A stretch of 64,000 nt of DNA. Origin: Isoetes taiwanensis. Lineage: Eukaryota > Streptophyta > Lycopodiopsida > Isoetales > Isoetaceae. The notes below the pieces were generated by a model. It ran no database searches, was not told the DNA's origin, and saw only the letters and a list, made by a program, of their open reading frames with translations. The stretch covers positions 94,940 to 158,939 of the forward strand of contig JAJEKV010000525.1 in the NCBI GenBank assembly GCA_021234155.1, in the 5' to 3' direction. Shown in pieces: positions 1 through 64,000 of the stretch; position 1 is the stretch's first letter, and every line of letters begins with the position of its first letter. Both the position numbers and the translations under genes were made by a program.

Positions 1-1018
1 GAGGCAAGTATGAATTTAGAATCTCATCTTGAGGATCACTCATGAAAGTAGGCACCATGATGGAGGTAAATGGTGGGGACATAAAAGTCTTGTACACTTC
101 ATCATCTGCAAGAATTACATTATTTCCATACTGTGGAAAGCTTCATACACTTTATGGAGTGGCTTCCTGAAAACAGGGTTTGCAAATTCTAGAGGCCATT
201 TGAAAGGCATCTCATCACAATATTTTTGGTCCCAAACAAATACAAAATCTTTTTTGTTCATGGGACATAGAATATCAATAACTTCATGAACATTGAAGTT
301 GTTCATGGAGGACCAAACTGCTAGGTCAAACAACATGGAAGCTTCTTGCAAGAACCTATGCACACCTGGCCTCAACACAACCATTTTGTTAGTTGTAGAT
401 GATCTCAATAACTGAGAGCTCAGCCTTCTTAGGTCTTCTCTTAATTGATTGGTTCTTCTATAAGTCTTTACGAGCACGCCATTCAGATCTAGTATTAATA
501 GTTTCTTTTTCATAGGTACAGCTTGCAATTCAGTACACCTATTAAGTAAAAGAACATTCAATTCAATCAATGAATCAAAAGAAGATTACAAGTGAAATGT
601 AGAATTATTAACCTCGAAGTTACATACTTTGCAACTCGATAGACCTAACAGTCATAAAATTAATTAAGTGAATACAGCTTCAATGGTTCCACAAATATTG
701 AATTCAAATTAAAAAGTCATAAACCTGTAAGTTAAATTGGAAACATCTAAGTCCTCATCACTTGGGACTACTTTCTTAAACCCTGAACATTAACATCATT
801 TATGAATTAGTGCTCTCAAAGAGATGTTTGAATTTCCTCTAAGAGCATTCATAATTGCTGCAAAATCAGTATTTATACCTTCATTGTGTACAGATTGTGC
901 TGCAGTATTAGGCTCCTGTACTTCACCTGTTTCTACTCCAGTCAATATTAGCAAGGGTTGACATTATATTTTCCATAATGTCCTTTTCAACATCCTTTTT
1001 ATTCACCTGCAAGTTTTC
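1..1018 (-). pseudogene. FCP1-like domain portion of the interrupted RING/FCP1 gene
   Basis: Minus-strand coding that continues off the left edge. An exon at 538-1, with an AG acceptor just above it, encodes an FCP1/NLI-interacting-factor-like HAD domain: LILDLNGVLV (motif I, DxN rather than the catalytic DxD), RPGVHRFL, AVWSSMNNFNV, FVWDQKYC, then ILADDEVYK. A frameshift near position 127 separates the last motif from the rest. A second coding block at 782-725 ends in LDVSNLTYR at a GT donor. Coding continues up to 1018 but needs one frame change near 950 and crosses two stops near 790-800. At 1018 the gene is cut by the 18.4-kb element; its upstream half is at 19432-26338. Known family: plant FCP1-like proteins with D-x-N-G. 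Function and activity are unknown; the lesions point to a pseudogene. Confidence 0.75.
1015..1018. repeat. Target-site duplication TTTC (left copy)
   Basis: TTTC directly left of the left inverted end. The partner TTTC lies at 19432-19435, directly right of the right end. Keeping one copy rejoins the minus-strand reading frame in phase. Confidence 0.8.
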
Positions 1019-1042
1019 GGGTAAAAGAAAGCTAGGGTGTCT
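1019..1042 (+). repeat. Left 24-bp terminal inverted repeat of the 18.4-kb element
   Basis: Exact reverse complement of 19408-19431. It is followed at once by an 18-bp perfect palindrome (TACATTTGGCCAAATGTA, 1043-1060). Confidence 0.88.
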
Positions 1043-1202
1043 TACATTTGGCCAAATGTAGAGTAAGAGATGTATCACATTTCAAATACATAACCGTTTT
1101 TTCAGTATGTATATAATAGCTATATTATGGAATCTTTTTTTTCGGAACTACTTGCCACGTCAATTAAAACGCAATCATGAAGCGATTTCAATTCCGCACG
1201 CT

Positions 1203-1411
1203 CTAACCACTCCAAGAAGCTTTGAGCGTTAGGAGAATTTCCCACTTTACGGCTAAAACTTCGCCAAACTCGGGATTTCCCTCCTTCTTGCGGGAATTCC
1301 TCCGGCTAACCCTAAACCACGCAAGAACCATGATGAACAATGAAGGAAGCGAAATGGTGCAAGAAGATTGCAATATCGTAAAGGACAAATTTATATATGA
1401 ATGCGGGTCCA
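1203..1411. other. Left interior flank of the element, no gene recognised
   Basis: Moderately GC-rich sequence between the left subterminal region and the T-rich repeats. Short ORFs are open on both strands, but neither translation resembles a family I know. It could be a former 5' exon or an untranslated part of the element. Confidence 0.3.
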
Positions 1412-2180
1412 AATGTTGTTTTTTTATACATGTAGTTGTTTTTTGTTAAAAGTCTACATGTAGTTTTTTGTTAACGTAGAGTTTTGTCAAAATTATCTAC
1501 ATCGTAGGAATTACACGATGTCTACATGTTGTTTTTTAGAAGTAGATGTGGTTTTCGAGTGTTGCTTTTTCTAAAATAGACATGTGGTTTTTAATAAAAC
1601 CTAAAAGGTCCACATGTAGTTTTTAACTATTGTTTTGTATGAAAAAAAACACTAAAAAACTACGTATAGAATTTTGTCCGATTTTGCTAGAAACTACACG
1701 TAGTTTCTTTGTTTTTTCTTTTAACTATGTTGTTTCTAAATGTTGTTTTCTTAAAAAGGTGATATGTGTTTTTTAGGAAGAATGTGGTTTTTGTAAACTC
1801 GTTGTTTCTAATTGTTGTTTTCTTAATAAAATTATATGTGTTTTTTAAGAAGAATGTGGTTTTTTTTAACTCTGTTGTTTCTAAGTGTTGTTTTCTTAAC
1901 AAAATGACGGGTGCTTTTTAAAAAAAAATGTGGTTTTTTTTTTTAACTATGTTGTTTCTAAGTGTTGTTTTCTTAGGAAAATGATATGTGATTTTTAAAA
2001 AATAACTGTTGTTTTCAAGTATTCTTTTTCTCGTAAAGAAGAATTTTGATATATAGGTTTATATAAAATCAACATGTGGTTGTATAAAATAAGCAAGTGT
2101 GGTTTGAATTGAAAAATATGCAAAGTGTTATTTTTGTTTGTTTTTCTAAAACAAAGACGTGGTTTTGAATTGAAGATCTA
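1412..2180 (+). repeat. T-rich imperfect tandem array (TGTGGTTTTT / TGTAGTTTTT motif)
   Basis: Degenerate repeats of about 60-75 bp built from GTGGTTTTT, TGTTGTTTTCTTA and ACATGTAGTTTTT. The A-rich array at about 9830-11110 carries the same motifs in reverse complement (AAAAACTACA, AAACCACAC), so the two form loose inverted arms around 2.2-9.8 kb. Short Lys/Asn/Thr-rich ORFs here are by-products of composition. Confidence 0.7.
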
Positions 2181-2199
2181 GAAACCATTGGAAAATATA

Positions 2200-4780
2200 T
2201 ACCTTTATTTTTCAAGATTGCAGTTACAATTCACAATCAGAACAAAGATATTTTCAAAGAAAACTTGCTTGTCGCCATTAACTGCGGAAACAAATTTAGA
2301 AATACAATCATTCTAAAACAAGATTTAAACATCTTCATGCATAGAGCCATAGGTAGAGCCACCATAGGTGTTTTGCGGCGTGCCAGAGTACAAGATTTGG
2401 CAAAGCAAAACTTGCCCACATATCACCATAACCCTCTCAAGGCGCTTCTCGCCTTGTAAGGCAAAAAATTGCCATATTCTTGAAGAAGGCAAGCAAAGAA
2501 AACGTTGAACGTAAAATGCCTGCTATATCAAGATGGGGAATAACATCAAGCCCCCGCTTAATCAACAAATCTATTGTCCGGCTGCTTTTGTCACTGTGAA
2601 GACATGATTTCATTCCTATTGTAGAGTTGAAAAATAATCGAGATGGCTCGTGGAAAGCCGAAAGCAGACAACATACAAGTTAATAGAAGCTTTGCGTAAA
2701 CCCTTAAATCTCCTCTTCTCAAGATAAGAAAGATCGGGACCTATCTTAGAAAGAAAAAAATAGGTAGAACATAATTAGTAATCGCTATCCATGCCCACGA
2801 TTGAAGAAAGGGCGTGAGCTCTGACTTGAAGTGGTAAAGCCTATATTTCGAGGTCGATGCCTCTCGTGGCCTCCTAAGTGATCACAACCCCGCAAATCAC
2901 CCACCACTTAATTCGCTTTGAAACAGCCTTTTAAGAAAAAAAAAGGGTTTGGAAGATGACCTCCTACCTTCATACATGTCGATTGGTAGCCATTTTTCCC
3001 GAGAACGAAACCTTCTTCCCCTGTTTTAAAATAGATTCTGAAGACAGGTTCCTAAGACGTAAACCTTCTTCCTGTTCCTAAGCCAAATTTAAAAAGCTTC
3101 TAGTGGGGTAGAAACAATAGCCGCAGAGATGGTTAACTAGAGGCAAAAGAAAATTCCCACAACCGTGATGAATTGTTACCGTAATCCTTTGTAGGTCGTG
3201 GGTCCTTAGAATTCGCTGCCATGGGCGGAATGAAGTCGTATGAGTGTTGCAAATGTAAGCTAGAAGCCGGAACAGCTTCGACATTTTTCAAGGCCATGCA
3301 TCAGGCCGCTTAAGAGATCACGCCCTGGCTAAGGAGGGCGCAGTTTATTGCCACCGAAAACTCGTTAATGTATTGTGCCATCGCTGGCCGGGCCGATGCC
3401 GCCATGAAGATAGATCGTAACCAATGGTCGCATAGATGGCGCACAGAGATGGAGTGGAGCAACAGAGAAGGAGGCGAAGAAAGATGGAGGCCACAGAGAT
3501 GGCTTGAATTTTGGCGGCAAGCCGAAGGCAACAAAAGAAGAAAAGGGATGCACGAATTAGGGTTAAAAACGAGATTTGCAAGCGGTGGATAAACGGCCAA
3601 TCAAATTTCTCTTCTTGGATCGATGACCTGGATTATGTGTGAACCGTCCATACTTTGAAAAGTTTCCCGCCATTGATTGTTCCTTTTCATCGCTGGCATA
3701 TTTAATCTGGTGTTACCTATGGAAGCCCCGCAGGCATATCTAATCTGGACATAGATAGGCCCTTGCTTTGCAAATATTCAGTTTGGATGGGTGTTGTGTT
3801 TTTATACTTTCAGGATTTTCTATTCGATAGGGTTGTATTATTAAGTTCCTCACTCATTAGATCATTGGTCTACTCAAGATCATTATCGCCCAAGAAATTG
3901 ATTGTGGTCGCACATTTTTTTCGACCGACTCCCTTATTGGTTTGCATTGTGACCATCAGGAAGGACATCGGGTATGAAACATACTGGATTCTAGAGAGGC
4001 TCTAAAGAGAACGTTGTGAGGGACACTTGGTTGGTATCGAACATACCCTCCAAAAGAGTACCATGTGCTCTACAATATAATAACATCTAGTGAGAAATAT
4101 ACCCAGTTCTAGAGAGGAGGACCAATGTTTGAATCTAGACTTCGGGAACGACCTCAAGCAACTGTTTCAATATTGTACATTTCATAAGCATTAGAATCTG
4201 ATGGCTATGAACATTCCAACTCAATAATCCAACATATGAAAAATCTGATGGAGCACTCACGATAAATGCATGGATTAACCGCCAGGCAACAAACAATTTC
4301 ACTACATTATTCCTTGCCCCATGCATTGTTAATGTACTTTATTTTCCCTCTTGTTTCTTGAGAAGCATCGAAGTTCTACCCATAACATAGTTACAATTTA
4401 AAAAAATGGAATGGTCCAGACTAAGTGGCATGTTTAAGCCTATGTGGCATGTCTGAACCATGTGTTTCAGCCTATGTGGCATGTTACAACCTATATCGCT
4501 AGGAAACATATTGTTAAGAAACATGTTGTAGAAATAGTTGTGACGTAATAGTTTCACGCTAATGTGTAAGATAGGGATGGAGGTCTAAAATCATTTGCTA
4601 CATAGAGCAATTTGGCAATCGATAGCTCACCACCGAGGTTCATCTCGCACGGATCGGGCATGTATCCACCCATCAATTCAAACCTACAAATCTTGGCAGA
4701 TTAACAAATACCATACCCAATTCCGAATCTCTCTACAATGCGATCGTTGCAAGAATGGGAGGCGCTTGCGAATGCGTTAG
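2200..4780. other. Gene-less interior of the 18.4-kb element
   Basis: No coding family recognised on either strand. The stretch holds short ORFs without motifs and a small cluster of GGCATGTTTAAGCC-like units at 4428-4500 that match the 19-bp minisatellite farther right. Confidence 0.4.
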
Positions 4781-4789
4781 TCATATAAT

Positions 4790-5300
4790 GTGGTGTGCCA
4801 CATCTTTCAAAGAAATGCCATGTCATTATAGTGAATATGCTTCTTCTAAGAAGTTGCACTAGGCAAATTCTTCATTTTTCTATCCCTTCATCTTTTGCCA
4901 TGTCATCACTCATATGCTCATGCCATGTCATCACCCATATTTGCTGTAAAAGTCACATGTTCAAAAGAAAGGAAGTTTGGTTTCTCTTTATTATAACACC
5001 TCATCATTTCAATCACCTTGTTTGCCACTATAACCTACTTATCTTTTAATCCCCTTTTTTTTTAATTGGCCTAGTCATTTCCTATTTAAAATGCATTGTC
5101 TAAGCAAATTTTGCATTTTTCCACCACTCTCATCTTTGACAAATTTCACCATAGTTGTCATATACTCATGCCATGTCATCTCCCATAGTTTTGGCAAATA
5201 AAGAAGTTTTCTTGCTCTTTTGATGCCACCTCATTATTTCTAGGGCCATATCATTGCCATATTACCTTATGCGCCACTATCCTACTCATGCATTGCCACT
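4790..5300 (+). repeat. Dispersed repeat family, copies 1-2 (GCCATGTCATCACCCATATTT)
   Basis: Two adjacent copies of a roughly 200-bp sequence with GCCATGTCATCACCC, AGTTGCACTAGGCAAATTC-like and GAAGTTTGGTTTCT blocks. Related direct copies occur at about 8030-8470 and an inverted copy at about 5865-6085. Confidence 0.65.
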
Positions 5301-8030
5301 CGCCTAATAAAGCGTGATTTCAACCACAACCCAGAAACTTAAGGCAAACTTGAAACTATGCTCAAGTTGGAGTTAGAGCCTTCAGATCACTTTTGTCGAT
5401 CAACTGCAGACGAGAAAAGATTGATAGAATAACTCAAAAAGCTCAAAAGTTCATGTGTTCATACCTTTCCCATTTCCATAAAATGGTACCAGTACTCAAA
5501 TCGAGATGGCAGAGTGGTGCCTAAGCCAACCTATACTAGATAAAGACGAGTGGCAAACATGCCTTATACTAGACAAAGGCGCATGCATGAAAATCAAGCA
5601 TGGTAAACGTAAATATGGAAAAAAAAAAACCCCTTTTCTTTAAGTAAGAGGAAGTAGGAACCAAATTGCATACCTTATATTTAGTCAAACGCCTTGTAAC
5701 TTCTCATGTTTCTAAATATTGCACCGATTTGTTATGCCATGTACCTGTGGTGCTCCATATTCTAGATTGCCCGTGAGGGGGGTATTTGGCAAAATTGAGG
5801 TGCACTATTTCACTTATACAATCGTGGCTTCAACATGATTCAATGCGTGTGACATGTGTGCAAAGTGGGGGTCATCCATTGCAAGGTGGAAAAAAATGGT
5901 GAGGTGGCCAAGATGAGCAATGAGGTGGAAAAAATGAGTTATGATGTGGCAAAATATGGATGGATGGAAGAATGAAGAATTTGCCTAGCCTATTTTGCAA
6001 TTTTTTAGAAGAAGCATATTTTACCATGATGACATGGTATTTTTTAGATGATGTGCCATTTCACGTGATGATTAAGCATTTTAGGCACTTTTGGTAGAAA
6101 ATGACTAGACCATTCTAGACCAGGAGGTGCTTAAAGTAGAGATGCCAATGAATCAGATTGTCGTGAAACTTGGTCCCATATGGGGTAATATCAATACTCA
6201 ATATTGTGGAACATTCAATTTGTCGCTCCGAGTATTCAAGTGTGATTTTTTTTTTTTTTTTTTTTTTTTTGAAGATAAAGAGGTGCCATTTTTATTTTTG
6301 AAAATAAAAAGGATATACATTAGTTCTGGATGAGGGACTACTACTGTGTTCACACCTTCTTCGCCTCCCAACGCATAATGCTTATTCAGATTCCTAAGAG
6401 TCATATAGAAAGAAGTAGTACAAAGAAAGCTAGGACAAGGAGTGGTAAAAGATAAACAACGATTTTGGCTGAGGAATTGTGTTTGTGCAGTAGCGGTGCT
6501 CGAGAAAGGACAGCTTCTCTCCTACCATAGCAGCCCTAACCCTAACCACGCTTCCCAAGAAGCAAAGATCTAGGAGGTCGCCTTTGTGACAGCAAGAATT
6601 TATCAATCTAAGAAAAGTTTAATATCTAGTCAAGGTCCCAAGTGCAAAGGACCTAAACTCGACCTCCAAAACATAAACCCTTCAATAACCTACCAAAGAT
6701 ACATGGTTTATGTTGATTGTTTTTGCAAATCAAGGCAATCTAAAAAATACTTCTTGTAATCCAAATTCCGCTTTGACCAGCTTTTCCCATATCACAACTC
6801 CTTTTGGCACACCTCGTTTTGGAATTTCTCAAAACTTCATTGGCAACTCAAAATCCTCATTTCTGATCACGCTTGCGCTTGACTTTCATTGACCTTTTGA
6901 CCCGACTTTGAACTCGAATATCCCATGATCCGAGATCCAAGTCAATAATTCCAACTCACAAACGTAATGTGGACAAATTCATACATTTGCCCTCTACAAT
7001 TCACGCTTACCCTCTATTCGTTGTCGAATGCATTTTGTTTTCATTCTTTCACGTGCTTGGGAGCGGCCGGAAGTCCGCATTTGCCATTAACATGGTTAAG
7101 TGATTGATGAGTATTTAATGTACATGTTATTTAAGATTATTTGTTACCTGTGATAAAACCGTTTGTGCACCTTCTAGGGTATACATGATTTGCTATTGTT
7201 GCAGATTCTATTCGAATGATCATCGAATGATGATCATTGATATAATTTTAAGAGGTCTTTTTTAGAATTATATTCAGAGTTTAACTAGATAGAAACCCAA
7301 GAACTGGCAAACAGCCTAAACTCCAAAGAAATACACACGCCGCTACAATTAGTGTAATGACATCCCCAAATCAAAAACACAACAAAAAAACTTCTCATGT
7401 ACAACATAAAAGATAACTTCTACCATTAACTAGAAGACAAAAAAAGCAACGGACGCAATGTGAAACACAAACTAAAGCTCGATGCCTTATGATGTCTATT
7501 TAAAAGAACATTGTCCACATTTGACCATAGCTCCCTCCCTCCCTCCCTCCCTCCCTCCCATCCCATCGCTCCCTCCCTCTCAAATGGCAAATTATTAGAT
7601 TGCATTGGTTTAATGTTTAAGGTTGATTACCCTAGATTCCATGTAGTCTATTATATCTACCCATTCTATCCAACACTATGTTACTACCCATTCCATGTGC
7701 ATATGGCTAATGCAATGCATCCGGGCAATACCTACGTAACATCTACAAATACATCTACATTTATAGCTTATTATTCTGTCTACAAAATCCATCACTTCTA
7801 CTCATTCTAAACGCCCACAGCCTAATGCCCCAAGATCGTCGGGCACACATTTCTAGTTCTTCTATAAATCATTTGGCGATCATAAGCTACTTATAGGATT
7901 AGCATGTTTTTAGAAGCTCAAAGGGCAAAAGATGATTATCTTACCTCAATGAGTATCAATATCAATATTGTTATAGTATTTGGCACATCACATATTGACA
8001 CCTCAATTTGGCCTATTCAGTCTGCCATAC
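5301..8030. other. Gene-less interior with inverted repeat copy, poly-T and CTCC tract
   Basis: Holds an inverted copy of the dispersed repeat (about 5865-6085), a poly-T tract of roughly 26 bases near 6246-6271, and a CTCC microsatellite at about 7532-7580. No protein family recognised. Confidence 0.5.
7532..7580 (+). repeat. (CTCC)n microsatellite
   Basis: Six or more uninterrupted CTCC units, then imperfect ones. Confidence 0.9.
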
Positions 8031-8470
8031 CAAATGTGTTAGTCATAATGCGACTTATGGAAATATGCTTCCAAAAGTTGCAAATTGGCTAGACAAAGTT
8101 TGAATTTTTCTATTCCTTCATGTTTTGCCACGCCATCATTATATTTGCCACCTCACATGCTCATGCCATGTCATCACCAATATTTTTTGCAAATAGTCAC
8201 CTTTTCATAAAGGAACTTTTTATAAAGGAAGAAGTTTGGTTTCTTTTTCTTATGATACCTCATCATTTTCCAGGCCACGCCACCTTGCTTGCACCGATTT
8301 GCCACACCATCAAAGAAATGGGCCATGTCACCATGGAGAAATATGCTTTTATAAAAGGTTGCAAAATTGTTCACTTAAATTCTCCACTTTTCCAACCCCT
8401 CATGTTTTTCCACCTCACCACTCATGCCATGTCATCTCCCATATTTTTGCAAATTGAGTTTGGATCTATC
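8030..8470 (+). repeat. Dispersed repeat family, copies 3-4
   Basis: Matches 4790-5300 in order: GGAAATATGCTTC, TTGCAAATTGGCTAG, CATGCCATGTCATCACC, then GAAGTTTGGTTTCTTTT and a second shorter copy. The ORFs crossing it (8120-8536) are not supported as genes. Confidence 0.65.
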
Positions 8471-8539
8471 CTCCTCCCGATGTGGCAATTAGAGGCGCAG
8501 AGCCGCTTTTGCAAGAGAGCAAGATATTATTTTTGATCA

Positions 8540-9008
8540 TTCTCGTTGTTATGACTCGATGATATTAGTTTAGAGACGGCACTGTTAACCATAAAACGAA
8601 TGATGGTATCAACCTTCCAAAGCAAAACCCTACAAGAACCTAGTAACTCATAGGGTTTACATTTCTGAGGTTGAGACGGGTCGCTTGCATGGATAACTTG
8701 ATGCACCATCTCTAGACATGCATGTAGAGACATGACCACCTAAAAATGGAGTTTCACCACCGCCATCCCTAATTGTCCCAAACATGATTGCTACCGCAAA
8801 AACCGCTATTGAATTCTAAATCACGATCGGGAAGAGAATAAATCCAAAATCAATTTTGTTAGTTGCCCCTCTTTGCTCCACATTACCAATTGCAACTCCC
8901 CGCCCAAATCCCTGGCTCAAGTGATGAAAACTCAAGTTTCAAAACGTAAAACCCCTTCAAGAACCTAGTAACTCACTGTGGTTTACATTTCGTGAGTCTA
9001 TATCCTAG
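8540..9008. other. Gene-less stretch
   Basis: No motif recognised. It holds a short direct duplication: AAAACCC..CAAGAACCTAGTAACTCA occurs near 8625-8650 and again near 8948-8972. Confidence 0.4.
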
Positions 9009-9727
9009 CTCAAGGTGGCATGTTTGAGCCACCTTGGCATGTTGGAGCCCACGTCAAGATGTATGAGCCACCTTGGCATGTTGGAGCCTATGTGGCATGT
9101 TGAGCTCATGCTGCCTAGGCGGCATGCTTTGAGCCACCTTGGCGTGTTGGAGCCCAGGTGGCACGCTGGAGCCCACATGGCATGTTTGAGCCACCTTGGC
9201 ATGTTGGAGCCTAGATGGCATGTTTGAGGCATGTTGGCATGTTGGAGCCCACGGGCATGTTTGAGCCACCTTGGCATGTTTGAGCCTAGGTGTTATGTTG
9301 GAGCCCACGACATATTTGAGCCACCTTGGCATGTTGGAGCCTAGGTGGCATGTTGGAGCTGTGGAATTTTCGAGCCACCTTGGCATGTTTGAGTCTAGGT
9401 GACATGTTGGAGCCTAGGTGGCATGTTTGAGCCACCTTGGCATGTTCTAGCCTAGGTGGCATGTTGGAGCCCATATGGCATGTTTGAGCCACCTTGGCAT
9501 GTTGGATCCTAGGTGGCATGTTGGAGCCTAGATGGCATGTTTGTGGCACGCTGGCATGTTGGAGCCTAGGTGGCATGTTGGAGCCCATAGGTGGCATGTA
9601 GGAGCCTCGCGTGGCATGTTTGGGCCATCTTGGTATGTTTGACCCTGTGTGGCATGCTTGAGCCACCTTGGCATGTTGGAGGCCATGTGGCATGTTGGAG
9701 CCCGCTGTGGCATGCTTGAGCCACCTT
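9009..9727 (+). repeat. 19-bp minisatellite, about 35-40 units
   Basis: Tandem units of GGCATGTTGGAGCCTAGGT and variants (GGCATGTTTGAGCCACCTT). Two main unit types alternate, giving a roughly 38-bp higher-order period. Because 19 is not a multiple of 3, several frames stay open, producing MPRWLKHA-like periodic peptides. These are repeat translations, not genes. Confidence 0.92.
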
Positions 9728-9829
9728 TGATCTAACCGCTGAAGGTATTTTTCACTTAATGTAAAACAATACGATACATTTCCAAATTTGAGCACACAAA
9801 CAATATTCCGTGGTGGTGGTTTTGCTTAA

Positions 9830-11110
9830 GAAATAGCCTCAAAAACACCTCAAAAAAACTATACTTCCTTAAGAAATAGCTATGTAAAAACTACACCTTG
9901 TTATAAACCACACCACTTCGTAAAACCACACTTTTTAGAAAAAAAAGCCACTTAAAAAACTACACCTACTTAAAAACCACACCTAAAAAAACCATACTTA
10001 CTTTAAAAAAAAGCTACTTAAAAACTACACCTAGTTATATAAACCACACCTAAAAAAATCATACTTCCTTAAAAATAGCTTCTTAAAAACTACACCACTT
10101 CAGAAAATCGGCCACTTAAAAACTACACCCGCTTTTATAAACCACACTTCAAAAAACCATACTTATTTAAAAAACAGCCATTTAAAAACTACACCCACTT
10201 ATAAACCACACCTCAAAAAACAACATCTCAATTAAAAAATCACACACCTTCGTAAAACCATACTTCCTTAAAAAACAACCACTTAAAAACTACACGCCAC
10301 TATAAACCACACTTCTAAAAAATTATACTTCCATATAAAACAACTACTTAAAACTACACCTAGTTATATAAACAAATTATTTGAGCTACTTTGGCATGGT
10401 CAAGCCTCAAAACCATACTTCCTTTAAAAAAAAAAGCTACTTAGAAACTACCCCTAGTTATAAATCACACCTCAAAAACCAAACTTCCTTAATAAATAGC
10501 TACTTAAAAACTACACCTAGTTATAAACCACACCACTTCAGAAAACCACACTTCTTAAAAAAACAACCACTTAAAAACTACATCTAAACTTCAGAAAACC
10601 ATACTTCATTAAAAAAAAAAACCCACTTAAAAAACTACACCCACTTATAAACCACACTTTTAAAACCATACTTTTTAAAAAAAACAGCTATTTAAAAACT
10701 ACACTTGCTTATAAACCACACCTCAAAAACAACACCTCGATTAAAAAAAAATCACACCACTCGTAAAACTATACTTCCTTAAAAAATAACAACTTTAAAA
10801 CTACACCTCCTTATAAACCACACCTCAAGAAACTACACTTCCATAAAAAACAACTACTTAAAAACTACACCTAGTTATAAACAACACCTCAAAAAACAAC
10901 GCCTTCTTAAAAACAACACCCTTTAAAAAAAAAACAACACTTCCTTTAAAAAACCACACCTTAAAAAAAGACCACATCTTCAAAAAAAAAAAAAAACTAT
11001 AGCTCCTTAAAAAACTACACCGCTTCTTAATAAACCACACCTCCACATAACCACATGTAGATTTTTTGAACAACGACATGTGGTCTTTTTTAACCGTTGT
11101 TTTAAGTGTG
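9830..11110 (+). repeat. A-rich tandem array (TTAAAAACTACACCTA..ATAAACCACACC)
   Basis: More than fifteen imperfect copies of a roughly 60-75-bp unit with CTTAAAAACTACACC, TATAAACCACACC and ACCATACTTCCTTAA. The motif sense is opposite to the T-rich array at 1412-2180. Spacing is irregular and the array is non-coding. Confidence 0.85.
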
Positions 11111-11329
11111 GTCCTGCACTGGGGTGGTTGTGATAGCAATGATAAATTAGCGCCTAAGCATTCCTTTATCAATGATTGTTGGTGAGAATGGAAAACTCAG
11201 CAAAAAGGAGTAGCCTCCGCATTCTTCAAGTGCAAGCAAGAAACCTCACAAAAGCCGCAATTAGAAGAAAGCGGATGTCATTATCGTGCTAATATGTGGG
11301 CAATCGGCAGAAGGCAACCTGTGGCGCAG

Positions 11330-13930
11330 ACATGCTTCCGGAATCAACCAAACAGCTTGGTAAATGAGTTTTGTTAACCCACACAAAACTTCTCCAAAGT
11401 ACGTGGATGTCAGAAGAAAAGGACACTTCCAATCCAGCTTTTGGACATGCCCTGTGTCAGTTTTAAGTCTTTTAATCCTCTTTTTGCAAGCTTGATAGAA
11501 GCTAGCTTCAGGCATCCCCGATAAGTTTAGTAATCCTATTTGCATTCCATGCAAGGGACGATATGATATACATTGAAGTACATCCAACTACAAAGAATTT
11601 ATTTTTACACTTGAGGTACCGAATGAGCTATGTTTAACAAAGAAAAGTACTTGGATGTACTTCCACTTACATCCAATGTGGCATAAGGCGTAAAATGTGT
11701 TGAAAGTCGCCGCGGTGATTATAGTCTTGATTTTTGTAGTTCCCAAGTACATTATAGTACATTTTAAGCTTTCCGATCTCAAGATAGTTTTGAAAGATAG
11801 GGTGATATATAAAAGTATTTAAATGTACTTCCTTCCATAAGAAAAGTATGAAATACATACATCCAGAATACAGATGACACTGTCTGCGGACGGGGTTACA
11901 TATTGAGTTTTTATGTACATCCGAACTCTTTGAGTACATTATTTATACATTTATACATATCATTTACATGGTATGTACTATGTTGTGGTATAGTAGTTGA
12001 ATGTATATCAAATCATGATTCAAGTGCCATAGAACTAATGCAATGTCCGCAACATCTTTGAATTCGTAAGTAGTTCTAATTTATATCTTACTTATACATG
12101 CCGCTTTTTTCTTTTGCAGAGTGAATTGTATGAGATGTTCAAAGATGAACATCCCGAAGTGAAGATTAGCATCGAAAGTTCGAGCCGCTTAAGCCCACGC
12201 GGTGTGAGAAGGTTGAAAGAGAGGAACACATGCCGCAAGCAAGGAAGCATGAACAAGCTGATCTATACGTAAAAGCTTTTAGCGCCCGAGGAGCAAATTT
12301 CATGCCAATTGTACATGTTCTTGTGGTGTTTGTGCAGCAGATGAGAACAATGGCGCCCCGCCAAGCTCCTTCTAAAACATTTTCAAAATGTTGGTGCTAT
12401 GTGGAGAGCTACGGCCCGTGACAAGGAAGGCTTAAGAGTGGCATAGTTTGGATCTGCGGTCAAGGGAGAGTGCCGAATCGCGGGCAATCAAAATATTCAA
12501 ATCTGCCCTAAGGAAAAAGAGTCGCAGAATGAGAACATTGAATGGCAAGTTTACAAGCACGCGGAACGAACCTTCCAAAGTCGGGCACTTCAAGGAGGTT
12601 GAAGCTTGTTATCGAAAGCGGACTCCGTGTACATTGCTTGACAAGATGTTTCAAAGACCTTACAAAGTTCACTATTCACAACTTTTCAAAGCAAGTTGGC
12701 AGAGCAAACAACGTGAAATCAAAGGCAAAAATTGAGGGATGATTCTATTTTGTCAAGAATGGACTTTGTAGAGAACTACACTTTGCACCATTCGTGGAGG
12801 TTCAAACCGAAAGCATTGGAACAATGACCGATAACTATTCTCGTGCATATAACCATGATGAAAGTCAATGGCGAGCTGAAAAAAACTGTTCATTTGTATG
12901 TTTCCGATGTTATGAAGCATGATGCTTTCTTTGTTCAAAGGCTGCACTCAAGAAGCACCATATTTGGATGATGCAAAAGGTTTTGGCCACATCAAATACC
13001 ATGTCATGTGATCCGATGGGTGTGCTGCTCCGGCTTTAAGTGTTCTCGAGCCTTTATTTGAATGTGGCCCAATATTATAACAGTATAAAATTAGGATGCA
13101 AGTGGAATTATTTTGGCTCGTGCCATGGAAAAGGAGAACATGATGGGCAGTGTTTTGGAGAAAAGGGTTCCCAGCGACGAGCAAAGGAAAGAGAATGGTG
13201 TTCCGATTTTGGGTGCCAACTCGCTTTGCACTTTGTCGAGACAAAAGAAGTGCAAAATGGACAGAGTCATATGGGAGGTGATGGCGTAAGACATTAACAG
13301 GGACCCTCGCTCGATTGTGAGACATTGCCCGGTACTCTAGCTATACATTGTGTGTTCGCTATTAATCCAAATTTGACCCAACACTTGTCATGTATAGATC
13401 CCCGCCATGTTTTTGCAATGGTTGCTTGAATTTCAGATGGGGAGAATGTGAGAATCTCGAGCATTGTGGTGCGTGGAAGCCGCGACAACCGGAGCCTAGT
13501 TCGCCCGTGTCGCATCTAACAAGAAGAGCTAGTTGGTTTTATGCAGGTGATGAGCAAGAACTATCCGATGTACTCCAAATTGGAGACATATTTGCATCTT
13601 TTGCTGCCTCCGTGGAATCATGAAAATGTTCCATACTTCGCCCCTCCTATGAAGGAGATGCATATTCTTCAGAAGATGTGATTGACCCACTATGGAAATA
13701 GAATGCTTGCTGGTGAGGGTGGTTATAGCTGGTCATTACTATCAACTCGCTACAAGGCACAAAGCACAAGTACAAGTTGTTGGATGACAAAATAGTATTG
13801 GTACCAAACCGAATCAGAATTGGAGCAAAGTTCACGATGCAAAGCAGGTCAAGCATAAGTTGAAGGGGCACGCATAAACATATATGATGATCACGAGAGG
13901 TGCATGACATGCTTATATCAAGCCTACCTG
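11330..13930 (+). pseudogene. Decayed transposase-like protein (TDNYS / SDGC / GKGEHDG type)
   Basis: Plus-strand coding readable in pieces across all three frames. In order: ESTKQLV..PHKTSPKYVDVRRKG (about 11.33-11.42 kb); after an AG acceptor at about 12118, SELYEMFKDEHPEVKIS and RGVRRLKERNTC; MTDNYSRAYNHDESQW (about 12.83 kb); SDGCAAPAL (about 13.01 kb); QYYNS..CKWNYFGSCHGKGEHDG (about 13.07-13.15 kb); IGDIFASFAASVE (13.58 kb); YDDHERCMTCL (about 13.89 kb). I recall proteins of this shape from large mobile elements in plants and animals. Treating the Asp of TDN, the Asp of SDGC and the acidic residues of GKGEHDG as a DD[E/D] triad is inference. Several stops and frameshifts make it inactive. 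It is the best transposase candidate of the 18.4-kb element. Confidence 0.6.
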
Positions 13931-13991
13931 AGATTGTTGAGTGCACATGACTAAGTTCTATACAAATGAACTTTCATATTTGCCATCATCT

Positions 13992-14361
13992 TCTGTTATG
14001 TTGAGAAAACTAGTCGATTGCTGTAAGTTTTTTTGTTATTTACTTATTTTTAATCGGGGTGCATTTTGATACTTCAATTTTCAAGATCACGTATATCTTC
14101 TCGTGATCAAGCAAAATGTATATCGAAAAGTACAAAATGTTTATCAATTGTTGCATGAAGAAGTTAAACTAGTCTGTGTTATGTTGAGAAAACTAGTCGA
14201 TTGCTGCAAGTTTTTTCTTATTTACTTATTTTTTAATCTGAAGTGCATTTTGATACTTAAATTTCAGTATCACACAATATCTTCTGTTTCCAAGCACAAT
14301 GTATATCAGAAAGTACAAAATGTTCATCAATTGTTGCATGAAGAAGTTAAACTAGTCTGTG
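13992..14361 (+). repeat. Tandem direct duplication, two copies of about 184 bp
   Basis: TCTGTTATGTTGAGAAAACT through GAAGTTAAACTAGTCTGTG occurs twice back to back (start points near 13992 and 14177) with few differences. It follows the transposase-like relic and has no coding signal of its own. Confidence 0.85.
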
Positions 14362-14739
14362 AACTTGTTCTGTTATAATGGATATCAATAGCTTTTCTTT
14401 TGATTCATGAAACAAAGCAGAAAGTGGAACATGTATGGAGACAAAACTTTGTATTACATATCACAAGATATACAACCGGTCATATCGATATGATGCCAAT
14501 ATATACAAGTCTGTTGTTCATATTTTATATTAACATTAATTTACATTCAAAATCTGGTCACAGCCGATGTGAAGCCAGTACATACTATTCTGCTGTTTCA
14601 ATATATTACTTTCTTGCAGCTTGCCAATAGCCCTGACATGCCATCTCTCGGCCCTTGTAGCCCCTCGAAAGCATTTGCCTCCAAACAATTGTGGTTAGTA
14701 CATCGGTTGGATTGCGTGAAAGGATTTCGGCTTCACATA

Positions 14740-15300
14740 TTTGCTGTGTCCGGTGCTATCAACAAACCCTCTAGCCATGGTTTCGAAGTGTCAAGAGACC
14801 GTGTCTTCAACATCACTTTCCCTCGCCATGAAGGTGGGCATATGCAATTTTCGTTGGGATTGAAGAGCATCTTGTACTCGAGTCGCCTACTATTAGTGTG
14901 TTGCTGTCATTCCTGTCTGGATACTTCTCATATATGAACTCAATTGGCTTCAGATACAAAGGTTTATCTTCACATGGTGCAATCCGGAAAGGCAGCTCCA
15001 AACAGTGGCTTCCATCAAAGGTGAACCTTAAGTCCCTTATATCAAGGCCATTGTGAAGATTTTATCCACTACTCTTGATAGGTTCCATGGAGCTATTGAT
15101 GACCATATTCCTACTTCAAAGTGTTCAAATACAAATTCCGTGAATTCGCCTAGGTGGGGCCTTAAAAACAACACTTTCTTGCCTATTATGTCATAATTTC
15201 CAACTAGTCGATCATCCGATACCAAAGTCCTATGTATTTGTTTTGCCAAAACATTATTGATATCAAACACTATCAACCTTTTCGGTACACCTGATATGAA
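14740..15300 (-). pseudogene. FCP1-like domain cargo of the 18.4-kb element
   Basis: Minus-strand FCP1-like HAD domain in two frames: LIVFDINNVLAKQ (motif I, DxN), LFLRPHLGEFTEFVFEHF, VGIWSSIAPWN, then after a frame change LDIRDLRFTFDGSHC, KPLYLKPIEFIYEKYPDR and NTLIVGDSSTR (the late Asp motif). It lies directly downstream of the Ulp1-like part on the same strand, so both probably belong to one transcript. It shares layout and wording with the FCP1 part of the interrupted gene at 1-538. At least one frame change and the missing second motif-I Asp make phosphatase activity unlikely. Confidence 0.72.
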
Positions 15301-15499
15301 AGAACATGCAATTTATCAATAAAGTATGGTGGAGTTAAATAAAAAGAGATTTTATTCATTAAAATTCAATGAAAAAATGTGTATTTTATAATCAAATAGT
15401 GTTCAGCATTGACAATAGGGATAGGTTGTTTCTCAGCCACATTTATTAGTACCAGGTGGTCTAATAGTTTCGGGTGCGATGTGAATGTGGTCTAACTCC

Positions 15500-16300
15500 T
15501 GAAGTAGTGCTCGGGTGAGAACATCACGACGATCCTCCGCATACTTTGGCAAGAACCAGCTTCGGGTAATCTGCAAATGTGACAACAATACTTACATAAT
15601 AAGTATTAAAAACCATTTGTTTGCAAGACAAAAGAAGTGAGACACTCACATTGGTAGTTTTACCACACATAACCATTGTGTCTACAAACTGTGATATAAG
15701 CCGCAACATAGAGGCCACATGAATCCCCATCTTTTCGGCTGTGGACACTTATGAATCTTCACAACCGGTGAAGGATTTTGTCCATGCTTCAAAAAGTGGG
15801 GCACTCGACACAACAACCGCGTGCCATAGTGAGGATGTGGAGCCGCAAAAGACCGCGGATCTATTTTGTAGCAAATGAATGAAAAAAGCTGCTAACATGG
15901 TATCCAATCTACTCAATATTAATAAAAGGAGATGTGAAATACAAAATACCTCTTAAGTGCAAGCATGTCAACGCCAATGTCCCGGCAGAATTGAAGATCC
16001 GAATGTTGATGGTGTTCTTACTCTTAGTAAGTGCCATGTTGAAGATGGCCAAAGTGTGATGTTCAGTAACTCTACATAGCATTGGAATCATGATCCATCT
16101 GCACTTCAGCCAATTTATCCCTGTAAGAGCTACCTTTACAATATCTCTTCCACGCTCGGAGGCTGCCATAGATTTATCTTTTTTCGCTTGCCTTGGCCCA
16201 TGCCGCAAATTCCATGAAGTCCGTCGGTGGGAAGAACCAGACGTCGGCCTTCTTATCATCTGGAACACAGAGCTGCAGGTACCTATAACAAGTTGAAAAG
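15500..16300 (-). pseudogene. Ulp1-like (C48) cysteine-protease relic
   Basis: Minus-strand reading at 16268-15909 has the family outline: DVWFFPPTDFMEFAAWAKA in a neighbouring frame, WLKCRWIMIPMLC, then EHHTLAIFNMA (position of the catalytic His, normally HW) and INIRIFNSAG (where the family has the catalytic Asp in a DS context). The later Cys region is not clear. The next segment (15750-15520) continues toward the FCP1-like domain. Ulp1-like proteases (SUMO-type hydrolases) are common cargo of plant MULEs and other DNA elements. The His-to-Asp spacing is plausible, but the substituted residues and frame changes indicate decay. Confidence 0.5.
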
Positions 16301-19100
16301 GATAAAATTACTAACTTGACTTACACATACAAATGAACAAGTTCAAAGTCCAGTACCTTGCATACATATCCACATGCGGTTGGAAAATTTTCCCACATCC
16401 ATGTCCAAAGACATCTTGTTCAAATAAATAACACTCCATTTCGTGCAAAGATCACGGGAAAATCCTTGCCTTCTTGAGCTTCATCATTCGGTTCAGCAAG
16501 GCATCGTATGGCTGATTGAATCGCAGCCCCGGGTTCAATGACCAGTACATTTACACAAATCATCTACATTCGCCTACTACTATCCATATTATTTTACGTT
16601 TTTAACTTGGATACTAGATGTAAAAAAAAAAAAAATGTAAGATATGTAGATCAAGTTACCCTCAGAGATCATTCTTACGCTTCTCACGACATCGTTTTCT
16701 GAGTCAAGATCCATTTCCTTCCCTTCTTTTTGGTTTCCTCACTCAGATTCTTATTAGGTCGAGAATCCTCGTCTTCAACCTCTCCCCGATTTCTCATTGT
16801 GATGAAATTCGGCCCTTTGCTATGTCAAGCAATATTTGACACAAACTTAAAAGTATCCCCGCTCTACATGTTGATGCTCGGAAGATTCCTTTTCATTAGG
16901 ACTGTAAACATAGGATGTCATGGATTTCAGCTGCCGTATTAATCGAAATAAAATGCTTTCTTACCGCTTTCTACTTGCTTTAATTGTCTTCTTTCGTGGG
17001 CTTTTTAGGCGTGGACTTCTTCTTTGGAGTCGGTTTAGGCTGCTTTGCCTTTACTTTTTTTGAAGATGTGGCCTTAGCCTCGCTCCCTCAATCTCTCGAA
17101 GTTCCTCGCCATAACTGGAATGTCACCATGCGGCACTGGTGCCGACCTCCTCAACTCAGACACCGCTAGAATAGTGATTTTGCTTTTTCCTTCAATCACT
17201 GCTTTCTTTCCCTCGGCTACATCTTGCACCTCAATTTTCTTTGGAACCTCCAAAACTGTGAAAACCGAACCAAGAATAAGAAATTGCTTCCTCTGACACA
17301 ATGCAAATTGAATTTGAAAACAAGCGCACCTGATCTGTGGTGTAATTTCTGCTCAGTAGTTTTTTTGGCACTTTGAAGCTCTGAAAATAAATCACATAAC
17401 AGTCAGATATCAGTCTCAAACTAATCAGTCTCTAACTGTTCTGTACATATCAATAGCTGTACATATTACTAGAACTGATCTACATTGAAGTACTTTGAGT
17501 ACATACACATGTAAACAGCTATTTATCTAGATGGAATGTACATGTAATGTACATGAATGTGCTCCAATGTATGCACATGTACACATCAGACATTACATAA
17601 AATACCTCTAAATGTTCTGCCACAAAACTCAGTACACAACTCCTAATTTTATGTATTTAAGTTCTACATTTAGGACCCTACACTGTGAATGTACAACATG
17701 TATGTAAGAAACACATATATGTATGACATGCAAGCCAAGGAACTATAAGTATAAAATAACCAGTACACTCCTACATGCTGTAGCAAAACCTTAAGTGCAA
17801 AGAATCTACATGTAAATGGATTCTACATTAAATGGATTCTACCGGTGCAAAGACAAATTGAACATAAATCATGAAATATCGCTTACCTCAAGTGTACACA
17901 CCCAAGATCTTTGAAATGTTTTCATCCCATTTGCATGCTCTTTAAGGTGATAGTCCAACAGTAAATAGAATATGAGAAAATGTAAGATATGAAATGAATG
18001 CTCGCATGGAGCAACTAGGATAGGTTCATTATTAGCAAAGCCATTACTACAAAACACACATCCATGCACGATATGAATTTTTCTTCAGCCGGAGAGATCA
18101 CTAAGCTTGTTTTGGGCTGAAGGAGAATCATTGCGAGAATGCATCATGTACTTATGCATATCATCAAGCCGTCCAAAGATTCAAACCGAACTTTGTGAGC
18201 CTCCTCAAGTCTCCGCAATCCTCTTTTCACATAACTCCTTCTCCCGAATGGCTTTCTCCAATGGCTCCTCGAATTCTCTTCAAACATTTCTTCCTTCCCT
18301 GGTTCTATCCCTCATCAAAAGGTCAACCTCCGCCGCGACAGTCTTGATGTCTCTCTTATTCTCATGAAGCGTCGCCGAGAACACTATTGATGTCTTCTTG
18401 TATGCGTGCTAGGTCCTCTTCATGTGCATCCTTTCTTCCCGAAATCTTATTTATATTGTCGTAATGCACATGCCTCGCTGAATTTTTCGGTTCTTCAACC
18501 TTATGTGCCGCTAATTAACTCTCCATGACACCGCCGCAATGAGTTTCGCAAATTCAAGCTCTTCCTTAGGGTAAAATCCTTGCTGAAATTTAGGAACCTT
18601 GGATGTGGATTTAGAGGTCCCAATTTCTTCTTCGTAATAGCAGATTCTTTTGCTCCTCCCTTTGCCAAATCTTTGGCCAAAACTTTAAAAGTATCCCAAT
18701 CTACTTTTACCTGTCACAATTGAAGGGCAAATGCACGAGCAAAGTACTCGTGTACATGGCGATTTGTGACCTCCCGCTTACCAAAAACAATTTCATAATG
18801 TTTGTAGAAGTTCTCGCCCACTCGGCTTCACGCTAGATTCTTTGAACCCCCGTGATGTCTTTGGGCCCCACCGCTTTCGTCCATTATCTGTTGTAAATCT
18901 GGAAAAATTTCATCTGCATTGACACATCTTACATGCTTTGCTTCCACAACAGTGGGTTCTTCACAAATAAGCCTTCTTTTTGGCCCTGGTTCCTCAGAAG
19001 TTTGAACCTTCCTCTTGTTCTTTTCGGCTTTCTTGCTAGAATCGGCTATTTTCAAAATTTTGTTTAATCTGGGTGACTTCCGGGAGGCAAAGGCGTCCAT
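16300..19100 (-). pseudogene. N-terminal basic/coiled-coil and RING-like part of the element's cargo protein
   Basis: Begins at an ATG (19100) with MDAFASRKSPRLNK and a long Lys/Glu-rich stretch, a start typical of Ulp1-carrying transposon proteins. It continues through FYKHYEIVFGKREV (about 18.75 kb), a charged probable coiled coil, and a RING-like half-motif at 18069-17980 (CVFCSNGFANNEPILVAPCEHSFHI: C-x2-C-x12-C-x-H-x2-H). Short exons with GT/AG boundaries follow at about 17400-17330 and 17255-17080. Stops occur between the pieces. Order on the strand is coil, RING-like, Ulp1-like, FCP1-like. Exact exon limits cannot be fixed from sequence alone. Confidence 0.5.
17430..17870. repeat. TGTACAT-rich AT stretch
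   Basis: Dense GTACAT/ATGTAC motifs, probably an intron of the cargo gene. A similar stretch at about 11590-12010 lies upstream of the transposase-like exons. Confidence 0.5.
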
Positions 19101-19359
19101 TGCTTGGATTTGGGCAAGGATTTCGAGGAAGAAGAATAGTTACAGTCGAATTACTTTGTTGATCACTCACAAACACAAAAAATTGGAACGGCGGCAAATT
19201 TTTTTTGGCAACAGGAAACACTTCGCAATCTCCCTCCGAAAAATTGCAATGAAGGTCCGTTCTGGTTGCCACTGCCACTCATAATTTTGAATTGCTGACG
19301 TGGCTACTCCTAATCATTACATATCCCAACTAACTAAAATTCAAAAAAATAACAAAAAT

Positions 19360-19415
19360 GGGTGCCTACATGCCCTACATTATACATAATGTAAGGGCAT
19401 TTTTTTTAGACACCC
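19360..19415. repeat. 56-bp imperfect palindrome at the right end of the 18.4-kb element
   Basis: GGGTGCCTA... pairs with ...TAGACACCC, and GCCCTACATTAT pairs with ATAATGTAAGGGC, giving a foldback just inside the 24-bp TIR. The left end has its own palindrome in the equivalent place (1043-1060). Confidence 0.8.
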
Positions 19416-19431
19416 TAGCTTTCTTTTACCC
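19408..19431 (-). repeat. Right 24-bp terminal inverted repeat of the 18.4-kb element
   Basis: Exact inverted copy of 1019-1042. The minus-strand ORF of the interrupted gene runs into it and stops at the TAG inside (…RVKES then stop). Confidence 0.88.
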
Positions 19432-20806
19432 TTTCCTCCCCTTCTTCATTCAAATCAATGTGCATTATTTTTCTCAGTGGATACTTTCTAGCCTCCACAA
19501 CTTTTTTCTTGTTAGTTCTCTCAACCCCTTTCTTCTTGCTGGTCCCAACTTCAGTGACCTTCTTGCTACTTGAGTTCCCTTTCTTTTTGCTAATTAACTC
19601 ATCCTTCTTTGGCATATCCTGTTTTTGTTTTCTCTTGGCTGGAGTGTCTAATATTTGACACTCAACTTCACTAGTGTTTAGACCTGCCTCTGAATCCTCT
19701 CCAATTTTACCATTGCTTCTCAAGTGTCTTGGGCTTACCATCTTAGATTGATCCTGGACAATTTCTGGCTCGTCCCTTGCATATCTCAACCTTCTCTTTG
19801 TGCTAAAGAAGGGGACTTCAACTGCTCAGGCAAAACATCTTCAACATCAAGCCGAGTATTTGATCCCAAATCTGGCCGAGCTTTCTGAGTTACTTTAGGA
19901 TCAAAAGAAGCAACCTGCTCAATTCCTGTTGGAGTACTCGTACCAAGTTCAATATAAAGGTCTTCAGGAATGTTACATTCACATTTCAAACATCTGCCCT
20001 CTTTGAACAATGAAGCACACATTACATGATATTCATGTTCACATTCAAGAACTACAGACATCTTGTAGTTATTATGAAAACTTAAACCACAAGCACTACA
20101 ATAACTTTGCAAAAAACCTGGAAGCCTTCTTTTGATGGTGTTGATGCAGAAAGGAGAGCTGGTGATTTGCCTCAGAATTTGAAGGTTACTTGCATGTTTT
20201 CCTGCATTTATCTCAACATCCAATTGAATTAATTCAGCTTCCAATGCCTCCTTCTTCACAAGAAGATCGGGATCTCCAGGTTTGCAAACAGACTCCAAGG
20301 ACTCACATGCATATTCTTCAAACATTAATTTCTTTTCTAAATCTGTGATTTCTAACTCCACTTCCTTTGTAATAACCACAGCTCTCTTCTCGGCAATAGT
20401 GGACTTTAGCTTTTCCATACTGCTTCTTTTTTCAGACAAGGTTTTAAATATTTTATCATTGGATTTCTCATCAGCAGCCAGACTAACAACAATATCTTAC
20501 ATTTCCTTTCCCATCTCTGCCTTTTTATTCTCAAGCTTCCCTAAGTTTTCTGTCACTAACTGCAGGTTATGCTTCAAATTAGTCTGATCAAGAGTAGGCT
20601 TAGGAATACCTTTTGCAGAAATAGCAGGCTTTGAATCAATTTCAGCTTTTGCTTTTTGAACATTTTTTTTCGGCCTGCATTTCTTGTACATCATAACCTG
20701 TGCCCCATATGAAGCCCAATTTATCTGATGACCTTCAGGATCAAGCAGTCCTTCAGGGCAATTTTCCCATGCAAAGGCAAGAACCAATTGTTTTCTTACT
20801 TCATTA
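19432..20806 (-). pseudogene. Coiled-coil/RING-H2-like middle part of the interrupted RING/FCP1 gene
   Basis: Minus-strand ORF lying between the two insertions. It starts NEVRKQLVLAFAWENC, continues with a Lys/Glu-rich probable coiled coil, then a RING-H2-like motif at about 20105-19985 (CSACGLSF..LECEHEYHVMCASLF..CLKCEC), then a Lys-rich tail ending LRKIMHIDLNEEGEE. There is one in-frame stop (TAA at 20497-20499, same frame on both sides) and one 1-nt frameshift near 19790. Upstream it joins in frame to 26138-26338 across the hAT element. Downstream it joins to 1018-1 across the 18.4-kb element, with NLQVNKKDVEKDIMEN as the first residues beyond. Role unknown; a ubiquitin-ligase-like module is suggested only by the RING spacing. 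Confidence 0.75.
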
Positions 20807-20814
20807 TTAGAAAC
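20807..20814. repeat. hAT 8-bp target-site duplication, left copy (TTAGAAAC)
   Basis: Identical to 26130-26137 on the far side of the element. Confidence 0.93.
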
Positions 20815-20828
20815 CAGGGTGTTTTTTA
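20815..20828 (+). repeat. hAT left terminal inverted repeat
   Basis: CAGGGTGTTTTTTA, matching the reverse complement of 26116-26129 at 13 of 14 positions. Confidence 0.9.
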
Positions 20829-20835
20829 GTGGCCC

Positions 20836-21120
20836 CGGCGGGCCAGTTGGCCACACATTCACATTTTTCAAAAAATAGTCGGCCACACCTGAGTAGGATG
20901 CATTCTCGCCATGAGCAAAGGGTGGTGGCCAGTTCACAACACCAAATTATTAAATTCATTTCATAAGTGGCCAATTTATCATTTGCCCCATCTTCATAAC
21001 CATAGGGCGTGGCCATTTCAAAATATATCCGCACTAAAAAACCTGCTGGGGTGGCCATTTAAACCATGGAATAATTGTAAATTTCTAGGATTGTGGCCAG
21101 GCCCTACATTGGCCAATTGT
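20836..21120. promoter_or_regulatory. Left subterminal GGCCA-motif cluster of the hAT element
   Basis: About ten copies of GGCCA/TGGCC (for example GTGGCCATTT, GTTGGCCACAC, GTGGCCAGG) in under 300 bp. Subterminal repeats of this kind bind hAT transposases in known elements; the role here is inferred. Confidence 0.6.
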
Positions 21121-21594
21121 AGAGTCACAATTTCGCCACTTGTAGGGGCTAAATCTTGTTTGAGTTTTTAGACTTAAATTCCCAAAGTATTTTTTAATAA
21201 TATATTATTTTTTCAAATTTTGTGGATTCGAATTTGCAATTGCCCTATTCTGCTCCAGTCCCGCTCGAATCCTCTCTTCGTTGTCTCGGCTCAAATCAAA
21301 GGTTAGTTTTCATTCTCCAAGTATCTGCAATAAGTGTTTTTGTTAGATTCATGCTATCGAATGAATCCAGTTGTGCTTATGTCTACAATCAATTAATCTC
21401 TTAGTAATCCTAGTTAAAGAATGAAGCACGAATTTGTTTTTTACAATTGCATCAAGATCATACAAACTAAAGGCCTACTCTGCCCAGCAAAGAAACGGAT
21501 GTTAGATTGTATTGTTCTGATATTGTTATGTTTTTGCTTCCTTAATTTGTAGAGAAATTCTTGTAACTAATTTTTATATGTTGATACAGCTATA

Positions 21595-24257
21595 ATGGAG
21601 GGAACTTCACAGAAGAGAATAAGTGAATTCTTGAGAGATGCGGCATGCAGGACTAAACGACGGATTACGGTATCATCTGCTACCTCCACCTTCATAGACC
21701 AAATTGAAATAGTTAATGAAGGCTACACATCTGCGGACGACAAGGACTATGATCCTGCCGAGTTGATAGAAGACTCACTCAATGAGATAGAATCGTCAGA
21801 AGATGAATTGCATGGTGTAGACGATGCTAGAGAGAATCATATGCATCTACATAGTGATGAAGAAGTAGTCCATATGCGAGGACCATACAAGGAAAGGAAG
21901 GCTAGCCGATGGGATGCAAATAGAACCTTCAAGAATGATTGGCTTAGAGAGTATCCTTTCATCGAGCCAGTGGAGGTGGATGGGCGCAAAATGGTAAAGT
22001 GTACAATCTGTTCTTGGAAGAACAAGACAGAGAAACTATTACAGCCAAAGAAGAACAATATTGATCGGCATGTTGGTAAGTTAAAGAAGAAGATCATAGA
22101 GGAAGGAGTTAGTAAATATGTTTTTGCTGGTTGGGAAAGTGCTGAGAAGAATGTGCATGCACGTAATGCACAATTATACTATAGGCACGAGCATCAAATG
22201 AAGGAAAAGAAGAACCGGACAACCAGGATGCATTGTATGTTTGAAAAGGCAGAGATATTAGAGTTTGAGGCCAAATGCATTCAAATGAGAGTTGTGCTTC
22301 ATTTGCTCCAGCAAGGGCGACCAATGAAAGATTTTCCAGAGCATGAGATGTTGAATGTAGCACACAGGCTGCCAAACACTCCAAGGTGCCACTGGTCTGA
22401 AAATTCAGGTTGGGAATTTGCAACACATATGTCCTTCGTTGCGCTCGAGGATCTACGTGAAGTGATTAAAGGTAATGGCTGATTGGAGATCATTTATGTT
22501 GCAACATATTAATTGCTTGTTGTGTATTTGATTATGTTGCAGGATCCATGTTTTTAGCGTTGTCCTTGGACGAAGTTACGGCTAATGACAATACATCATG
22601 GCTATGTATGCACCTTTATAATGTTATAGATTTTCGTAGGAAATCTTATTTTTTGAGCATCTCAAAGCTACGTTTAGATTCTACAGCTGAAACCCTTTTT
22701 CGAGTTGTACAAGAGAAATTGAAAGAGGTTGTGGATCTGAGTTTCAGTGATTGCGCAAGAAAGATGGTTTGTTTTGGTACAGATGGAGCTAGCGTTATGA
22801 CAGGTTGCAGGAATGGATTAGCAATTAAGTTGCAGACTAGTTTCATGCCTTATACGGTGGCTATTCATTGTATGGCGCATCGCACGAATCTAGCTTTTAA
22901 AATTATTTCAGATTTTGCTTGTGTTCAAAAAGTTGAGAATCTTGTACGCGCTGTCAACCAATTTTATTGCCGCAGTCCACAAAGGTTTGCTCATTTCCAG
23001 CAATTTTCAATTGGATTATCTGAGGGACTGAGATTGCTAAAGGATGTGGAAACTCGTTGGATCTCTATAGCCTTGCCTGTTCGTAGATTATGCAATGAAT
23101 ATGTGTCTGTTGTAGGAGCTTGTGCAGAGTTAGCTGATCAGAATGAAGCAGCAGCAACAGAGTTGTTTGTACTTCTTACAGATGTTGAGACATTATTATC
23201 TCTCTATGCTCTTACTCCGTTGCTCAGGGAGTTAACCTTTTTGATTAAACAGGCTCAGGATCAGACCATTTATATCCCAGAGTATTCGATTGCAAGAAAG
23301 GTAGCATGCACGAAGCTTGATAAAATGTATGTTGGAGAAGATTGCTTTGACAAAGACGAGGCATTTTATAGATGGCAGAATTTAGTTTCCTTGCAGGAAG
23401 GAAGGAGTTTCTTGGCATACAATGGGAGTGGAGCCTTATGCATACATGTAAATGAACAATACTATCCTGTGCATTATAGGCGGAGAGGTGGACGAAATAA
23501 TCATATGCGGAGGATGGAAGTGCAAGAAGCAGATTTTAATTCACTTATTTCAGCCACAAGAATAGAGATGAATTCTGTGGCAACATGTCTATCCTCTGAG
23601 CTAAGATCAAGGTTTCCACGTGATGAACTCTTGGATGCTTTAGGTATTGTGTTTCCTAATTTCTGGAACAATATTACAGCACATGAGGTACTTTTTCGCA
23701 GATTTACCACTAACTTAGGAGTCTTGCGTGATCACTTTTGTGTTAAGCATGTAGTTGAAGGAGTAGAAATTGATGGAATATTAAATCTAGAATCATTGAA
23801 AGAACAATCAGGATTATTTGGGTCTACTATGTATGCTCAATTTGGCCTGTTAGAAAAGCCACTGGAGCAGGGTGCAGTTACAAGATTATGGGTCAAATTA
23901 ACCACTCATCAATATCTAAAGGCTGCTATAAGCGAGTATATTAAGTTGGCAAATCTAGTTTTGACGATGATTCTTGGTAGCGTGGAAGATGAGCGAGCTT
24001 TCAGCTCACTTTCGTTTATAAAGAATAAGTTGCGCAACAGATTGGATGCAAATTTAGATGTCACCCTGCGTTTATTCAAATGTGAACACTCTTTGGAAAC
24101 TTTTCCATTTGATCGAGCTTTTCAAATGTGGAAGGATGCAACGAGTAGAAGAGGAACTACCGCTGTGCATGAGATACGGCGTGATGATGATAATGTTCCA
24201 AACATTCAAGATCAGCCAGAGTTAGATGTCAATGCATGGCATGTTGGAAACTTATAG
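21595..24257 (+). CDS. hAT-family transposase, two exons, 863 aa
   Basis: Exon 1 is 21595-22471, a GT-AG intron spans 22472-22542, and exon 2 is 22543-24257; the total is 2592 nt in frame with no internal stop. The N-terminal region is acidic. A BED-like zinc-binding segment (C136, C139, H159; last ligand unclear) precedes the catalytic core. The core shows ALSLDEVTAND (D near 302), CFGTDGASVMTG (D near 373), HCMAHRTNLAF (about 401-411) and VETRWISI. The C-terminal hAT dimerisation segment is EDERAFSSLSFIKNKLRNRL (E near 776). These match the hAT D-D-E arrangement and the ZNF862/DUF659-like plant group. Expected role: nuclear cut-and-paste transposition at TIRs. The start ATG follows an in-frame-free leader; no other ATG competes. 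Confidence 0.9.
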
Positions 24258-24619
24258 AAAAGGTACTTTTCTGATTTCTGTTTTTGCATTTACTAAATAA
24301 TGCATTCTTCAATATTTATAATTATATTGTACTGCACAGAAAAGCTTGTAACAGGTTTTTGTATTGTCACGCTACATGGCAAAAGCATATCAGCATGTAT
24401 CTCTGATCTATTCTCTGTTATTTTCCAGATATGCAGATAATGCGCATTCTTACTGGACATGATATGGTTGAAGAGAGCTGCCAAACAATCATAAAGTAAG
24501 CAGTTTAACATGTATATTTCAACGAGCTTTTAGTATTACATATCGAATCTTGCCATATGATTGTCAAAATTTCTTGTAATGCTAGCATCTAGTAGTATGA
24601 GATAATGTGAATCTTGCTT

Positions 24620-25590
24620 CTGATGTTTCTGATATCAGATATTTCTGAGTATTTCTGAGTATTTATGATTTTTGTTTTCTGGCATGCACTGCAGGACACA
24701 TGATATTTGCATTTCTGCCATGCAGGAAACATTCAAGTTTTGAAAACAAGAACAAAACCAAAATCCACATTTTTGTTGGAACCTGTTTGTTTTTTTGTTG
24801 GAACATTTTTGTTGGAACCTGTTTGTTGGAACATGTTTCTTTTTGTGGTTCATAAATGGTCGAACCTGTTTTTTAATGTATTTAAAGCACAGATATATTT
24901 CTTTAGAAACTCAGAATGGGCCAGGTGTGATTTACATTTTTATCTTTGGATTTCTGATCAGCACTGAAATGGGAACTGGAAGGCTCTGTGAAATGCTTGA
25001 AGCCTGTGCTTTTCTGTGATCCAATCTACAGCTACAGCCGATGCTACTGATCTTCTAATGATCGAATCAAAGAGCCTTGTTTTACCTTGTTCAGAGCATC
25101 GGCCATATTCGACCATACCTTATTCGACCTATTTGATTGCGATAAGGCCCTATTCGACCTGTTTGATTTCTACCTGTTCAACCTTAATGGTATTTCGACT
25201 ACATATTCGACCATATATTTCGACCATCGACGCTGTCTTACAATTTATTCACAGGAAATATTTCGTTTATACAAGGCATGCCATTGCGGCGTCTGTGGCT
25301 TAACGGAAATAGTTTCAAAGGAAAAATTCCAAATGTTTCCCTTGCCCAATTCGACCTTATACCTTATACCTTGTTGGAATATATTCGACCTTGTTGGAAT
25401 ATATTCGACAATATATTCGACCTTATACCTTATATCTTATTGGACCATACCTTATATTCGACCATACCTTACCATATAAGGCATATTCGACCATACCTTA
25501 TACCACATATAGGTGAATGGTTGAATGGGTGAACTTGAATGGGTGAATGGGTAATAGGTGAACTTGTATACCATAATGGGTGAATAGGTG
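24620..25590 (+). repeat. Tandem low-complexity DNA in the 3' part of the hAT element
   Basis: Holds TTTTTGTTGGAACCTGTTTG repeats (about 24772-24840), a long run of ATTCGACC / CCTTATA units (about 25090-25510) and a GGTGAATGG cluster (about 25510-25590). ORFs across it are repetitive (for example LFDL, TLYLI) and not credible genes. Confidence 0.8.
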
Positions 25591-25919
25591 ACTTGAAGAC
25601 CTTTGCATATATTGCTAACTTGATAGGAAGAACAAAATAAAACTACCGACATTAGCATACTATAGTATAGAATGGGAAAAATAGAGTTGATGTGATTTAC
25701 ACATACTACTACCACTCCAACCATCCATGTATTTACATATCATAATATTATTGTGTGTAGATAGGGGAGTTTGGGTTTATTAAGTTTAGCATAGGTTTTT
25801 TTTTCTAATTGCAGAAAACTAATGGTGCAAAACAAGTTCAACAAGGGTCTAAAATGACAAGCAAGCTATCGCGACCTCATTGATCAAGGGGGGCACCTTG
25901 ACAAATATTGACGTGGCTA

Positions 25920-26100
25920 CCATCCTTAGATGTTACCTGGATAGAAGTGGCCAATTCAAATTTTTGGCGAAAAAGCAATTTCCACCGTTTCGCCATTTAA
26001 GTTACACCCCCTTGGTATAACAATATAAAAAATGGCCAGGCCAAACTATGCTCGACAAATTATCCAAGGTAAGTGGTGGCCATTTGTTTATGCCCCATCA
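25920..26100. promoter_or_regulatory. Right subterminal GGCCA-motif cluster of the hAT element
   Basis: GTGGCCAATTC, AATGGCCAGGCCAAAC and GGTGGCCATTTG mirror the left cluster. Probable transposase-binding region, by analogy. Confidence 0.55.
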
Positions 26101-26115
26101 AATATATAGGGAGGT

Positions 26116-26129
26116 TAAAAAATACCCTG
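26116..26129 (-). repeat. hAT right terminal inverted repeat
   Basis: TAAAAAATACCCTG, followed directly by TTAGAAAC (26130-26137). Confidence 0.9.
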
Positions 26130-26137
26130 TTAGAAAC
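26130..26137. repeat. hAT 8-bp target-site duplication, right copy
   Basis: TTAGAAAC, identical to 20807-20814. Confidence 0.93.
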
Positions 26138-26338
26138 ACCATCTGGGTAAAACACATTCAATAAGCTTTCCAATTTTCTCCTCAAATGTGGTTGAACAAA
26201 GGCAACCTTGATTGCAGACTTCGACTTTGAATTAAAACTTTCCTGCCAAACGGATTCCCATTGTTCGTTTGTGATTTGGGTTGCTAGCCAATTGAATTTC
26301 ATATGGGGCTGCAGACCCTCATTTGGCAAGCCGTGCAT
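26138..26338 (-). pseudogene. N-terminal part of the interrupted RING/FCP1 gene
   Basis: Minus-strand ORF from an ATG at 26338: MHGLPNEGLQPHMKF, then SKSAIKVAFVQPHLRRKLES and FYPDGVSN, where the hAT target duplication cuts it. The next residue across the element is N of NEVRKQL in the same frame. An in-frame stop lies about 16 codons above the ATG, so this may be the true start or a later exon. No domain recognised in this part. Confidence 0.65.
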
Positions 26339-26484
26339 CTCAACAAAATCCTCCGATGTTATGCTTTTTCTACCATGTTGCTTGATTCACGACGATTAAT
26401 TCCGGATAAACAATCTATATTGTGCGCCGGAAAGAAATTTGAAACTCTGCTAAAGAATTTCAAACTTTGCAAAAGGAATGAAAC

Positions 26485-26926
26485 ATGACATTGAGGGGAA
26501 GCTTCGGGCGCGGGAAGCGAGGTGCTTTAGGTGCTAAGTGCTTTCGCGTTTTTTTGGGTAGCATTACCATATTTACACCTAATTGTGGGATTGTTCGTCG
26601 ACCACAATGTGGAGTAAAGAATATCTTCATCAAGAATATACATGAGGCCTTGGAGGTGATAGAAGGATTTCAAGAAGAACAGATATGTTTGGTAGATGAT
26701 GACCCCATCAAGTGTTGCTTGAACGTAGACAACAGCATAAAATCCTCCAACATGGTACCCAAATAATGTAAATGAAGAGAATTGGATGTCAGCAAAAACA
26801 CTACAGATGTTTGACTCTCTGATATCAGCCCCTACAGGGCCTGCTTTCCTAAGTAGTAGACCAGATTTGCAAGGAAAAGCGAATCCTACAAACTATGATC
26901 TGGTTGTAAAAAATTATTGCCAATGA
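26485..26926 (+). pseudogene. FCP1-like domain relic, C-terminal half
   Basis: Plus-strand coding: VKNIFIKNIHEALEVI, then EQICLVDDDPIKCCLN (late HAD Asp motif), then, after a frame change near 26750, WYPNNVNEENWMSAKTLQMF and a stop at about 26926. Motif I and the WSS motif are missing. It points away from the minus-strand RING/FCP1-like gene starting only about 150 bp to the left, so it is a separate copy. Shared VDDD..KC wording links it to the relic at 61.2-61.9 kb. Confidence 0.6.
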
Positions 26927-26941
26927 AAATGTACTCATATT

Positions 26942-27375
26942 CATAACAACACATAATATTAATGCAAACATAAACCATTGCATTCCAACACATTTAAATT
27001 AAATTCCCCCTAAAACCCCCTTTGGTTTGGGTGCATATTCACACGGGGGGTGACTCCGGGCAACGAGAGCTGTTGGATAGGCATATTCACCCCTTATTCC
27101 TTAATCTACACCGTACGTAAAGTTCCTCGTTTGTGGGGTATGCAAGTACAAAATTTGCTATATCAGATAACAAGATTCACAAAATACTATAAGATTTTTA
27201 AATACTATATGGTGTTGATTTTGTACGTGCAAAAATACAATTATGAGGGAGGGCTCACGCCCTCGCACCCCCGTGTGAATATGCACCAAAACCAAAGGGG
27301 GTTTTAGGGGGAATTTAATTTAAATGTGTTGGAATGCAATGGTTTATGTTTGCATTAATATTATGTGTTGTTATG
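26942..27375. mobile_element. 434-bp foldback MITE with ~108-bp terminal inverted repeats
   Basis: 26942-27050 is a near-perfect inverted copy of 27268-27375 (outer end CATAACAACACATAATATT, inner end CACGGGGG). They flank a 217-bp loop without coding capacity. The exact duplication at the target is not clear, so the family is open. It begins 15 bp after the stop of the FCP1-like relic. Confidence 0.85.
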
Positions 27376-27379
27376 TTGG

Positions 27380-28455
27380 GCTTTGAGCACTAAGCAAGGC
27401 ATATATGCACAAAAAAGAACGACATGCAAGAGCAGAATTAAAACAATTTAAAAGTAGAATTAGGAAATGCTGAGTAATATATATTTTCGTGCTAGATATT
27501 TATCATATGTTATGAAGTTTCGCCAACCTTCAATTGCAGACCTTATCACATAATTATGAAATCTATTATCATCAGAGTAAGGAATTATATTATGTAATCA
27601 AATTCAATCATTCACCAAATTACAAGAAATAAAACTGTAGCCTAATGATAGCCTTATCAAGTTCTTATTTCATAACTGCCAGCCCTAGTGACTGCACAAA
27701 AACCCTTGTAAGCACGATATTCAACATTTTTGCATTCCATCTTATCTACTTTCAGGCCTGAAAGTGCAACTTCAAGAACCTTAAAGCCAACTAGTAAGGT
27801 CTGTAGAAATTATGTGATGCCATGGTAAATTAATGACTATAGCATCCCCGTGATAAGCCCGGTAGGCAGCCTCTATAGCTCGGGCAGCCATTTCCTCACA
27901 TATTCTCTGGGATCAATCTCATAGCTTTCATCCTCACCATTCACATTCTATCTCATTGTCTACAATGGTGATATGCAACAAGCCTTGTCTTGCGCATGGC
28001 GATTCTCGCTAACAGATAAATACTCATGAAATAAGATCTGCCCGTAAAGGTATTGCCATTGCACCCTTTAACATGTGGCAATTGGCGCATCTCTTATTAT
28101 CGTATGCAAAATCCTTTCATATCCACTTCAAGTCGACTTCAACTAACAAGGATGCATTGTGTTGAGGCGGCCTAATATTGTAGCATAAGAAAACAAATGT
28201 TCAATTCCACGACCTGCCTTGCAAATTGAGCAAGCTCCACGACACGCGAAAAAGATAAACAACGGGATATGTAAAACAAATACAAGAACACGGTAATATT
28301 TTAATTATTCCCCGCCATTCGCGAATGCTTACAAAGCCGCTTTGTTCATAGCCTGAGCCGCCATGCAAAGGAGCAAGCTCCACGACCGCAAGAGAAGATA
28401 AACACCATGATATGTAAAAAAGGAATACAAGAACAAACAACAGTTTAGTTTAGGG
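27380..28455. other. Gene-less stretch with a short direct duplication
   Basis: No protein family recognised. GAGCAAGCTCCACGAC followed by AAGATAAACAACGGGATATG occurs near 28228 and in diverged form near 28370, a 70-bp direct duplication about 142 bp apart. Confidence 0.45.
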
Positions 28456-28458
28456 GCG

Positions 28459-28815
28459 ATGGACAAACAAATGGTACAGACCGGGGAGGAGCAGCTAACG
28501 ACTTCAACCTCGGATTTGCATCCATATTTCGGCCCAAGCTACGCCCATCTGCACCGCTTTGAGGAGAAACATTGTGGAAAAAAAGAAGCCCTTTTACCGG
28601 ACCCAATGGCCGAGGCTTTCTTTTCAGATTGTGATGGTGGAGAGTCGTTATTCAACTTCTTGTTTCTGTTAAACCGAGCAGATGTAACCATGTGGGGGCA
28701 GACTCCGGCAAGGCAGAACTCTCTGTCCATTCATCTACTAAGGGAGAAACACTGTGGAAAAAAAAAGCCCTTAAAGCTAACCTTTTCGGGCGAAATATCA
28801 AGAATCGAGGAGTAG
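28459..28815 (+). CDS. Unrecognised 118-codon ORF with an internal repeat
   Basis: Starts MDKQMVQTGEEQLTT and ends LTFSGEISRIEE. It contains EEKHCGKKEALL and REKHCGKKKPLK, the product of a GAGAAACA(T/C)TGTGGAAAAAAA duplication (near 28563 and 28744). No domain, signal peptide or membrane segment recognised, and a minus-strand ORF overlaps. It may be chance. Confidence 0.2.
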   Translation: MDKQMVQTGEEQLTTSTSDLHPYFGPSYAHLHRFEEKHCGKKEALLPDPMAEAFFSDCDGGESLFNFLFLLNRADVTMWGQTPARQNSLSIHLLREKHCGKKKPLKLTFSGEISRIEE

Positions 28816-28819
28816 TAGA

Positions 28820-29395
28820 AGCCGGATTCGCCTTCTGAGCTTCACCGCTTCAAATCAAAGGACATACTTGTTCCTTCCTCTTTGAAGATTCAGAGAAGTA
28901 AAAGGATTTGCCTCACAACCCTAAAGTACAGGTTCTCGAGCCCTGCATGCCATTGGTTTTTTTGTTTTTTTTTAATTTATTTATTTATTTGTGGAGGGTA
29001 TGGGTAAACCATTGGTGATATGGAATTTAGACAATAAAATGTGGAGTGCACTCTAGATATACTGATTAGTATGCCTCATGCAATACGCCCATGAAATCAT
29101 ATGAAAACCATGCCAAAAAGCGTATAAAATCACAAAAAAAAACCCCCTGTTATAATGCTACATATTTGTAATATATCTTGTACATGTACATAACTTATAT
29201 GAATATACAAGATGTTTTTTCATGCAAACTAGTTTGGTCTTGGCTCTTTCTAGTCTACACTCTACTTTTTACCTTAGTTTTGTTATCACCAATTCCTAGC
29301 ACACTCAATAAATGGTGCAATTTTGCCACCAATTCATGTTAAAAAAAAAAAATACAGGATGTAATTTTTTGCTCAAAACATAGGGAAAAAATCTG
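28820..29395. other. AT-rich gene-less stretch
   Basis: Poly-T/TTTATTTATTTA tract near 28960-28990 and A-rich tracts near 29340-29420. No coding signal. Confidence 0.5.
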
Positions 29396-29399
29396 AGGT

Positions 29400-30210
29400 A
29401 AAAAAAAAGAAGAAAAAAAAAGAAGAAGAGAGAGAACAGGAGTAATTTCAAAATAATGGAACCGTGGTTATGTGCCCTTGTATCTTTTTCAGACCATTTG
29501 ATTTTTGCAGCTTCATCTGGACTGGGACCAGGCTTGGGCTCTGTCCCATCGATGAACTTCTAGAGACTTGCAGCATGCAATACTTCTAGATGTGGAATAT
29601 TTTTCCATTGAACCTTTCGATATTGAAGCGCTCCAGGCCCTTGATCGGATCCATTCCTTCAATAGAATTAAACTGCAACTGGAGTATTAGGGTTGGCCAT
29701 CTCTTGTTTTCGGAATTCTCTAGAATTAGCTTAGAGAGACCGGCTTTGATACCATGTAAAGACACATGAATCAAACAAGAATTGAAGATCAACTAGATGT
29801 CGATGATCATTGATGAAGAAAATGAACTGAGCACATTGATGAGATTCTAACCTATTGAATAATAGAAGGAAATACTGAAAATAGCAAAACAGTAAATCAA
29901 GGTATAGATTGTGCCTTAAATTAGATCGGCTACTCAAGTAACCATTTGCATGGCCACTTAGATAATGATCCTAATCATCCTGCATGGCCAACTGTCAAGT
30001 CACAAAATCATTCCTTATTGTAAAGGAAGCAAATTAGAGCCGTGGAATTCCTCTGCTTCCGGCCCAAACTGATCAAACGCTTCTTTATTTAAACAATCTT
30101 TCCAGAAATGGACGTATCCACAAAATGCTTCTGAAACAATTTGCTACTCCGCTCTAACCCCTTCTTGCTCGTGAATTGCTCCATAGCCAAGATTCCAAGA
30201 GTATGACACA
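29400..30210 (-). mobile_element. 5' end of a Ty1/copia-type retrotransposon (LTR, primer-binding site, gag start)
   Basis: On the minus strand, TGGTATCAAAGCC (29741-29753) matches the usual initiator-tRNA-Met primer-binding site of copia elements and directly follows a CA-ending sequence, as an LTR should. Downstream is a gag-like start (ERFNGKIFH, then in another frame DGTEPKPGPSPDEAAKIKW and AHNHGSIILKLLL), fitting the copia UBN2-type N-terminus. The LTR would occupy 29754 to roughly 30.2 kb; its outer edge was not determined. A stop and a frame change mark it as dead, and no pol region is present. Confidence 0.6.
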
Positions 30211-30474
30211 GCAATCAAAGGCTTTACTGGAGTATTTTGGCAGAATTGGAAAACTCTGCAACCAAAAGATAGACGACAGAGCCTTCTAGACTAAAATATG
30301 GGCAATACGTGGTTATTTTACTAAAATGTCTATTATGCTTGATAATCTTTGGCTGGGGCCCCTCAAAAAATTTCGTCTGGCGGGCCTTTATGGGGCGTGT
30401 AGGTTTTCCAACGAAGAATCGAGACAGCGGATGGCACTTGCTTTTTGGCTGTAGGATTTTCGATATGATGTAGA

Positions 30475-30692
30475 ACGGAATGGGGGAAGCCATTCTTGCT
30501 TTCCCCTGACTGTAGGCGCGACCGGATTCTGCAGGTCAGGGGAAGCAAGAATGGCTGACCACATTCGTTCTACGACGTCAAGGTAAGGTGCTTACCTGAT
30601 TCTACAGGTTTGTTGAAGCAATTTATCATTCTGCTTAAGAATGAATCAAGAAAAGGACGGAATGCTCATCCACTTACCTTGACGTGTTAGTA
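30475..30692. repeat. Cluster of two inverted repeats
   Basis: First: GCCATTCTTGCTTTCCCCTGAC (about 30489-30510) pairs with GTCAGGGGAAGCAAGAATGGC (about 30535-30555); the pairing extends outward via GTAGAACGGAATG / CATTCGTTCTAC. Second: ACGTCAAGGTAAGGTG (about 30576-30591) pairs with CACTTACCTTGACGT (about 30679-30693). Transcribed, this could form two adjacent hairpins. No gene here. Confidence 0.75.
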
Positions 30693-30699
30693 GAGACCC

Positions 30700-32160
30700 T
30701 ATTTTCCTTTTCTGGTTTGCTACGTGGTGTCGGAGGTTTCTCTCATTCCAATTTCAGCTACCCAGTAAAAACATGCCCCGATAAATGGCTTGGCGAGCTA
30801 GATTAAGGCTAGAAAATATAGAAAGGGGTTTAATTGGACTGGAAAATGCAGATTCAGAAAAGAATGGATGCACATGGTGGATTGGATGGATCACTGGTTG
30901 AGATCTGGATTAGACGTCTTGGTTGAAATTTGGGCTTCTGGAACAGGGCAGGATGCCTTCAGAACTATGGCTACCATGGAAACGGCCTCTCTTTGTGGGC
31001 TCTGTTTTATTGAACTTCTGGCAAGCATGATCAGCTTCTGGCAAGCATGAGCGTTCTGTTGCCTTTTTAATTTGGGCTAGAGCAGCAGAATGCTTTGGCT
31101 TTTAATTTGGGTCAGGGATCTTTAATCTGTGAGCTTGAATGAAATGCTTGAACCTGGGATCTGGGATCTTTAATTTGTGAAATTGAGACTGGGATCTTTA
31201 TGACAGGAACCAGTTCTGATAGCTTCGCCATAGAAACTGCATTTGAGTTGCAGCAGGTGAGTAGCTTCGCCGTAGAGCCCGGATTTACAAAAGTAGAGGT
31301 GGAATCTTGGACAGAAGTCTAGCTTTTGAGCAGAAGACCAAATTTGACAAAGCACAGTCTGGTTTTGGGCTGGATTTACAGTGCAGAGCTGAGCAACCCA
31401 GTTCAATTTGGCATGGCAGTCTTGAATTTGGGGCTAGTTTTATAGTCAAATCTCTAAAGTTATGAATAGATTGTTGCTTTGTGTGCGTGGTGGATCAGTG
31501 CCTTGCACAGTGCTTCATATTCTTTTGGGCTTGTTTTTTGTACTTCTGGGATTGTTTTTGGGTTGCCCCTAAGGGGGCAAACCCTTGTTGAGGTGGGTTA
31601 TTAGCATATTCCAAGGATATGCTGGTATATACCTAATATATTCGGAAAACTGCTCAAAACCTGCTACAGCCATTAAACTGGCGGTCATCCTGATGAGTGG
31701 GCGAGGTTCTTCTTTCCTTCTTTCCCTGTGTAGCCGGTAGCCCGTCTAGGATATGGCAGGGCAACTCTACTCGTCTCTTCGATCTTCAACTGCGGCAAAA
31801 GATGATTATATATGAGTTGTTTTAAGAAGCTGCAGACAAGAAATAACTCAGGAAGCAGAAGTACCGAGATGGTTTTGATGCAGGGCCTGTGAACAGCATG
31901 CAGGGCCGAGGTTTTGGATCATCCGGACAATATGGCCATAGCATTGCACCACAGCTCGTCGAATTTGAGTATTCTGCAAATGTCCAAGCTGTGGAGTTCT
32001 TAGATTAAAGGTAAACATAAATGAATATTTGTCTTTTGTAATTGAATTCATACTAATGGAGGGCACAGCAGATGGAAGGGGGAGAAAGTGAGGATCATCT
32101 AGGAGAACATTCTAGCATTTAGATATTTTCGTTGTTTCTTAATTTTTTTTCTCGTGGATG
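30700..32160. other. Gene-less stretch upstream of the ACR relic
   Basis: Repeated short phrases (GGGATCTTTAAT, CAGAATGCTTTGG, CTTCTGGCAAGCATGA tandem twice near 31014-31048). The plus-strand reading around 31845-32000 (GFDAGPVNSMQGRGFGSSG) is open but not recognised. The N-terminal ACT repeat expected for an ACR gene was not found. Confidence 0.4.
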
Positions 32161-32165
32161 TGCAG

Positions 32166-33530
32166 TATTTCATGTTATTGATCGGCTAGGGCAGAAGCTC
32201 ACAAACGAGGAAATTATAGGCTGTATCAGAAAGGTAAACCTAGTATTTTTTTTTTATAGTGGGGTTTAGGGTTCGGTTTAGGATTCTTTGTATTTGTTGT
32301 GCAAAGTTTTGTTCTTGGATGCCTTTCTTTTCACAGGCCTTAGGAGCACAGCTTGAAGCTGAAAGGGAACAAACCATTATACAAGTAGAAACATGTTTAG
32401 GCCGAGTTGTAAATGTGCAGTCTACAGACGAACATACAGTTCTAGAGTTGACAGGAGGAGACCATCCAGGGCTTCTTTATGTTACTCGAGTTCTTGAAGA
32501 CTTAGAATGCAATGTATCATCTGCTGAGGTTTGGACACATAACAGAAGAATGGGTTATCTTGTTTATATCATAGATGGAAACAATGGTGGCCCTGTTAAA
32601 GATGTGAAAAAGCTTCAGAGGATGATGGAACAACTTACGTTGATCTTGAATGTAGTAGGTGATAGCAGAGCTTCTCTTTCCAGTGGCTCGATTTATACAG
32701 AACGAAGACTTCATCAAATGATGCTTGCTGATGGAGATTACAACCCTTTCACTTCAGGCTCAACAGAAGTAGAAAGACCATCAATTCTTGTTGAACAATG
32801 TCCAAAAAGACAATATACAGTTGTTACCCTCAAGTGTAAAGATCAGCCTAAACTTTGACTTGCAATATGTAATCTTCCATGCGGCCGTGTGCTCACATGC
32901 TTCTAATGCATTTCATGTACATTTGTGTTTTCTATGCATGTAAATGTTACTATCCCTTTTAGTTAGTTAGTTAGTAATTTTAACGTCACCTCACAGAGGT
33001 ATAATAGTTTTGCTTTTGACATTTGGTGATACAAGTTTTTTCTTGTTTATGTTGATTTGTGCTTAATGTTTTCAGGATTAATATATATGGGACAAGAAGG
33101 ATTTGGTATTTAAGTACAGAAGAAGAGGAACACATTGTCCGATGTTTAGAGGTAGCAATTGAACTACGTGTTTCCCCAGTAAGTAGTGCATGCCATCAAC
33201 TCAGACCTGTTCCTTGTGTTTTCTGAACTTGATATCAAGATTAAATATGATGTATCTTATATAGGGCTTCAGGCTTGAGATATATAAATTATAAAATTGG
33301 ATTGCTGTCTCATGTTACTCGAGTTTTTCGCGAGAGAGGCCTCTCTATAACGAGAAAAGATGTGGCCACACTGGGTAACAAAGCAAGAATGTGTTTTATT
33401 GTGACTGATGTTTCTGGTAAACCAGTTGGGATGGACGTGATAGACACCATTTGACAAGAGTTGGAACAAGCAAGGCTTGAATTAAAAAGCATACCTGAAC
33501 AACTACTAAGCCGCCAACTCCAGAGATAAC
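32166..33530 (+). pseudogene. ACR-type (ACT domain repeat) protein, unprocessed pseudogene
   Basis: Exon 32166-32233 (FHVIDRLGQKLTNEEIIGCI) ends at GTAAAC. The next exon starts at 32337 after CACAG with ALGAQLEAEREQ and contains an ACT repeat (ELTGGDHPGLLYVTRVLEDL, AEVWTHNRRMGYLVYIID) and the ACR signature YTERRLHQMMLADGDY. A deletion/stop after CKDQPKL near 32855 skips to DLQYVIFHA. Later pieces are EEEEHIVRCLEVAIELRVS (about 33.13 kb) and IGLLSHVTRVFRERGLSITR..VTDVSGKPVG (about 33.30-33.44 kb), which ends in a stop. Known ACR proteins have about four ACT domains and are thought to sense amino acids. The N-terminal repeat is absent and introns are kept, so this is a decayed duplicate, not a retrocopy. 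Confidence 0.82.
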
Positions 33531-33559
33531 TTTACCAAAATATTGGCTTGGGAGTTTTT

Positions 33560-34740
33560 TTACACAATCTGGCTGGTTGCTCTCTAATCTGGGCTTGATT
33601 AGATCTTCATAATGAAGCATTCCTTGTGCTCCAGATGAAACAGGGCATCTCTGCAATAAATCTCATTATGGGATAAACAAATACCTTAAGCAACATTTGG
33701 AGCTAAATTACATTCTTGATGTAAAGGGGCAAATACCAACTATCCAGTTAACCAACATAGCATACAGAAACTAGGATATAATGGGTTCAAGTCCAGTAAG
33801 TTGTCGATTTGCTCAGTTTTTTATCATGCTATGTTAGCCATACTGGTTTTTAAGCCTGGGTAAGGAAAATTTCTTCCTTTACGTGTTCACATTCTGTTTA
33901 TTACATGAGGAAAAGGCCCTGATGGCAACAAAGACTTCAGTTGCGAATTTGCATGCCACATCAAATTAAAATTTCGCCAGATGCTCTGTTTCTTATAGAA
34001 GTTGTGTTTGGAAGGCATCGATTTAGCCTAGACTTAAAAGTATAAGGGCAAACTTCTTTTTTTTTCTAGAGGAGCTGGAAGCATCGATTTTCAAAGGGGA
34101 ATCACCCAACATTGAGATCACTGAGCTCGCAAATGCCAAAGGGGACTTTGTAACTCTGCTTGAAAGAATGATGCCAAAACCGGGCGAAAATATTGAGGCC
34201 TGCCCAATTTCGACGCAATGCAGCCTTCAAAATTCCTGAACTCAGACCACAGACAGAAATGTCTGCTCTAACAAATGGGGGCAAGAAAATGGGGGCGAGA
34301 AAATAGCAGACAGAGGAAGCAGAATCTAGCAAATTTAGGACAAGATTCATCAAAGCAAGCAGCAATACAATGGAATCGAAACCCAAAATCGACAGATTAT
34401 TATTACTTGGGCAAATGCGGGTGTCAAATGCCAAATGCGTGGCCTGAGCTTGAAAGAGGCCGGCTATGGCGGATATGGAAACTTCCAAAATCCAGACATA
34501 GCCCAATATGGTTTTTCCTCATTTCGTGGAAACTTCCACAATCGACTTAACCTAACATGGTTTTTCTTATTAGGCCATTATCTTTCTTATAAAGTTTTAT
34601 TCTCTTTATAAATGGTTTCCCCATTTTATTTTCTTTGTCCATTGCCACGTTAGGCCGAAATTGATATTTTTTGTTATAAAAGCAGTGAGATGTCCAATGC
34701 CATCCAGAATGATGTATGCGAAAATGGCTATCAGTTAGGA
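33560..34740. other. Gene-less stretch
   Basis: The longest ORF (minus, 34506-34102, 134 codons) is hydrophobic but resembles nothing I know. It contains a near-duplicate phrase (GGAAACTTCCAAAATC.. / GGAAACTTCCACAATC.. near 34477 and 34528). Confidence 0.4.
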
Positions 34741-34745
34741 TTTGC

Positions 34746-35152
34746 ATATATATAGTTCTGGTGGCCATATGGCTGATAATGACGCCAACAAACCAACCAA
34801 ATGCACTGTTGTGGATCAAAGTTTGAACATTTTCATAGATCAATGTTAACCTCATGATGTTTTACCAAATGCATGCTTTATTAGCAACAACTATGCAATC
34901 TTCCATTCTTAGGGGGCACAAGGCGTGACTCTGTCTAAAAGGGATGCATATATATAGTTTTAGTGGCCATATGGCTGATAATGACGCCAACAAACCAGCC
35001 AAATGCACTGTTGTGGATCAAAGTAACATTTTTCATAGATCAATGTTAACCTTATGATATTTTACCAAAGCCAAATGCACTGTTGTGGATCAAAGTTTGA
35101 ACATTTTCATAGATCAATGTTAACCTCATGATATTTTACCAAATGCATGCTC
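34746..35152 (+). repeat. Three-copy direct repeat (AAATGCACTGTTGTGGATCA)
   Basis: ATATATAGTT..GTGGCCATATGGCTGATAATGACGCC..AAATGCACTGTTGTGGATCAAAG..CATAGATCAATGTTAACC occurs at about 34746-34875, 34953-35066 and, truncated, 35070-35152. Non-coding. Confidence 0.85.
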
Positions 35153-35159
35153 TATTAGC

Positions 35160-36080
35160 AACAAGTATGTATCTAAGCACTTCTTCTAAAATACATAATC
35201 CATATTTCCCCATCAATCAATTGGATCATTGGAAAATCGAATAAATCATAATTAACCAGAGGCATGTCCATGGTATATCCAAGCTTTTTCATGAGAAAAT
35301 CACATTTAAAAAACACACACACGGCATTTTTCTGGTTTCATATTCATTTGGAACGACCAAGTTGTACAAGTTCCTTCAGAATTCAAGAAATTTTGAATGA
35401 GCTCGTAGTTTATTTGATCTAACAATTGTTCTGGATATTTTTGTTTACTTAAGTTCCAAATATGATAGAATTTGAATCACCAAATGAAAGGGATATAAAC
35501 GTGAACTAACTGGTATTCTTGAGACAGTTAAACAGGGAAGAATCATCCCACGGGCATAACTTGAGATTTTGAAATACTCGTCAGTTGGTTAAAAAGGGAA
35601 AAAAGTATCCCACATGCATGATATAGGCCCACACCCCAATTCCCACATTTACTTTACATTATTACCCCACCAGTATAAGTACACACAATAATTCACAAAT
35701 ATACATAGAATACGATTCATCCTTTTTGCTACGATGAATTATTGTGTTGATGTAATTTGAATTAGTCCAAATAGGAAGAAGTGTGATGCCCAAAAATGAT
35801 TATTGTTAATCTAAAAAGAGAACATTCTAAGTATCATGGCATTGTCACATGGCACAATTATCCAATTATCCATTTCAAAGAAAAAGTGGCAGATTGTATT
35901 GTTGAACGATTATCAAGTTTTGAATCTTTATCATCTCTAGTTAGTGGCTACTCCATTAAGAGATCTTGCATTCAAGTCTCTAGGGATTTGTCATATCTCC
36001 TCATGGATGCAGCTTTAAAATCACTTTTTGTTGTAGCACAAGCGAAAAAATACTATTTACTTATCTGATCTGCAGTTGTA
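35160..36080. other. Gene-less stretch
   Basis: AT-rich. A plus ORF at 35796-36068 has no recognised motif and ends just before the tubulin relic. Confidence 0.4.
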
Positions 36081-36085
36081 GCACA

Positions 36086-37236
36086 AGTGAACGCGTAAAT
36101 GTATATTATAACGAAGCCAACGGTGGCAGATACGTTCCTAGAATCGTTTTGGATCTAGAGCCCGGGACCATGGATAGTTTAAGATTTGGACCTTATGGCC
36201 AAATTTTCAGATCCAATATTTTTTGTATTTGGACAGACTTGTACTTGAAATAATTCGGCGAAAGGACATTAGATGGAAGGGGCAGAGCTGATTGATGCAG
36301 TTCTAGATGTTGTTCGTAAGAAAGCAGAAAGCTGCGATTGCTTGCAAGGATTTCAAGTTTGTCATTCTCTTGGGGGAACTGGTTCTGGCATAGGAAGGCT
36401 TCTAATATCGAAGATCAGAGAGGAATACCATGACAGAATGATGGTAACGTTCTTTAGTTTTCCATCTCCAAAGGTTTCTTATATTGTTGTTGAACTCTAC
36501 AATGCAACTCTTTCTGTTCATCAACTTGTGGAGAATGTAGACGAATGTATGGTATTGGATAACTAGGCTTTCTATGATATTCAAAACTCTCAAGCTGGTT
36601 ACTCCTATGTTTGGGAATTTAAATCATCTCATTTCTGCAACATTGAGTGGGATTACATGCTGCTTGAGGTTTCCATGCCAACTAAATTCCGGTCTTAGGA
36701 AGCTGGCAATAAACCTTGTTCCAATTCCAAGGCTTCATTTTTTCATGGTGGGGTTTGCACCTCTTACATGAAGACGCTCACAACAATATCGAGCTCTAAT
36801 AGTACTAGAACTAATAAAACAAATGTGGGATGCCAAAAACATGATGTGTACAGCTGATCTAAGGGATGGAAGATACTTGACAACATCAGCAATGTTCAGA
36901 GGTAAAGTGAGCACAAAAGAGGTGGATGAACAGATGACTAATGTGCGGAACAAAAATTCTTCATACTTTGTAGAGTGGATCCCAAAGAATGTGAAGTCTA
37001 GTGTGCATGATATTGCAATAACTGGGCTTAAAATATCTTCTACCTTTGTTGGCAATTCTACTTCAATACAGGATATGTTCAGAAGGGTTAGTGAGCAGTT
37101 GACTACTATGTTCAGAAGAAAAGCTTTCTTGCATTGGTATACTGGAGAGGGAATGGATGAGATGGAATTTACTGAAGCTAAAAGCAGAGGCTGCCTAAGA
37201 TTGCTGCTTGTTTTGGTAAAAAAAAATTGTCTATAA
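36086..37236 (+). pseudogene. Beta-tubulin processed pseudogene
   Basis: Reads as beta-tubulin from about residue 45 to about residue 420: [75 protein letters not shown] (nucleotide-binding loop with one Gly lost), [36 protein letters not shown] and [16 protein letters not shown]. The N-terminus and acidic C-terminal tail are missing. Several stops and frame changes occur (near 36250, 36564 and 36770). There are no introns where plant beta-tubulin genes usually have them, including the VVRK..CDCLQ region, so a reverse-transcribed copy is likely. Confidence 0.92.
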
Positions 37237-37239
37237 TTC

Positions 37240-38020
37240 TACTAGGATATTTTGCAAACCTTGATGAGTTTAGTTATTATTGAAGGTTCAGTACATTGCT
37301 GAGACTATTGTTGTCATATTTGCATAGGCTACCTACTTTCTATTCGCAAGTATTACAACTTTACTTATAGATCTAATGGCTACTTCAGTCCCATATTGCT
37401 AGACAAAAAAACATACATTTGTAGTGACAATGTACAGAGATTTTAAGCTTGCCTTTCTTATTATTTTTGCTAAAAATATCTCTTCCTCTAACAACACATG
37501 CTTTAGAGATTGCAAGACAAATTGCTACAAACCTAAAATTAAGAAAACGACATCCTATGTTCATAAATATTTACATGGCTTCACACAATCCAAAAAACAC
37601 CTAGCACGAAACAGCAAAACAGAACCCATGAAAATATATTTCTCTGGGCATCGAAGGGCAACCCCTCGTGCGTAGCACCTTGTTTGAGAATGTTTATGTG
37701 ATTCATATTCTTCTCTATGCCTGCAGCCCGCCATAGCTGTAAGTTCTCGATTCCGGCAGAACTGCAGTTGGTAGCAAAAAAAAATTCCCTTCTCTTCCTT
37801 GGCCGAGGCCGTGTACGGCACTAGCTTTTTGTTGGAACTCAATGGCTTTGTTGGATGGCCCTTATTTTTTTATCCCGTTAAAAAAAAACGAGTAGGAGAA
37901 AGGCCCCCATCCAAAGATTACTAGTACATAAACGCGATGGTTTTAAGTACGCCCGATTTGGGTTGGCCTCCCATGACAACCTTCTGATCGGAGGGTTTCC
38001 ACGGAAAATCGGAAGGGTTT
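37240..38020. other. Gene-less stretch
   Basis: No coding family recognised. A 93-codon minus ORF at 37842-37561 has no known motif. Confidence 0.4.
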
Positions 38021-38025
38021 CCATG

Positions 38026-38143
38026 GAAACCCTTCCAAATTTCTAATTTCTGAAATCAAGAAGGGTTTCCATGGAAATACGGAAAGGTTTCCATATTTGA
38101 AAATCGGAAGTGTTTCCGTGGAAAACAGGAAGGGTTTCCACAA
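38026..38143 (+). repeat. Left arm of the gene-capturing element
   Basis: Contains four or five GGAAGGGTTTCC-type motifs, several forming TTTCCATGGAAA palindromes. Its outer 18 bp and inner 16 bp match the right arm in inverted order. Confidence 0.78.
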
Positions 38144-38570
38144 AATTATTATTTTTTTAATAGTTACGCACGTGAGCCTTTATGGCTCACGCTTTTCGAC
38201 ACGGACGCCTGACATTAAGGCGCACCCATCCATCAAGGACTGTAAGTATCTTCAAGAACAAAATTCAAATTGCAGCAAGGAGATTTTTGCGCCAGATCGT
38301 ATTAGGCTAAGGAAGAAAAGATTTGACAATAGAACCAGAAGGATCCTATTGTGGATTTCGGACGCAGATTGGAACTGTAAATTGCAACCTATCTTAAAAA
38401 TTTCCCTTTGAACAATCTGGTATGAAATCGTAATCGGAATGGTCGTATTCGTATTCGGAAGAAATGGAAGGTCTGTGAGGATTAATCTTCTCAGAAGTAG
38501 AAGGGGAATGGATTGATCTGGCATTGTGCTGCTGATTTAGGAACTGAAATGCCGCTGTGGTTTTGGAAGG

Positions 38571-39002
38571 TCATGGAGATCTTAAGACAGGATTCTGATC
38601 CCCTTTTTTCCGAATCTGCAGAAATGGATCTGACAGATTCGAGGGCAAGGCCAAGTTCTGAACCTCTTCATAAGCATCATTTAAAATCCCTGTGTAGAGC
38701 GCAACAGATTTAGGGTATTCAAAGAACGGAACCACAGGGATTCTTTCATGCCTCTGTGCAAGAGGGTTTGCAGAGTGGATATCTTTATCGCAAGAAACAC
38801 AAAGAACTGCCGCATCCGCTTTGCAGGTTATAGCGGCAGGGGCATTTTCGCAAACCTCGCATAGCCATACCCTTTCATGCTTTGAAGCAAGCTTATTTGC
38901 TCCATGTACACCTTCGTCGCAGCTTGGACACAAATAAGCTGCATCTGCCCCACAAAATAACACGGCTCCACCCCCCTGACATCCGTCGCAAGGCCTTGGC
39001 AT
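38571..39002 (-). CDS. CONSTANS-like double B-box protein, truncated (143 aa)
   Basis: Starts [12 protein letters not shown]-box 1: C5, C8, C17, C25, C28, H33, H42. B-box 2: C48, C51, C60, C68, C71, H76, H85. All zinc ligands are present, with the family wording [20 protein letters not shown] and [19 protein letters not shown]. Full CO-like proteins are about 350-400 aa with a C-terminal CCT domain. Here the ORF leaves family-like sequence after about residue 95 and stops at 143, with no CCT motif in the following 500 bp. B-boxes mediate protein interaction in light and flowering control. Lying inside the captured-gene element, it is probably a 5' fragment. If expressed it would resemble a two-B-box microprotein. 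Confidence 0.8.
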
Positions 39003-39187
39003 CTCTGTTTTGCTCTCAAATCCGCCCTAACATGCAGTTCAGAGCAGATTTCTCTAAGTGGGATTCAAATCCGGCAATCTCAAGCTTATTTAGCTTCAAA
39101 TTCAGCAAACCAAAGCAGACTCTTCTTCAAATCTTACACTTCAAAGCATGTCTAAGCTCAGGATAGGGATTTTTGAGAAAAATTTAC

Positions 39188-39659
39188 CTGCTAAAAGATA
39201 AATACATGGTGACAGATCCAGACTATACCCCGTGTATATCATACCATTCATCAGCCTGCAGAGCAGGGTTAAGGAAAAGCCAATTGATTAAATCCTCGAA
39301 AACGGCATGGCCCCAGCTTATAGTGCCCCAGATCGCTGCATGCTGGTTGTATTGGTAGAATGGTAAAATCCGCTGTAGAACAGTCCGTTTGGATCATTCA
39401 TCCAGTTTTTTGGGGGCTGGAAATGGAAGGCGGTACAGCCGGAACTGCCATGCTTGGATTCTTCAAAGTTTTCGGGGGCTGCGAGATTTCTTGGAGCGTT
39501 TTGGGCAGATCTGGCAAGGAATGAAGCCGTGAAGATTGCTGTTATCAACTCCAAAGCTGCGGAGAGAAATAATGTTGTAAGAGATCGCTTTTGTGCGGAT
39601 TTGTAATAGGAAATGCCAAAGCATGGCTTTCTCTCAACTTCCTGCTCTGCTGCTCCCAT
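39188..39659 (-). pseudogene. Vacuolar acid invertase (GH32) 5' fragment, broken
   Basis: Starts [15 protein letters not shown] hydrophobic anchor at about residues 26-49 ([20 protein letters not shown]) fits the signal anchor of vacuolar invertases, followed by [16 protein letters not shown], the beta-fructosidase motif with the nucleophile Asp (residue 89). About 4 nt are then missing relative to the family (near 39359), shifting the frame. [20 protein letters not shown] and [15 protein letters not shown] follow in the new frame, and the conserved Trp codon is TAG at 39223-39225. Similarity ends at a CAG/GTAAA junction (39188). The 9-nt DPN mini-exon of most plant acid invertases is not separated by introns here. 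Inactive. Confidence 0.85.
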
Positions 39660-39875
39660 CGTTGTACCTGATTGCTCCTATAAAACACTTCCTCGATCGA
39701 CTGTAGGCCTTCCTCAATCGCCAAACGCAAAGAAAATCGCCAGAGGAAGAGCTAAAGAACAAAAAAAAAAAATCATTTTCTTAAAAAAAAAGCTCTTCAA
39801 TAATAACAGTCGTAAACAATTAATTCGAAGCATTAATTACCGGTGGATATCTTAGAAAACCAAAAAATTATATTC

Positions 39876-39943
39876 TTGTGGAAACCCTTCCGTGCTTCAA
39901 TGAGGAAACCCTTCCGGCTTTTAGGGAAATTTGGAAGGGTTTC
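39876..39943 (-). repeat. Right arm of the gene-capturing element
   Basis: Inverted match to the left arm at both its outer 18 bp (39926-39943) and inner 16 bp (39876-39891). Followed by a poly-T tract. Confidence 0.78.
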
Positions 39944-40259
39944 ATTTTTTTTTTTTTAATAACCCCAATCGAGGGAGATAGTGTGAGCGACATAAACTGC
40001 CATGTGAAGCGAACGTAACTAATAAACTATCTAATATCTGGTCAATGGCTATTTAAATTTTGCACCGTATTCATGCCAACGCATATGGTGAAAAAATGGT
40101 CGAATGAACAGCTCACACATACAAATATAATAAGTCAGAAAAACGTGCATTAATGGGTCGACGGCTGGGATGAGCTGGCAGGGCAATGAATACGCAGCAC
40201 TAAAAGTTCTAAGCATTTCCGAAAATTTCTTCCCTAGTATTCGCTTCCGACTTTCGGAC

Positions 40260-41531
40260 ATGGGCAATCCAGTAGGCTTGGCTGTTGTGCTCTCCATCGC
40301 CAGCATCATTGTCTCGGCTCTTCAATGGAAAATTGCACCAGACCAGATTCCCGTCTTCTGGAACTTGCACGGTTTGTTTCTGTCCAATTTTCCTATCTTT
40401 GCAGGGTTTGTTTCTTCCCAATTTTTCCTGTGTCAAAAATGGTTCTTCTTCATTTTGTTATTTCTCTGATATCATAAAGAGTATTTCTCTAATCTAGCAA
40501 TTCTTTCATTCTTAACAGAGCAGCCAATTCTTTTGGCCCCCAAATGGCTTGGCCTCTTTGCCTTGCCTCTTCTTGTTTTCATTGTTCCTTATATCATTTA
40601 TCAGTTCGCTGCTCGCGATGCCAAGCTAGAGAAACAAGGGTATGTTTTCTTTCAATCGATGTTTAAAATGTCAATTCAATGTTTTTGTTATTATTTTAAG
40701 TAAGTGTTGTTTATCACCAGACAAGCAGTAACATACTTCAACATGATACAAAAGTGCCAGGGAATAATAAAAGTCTCCATTCTTAAGATAGTATGCCCAA
40801 AAATTCTATGCAGGGAGAGTGATATGCAAGTTCTATGTCGAGATAGTAACAGTCTGCATTCTTAAAGATAAGGTGCACAAAAAGTCTATTTACTAATCCA
40901 ATGCTTTTACTTACCATAGGTCTGAAGCCAAACATGCAGCTGCTCATATCATTGTACTCCCAGGACTTTTCCTATTCTTTGTCCATATATTTATTGTCCT
41001 AGAAGCTGCAACAAGCCATACACAATATTTTAATTCGCGCATCTTCACTTCATCCATTGCTCTTTGGTTGTTTATTTGGCTCGGTTACAATGTCCAGGTA
41101 TGTAATCTTATATAAGGCAATTTGTAATTAGATATGGAGCCAAGGATATGACGAAGTTATGGATATGATGTCTATACTCAGTACGTACAATTGAACTCCA
41201 CCATTGGGATATTGACACCATGGACTGTCAGTGATGGAGGAGTGTGGAAACAAACTCAAACTCATGCAAGTAAGTTTGCTGTTCCAGTTACAAACGTTTT
41301 TCTTCTAATTATCTATTTTTGTTAATTACATGATTGTTTTATTTTGGTGCAGCTGGAGTGCTTATTCTATTTGGGCTGGTCTTATTGATAGTTTCTCTCG
41401 TCGTCCCATTGAGTCTCGCCTATTTCATTACCACTCTCATTCTATGTCTACTGCCCTATCCATATCTTTTCATCTATTCATATGCCATCAAGAGAAGTCC
41501 AGAAGAAATCACAGAGCCATTAGTAGCTTAG
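40260..41531 (+). CDS. SdpI/DUF1648-family membrane protein, five exons, 225 aa
   Basis: Exons 40260-40371, 40519-40639, 40920-41097, 41182-41269 and 41353-41531, all GT-AG; the sum is 678 nt in frame ending TAG. Six probable membrane helices lie at about residues 4-23, 48-68, 87-107, 119-135, 167-188 and 189-211. PDQIPVFWN (27-35) is the DUF1648 hallmark. TIGILTPWTVSDGGVW (about 144-159) is the SdpI-family signature (usual form IGIRTPWTLS..VW). Bacterial SdpI is a membrane immunity protein; the plant role is unknown. An in-frame ATG upstream (40170) would add 30 residues, but MGNPVG gives the family-like start. Only about 320 bp separate it from the gene-capturing element. It is the only intact non-transposon gene I can support. 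Confidence 0.88.
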
Positions 41532-41539
41532 AGCCACTA

Positions 41540-42026
41540 GTAGCTTAACCTTGTTTCTTGTTTTTCAATAGACCAGAAATGTTCTCCGTTGACTCTTGGC
41601 ATGTATGACGTGGTAATTGCCTTTTTTCATATCCTTGTACCATGGCCTTGCCTATAAGTGAACCTTCCTTGCAACTTGCACCCAAATTTAGCAATATTTT
41701 AATTTCAACCTGCGAATAATAACTAATTTAATATTCATGAAACTATGTTCAAAATTGATAAGCTATGGGATATGTGAAAAAGAAATCACGAGTATGATGA
41801 ATGTCCCTTTTTTATTGGATTGCTTATCTAAGGGTTTGGCATGGCATATTGAATTGAATACATTTTTTACGTTCGACAGGGTTGGTGTACTTTTAGAGTT
41901 GATGGTGTCTTTTGGCTAATTGGCATATTCTATTTGTATGTCAAAAAAAGAAACAATTGGGTTGTTATCTATCAAAAAGAGGTTTTTTAATCTTAGCCGT
42001 TAAAAGAATGTTATTTATTCTCTGTA
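41540..42026. other. 3' flank of the SdpI-like gene
   Basis: Probable 3' untranslated region and AT-rich intergenic DNA. No further gene seen. Confidence 0.5.
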
Positions 42027-42146
42027 TAGGGGAAGGGAAGTAGGAACTTCCCTTCTGCAAAATCGGCAAGGGCCCTGCGACCGGCGGCAGTCGGGAGCGG
42101 ATCTGCCGACTTTTGCTGAAGGGGAGCCCCTACTTCCCTTCCCCTA
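42027..42146. repeat. 18-bp perfect inverted repeat around a GC-rich core
   Basis: TAGGGGAAGGGAAGTAGG (42027-42044) pairs with 42129-42146. The 84-bp core includes GGGCCCTGCGACCGGCGGCAG. A diverged copy of the core lies near 42580-42625. Confidence 0.85.
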
Positions 42147-42547
42147 CAAAATAGAAGTAGGGGAGCTATTTTTTCGGATTTTTTTTACAGTTCACAGTGT
42201 TTTGAACAGATTTAAAGAGTTCTTCAGTAGATTTGAAGAGATCTGGCAAAGATTAGACATTCTTTGATTGTTCTATGACCAGATAAGGAAAAAAACTACC
42301 TACCCCTGCGAATATGCTGGTCCTGCGAAGATCCTGCCCCACGAAGTCTTTGCACTCTAAGATCTGGCGCCCGGCGAAGAACAGCTGAAGACCAACACAG
42401 ATTGGTGAAAGCCTTGCGAAGAAATTGTGCGAAGCCAGTCAGGCGCAATGAAGCAAACTAGCTTCCATTTTGCAATATTTGGCCATGCCACGCATCGCCT
42501 TATGATTGGGTGCCAGGGAATAAAAGCGACCCTACTTCTATTTTGTA
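42145..42547. mobile_element. 403-bp MITE-like element
   Basis: TACAAAATAGAAGTAGGG (42145-42162) pairs perfectly with 42530-42547. It begins and ends with TA, consistent with a TA target duplication absorbed in the ends. No coding capacity. It overlaps the preceding inverted repeat by 2 bp, so the two may be one compound element. Confidence 0.65.
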
Positions 42548-42549
42548 TG

Positions 42550-43375
42550 GTGGTATGGAAACTGGGGAGCAGATTTTAAGGGCCCCACAATCGGCGGGAG
42601 CTGGGAGTGGGTCTAGAATCGCAACCCTATTCCAGGTCGCCACAACATGGCAAGTGGGTCGATTTACCTGCTAATCACCTGCACATAACTTTTTGAGCGG
42701 AATTGTTGAGCCCTTTTCCATTTCGAAGGCGGAAGAAGAGACCCAGTTGCCATGTTGTATATGTGCCGAAAACGTTTATATTCCAATTAGCTGGCCTCTA
42801 ACATGGACGTCATCTCATATGCATGTCTATTTTATTTTTTTATTTTTTTCTTTTGGGCTCTTGACATGCAAACTTTCAAATTTTAAAGGAAGCTTTTCTA
42901 CTCTGACTGTTTTTTCATTTCTGAGTTGAGAAGTGAATCAACGACTTCTTGCTGCATAAAAGTTTATAGACCTCAATTCCATTAACTTGAAATTCTTCCA
43001 TCAACTTGAAATGTAGAAATAATAACAATTTCAATTTCAATATATGTGGAATTGCATGCAAGTTAAAATACTATCTATCTATCTATTATCATTAATTCTA
43101 GCAAGTCTCACGAGTAGTTGTCCTACTTAACAAAGCGTGGACAACTCTCAAAGATTGATGAAATAAAGGCATTGTGCTACTTCAGTGAAATAGCGCCGCT
43201 GCGTGATTTCAAATGAATAGCGCAGTGGTGCCATTTGTATGCTTATTAAATGTCATGCTATTTGCTCATATGATTGAAACAATGTTGTTGTGCCAATTAA
43301 TCTGACATGATGCAGCCACATCATTCCCAGGGGGTCCAAACCATCATCCAATTAAATTGGGATTATGTCAACTCC
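42550..43375. other. Gene-less stretch left of the CACTA element
   Basis: Holds a CTATCTATCTATC microsatellite near 43071-43087 and a diverged copy of the GC-rich core. No gene recognised. Confidence 0.45.
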
Positions 43376-43394
43376 CACTAATAGAATATAATAT

Positions 43395-43690
43395 AGTTTG
43401 TAACGTTTTTTGTAACAGAAAATACATTAATTAGTATTTTTTTATTTGCGTCACAAAAGGTGATTTGTGACGCGTTACCAACGAAGAACCACTTGTAACG
43501 CGTTACAAAATATTATTCTGTAACGCGTTACTATAATAATATTTGTGACGTGTAACAAATTCTAATCGTAATTGTCGCGCGTCACTAATTAATTTTTATA
43601 CCACGTGTATTTACATTTGTCACGCATCACGAGTGACTCCTAATTGTAACCATAGTTCGTTGTCACGGGTGTCAATTGCAAACGTATTGA
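43395..43690. promoter_or_regulatory. Left subterminal TGTAACGCGTTACA array of the CACTA element
   Basis: At least six TGTAACG / CGTTACA / TGTGACG units, two forming the palindrome TGTAACGCGTTACA. CACTA transposases bind subterminal arrays of this type in known elements; binding here is inferred. Confidence 0.75.
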
Positions 43691-43819
43691 ATTAAAAAAA
43701 AGGGGGGAGGGAAGGGGAATGAGTATCCAAGAGTAAAAGAATACACTGAAAAATTGATTACATGATAGAAAATAATGTATACAAAAAAATATGGTTTAAA
43801 CTGTTTGAACAAGTTTATG

Positions 43820-45660
43820 CAAAGATAGCTACACGCCTCCCCGTCATCTCCATCAAAATAATCCCCGACGCATGCGATATCGTCACCCCCGCCAAGGGGA
43901 ATGCTATCGCTATGTAATCCACGTTAGGAGCATCAATATCGCCCCCTCCTTCATCGCCTAGTCGCGCCATAATTCTCTGCAAAAGAATTATGATTAATAA
44001 ACATCGAGGACCAATGTCATTGCATAAATAATATCATATGAACTTACTTCTTGATCAGCATGGTGCAGGGGCCATGTGTTATGGCGAGCAAGATAAAGCT
44101 CCAACTAAGCAAAAGACATTCTTTTAGCTAATTGGGCTTGATCAAATGTTGGCTCTTTCCCATATTTTTGGTACTAAAATGCAACAATATAAAAAATTTG
44201 TTAGCTTTTATTTATACTCAAATAATAGAACCCCCCTCCCCCAAAAAGCAAAAAATAAAATAAAAAGAAGAGAAGTTAGGAAACTTACAAATTTCGCGGG
44301 CAAACGAAGTTCACCACCGCTACCAAGTCGATGGGCCGCACCAGTATCTTCCTTTCTAGCACTGTAGCATAACCATTTCAATAAAGTTTTAATAATAGAC
44401 AAGATACATCAAGGAATTGTAGGACTTACGCAGCAGCTGCTTTTTGTTGTGCATGTCTCTGATCTCCTGCCTTATCCAACTGGGCTTCTTTAATAGCCCA
44501 CTCCCAAAACTCATCACTTGCTCGTTTAGGCTTTTGAGTATTCTTCTCCAAAGACACCATAGCTTTTTTCTTCATTCTATAACGTCGTGTCCTACAAAAC
44601 CATAGAATTGAAATGTGAGTTTCAACTCTAACAACGTATAAACACTTCCAAAAAATCAAATCATCTAAAGCATAATGCATCGGTATTCTATTTTGTATAT
44701 GATTACCTCAAAACGCCAGACATCTTGCGCTTCACTTCAGATTTATCAAATCCAACACCATGTCGAAGTCTCTAGGGTGTTCAATACCTAAGTCATTGAA
44801 AACTTAATTTATCATCATTAAATAATAATAACAAAAAAAAATCTAGTTACAAACTTCTTTAATATCACTAATAAATAACAATAAAACATCTAGTTACGAC
44901 TTCTTGAATATCATTAAATAACACTAAAAAATCTAGGTAGAAACTTCTTCAATATGCGATCTATTTTGTTGGTTCATGTGCTTATGTGGTTCTTCCAATA
45001 AAACAAATCGTCTATAAACCCTCTTTATAGATTTTGCAAAATCCTTGACCCTTGTTAGTTTTGGCTTTAAAATTGCTTATAGCCATTGGAGGAAGTTATT
45101 TTTGTACCTTGTATAACCTTTGTGCCGGTTCATACTTGAAGATTCCAATCTAGAAAGCAACCAACATGCAATATCATAAGAAAGGAACAAGAAATAAAGT
45201 ATAATAATTATACAAACATGAACAAGAATACAAAAAGTATAATAATTATACCGGGCCGAAGGATTGTCGCTTTTCCTCCTGGGATGAAGGTGGAGGTCCG
45301 GGGCCTCCCTCTACCTCTAGAATATGTGGAAGTCATAGGTGTAGATATATTTATAGGATCCGTCGATGTGGGACCATAGACCATGCCCCAGGGGACGGCA
45401 ATGGTGTCCGATGGGCAACATGTGTGATCATCTCCATCTAGTCACATTAGCTCCCGTGGTAGATTGATCCCTCATGAGTCGTCAAACCTTGGGTTCAACC
45501 TCCTTGCAAGTTGGATAGTACCAACGGTGTCCTGAGATCCACCCATTAATCCGTTCCTCTATCCCCCAATGCTTTGTATATTAGAGAGTATCCCCAGACC
45601 GCAACATTAAATGGGTCCCAAAATCTCATCCATCTATATTTGAACACATGTTAGCATATG
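43820..45660 (-). pseudogene. CACTA accessory ORF relic (second transposon protein), tentative
   Basis: Minus-strand open pieces: near 45.3 kb SRGRGRPRTS; 44680-44426 ending KNTQKPKRASDEFWEWAIK and a Gln/Ala-rich tail; and near 43.95 kb MARLGDEGGGDIDAPNVDYI. The charged composition and the position downstream of TNP2 on the same strand fit the second CACTA protein (Transposase_24-like). The match is by context more than by motif. Introns and stops separate the pieces. Confidence 0.35.
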
Positions 45661-46714
45661 CAAAATTAATAGAAATCCTTACTTCAAGTACTCTTAAAAT
45701 TAAAAAACGCTTACAATACTTATTCAAGCTCGGACAAACTCAAATATTTTATTATGACTTATTCATGTTTTGAACATAACAATTAATATGGAGAGAGAGT
45801 GAGATTTCTAGCATTCTTCAATGGGGGCAAACTATATAGTTTCTTCTAAATTTTTTTTTTTTTTTTTTCATTGGCATCACATTCAATTCTAACATTCATT
45901 TGTAATCGGTGGTCTCAAAAACGAAGTCTTTACACTATTTCTTTTTTACATGATGGTATTGATCATCACATTCAAGCTATAATAAACACTCATCTAGTCT
46001 TGATCGCAACATTTTTCATTGAAGATTGTCTTTCTTCAAAACGATTTACTCATCAATTGCCCATTTTTATACAAACCGCAACTAGTAGGCATAGTAGAAC
46101 CTTTATCTGGTATTAATCTTATGATAAGCTTATTTTGCGGATGAAGGTGGAAACCGTGAGCCATTTGAGCTATAGCATATCAGGAAGGCTTAGTTTATCC
46201 ATATATTTCAAAGGTTCCGGTTCCATAGTCTTCTTCCCATATGGGGCAACTATATGCTCTAGAACATTCACATCAATTTCCACTAGGGTGCTCATAGACA
46301 CTTCTTTTGTAGCCATATCCGCTGATTGTTTCTAGCACTCGCTAGAAACTTCATCAAAATCAAACCTTGAAACATGATGCTCTCATCAAGTTGATTACCA
46401 ACACCGAATCACCAAGTATTTCCACCGATAATATACTCTTTACTCTTAGGACCCCGACATGTTTCAAGAAGTGACCTTGCATTATCATCCGAGAGGTTCA
46501 GATCCAATCAAGGGATAACTCATCATACCATCCACTTCTTTTTGAAAACATGTTAGCATATGCCAATTTAATAGTTTTTCACGGACTTGCTTCAAGTACT
46601 TGTAAAATTAAAAACGCTTTTTCCACTTGATGGTATTATTCATTCTACAACGGACAAGCCAAAATATTTTATTATGAGCAAAATTCATGTTTTGCTCCAT
46701 AACAATTAATATGG
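45645..46714 (+). repeat. Pair of ~165-bp direct repeats about 900 bp apart
   Basis: CATGTTAGCATATGC..CTTCAAGTACT..TATTTTATTATGA..ATAACAATTAATATGGAGA occurs at about 45645-45795 and 46547-46714. The DNA between (45800-46545) has a poly-T tract near 45850 and no recognised gene. Confidence 0.75.
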
Positions 46715-46959
46715 AGAAATTTACACTGAGACCTTCCTAAAACCAAATGGGCAAATCGTTAATCCAATTGTTTGGCCTTATTTAAATGGCCATTCCCAAA
46801 TATATATATCTAAATGGGACAACCATAAAAGTCCACGATTGAGACACAATAAAAAAGTGCGAGAACTAGGCGAAAAAGAGATTTTTTGTCGCCTCCGGCA
46901 TGGATTTGCCCGTTAATGGCCTTCTTATTCATCCCATCTTCGGGCAATGCGTGTCAGCT

Positions 46960-47560
46960 AAAGCTTATCGACCTCTACTTTCTTAATCTGTTTCATTTCA
47001 TATTTTGTTGTATCACCTGAATTTCTAGTGTTAGTTTGCATTGAGTCGGGAGCCGGGTGCAATAACTGAGAAATTGTTTTGGAATCATAGTGTGCATCAA
47101 CAATGCTAACAAAAGTAACCTTGTTTGGGGGTATATTCTCCTGCAAAGATCGGGTAACGTAACTTGAATGGATTCTTCGCCACACGCTTAAAATACATGT
47201 CAATTAATGAGCCACACTTTTGATAAGAGGCGTGGTACGTTTCAAGCAATTTCTCGCCTTTAATCAAGTATCCTGATCGTGCATAATCAAGTATAGTGAT
47301 CTTCTGTGGGCATAATGCCATACCTCCTGCATTACTTTGAAATACTCATGACCCTTGACCACCAAACTTGCGCGGCCAGAGGCAGCAAGCAGACATGTGA
47401 ATGTTAGGATTTACACCATGTTCTTGCATGTCTTCAAAAAATTGGACAGCCATGCTCCCTGCAAAATTAAGGCCATGCCCTTTAATCATTGCATTTCAAG
47501 GAGCGACATCTTCAACCTGAAGAGCCTCTATAGATGAGCCACAGCTTAGAGCCATACTGA
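46960..47560 (-). pseudogene. PPR (PLS-class) protein fragment
   Basis: Minus-strand pieces in PPR order: CGSSIEALQVEDVAP, then NAMIKGHGLNFAGSMAVQFF and EDMQEHGVNPN (the conserved Trp before NAMIKG is a stop), KITILDYARSGYLIKGEKL, KCGSLIDMYFK and ENIPPNKVTFVSIVDA. These are typical 35-residue motifs of plant organelle RNA-binding PPR proteins. Multiple stops and frame changes. It may extend upstream to about 48.1 kb. It lies inside the CACTA element. Confidence 0.72.
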
Positions 47561-47599
47561 ATCCACAAATTTGAGAAAAAAAAATCCTCTAAGACTAGA

Positions 47600-50320
47600 G
47601 ATTTTCCAGTGAGCTTTGCTTACGGTAGAACTCTTTTCCATAAACCCTCCTCCACAACTAACTTCCAAAAGTGTATTGTAACATGTCATAAAAGAATAGC
47701 ATTTTGGACTATGTCCAGCATATCCAAGCTTCCAGAATGCTATTTCAGAGAATTTCGACTACATAATGCTATATTCTTGATGTTCTGTTGCACCAAATTG
47801 ATGTACCTGCATTCCATGCATCTAAAACATTGCATGTCAGTGTACATTTGTGGACTAGTGCCATATGGCACCCCAAATCCATGACATGCTTCATATTGCT
47901 CCATATTACTTGGATGCATCGATTGTGCAAGTTTCGAATGTGCATCTAGTCAAAACTGAGCTATTGCTACCATGGGTGGTAAAATGAGTACACCCCAACA
48001 AAGAACAAGCCCAAGCTTTCTTGTCCTCCTCGCTTGTAACCACCAAGAGCTTGACAAGCTTTTCATAAGCTTCTAATTTGTCATTTCATTGATTATTAGG
48101 AGAAGAGCCCTTCTAGCAAGATCTGTTTGGTTTTCCATTGCCAAGGCAATCTGGTGATAACATGCAAAACCATCATAGCTACATGGTACCCTTAGACTCC
48201 ATAATATCCGGCACTAACATGATAAGACATACTTAGATCATCCAAATGCAAGAAAATACAAGATGCACCTTGATAATGAGCCTTGCAAAGAATTGCAATG
48301 CTTGCCAACCGCAGAAAATTTGCATGAGTATTTCAAGGGGAAATAAGTGGTCGCGAAACTCGTACTTTCTCATCCTCTCGTCCATTTGATCCTTCGAAAA
48401 GCTTCATCGCCATAGCTCTATGAAATCAGAATCATTAACAAGGCATAAACTTTGGAATCTTCGCTCTTGTCGCCTCCTTTTGATCTTAAAGCATTCCAAT
48501 CTTTTCCATAATGTAAGGATTTGACATAGACACAACCCAGTTCCATGCTCACCTCATGCTTTAGCACATTAGATCTTGCAAGCTCCAAGCTTTTCTCCAG
48601 CCAGCCTTTGGTTTTCGGCAAGCAAGCTTCTCTTTGCAGCTTAAATCGAGAATCCATCCACAAAAGAATAGACCCTTTTGTGAAACGTTATATAGTCTAT
48701 AATCTTGAACGGCAAGGGAAAACAACCCTTCAAGATGTCTTCAATATGGGCAAAAAGTGTGATACCCTCTAGGATTCTCTATTGAGAAGATAAAGCCTCC
48801 CTCCAAGAATTTCTCATCTCTCGATGCACCATCTTTAGAAAGCGCGGCCGCAAAGATGCTTCACCGGGTTTGGCACGCTTTTTCAAACCGCAGGAGCCTA
48901 CCTACTTGTTAGTGTACTCTCACATCCTTGCTTTGCCGCCTATGTCAAGATATTCCCATCTTATTAGAGAGTGTGTGCTTCCCTATTTTGTGCACAAATG
49001 CGTATGTCCGTGGACCTCCCTTCAAGCATTTCTTCAAGAGTTCAAGAGTCGGAGTGTCCCGCCATTGATTTTCAAAAGCCTCATCCCTTTCTAGCATTTG
49101 TCAAACAGTTCCATTTAATCAAACAAGCTACCATGAGCTCTCACTTGAACATCCGCTCATACCGCTCCCTTCAACCTTCTCTTGTAACGTGGGCTCCTCT
49201 TCTTCATCAATAATTTTACTGGATGTCCAAATTGATGGAAACCGCTTTTTTTCTGAACACAAAATTGGTCTTGATGAGAAGAAACTAGCGATACAGATCA
49301 GCACCTATGCTCAAAGAGGATTCCACACAAAGCTTGTGCCTTCTAGGTTCTTAGATTGCCGTCATATGAAGAAGATGCACTCATTACAATAAAATTCACC
49401 ATTCTGTTTGAGTGTAGCTTAATATACGAGGCTTCCACATCAAAGCTTGCATATATGAGCCAACTCTATTCTTGCACATCAAAGCTTGCATACTCTATTA
49501 CAAATAAACGTATCTAATTTCTCGACTGGTTTTGCCTTCTTACTCAATTCCTTGAAAATAGCCCTTTGCTTCCCTCGAATTTTGCCCGCTTGAATTTGCC
49601 TCTCTACATCTAAGTGAAATTAAAACACAATGTTTGAGCATTCTTGCTACCTATGCATAAATTTTAAATTGAAAGTGAGGGATTTTAGATTGAAAGTGAG
49701 GGATAAAAAAATACCTGGAAGGATGATGAGTAGCGTCTACAGATCAACCTTCAGCACCGCAAGCACCGCAAACAAGATCGATTAGCAAGATTGGCGGGAA
49801 TCAAGAAATCACGTAAGAATTTGGGAATTTGGGAATAAGTTTGTAGACGATCCCCGCCACGGACTCGTTATAATGAAGAAGATGAAAAAATTTGTGACGA
49901 TTCCCCACCACCGTGACTCGTTACAACTTGTTACAAGATTGCATTGATAATTTCTCTTTTGAATTTATTTGTCCCTTATAAGCCATATATGTAAGCATAA
50001 GTGTTACATATCAATTGGAAGGTGTGTAGAGAGGGGCAAGAGAAATAGAATTGCAAATCTGTCTGCCAGACCATTTTATATTATGAATAGCCCTTGCTTC
50101 ATTATTATATGAAGAACTAGAGTAGAGCCAATTGTACTCTTTCCACAAAGCCAAAAAAAAAGGAATGCCGTTTCTTGACATCCATAGTAGCTGGCTATAC
50201 ACAAAATGCGCGAATTATTTTTCCTTTCTTTTCCAACAAATGCCTTTTCAGAATATATTATAGTGGACGCATTGTGATCGTTATTGTTAGTTATCTTTAG
50301 CATGGTTCCTTGATAAAGGC
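47600..50320. other. Interior of the CACTA element without a recognised gene
   Basis: Minus-strand reading at 48663-48418 and neighbours is open but unrecognised. CACATCAAAGCTTGCATA occurs twice (near 49438 and 49477). A third TGTGACG/CGTTACA cluster at about 49850-49935 may mark the end of a nested relative. Confidence 0.4.
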
Positions 50321-50333
50321 TTTTCAATATTTA

Positions 50334-50940
50334 TCAGATGCTGAACTTAATTTACTCTTATGGAACACCATGCTAGCAGGTTATGTCCAACATGGGGGGA
50401 TCCAAACCTGGCCTAAATTTTTTTGCATGTATGTTCTATAACTAAGTTGTTTCATGGAACATCTTGATTTCAGGATATAGTCAAGATAGCAATCTTCATC
50501 AAAGCTTTTGAGCTGTTTCAGTAAATGCCTCAGAGAGACATTGTTTTTTGGAATATTGTGATTGCAGCCTATGCCTAATATGGGCTTGCAGAAGAGGCAT
50601 TTGGCTTCTTTGAGCAAATGTCAGAACGTAATGTGTCTTCATGGAATACTATGTGGACAGCATCCAACAAACTGTGTCAAATGTTGTAGGCAATGAAATT
50701 CTTTTTAAAGATATTGTCTCTTGGTTTAGCCTATTGTACAGATGGATCTCCAGCGCATGTATTATAGTTCTTTCACCAGATGCTACAACATGGTTTAGAT
50801 GCCACAACATGATTCAGTTTTCTGGACTGCCATGATTTCTACTTATCTAGTCTGTCGTGGTACGCTGAAGGAGTCCCTTCTTATGCATTGCATTATGCAT
50901 CAATGTCATAAAAAATCAAACCATCGACCATTTCTTTCTG
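50334..50940 (+). pseudogene. PPR (PLS-class) protein fragment, plus strand
   Basis: Pieces in three frames: DAELNLLLWNTMLAGYVQHG, VSWNILISGYSQDSNL, MPQRDIVFWNIVIAAYA, GLAEEAFGFFEQMSERNVSS, then MPQHDSVFWTAMISTY. These are successive PPR motifs with the usual (D/N)VVSWN-type junctions. At least five stops. Opposite orientation to the PPR fragment at 46960-47560, so the two are not one gene unless an inversion occurred. Confidence 0.75.
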
Positions 50941-50949
50941 CGAGAATAC

Positions 50950-51625
50950 CATATGATAAATCCCTGCACTTAAATCTTATCTATGACCTAGGTTAGATAT
51001 CTATGCAAATATCTAATTAATATTTTTTCACATTCACAACTTATGCATGTATCTTGTATAGGGCTAGGGAATGCTATTTGTTACAAAAGACTCTTTAGCT
51101 TAAAAAAGTTCAAATGTGGATATGCCACAAACCAATAAGCTAGATCTATTGAGGGTGGTTTATGACATACTAGCTTAGAGATGTTGAAGTAACAATATTG
51201 CCCATGAGATATATAATAGTATTTATTGCATGGCAAGTGCAATCAACTCACAAGGGACACCACTTAATATAAATTTCTTGATTTACGGTCCAACGATAAT
51301 CCCGACCCAAGTTCCATGTTATCCATGCAAATTTGTTGTAGGGGATTAGGTATTTTTTTAGGATAAACCGTAGTTCTTTAACATTCCTAAAGCTAAGAAA
51401 TGAGCTCCATGGTTTGTTGAACCATTTATAATTATTGGTCACGTTGGACCCAAGCTCATCGATTGAACTTGCCAAGTAGAGTGCATAATGAGTTTCAAAG
51501 TGCAGGACCATGGGGTCTATAGGTAGTTCTGGCCTATAGGTGGCACCCCTAATTTAAGTGTGCTCATCTTCTTGTACATCTACATATACAAAGTTTACTA
51601 TTTTTACCCATATGCATACAAGAGT
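50950..51625. other. Gene-less stretch
   Basis: AT-rich; an 87-codon minus ORF (51511-51248) is not recognised. Confidence 0.4.
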
Positions 51626-54600
51626 CACTACAAGGGATAGTCGACCTTCAATGACGTCTAGAGGTCGTTGAACGACGTCTGATTTAAATTCTGATTTTTT
51701 GTCAGCTAGCTTCCTAAGTCATCGCCAACATACAGGCCAACTTTCAAAAATTTTGGATAAGGTTTAGATCAAATAGTTTGCATTAGAACGGTCCGGGTAG
51801 CCTGTTGTTGGGCAGTCGAGCTGGCACACTTGCCCAAGTCAAACAAGGCCAGGACCTTGCAAGCCTCCTCATTAGAGGGGGGAGTCCGAACCCCAGGAGG
51901 CGAGCCCCAAAGCTTCCCAGAGGCCTTTTCCGGGCCGGCTCACGGGGGAGGGGGCGACGCTAAAGACCACGCCCCCGGATCTTGCCCCGTGATCCGACCG
52001 TTGAATCCTTTGTTCAAGGAAACCGGTTCAAGAAGGTCCAAAAATCCAACATCCGTCCCGAGAACATATCAAATCGCTAAGCCGCCCCGCTGGGCATACA
52101 ATGTAGAAACCAAAGTGTTTTGTCGTCGGACATTGTGAGGTTCAAATGGCGATTCGACCGCCACATCGTCCGGAATGCCAAAATTACCCTAGGGACCAAG
52201 TTACACGGCCGTTTGGTAAAAGAAAGAAAACACTTACGCCTCTACATTGTAAAGATTTTGGCGTACCAACCTCCTAGGCCAATTGACTACGAAAGTGTGT
52301 TGCACATGAGATAGTTTGGCTTCTTCGGAAGGGATGGGCTTCGGGCCACAAAACTTGGTCCCTAGTGCAATGTCGATGTTCCGAGTCCATTGGCGTAGAC
52401 GCATCACGGTGCCCGAGAGGGGAAGTTGCCCGTCCGTCGCGTGGCCTTCTCTGGAGAGGACTTTGGGGCAAGTCGAGGCCCGTGGTTTTAGGGTCCGTGT
52501 CTCGCATCAACACCCCTCAACTAAGAAGACACGGGCGCAAGGTCCTAGTCGAACCGACAAGGATAGAGCCCAAACGAAACCCCATGAGTTGCCGTGTTCT
52601 AGTTGTGGTTTGCATTTTGGGTGCCGAAGTTTGGTCTTTGCTCTTTGGGACGGGCCGATCATATGCAATTGAGAACGCCAAGCAAGGGAACCGATGGAAT
52701 GGAGTTTGGACCTGCATCTCCGCTGTGGCGCTTAGAAGTCAAGGGCCGCATTTGCAGTAGCAAGACATTCAGAATTGAAATTAATGCATAGTACGGACTT
52801 AAATTTGATTTTTTGTCGCCTAGCTTCCTAAGTCATCGCCAACATATAGGCCAACCTTCAAAAATTTTGGATAAGGTTTAGATCAAATAGTTTGCATTAG
52901 AACGGTCCGGGCAGCTTTTGTTGTTGGGCAGCCGAATGACACACTTGCTCAAGTCAAACAAGGCCAGACCTTGCAAGGCCTCCTCATTAGAGGGGGAGAG
53001 TCCAACCCCGTGAGGCGAGCCCCAAAAGCTTCCCCGAGGCAGCCTTTTCTCGGCAAGCCTCACGGGGCGATGACGCTAAAGACCACACTCCCGATCTCTG
53101 CCTCCGATCCCAACCGCTGAATCCTTTGTTCAAGGAACCTGGTTCGAAGGTCCAAAAATCCAACATCCGGCCCAGAGAACATATCAAACCGCAAGCGCCC
53201 CGCTGGCTACGCTGTAGAAACCAAAGTGTTTTGTCGTTTGGACATTAAGTGGAGGTTTCAAATGGCGATTCGACTTACACATCGTCCTGAATGCCAAAAT
53301 TACCCTAGGGACCAAGTTACACGCCATCGGGCTTTGGTAAAAGAAAGAAACACTTACGCCTCTACATTGCAAGATTCAGCCAGCCCACCTCCTAGGCCAA
53401 TTGACTACGAGTGTGTTGCACATGAGATAGTTTACGCCGAAGGGTGGGCTTCGCCACAAAACTTGGTCCCTAGGGCAATGTCGACGTTCCGAGTCCATCG
53501 GCGCAGATGCATCACCTGCCCGAGAGGGGAAGTTGCCCGCCCGTCGCTGTGGCCTTCTGGAGAGGACTTTTGGGGCAAGCCGCCTCGGTGGTTTTAGGGT
53601 CCGCGGGCTCGTATCAACACCCCCTCACGGCAAGACACGCCGAAGGTCCTAGTCAATCCGACAAGGATAGAGCCTCAAACGTAAACCCTATGAGTTGCCG
53701 TGTTCAGTGTGGTTTGCATTTTGGGTGCCGAAGCTTTGGTCTTTTTTGCTCTGGGGGATGATCATATGCGCTGGAGAACTAAGCAAGGGGAACCGACTTT
53801 AATGGAGTTTGGACTCGCATCTCCCCGTTGTGGCGCTTAGTTAGAAGTCAAGGGTCGATTTTGCAAAAGAGCAAGACATTCAGAATTGTAAATTAATGCA
53901 TAGTACGGACTTAAATTCTGATTTTTGTCACTAGCTTCCTAAGTCATCGCCAACATATAGGCCAACTTTCAAAAATTTTGGATAAGGTTTAGATCAAATA
54001 GTTTGCATTAGAACGGTCCGGCAGCCTCGTTGGGCAGCCGAAAGCCGCACACTTGCCCAAGTCAAACAAGGCCGTGACCTTGCAAGGCCTCCCTCATTAG
54101 AGGGGAGAGTCCGAACCCCGTGAGGCGAGCCCCCAAAAAGCTTCCCCGAGGCAGCCTCTTTCTCCGGCAGCCTCACGGGGTGACGCTAAAGACCACACTC
54201 CCGGATCTCGCCCCCGTGATCCCACCGCTGAATCCTTTGTTCAAGGAACCTGGTTCGAGAAGGTCCAAAAATCCAACATCCGGCCCCGAGAACATATCAA
54301 ACCATGAAGGCGCCCCGGGCGGGCTGGCTAGAAACCAAAGTGTTTTGTCGTCGGGACATTGGGAGGTTCAAATGGCGATTCGACTTTTGCCACATCGTCC
54401 GAATGCCAAAATTACCCTAGGGACCAAGCTACATGGTCAGCTTTGCAAAAGAAAGAAACACTTACGCCTCTACATTGCAAAAAGATTTAGCCACCACCTC
54501 CAGGCCAATTGACTACGAAAGTGTGTTGCACATGAGATAGTTCCATGCTTCTTCGAGAAGGGGTGGGCTTCGCCACAAAACTTGGTCCCTAGGGCAATGT

Positions 54601-54900
54601 CGACGCTCAGTCCACCGGGCAGAGATGCATCACGGTGCCCGAGAGGGAAAGTTGCCCGTCCGCTGTGGCCTTCTGAGAGGACTTTGGGGCAAGCTACTTC
54701 CGGTGGTTTTAGGTCCGTGTCGGGCGCCAACACCCCCTTACGCCAAGACACTGCGGCTAAGGTCCTAGTTAACCGGACAAGGATAGAGCCTCCCAAACGT
54801 AAAACCCTATGAGCTGCCGTGTTCTAAAGTGGTTTTGCTTGGGTGCCGAAGTTTTGGTCTTTTGCACTTGGGACGGTATTTATCACATGCGCTGAGTTAG
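51626..54900 (+). mobile_element. Nested CACTA-like end with three tandem ~1.11-kb units
   Basis: Begins CACTACAAGGGATAGTCGACC, a CACTA-type terminus, followed by GACGTCTAGAGGTCGTTGAACGACGTC-like subterminal palindromes. Three long tandem units then follow, with equivalent points (AGCTTCCTAAGTCATCGCC) at 51708, 52822 and 53933, periods 1114 and 1111 bp. Unit 3 lacks roughly the last 130 bp. The units are GC-rich compared with the surroundings and closely similar, with small indels. ORFs inside them differ between copies and are not conserved, so non-coding. No matching right end was found. Confidence 0.72.
52170..52370. repeat. 16-bp inverted repeat inside each 1.1-kb unit
   Basis: CCCTAGGGACCAAGTT and AACTTGGTCCCTAG(T/G)G lie about 150-170 bp apart in unit 1 (near 52187 and 52350), unit 2 (near 53304 and 53459) and unit 3 (near 54415 and 54579). 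Confidence 0.8.
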
Positions 54901-55199
54901 ATATGAATCCTAAATGTTACCCCTACATCTACGCAATCTAAATTTTGAGCCAACAATCATTGTCAAGGCATTAATATTTGAAAAACATATTAAGAAGAAT
55001 ATTATCAATATTGTCTATTTGCCATCCGTGCTCCTATGAGTTCAATCATCGTTTTCACATTATCATTTTCATGCAATATTGCCCTGGCATTCTTCTCGGT
55101 TTACATATAAATCTTGACCAATACAAATTTCTTGCTCTAGAGTGCCATCATCCCCATCAATATCAAGGAAAACAAACACTCCACCATTATTTGTGTCCT

Positions 55200-58100
55200 T
55201 GCCCCCGTCGTCCTCTTCATTTGTCAATGTTTCTTCCATACTAATGCCTTCTTTTTACCAAGGGTACGCTTCTTCCATATCAATGCCTTCTACCTCAGCC
55301 ACCAAAGGTACCACTTCTTCTCGATGGTGTCTTCACTCTCATCCTCTATACCGGAGTATGATCATGCAATGCGAGAGAAGGAGGTTCGATAACGCTTTAT
55401 AATCTTCGCTTGTCGAGGATTGACCCGCATCACATATAGCCAATCTGATCATTAGGTGCCGGATGGTATACTTGTTCACACTCTCTCGGAAAAAATATAA
55501 GGTTCATTGTCTTCGAATCAACCGCCGAATTGATGAGCACTAAACCATTGGGACCTTGACAAAATGTGGCACCTTTGCCCCTCGTAGTTGTGCATCATAC
55601 CATCTATTCAAAACAAGACTTTAGTAAAATTTCTAAAGTCAAGCTCTAATATTTGTTGTATCTTTTCCGACATACCAATGTCACCAATCATATTTTTGTC
55701 TTTTGCACTTGCACTACTTTTCAACTATGAAAGTAGACATAATTCCACGCCAAAGGTAACACAAACTTCATCCTTTTTTCTGCAGACACCTAAAATGTCG
55801 CCTATTGCAAATGTATCCATTATATAGTGAAACCTACATATTGTACAAACCATGTTAAGTCATTTTAAAAAAGTATCTTAACAATATTACTATCTTACCC
55901 ATGCCGAAGGCCCATATGCACCGGCATTTTCCTCTAACTTCATCTTTCCTTCACATCGAACCAACTTCATCTCCTCGCTCAAGTCAAGCCAATATTGTGT
56001 TTAATAGCCAATCTTCTGCACCGATCGGGTAGTCTTTCTAGCTCGAGGATATGGGGCTCGTGTCAAATAATTGCCGATCTAATTCCCTCGCTTGCTTCAA
56101 GTCATTGTACTTTTGCACCCATTTGACATGCATTGCTCATTTTATTCACTATATACAATTTGATCGCACTAAGCTCATGGGGTTTTAGTTTGTAAGTGCC
56201 TTTGCTATGTAACCTATCCAAGCCTTGTTCAGTTGCGTAAAACATCATTGCCTCTTTATCAACATTATTAAGATATGTTGATACAAAGAAACTTGCAATC
56301 TTCGCCAGCCACCCTCACACATGCTCCCCCCAAGTTTGGCAAATTGTCTCACAAAGTCTTTAAGAACTTTCATAAATCGCTCAAGAAAAACATCCAACGA
56401 TAAGAAACCGGTCCCGCCTAACATGTCATCCATTAAATGTACGCAGTAGGTGAACTCGTATGAGGGCCACAAAACATATATTACAAATATGATTGAAACC
56501 CAAGAAACTAATTAAGATGTTTGTATAACGATAGTTCTAGTATATCAAGATTTTGGAAGACTGACCAGATATCAAAGAAACTGGCTCTAAACACCTTCTC
56601 AAATAAGCATAAGACTTCAATAGATAACTCTTTTCATTTTTCGATGTCACTTTGTTTATCTCCTTCAATGATATCCATCCTAATGCATAAAACTATTTAA
56701 TATGGAATAAAACAATACACCAAGGGCTTACCAATGATATATTTGGATTTTACTCAAGCATAGCTTGGCCAATTTAAAAATAGGCTCACAAATTTTGGGA
56801 GGCAACCCTCCTCGGGTAGAACCATGGGCAAAATCTCCCACAAGAATGAGCATAATTGCATAAGTAATACAATATCTCCTATGTAAATGGACAAACATGC
56901 TTGACATGAATAAGAAGCACTAGGGCATAAAAATTGCAATACAATAACTTATCACAACAATTTGTGGTAGTCATGGGACTCTGAGTCCGCTAACTTACCA
57001 TCCTTTGTCCAACACCTTGAAAATGATGAGCAATACCCAAATGGGCATCCTCACACTTTCTTAATAGATTCTCGCACAATCTGGATGTCCCGACTTACTA
57101 TAACCCATGGTGGATTTAGATTTTGGTCCTTCAAGATAGCATTGCGACGGGGTACACCAGTAAACAATCATCTCGGTAGAACCAATTGTATCCTTCTCAC
57201 CCACTATATGCTTCCATATCGAATCCCAAACATTTTTATGATGTGCATAGGATCCAATAGAGATGTGTACTTCAACTCACCAATATGGTAGCTCATATAA
57301 TATGGAAAGATTTTCATACCATTAGAGTTTGATCTTGATGTCATCTGGGTCTTCGTGAGTAAATCACAAGCATCTTCGGCCTCACATGCCTTGTCCTCCT
57401 CAGACGCTCCCATTCATTGTGCCAATCTTTTGTGGTCATGCACTTTGGGATACAAGTTTTCGGTGTGCCCCTTTCAAGTGGATGATCCATAGGTAAAAAC
57501 TTCTCATGGCCCTCATATACCGCTTTTCTTTTTTTTCATAGATTTGGAATATCTTGAGGTGATTTGACCACCACAACGCACACAAGCATATTCCCTTTGT
57601 TTGCAAGCCTACAAATATAACAATATAATTACAAACCATTTTACAAGGAAACAAAAAAAAATCGCACTGACATATGTTAAGGCCGTGATAGTCATGCATG
57701 GTCCACATTAAGATAGCCTTTAATAAAAACTTTTGCTCCTTAGATTTGGTTTTAGAGATATCAACCATGGGGATCCCCTTCCATAATTGTTGCAATTCAT
57801 CAACTAGGGGCAAAAAAGATAGACATCAAACTCGCTTTGGTTGAGATGGACCTCAAGATACCAACATTCATAAGTCAATCATTGAAACATTTCATCATAT
57901 ATATGAGAGAAATTTAATAATAAGTGGAAAAGTGAAAACTGGAATAATCATGCTCAACATGATATGTCCCGCTTAATAGATTCCTCCGAGGTATATTGTA
58001 ATTTACAAGCATGACCGGGCAAGCAGACCATGAGGCAGTGAAAAGGGGTTAAAACCATCTCGTTGTAAAGACCAAAGTGAACACATGTCTAGGTTCCTTT

Positions 58101-58640
58101 TCAAATCGCCGCCATCTTTCATGAATAAATCTCCAAGCCTCGTAATCGCCAGGAATGCGCGATAACTCCATCTGAACTACACAAGCATTTGCATGCCATC
58201 CCATTAAGGCAAAGATTTTCCCTTTGTTCGAAAAGATGTGAGAAAGTCTAGGAATTATAGGAAAATAGCTACACCTTTGCGTGGGATGGCGTAGTCTTGG
58301 ACATCACTACTTTATACCTTGATTCATTGCATTTTAGGCATTTTACCATGTCTTTAGTGTCCTTATAGTACAAGGTACACTCATTTGGACATACATGAAT
58401 ACTTTCATACTCAAACCAAGTGCCTTTTATGAGTTTTCGCTTCATCACGCACTAGAAGGAACCTCGCTGCCGAGGGCAATATTTTGTTGATAAGTCCGCT
58501 ACAAAAATTGAGATAAAGTTAAGATTGATGTACAAAGTAAGAGATCATATAGGATTGCAAAACAAAATTAGGAGTTATGGAGGAGAGACAAACCTCAATA
58601 TTGCATCGATTGCCACATTTGATATCTTATATTGTCCTTT
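55200..58640 (-). pseudogene. CACTA TNP2-type transposase relic (Transposase_21, DUF4218/DUF4216-like)
   Basis: Minus strand, N- to C-terminal: VKRKLIKGTWFEYESIHVC, PNECTLYYKDTKDMVKCLKC, NESRYK (about 58.4 kb); GKIFALMGWHANACVVQMEL, GDYEAWRFIHERW (about 58.2 kb); PLVDELQQLWKGIPMVDIS and LLKAILMWTMHDYHGL (57.81-57.68 kb); RYMRAMRSF/HHPLKG region (57.5 kb); LKYTSLLDPMHIIKMFG (57.25 kb); SHDYHK-like (about 56.97 kb); YCVHLMDDMLGG..ERFMKVLKDFVRQ (56.45-56.35 kb, DUF4218); and a weak DUF4216-like tail (FSRECEQVYHPAPND, about 55.48 kb). The order matches plant TNP2 proteins, which cut and join the CACTA ends. Many stops, frame changes and possible introns; inactive. Confidence 0.85.
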
Positions 58641-58649
58641 GTAAGTTGA

Positions 58650-60560
58650 GAATACATAGATTGAATGTCAACTCGATATCTTGCAACCCTTCATATAATT
58701 TTGTTTTAGCATCATGGATTATATGTTCATCAAAGTATCGAGTCGATCCACCTCAAAAGCTACTCCATCATCTTCTCGAAGTCATTCATATGTTGTGCAC
58801 CTACCTCATTATCAATATCTTCCATAAGACATTCAAATTGTGCATGCTCATATAGCAAATTGAAGTCATCTCATCATAAACATGGTTGTTTATTTGCTCC
58901 CACATTCCCGCTGATTACCGGATTTTCTCAGCTAGCTTTTCCATATCTTGAAGATGGAACCTTGACATCCGAGGAGCTCCTTCAACCCACATCATAATAA
59001 TAATATGTGAAATACAAACCAGCAGCATAAATAACAATTATAAGCTAAACATTTTACCAAACCATTTCTTACAAAAAAAAAAGTGCTTAAAGTGGAACTT
59101 GCAACTTATTAAAGTATCAATTTTCTTATTGTAAAGCGCATAAAGTTTAGGACAAATGCACCCCAATCGAATTGAAAATCAAAGGAGAGGCTAAAGAAGA
59201 TAAACAATAATGGTGGAACAAACATAATATGCATTTCAACATATTTTGAAATAATGGACATTGATTAATATCAAAAATGATCCTGTACATTGATGGCAAT
59301 TCATAGTCCAAAAATCAACTCATCACCCGCTTTGAGTGTTCTTATGGCCATTACCATGACAAAATGCTTAGATGCCTTTGCCATGAACTCCTCACTTATC
59401 ATTACTTCTTTCCTCAAATATACAATTGATTGAGTCTTTATTACTACCACAACTATTTATCAACCCCCGCTATATTGCCATGTTCTTCAACACCACCATC
59501 AATGAAGGTTCTATCCTCGCTATGTCCAACCTCATCTCCATGGTGTATGCATTGCTATTGCAGCCATAAAACCATCATGAACGAGTAATAAGTTAGTGCC
59601 TCCCACTCTAATGCATTATATTGGCCACCATAGATCATCAAAGGAATAAATGCGGTTTAAAGCGAACTTGAACATCTTGGGCAATGAATAACCCTCTTCC
59701 GCACTGTGGATCGTTGGATTGTTTTATTATATATCGACGGAATTTCAATAATTCCTCACCTAAACTTGGTAATGGACCAACAATAAAGACCCAATCTCTC
59801 TACCAACATGCCTTATTAATTTCTCAATGTCATGAGGCATAACTAGATCGGTATATCACAACCTATAGCATAATTTACTTCCACTAATAACATCCACATC
59901 GCTAACTTCTTTATGGGTCCTATAACGAGGAATTACCTGCGGCGTAATCCATCTCATCATCAACTCTATGTGCCTCCAAACTCCCCTCTTCGGTGAAAAA
60001 CTAAAATTGTGAAGCTTGTTGTGTTGAAGTCTAGAATACCAATAGATGTGTTTTTATAATACAAACAAGAAGTAATATGCATATTCTAATGGTTGATGCA
60101 TAATGGATTTACGTATTTACGCATTACACCAGCAAATAAACCAAACAAGGGGGTTTATTAAAATCGTACATTCCTGTGGAGCCGGAAAAGGTATACCAAA
60201 ACGAAAGTACAAAAAGTTCGTGAGTTTCCATTAGGCACCAAATGACTTAAGATGCCGCCAATCGCCGGAGGGTAATCGATTATGTTACCAATAACAAGAT
60301 GCACACCAACATACTTCAAACTCATCGTAGACAATGTCCCTTCTAGGAGCTCGTGGATATTGCACTTAGATCTATATACCTCGGCCAACAAGCTCTTTTT
60401 CAATCTTCTTCTCCTAGTGGTTGCGTGCAAATCAAGAACAGATCATCCATGGCTTCAGAAGAGAAGCCTTCAATGCCTGCTACTGTGGAAGCTCAAATGG
60501 GGCCATGGAAGCCTCAAATGGGTGCCTACAAGAACTCAAATTGCAAGTTTCCAACGGCTA
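58650..60560. other. 5' region of the CACTA element
   Basis: Scattered short ORFs. A minus ORF at 60430-60158 starting MHATTRRRRLKKSLL could be an upstream exon of the transposase, without family evidence. AT-rich, with no other feature. Confidence 0.35.
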
Positions 60561-60569
60561 TATTTACGG

Positions 60570-60780
60570 AATATCTTGTAACGGTTACAAAATAGTTATA
60601 TTTGTTACATCGCCATAATTGAAACCTTGTAACGCTGCTATAAATTTTAATGTTTGGTCGCATCGCTACAGCTTTAATTTGTAACCCATTACACAATTTA
60701 ATATTTGCCACACGCGCTACAAACAAGCTTATACAAATTTTAGTAACATCGCCATAATATAGGTAAAAGCCACACGTTAC
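60570..60780. promoter_or_regulatory. Right subterminal TGTAACG array of the CACTA element
   Basis: Six or more TGTAACG / CGTTACA / GCTACAA units (for example CTTGTAACGGTTACAAAA, CCTTGTAACGCTGCTA, CACACGTTACAAAATT), mirroring the left array. Confidence 0.7.
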
Positions 60781-61199
60781 AAAATTACAATGTTATCTAT
60801 CACGGTGACAAATCAAAATCATAAGTAAATCAATATGCTATAAACCCATACTTTTATAAACCCCCATTAGCCCTTTGTAGTGTCCAAAAATCACGCAAAC
60901 CCGGGTTATTGTCTTCTAGGGGTTTTGTTTTTTTAATCTTTTTTTTTTGACTTCAAAAAAATGTAACATAAGGTTGCGCACTGCGGTAGACTTTTTCATA
61001 TGCGAATTTTGAAAAATATGCGAAAATGAAGAGTTAAGCTGCAACATAGATGAGACCAAAATTGTTTTGCTCGATAGATGATAATATTGGGATTGATAAT
61101 AACAGATTGCATTATTTATGGTGGCAATTGTGACTGGAATTTCCATACATGGCACAAATATCATAGAAAAATATCATATATTCCAATATAACATTAAGG

Positions 61200-61870
61200 A
61201 TCAATCCATATTTTTCCATCGTTTAACAAGGTGTGGTTCCATGTCAGCCGTTTCTATCCAGCCTGGTAATGTAATCTAACACTTCACCCAATCGCCATCC
61301 CCATAGCCAAATTATGCATATTAGACACAAACTTCACCAAAAAAATCATCCGTCAGAAAGTTTTTGGATCGTAAGATGGTGGATTCAAGGTCTGCGGTTT
61401 GATTGTAGAAGCATTTGAGAGCATCATCATCCACTCGCGATTATATCATCTCATTCTCGATACCAAGTTCGGCCCCATCATGTTACTCAAGTGTTTGATG
61501 AAGATAGTTTCTGTTCGTTGGATTCTTTTGGGATTAGTGAACTTCACACATTTGTTCCGGGATCCCAAAGGTCAAACCAATGTCTACGATTTCCAAAGGC
61601 TCCAAAGTATCCTTGATGTCTTAGTTCATGGATGACCAAATACCAACTCGAAATAACCGGAATGCCCTGCCTAGCATCCTTCTATGCGTCACGGGATAGA
61701 TCCACTTGGTGTTTGATTCTACCGGTGTCCGATGAAACCGTTTTCAGCCACTTTATTTTCGGAAAAGTCTTTGTAAAGGACTCCGCTTTAGGTCGAACAC
61801 CAACCTTCTTAGAAACGCAATGGAAGCTGAAACATCAAACATGTATCCGGTATTAAGATACTTATAACAC
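61200..61870 (-). pseudogene. FCP1-like domain relic
   Basis: Minus-strand wording of the FCP1-like family in several frames: FRVGIWSSMN (about 61.66 kb), DLWDP (about 61.57 kb), TIFIKHLSNMM (about 61.50 kb), VDDDALKCFYN (about 61.42 kb), then RSKNFLTDDFFGEV (about 61.36 kb). Motif I was not found. It is closest in wording to the relic at 26485-26926 (IFIKN.., VDDDPIKC). Heavily decayed. It lies just outside the right end of the CACTA element. Confidence 0.5.
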
Positions 61871-61879
61871 AAACAATAC

Positions 61880-64000
61880 AAACGCGCCAAGCGTGATTTG
61901 AATAGTCATAACCAAATCGCCGGCGTGATTTAGTTTGACAACTAGTGGCCAATCAAATCACCGGGCGCTGATGACCAAAGTAATTAAATTAAATCACGCG
62001 GTGGCGCGATTTTGGCAAGGCCATACTCTATCATCTTTCAGCTACGCCATCGATGTCATTCTCCTTCGCCAATTCCTTAATCTTCGCCTTCGATCATGGG
62101 AATTGTTATTTTCATTAGTTCCTTCACAAGGTCTTCACAACCTATACATTATTTTACTGATTTGGCAACCCGTGAATCACCAGAGTCACTGTCGCTGCTT
62201 CTATTTTCTGCTTTCCTCATACTAGTCTATCATAACTGTGAATCTACTCTATTGCATCACCATAATGTGGGCAAGGATATTCCTAAGTTCGCCATCACAA
62301 AGATTTTGAGCAACCAGCTTAGTGTTTCTATTTGTTCATTACCGCTTTCCTTATCGTGTCACAGGATTACTACCTCTCCGTAAGCAACATTCACATTTTC
62401 AATTGGACAAGTCTACTAGACTTTTGATTGCTGATGATTTCTGTGCTGCCATATGGGCCTTGTAGAGACTTGGACTCATGCATGAGGAATGGTTCAAGAA
62501 AGTCTTGGCCCTCGCTCATCACTACAAAGCAGTTGACATCTTGCACCCATAAGAGCCTCTCGGGCAATATAACTCCTAAACAGAAGCCCATGCAAAAATA
62601 ATTGGGAGCAAATGCCCCTCACGAGGTAAGCCATAGACTTCCGGGAAATCCATTTTTATTTAAGGCCCTTCTCCCCTCATTTGTAGCTCGTATCCTGATT
62701 TCCCCACTTAGGAGGGGGGGGGTCTGATCCTCATCCTCTTCTGACTCATCCTTGTTCTGACTGATCCTGATCCGTAGGAAAGAATATAGTTGTTAAGTCC
62801 GGATCATCTAGAAGAAAAACATTCCCACAAAAAACCCGCTATTGTCACCCTTGGCCTTAGCAATAATCATATTCCTCGCCCCGACAAAGATGGATATCAT
62901 AATAAAAGATCACATGTGCCATCTTCCGTCTCTCGTTTCAGAGCTCATTATCCTTAACATCATATGTAGTAAAATAATGTGGGGTTCCGGGATTTCCGGA
63001 CATAGATATAATTCTAAATCATAGACCATATCCCTAAACAATTCAATGGGTTATTATAAAAAACATAGATTTTAAGATAAAAAATAGTCACATTAGCCCA
63101 CCGTTAGATTGGTTAAAGTAGTCTTATTAGGACATTGAGTTATTTTGTAGAGGTTAAATGTTATTTTGGTAGAGGTTCGATCCTCGTAGATTTCATATCT
63201 CCTAAAGCTTTGCTTTAAACCGTGATAGAGGCTCGACATATACCATCAAAACCTTAGGCAAACCGTATTCGACATCTTAAAAATCATAGGCCCCCAAATC
63301 ATAATTGGGATATAATCGAATCGAGAGGTGTCCAGAGGCTCCGAACAGGAAGCAGCCTGGGCCGCCGGATTGACAGATCCGGGATACCTGCGGGTAGTCC
63401 GTGGTGCACCCTGCTTAGAATATGTAGGCATCCCTCCCAATAAATTTTGAGGCACTCTGTGATCATGAGCGTGCCAGAGCAGTGCAGATGTGACTCCACC
63501 AAGGACAAACGATGACACAATAGTGAAGACCCCTCAATAATAATCCTATATGTACCGTAAAGAAGCTACCGTAGTCCTTCCGGGTTCATGCCCATCTCCT
63601 CTCCCACCCCTCGTCGTCCAAATACAAAGAGTACATATATTTTTTAAGGCCGTGAAGTTGAACTGCAAGAGACCTTTGTACCCAATGGAGATCGACATCG
63701 GATGTTGTCGCTTTCTCCAGAATCTTCTTCACAAGGGCCACTTTTCTTCTCAACTCACCAAAGACTTTAGGGTAGAGTCTCCTTATGTTTTGTATTTTTA
63801 GCCTTCCAATCTTTTTAGGAAGTCCTTTGACCGTATCATAAACTTCTTGATGTCACTATTACCTAATTTTGTATTTGTCCACAAGAACCAATTTCGTGAT
63901 AATGCCACATCCTCTCGATAGCCTTTAAATCAAATTTTATGCTGACTTCATTGTGGTCGACATCCTTTACATGGTCATAAAGACTTCAACGAAGGACATC
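61880..64000. other. Right end of window, no gene recognised
   Basis: Short ORFs on both strands without recognisable motifs. The 63518-63246 minus ORF (MSSFVLGGVTSALLWHAHDH) and minus-strand reading to the window end are unplaced. A GGTTCGATCC phrase at about 63174-63184 is discussed among the rejected items. Confidence 0.35.

Follow-up and report, generated by a model that had tools for sequence, protein, structure and literature searches.

Seven superfamilies of TIR (terminal inverted repeat) transposons are recognized in plants, and Sola is one of them (PMC10741241). As described there, Sola elements encode a DDD transposase, create 4-bp target-site duplications, and have ends of 11 to 1124 bp; they are mostly 2 to 9 kb long, with some over 15 kb, and they are known from Physcomitrella, seem to be uncommon in flowering plants, and are said to extend to bacteria. 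Other accounts describe Sola1 in Physcomitrella and Sola in two Capsicum species (PMC9033089), Sola in fern genomes (PMC6890710, PMC6786969), amoeba Sola2 elements with AT-rich 4-bp duplications (PMC3627910), and curated bivalve Sola1 sequences averaging 5445 bp (PMC10294476). In a gymnosperm repeat paper (PMC8620675), the sole match to "sola" is Solanaceae in a reference.

Here we describe an element of 18413 bp (1019..19431) that lies within a gene in a 64,000-nucleotide stretch of Isoetes taiwanensis DNA (the window). The whole is best explained as a DNA transposon of the cut-and-paste type, and Sola is its most likely superfamily, a placement that we base on features, not homology. The reported scarcity of Sola in flowering plants and its usual size (PMC10741241) provide the context for an 18.4-kb copy.

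Ends and target-site duplication

The left terminal inverted repeat (24 bp, 1019..1042, plus strand) starts GGGTAAAAG, and the right one (24 bp, 19408..19431, minus strand) is its exact reverse complement, so that the element reads GGG...CCC from end to end. Immediately outside lie two copies of TTTC, at 1015..1018 on the left and 19432..19435 on the right. The base preceding TTTC is a T at the left and a C, with which the element ends, at the right; because these bases differ, the duplication stops there and is 4 bp long. The original prediction had set the boundaries at 1019 and 19431, with exact inverted ends of 24 bp and TTTC as a 4-bp duplication, and each of these coordinates proved exact in the sequence.

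We scanned the whole 64-kb window for perfect inverted repeats of at least 14 bp whose arms include all four bases and which are flanked by a direct duplication of at least 3 bp, and this pair of ends was the only one found. The first 21 bases of the end, with up to 3 mismatches allowed, occur at 2 places in the 64 kb and in none of 100 shuffles, and the window contains no further site with the same ends at that stringency. Four other places in the window match more loosely, with 6 to 8 of the 24 bases mismatched, apparently by chance. That a single copy was seen might suggest that the structure itself arose by chance or as an assembly artefact. We consider this highly improbable, given that the expectation for a pair of 24 + 4 bp is approximately 3e-8 if uniform composition is assumed, that the interior holds a decayed transposase of the appropriate kind, and that the long, uninterrupted open reading frames (ORFs) nearby at 21571-24254 show that the sequence is not riddled with indel errors.

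Next to the left repeat is an 18-bp palindrome, TACATTTGGCCAAATGTA (1043..1060), and near the right end is another, TACATTATGTATAATGTA (19376..19393; TACATT...AATGTA). The outer arms are common to both, and the right palindrome sits 14 bp deeper inside its end. Of 300 stretches of 75 bp taken at random from the window, 14 contained a perfect palindrome with arms of at least 8. The single-strand folding of the right end is unusual (none of 200 shuffles was as good; z -4.0), and that of the left end is not (47 of 200 shuffles were as good; z -0.7). In the mechanism that we propose, a DDD transposase would bind the 24-bp ends, perhaps aided by these adjacent inner palindromes, and would then excise the element and join it to a staggered 4-bp cut; repair of the gaps would leave TTTC on both sides. 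The copy in the window would have been mobilized in trans by a relative, its own transposase being broken.

Several repeats lie inside the element: a 72-bp tandem array near the left end (1715..1998), a 19-bp tandem array (9016..9727), and AT-rich tandem arrays with units of about 32 and 65 bp (9845..11041). The presence of several tandem arrays, together with a cargo gene on the strand opposite to the transposase, would be in keeping with a smaller transposon that later took in other mobile DNA, among it the NIF gene described below, in which case the 18.4 kb would not have moved as a whole. Against such a nested or composite origin, which we judge quite improbable, the scan found no second perfect inverted repeat of at least 14 bp with a duplication inside the element (imperfect ends would escape it), and both inner genes are heavily broken.

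A decayed DDD transposase inside the element

The transposase gene occupies 12150..13868 on the plus strand. Our own frameshift-aware alignment of this interval to the family consensus covers 544 codons, of which 191 (35%) are identical, and contains 23 frameshifts and 3 stops, although the codon, frameshift, and stop counts depend on the gap penalties chosen. It contains no insertion longer than one codon, and introns are therefore not the cause of the breaks. The ratio of 23 frameshifts to 3 stops is more indel rich than would be expected of plain decay. Directly after the transposase, a 183-bp unit is present twice in tandem (13994-14361).

A search with a hand-threaded read-through of the gene returned 11 relatives at an E value of ≤1, the best at 4.6e-40. 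An alignment of 10 of these 11 (A1, from which P0011, with an E value of 4.1e-4, was omitted) returned 227 relatives at an E value of ≤1e-3, and the two plant-named ones among the 120 matches listed of these 227 come from the moss Ceratodon purpureus and the liverwort Calypogeia fissa. From the same 120 matches we chose 44 proteins by hand and added P0008 from the first search, giving a second alignment (A2) of 45 proteins, mostly near full length, which are 44 to 59% identical to a leave-one-out consensus. Three family aspartates with DD40D spacing stand out in A2: D224 and D308 are present in 45 of 45 proteins and D349 in 41 of 45, the other 4 having gaps. We scored all unedited stop-to-stop pieces of at least 15 residues in the window against the 45-protein profile, which did not include the window's own sequence. 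Five ORF pieces matched at an E value of <0.01 (best, 2.3e-13), lying in profile order on the plus strand between 12447 and 13620, and no other piece in the window fell below that threshold.

The predicted model of an intact relative resembles integrase cores, with the aspartates at RNase H-like positions, when aligned by VIA-align, which is a second look at Foldseek's own match list only. Plain Foldseek gave nothing at an E value of ≤0.001 for a first model against the PDB or for a second model against the PDB and viral libraries, and PDB sequences gave no match to the transposase profile at an E value of ≤1. Taken with the ends and the duplication, a transposase family with a predicted integrase-like fold supports well the original prediction that this is a DNA transposon within a gene.

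None of 9 relatives reached the cut-off in a Pfam scan (the nearest match was DUF4326 in P0006, with an E value of 6.7e-4 and 20.7 bits against a cut-off of 25), and none of 3 did so in an NCBIfam scan. Two peptide patterns run against bacterial and archaeal genomes yielded 86 pattern matches and no confirmed relative; in viral contigs scanned for the transposase profile, 53 pattern matches likewise included none that was confirmed. An upstream exon of the transposase, sought with the moss N terminus, was not found, and a text search of the literature with the transposase motifs found no paper. Exact ends and a duplication are now tied to a transposase family of which none of the nine scanned members reaches the Pfam cut-off, and this tie makes it possible to search for active relatives and for the small elements that they move.

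Probable assignment to Sola

We compared the element with Sola by description only, and on its features we regard a Sola-like identity as probable. TTTC is present on both sides in the one copy, the family aspartates are those of a DDD transposase, and both the 24-bp ends and the 18413-bp length fall within the ranges given for Sola (PMC10741241). Sola (Sola1 to Sola3) likewise combines a DDD transposase and 4-bp duplications with ends that vary in both sequence and length, some members exceed 15 kb, and its occurrence extends to moss and ferns (PMC10741241, PMC9033089, PMC6890710, PMC6786969). In contrast, 18.4 kb is at the large end, compared with the 2 to 9 kb of most Sola elements (PMC10741241) and the bivalve Sola1 mean of 5445 bp (PMC10294476). 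The element here also differs in carrying a NIF gene with a RING-like stretch and in having no confirmed bacterial relative in the genomes scanned, whereas Sola is described as extending to bacteria (PMC10741241).

The other superfamilies agree less well. The hAT duplication is 8 bp and the PIF/Harbinger duplication is 3 bp, whereas the duplication here is 4 bp. Ginger and GingerRoot elements share with this one an integrase-like core and duplications of 4 to 6 bp, but their ends are TG...CA and 40 to 270 bp long (PMC10741241), compared with GGG...CCC and 24 bp here. CACTA and Mutator elements can also be large and carry extra genes, but CACTA has CACTA/CACTG ends and a 3-bp duplication, neither of which is seen here, and Mutator has a duplication of 7 to 12 bp, whereas this one stops at 4 bp; Tc1/Mariner duplicates TA, not TTTC (PMC10741241). 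The original prediction could name no standard plant superfamily to match the size, duplication, and cargo; the view that none fits is probably wrong, as Sola accommodates the 4-bp duplication, the DDD transposase, the short ends, and the size.

The element could instead be a cut-and-paste transposon of some other DDD superfamily, perhaps one without a name, that makes 4-bp duplications and has relatives in bryophytes and in unnamed sources. The Pfam and NCBIfam results (0 of 9 and 0 of 3 relatives at cut-off, with DUF4326 nearest) are in keeping with that alternative, as is the absence of a confirmed relative among the 86 bacterial and archaeal pattern matches when Sola is said to be bacterial (PMC10741241). 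The structural features observed nevertheless agree with Sola as described, and a matching Repbase entry may exist. We therefore give this alternative some weight but consider it clearly less likely than Sola.

The split target gene and the cargo gene

The gene into which the element inserted is read on the minus strand. Its part before the insertion (19436..20823) contains a possible coiled coil, identified by eye, a RING-like stretch (E value of 0.099, below the cut-off), and a lysine-rich stretch, and its part after the insertion (118..1014) contains a NIF domain in the ORF at 118-585 (PF03031; E value of 2.7e-13). The element plus one duplication amounts to 18417 bases, or 3 x 6139, and the joined minus-strand frame runs from DLNEEGEE directly into NLQVNKKD. 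In-frame rejoining had been put forward as a third independent signal of insertion; the frame does hold, but the signal is weaker than claimed, because two open frames have a one-in-three chance of joining in phase. The target gene is also not intact. It has an in-frame stop at 20497-20499 and changes of frame near 19822 and 945, and the stretch at 586-798, which may be an intron, is closed in the frame of the gene. In a search with the read-through for a relative of this gene without the interruption, none of 7994 scored candidates reached an E value of 0.01.

The decayed cargo gene lies on the minus strand at 14819..19100, an extent determined by hand threading, and encodes a basic N terminus, a RING-like stretch, a lysine-rich stretch, and a NIF domain. 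The RING-like stretch (17887..18060, minus strand) matches zf-RING_11 with an E value of 1.5e-4 and 21.8 bits, under the Pfam cut-off of 27, and the NIF phosphatase domain (14819..15291, minus strand) matches PF03031 with an E value of 8.6e-7 and 29.2 bits, against a cut-off of 21.8. An Ulp1-like protease suspected by eye in the same gene (15663-16172) was rejected, as there was no Pfam match and the PDB matches were at chance level.

The order of parts in the target gene, a RING-like stretch and a lysine-rich stretch followed by NIF beyond the insertion, is similar to that in the cargo gene. The two NIF domains align with 57.8 bits over 124 columns and 29% identity, while 100 shuffles reach at most 25.8 bits. 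By phmmer, which is not strictly comparable with that score, solved NIF proteins score 17.8 bits against the cargo and 13.3 bits against the target, for which the top PDB matches were unrelated lipoproteins at chance level. Judged by this alignment, the two NIF domains are kin. The RING-like stretches align with 25.4 bits over 27 columns as a hand-picked piece only; the pair is absent from the four alignments listed in the full cargo-target comparison, in which shuffles reach 25.8 bits. The related NIF domains and the RING-like stretches, that of the target being the weaker, suggest that the whole genes are likely kin as well. Speaking against this are the absence of the RING-like pair from that comparison and the presence of related NIF domains in many proteins. 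Either the element captured a relative of the target gene, or the target gene was the cargo of an older element, or the two have a common domain by chance.

A broader reading is that a large Sola-like lineage in plants carries a RING-NIF phosphatase as standing cargo, that the split gene is such cargo in an older element, and that elements of this lineage jump into each other and may exploit the phosphatase or the RING protein for their spread. A NIF gene carried regularly would be a host-like enzyme of a kind unusual for transposons. We regard this reading as doubtful, since the failure of the RING-like stretches to align in the full-length comparison weakens it. In a literature search for a NIF gene with a RING-like stretch as transposon cargo, a thin test that covered titles and the starts of abstracts, there was none among the matches listed.

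Decay, age, and mobility

With 23 frameshifts and 3 stops, about 26 breaks in all, the transposase of this copy is defective, and an active relative probably moved the copy in trans. The perfect ends do not prove that the insertion is young. For the 28 pairs compared, the probability of seeing no difference is 0.06 if each copy has changed by 5% and 0.004 if each has changed by 10%. The transposase has approximately 15 breaks per kb and substitutions usually exceed indels, and a change of 10% or more is therefore implied. Since intact ends would be unlikely at 10% change, most of the decay is probably older than the insertion, and the few breaks in the target gene (one stop, two frame changes, and the one closed stretch at 586-798 over about 2.3 kb) help this interpretation.

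Neighboring sequences

Adjoining the target gene on the plus strand are two long open frames of 303 and 593 amino acids, stop to stop (21571-24254), which by eye resemble a hAT-type transposase. They gave no Pfam or NCBIfam match at cut-off, and when a left end was guessed at 20816 on the hAT reading, no copy of it was found to the right. At 26942-27049 and 27268-27375, a 108-bp inverted repeat with arms that are 99% alike and about 220 bp apart is possibly a small foldback element. Farther along the window are pieces of host genes, namely, an ACT domain match below the cut-off (32259-32858), tubulin (36273-36563), a B-box zinc finger (38574-39026), and glycosyl hydrolase 32 (39321-39677). Tandem copies of about 1.1 kb, about 84 to 85% alike, occupy 51681-54876.
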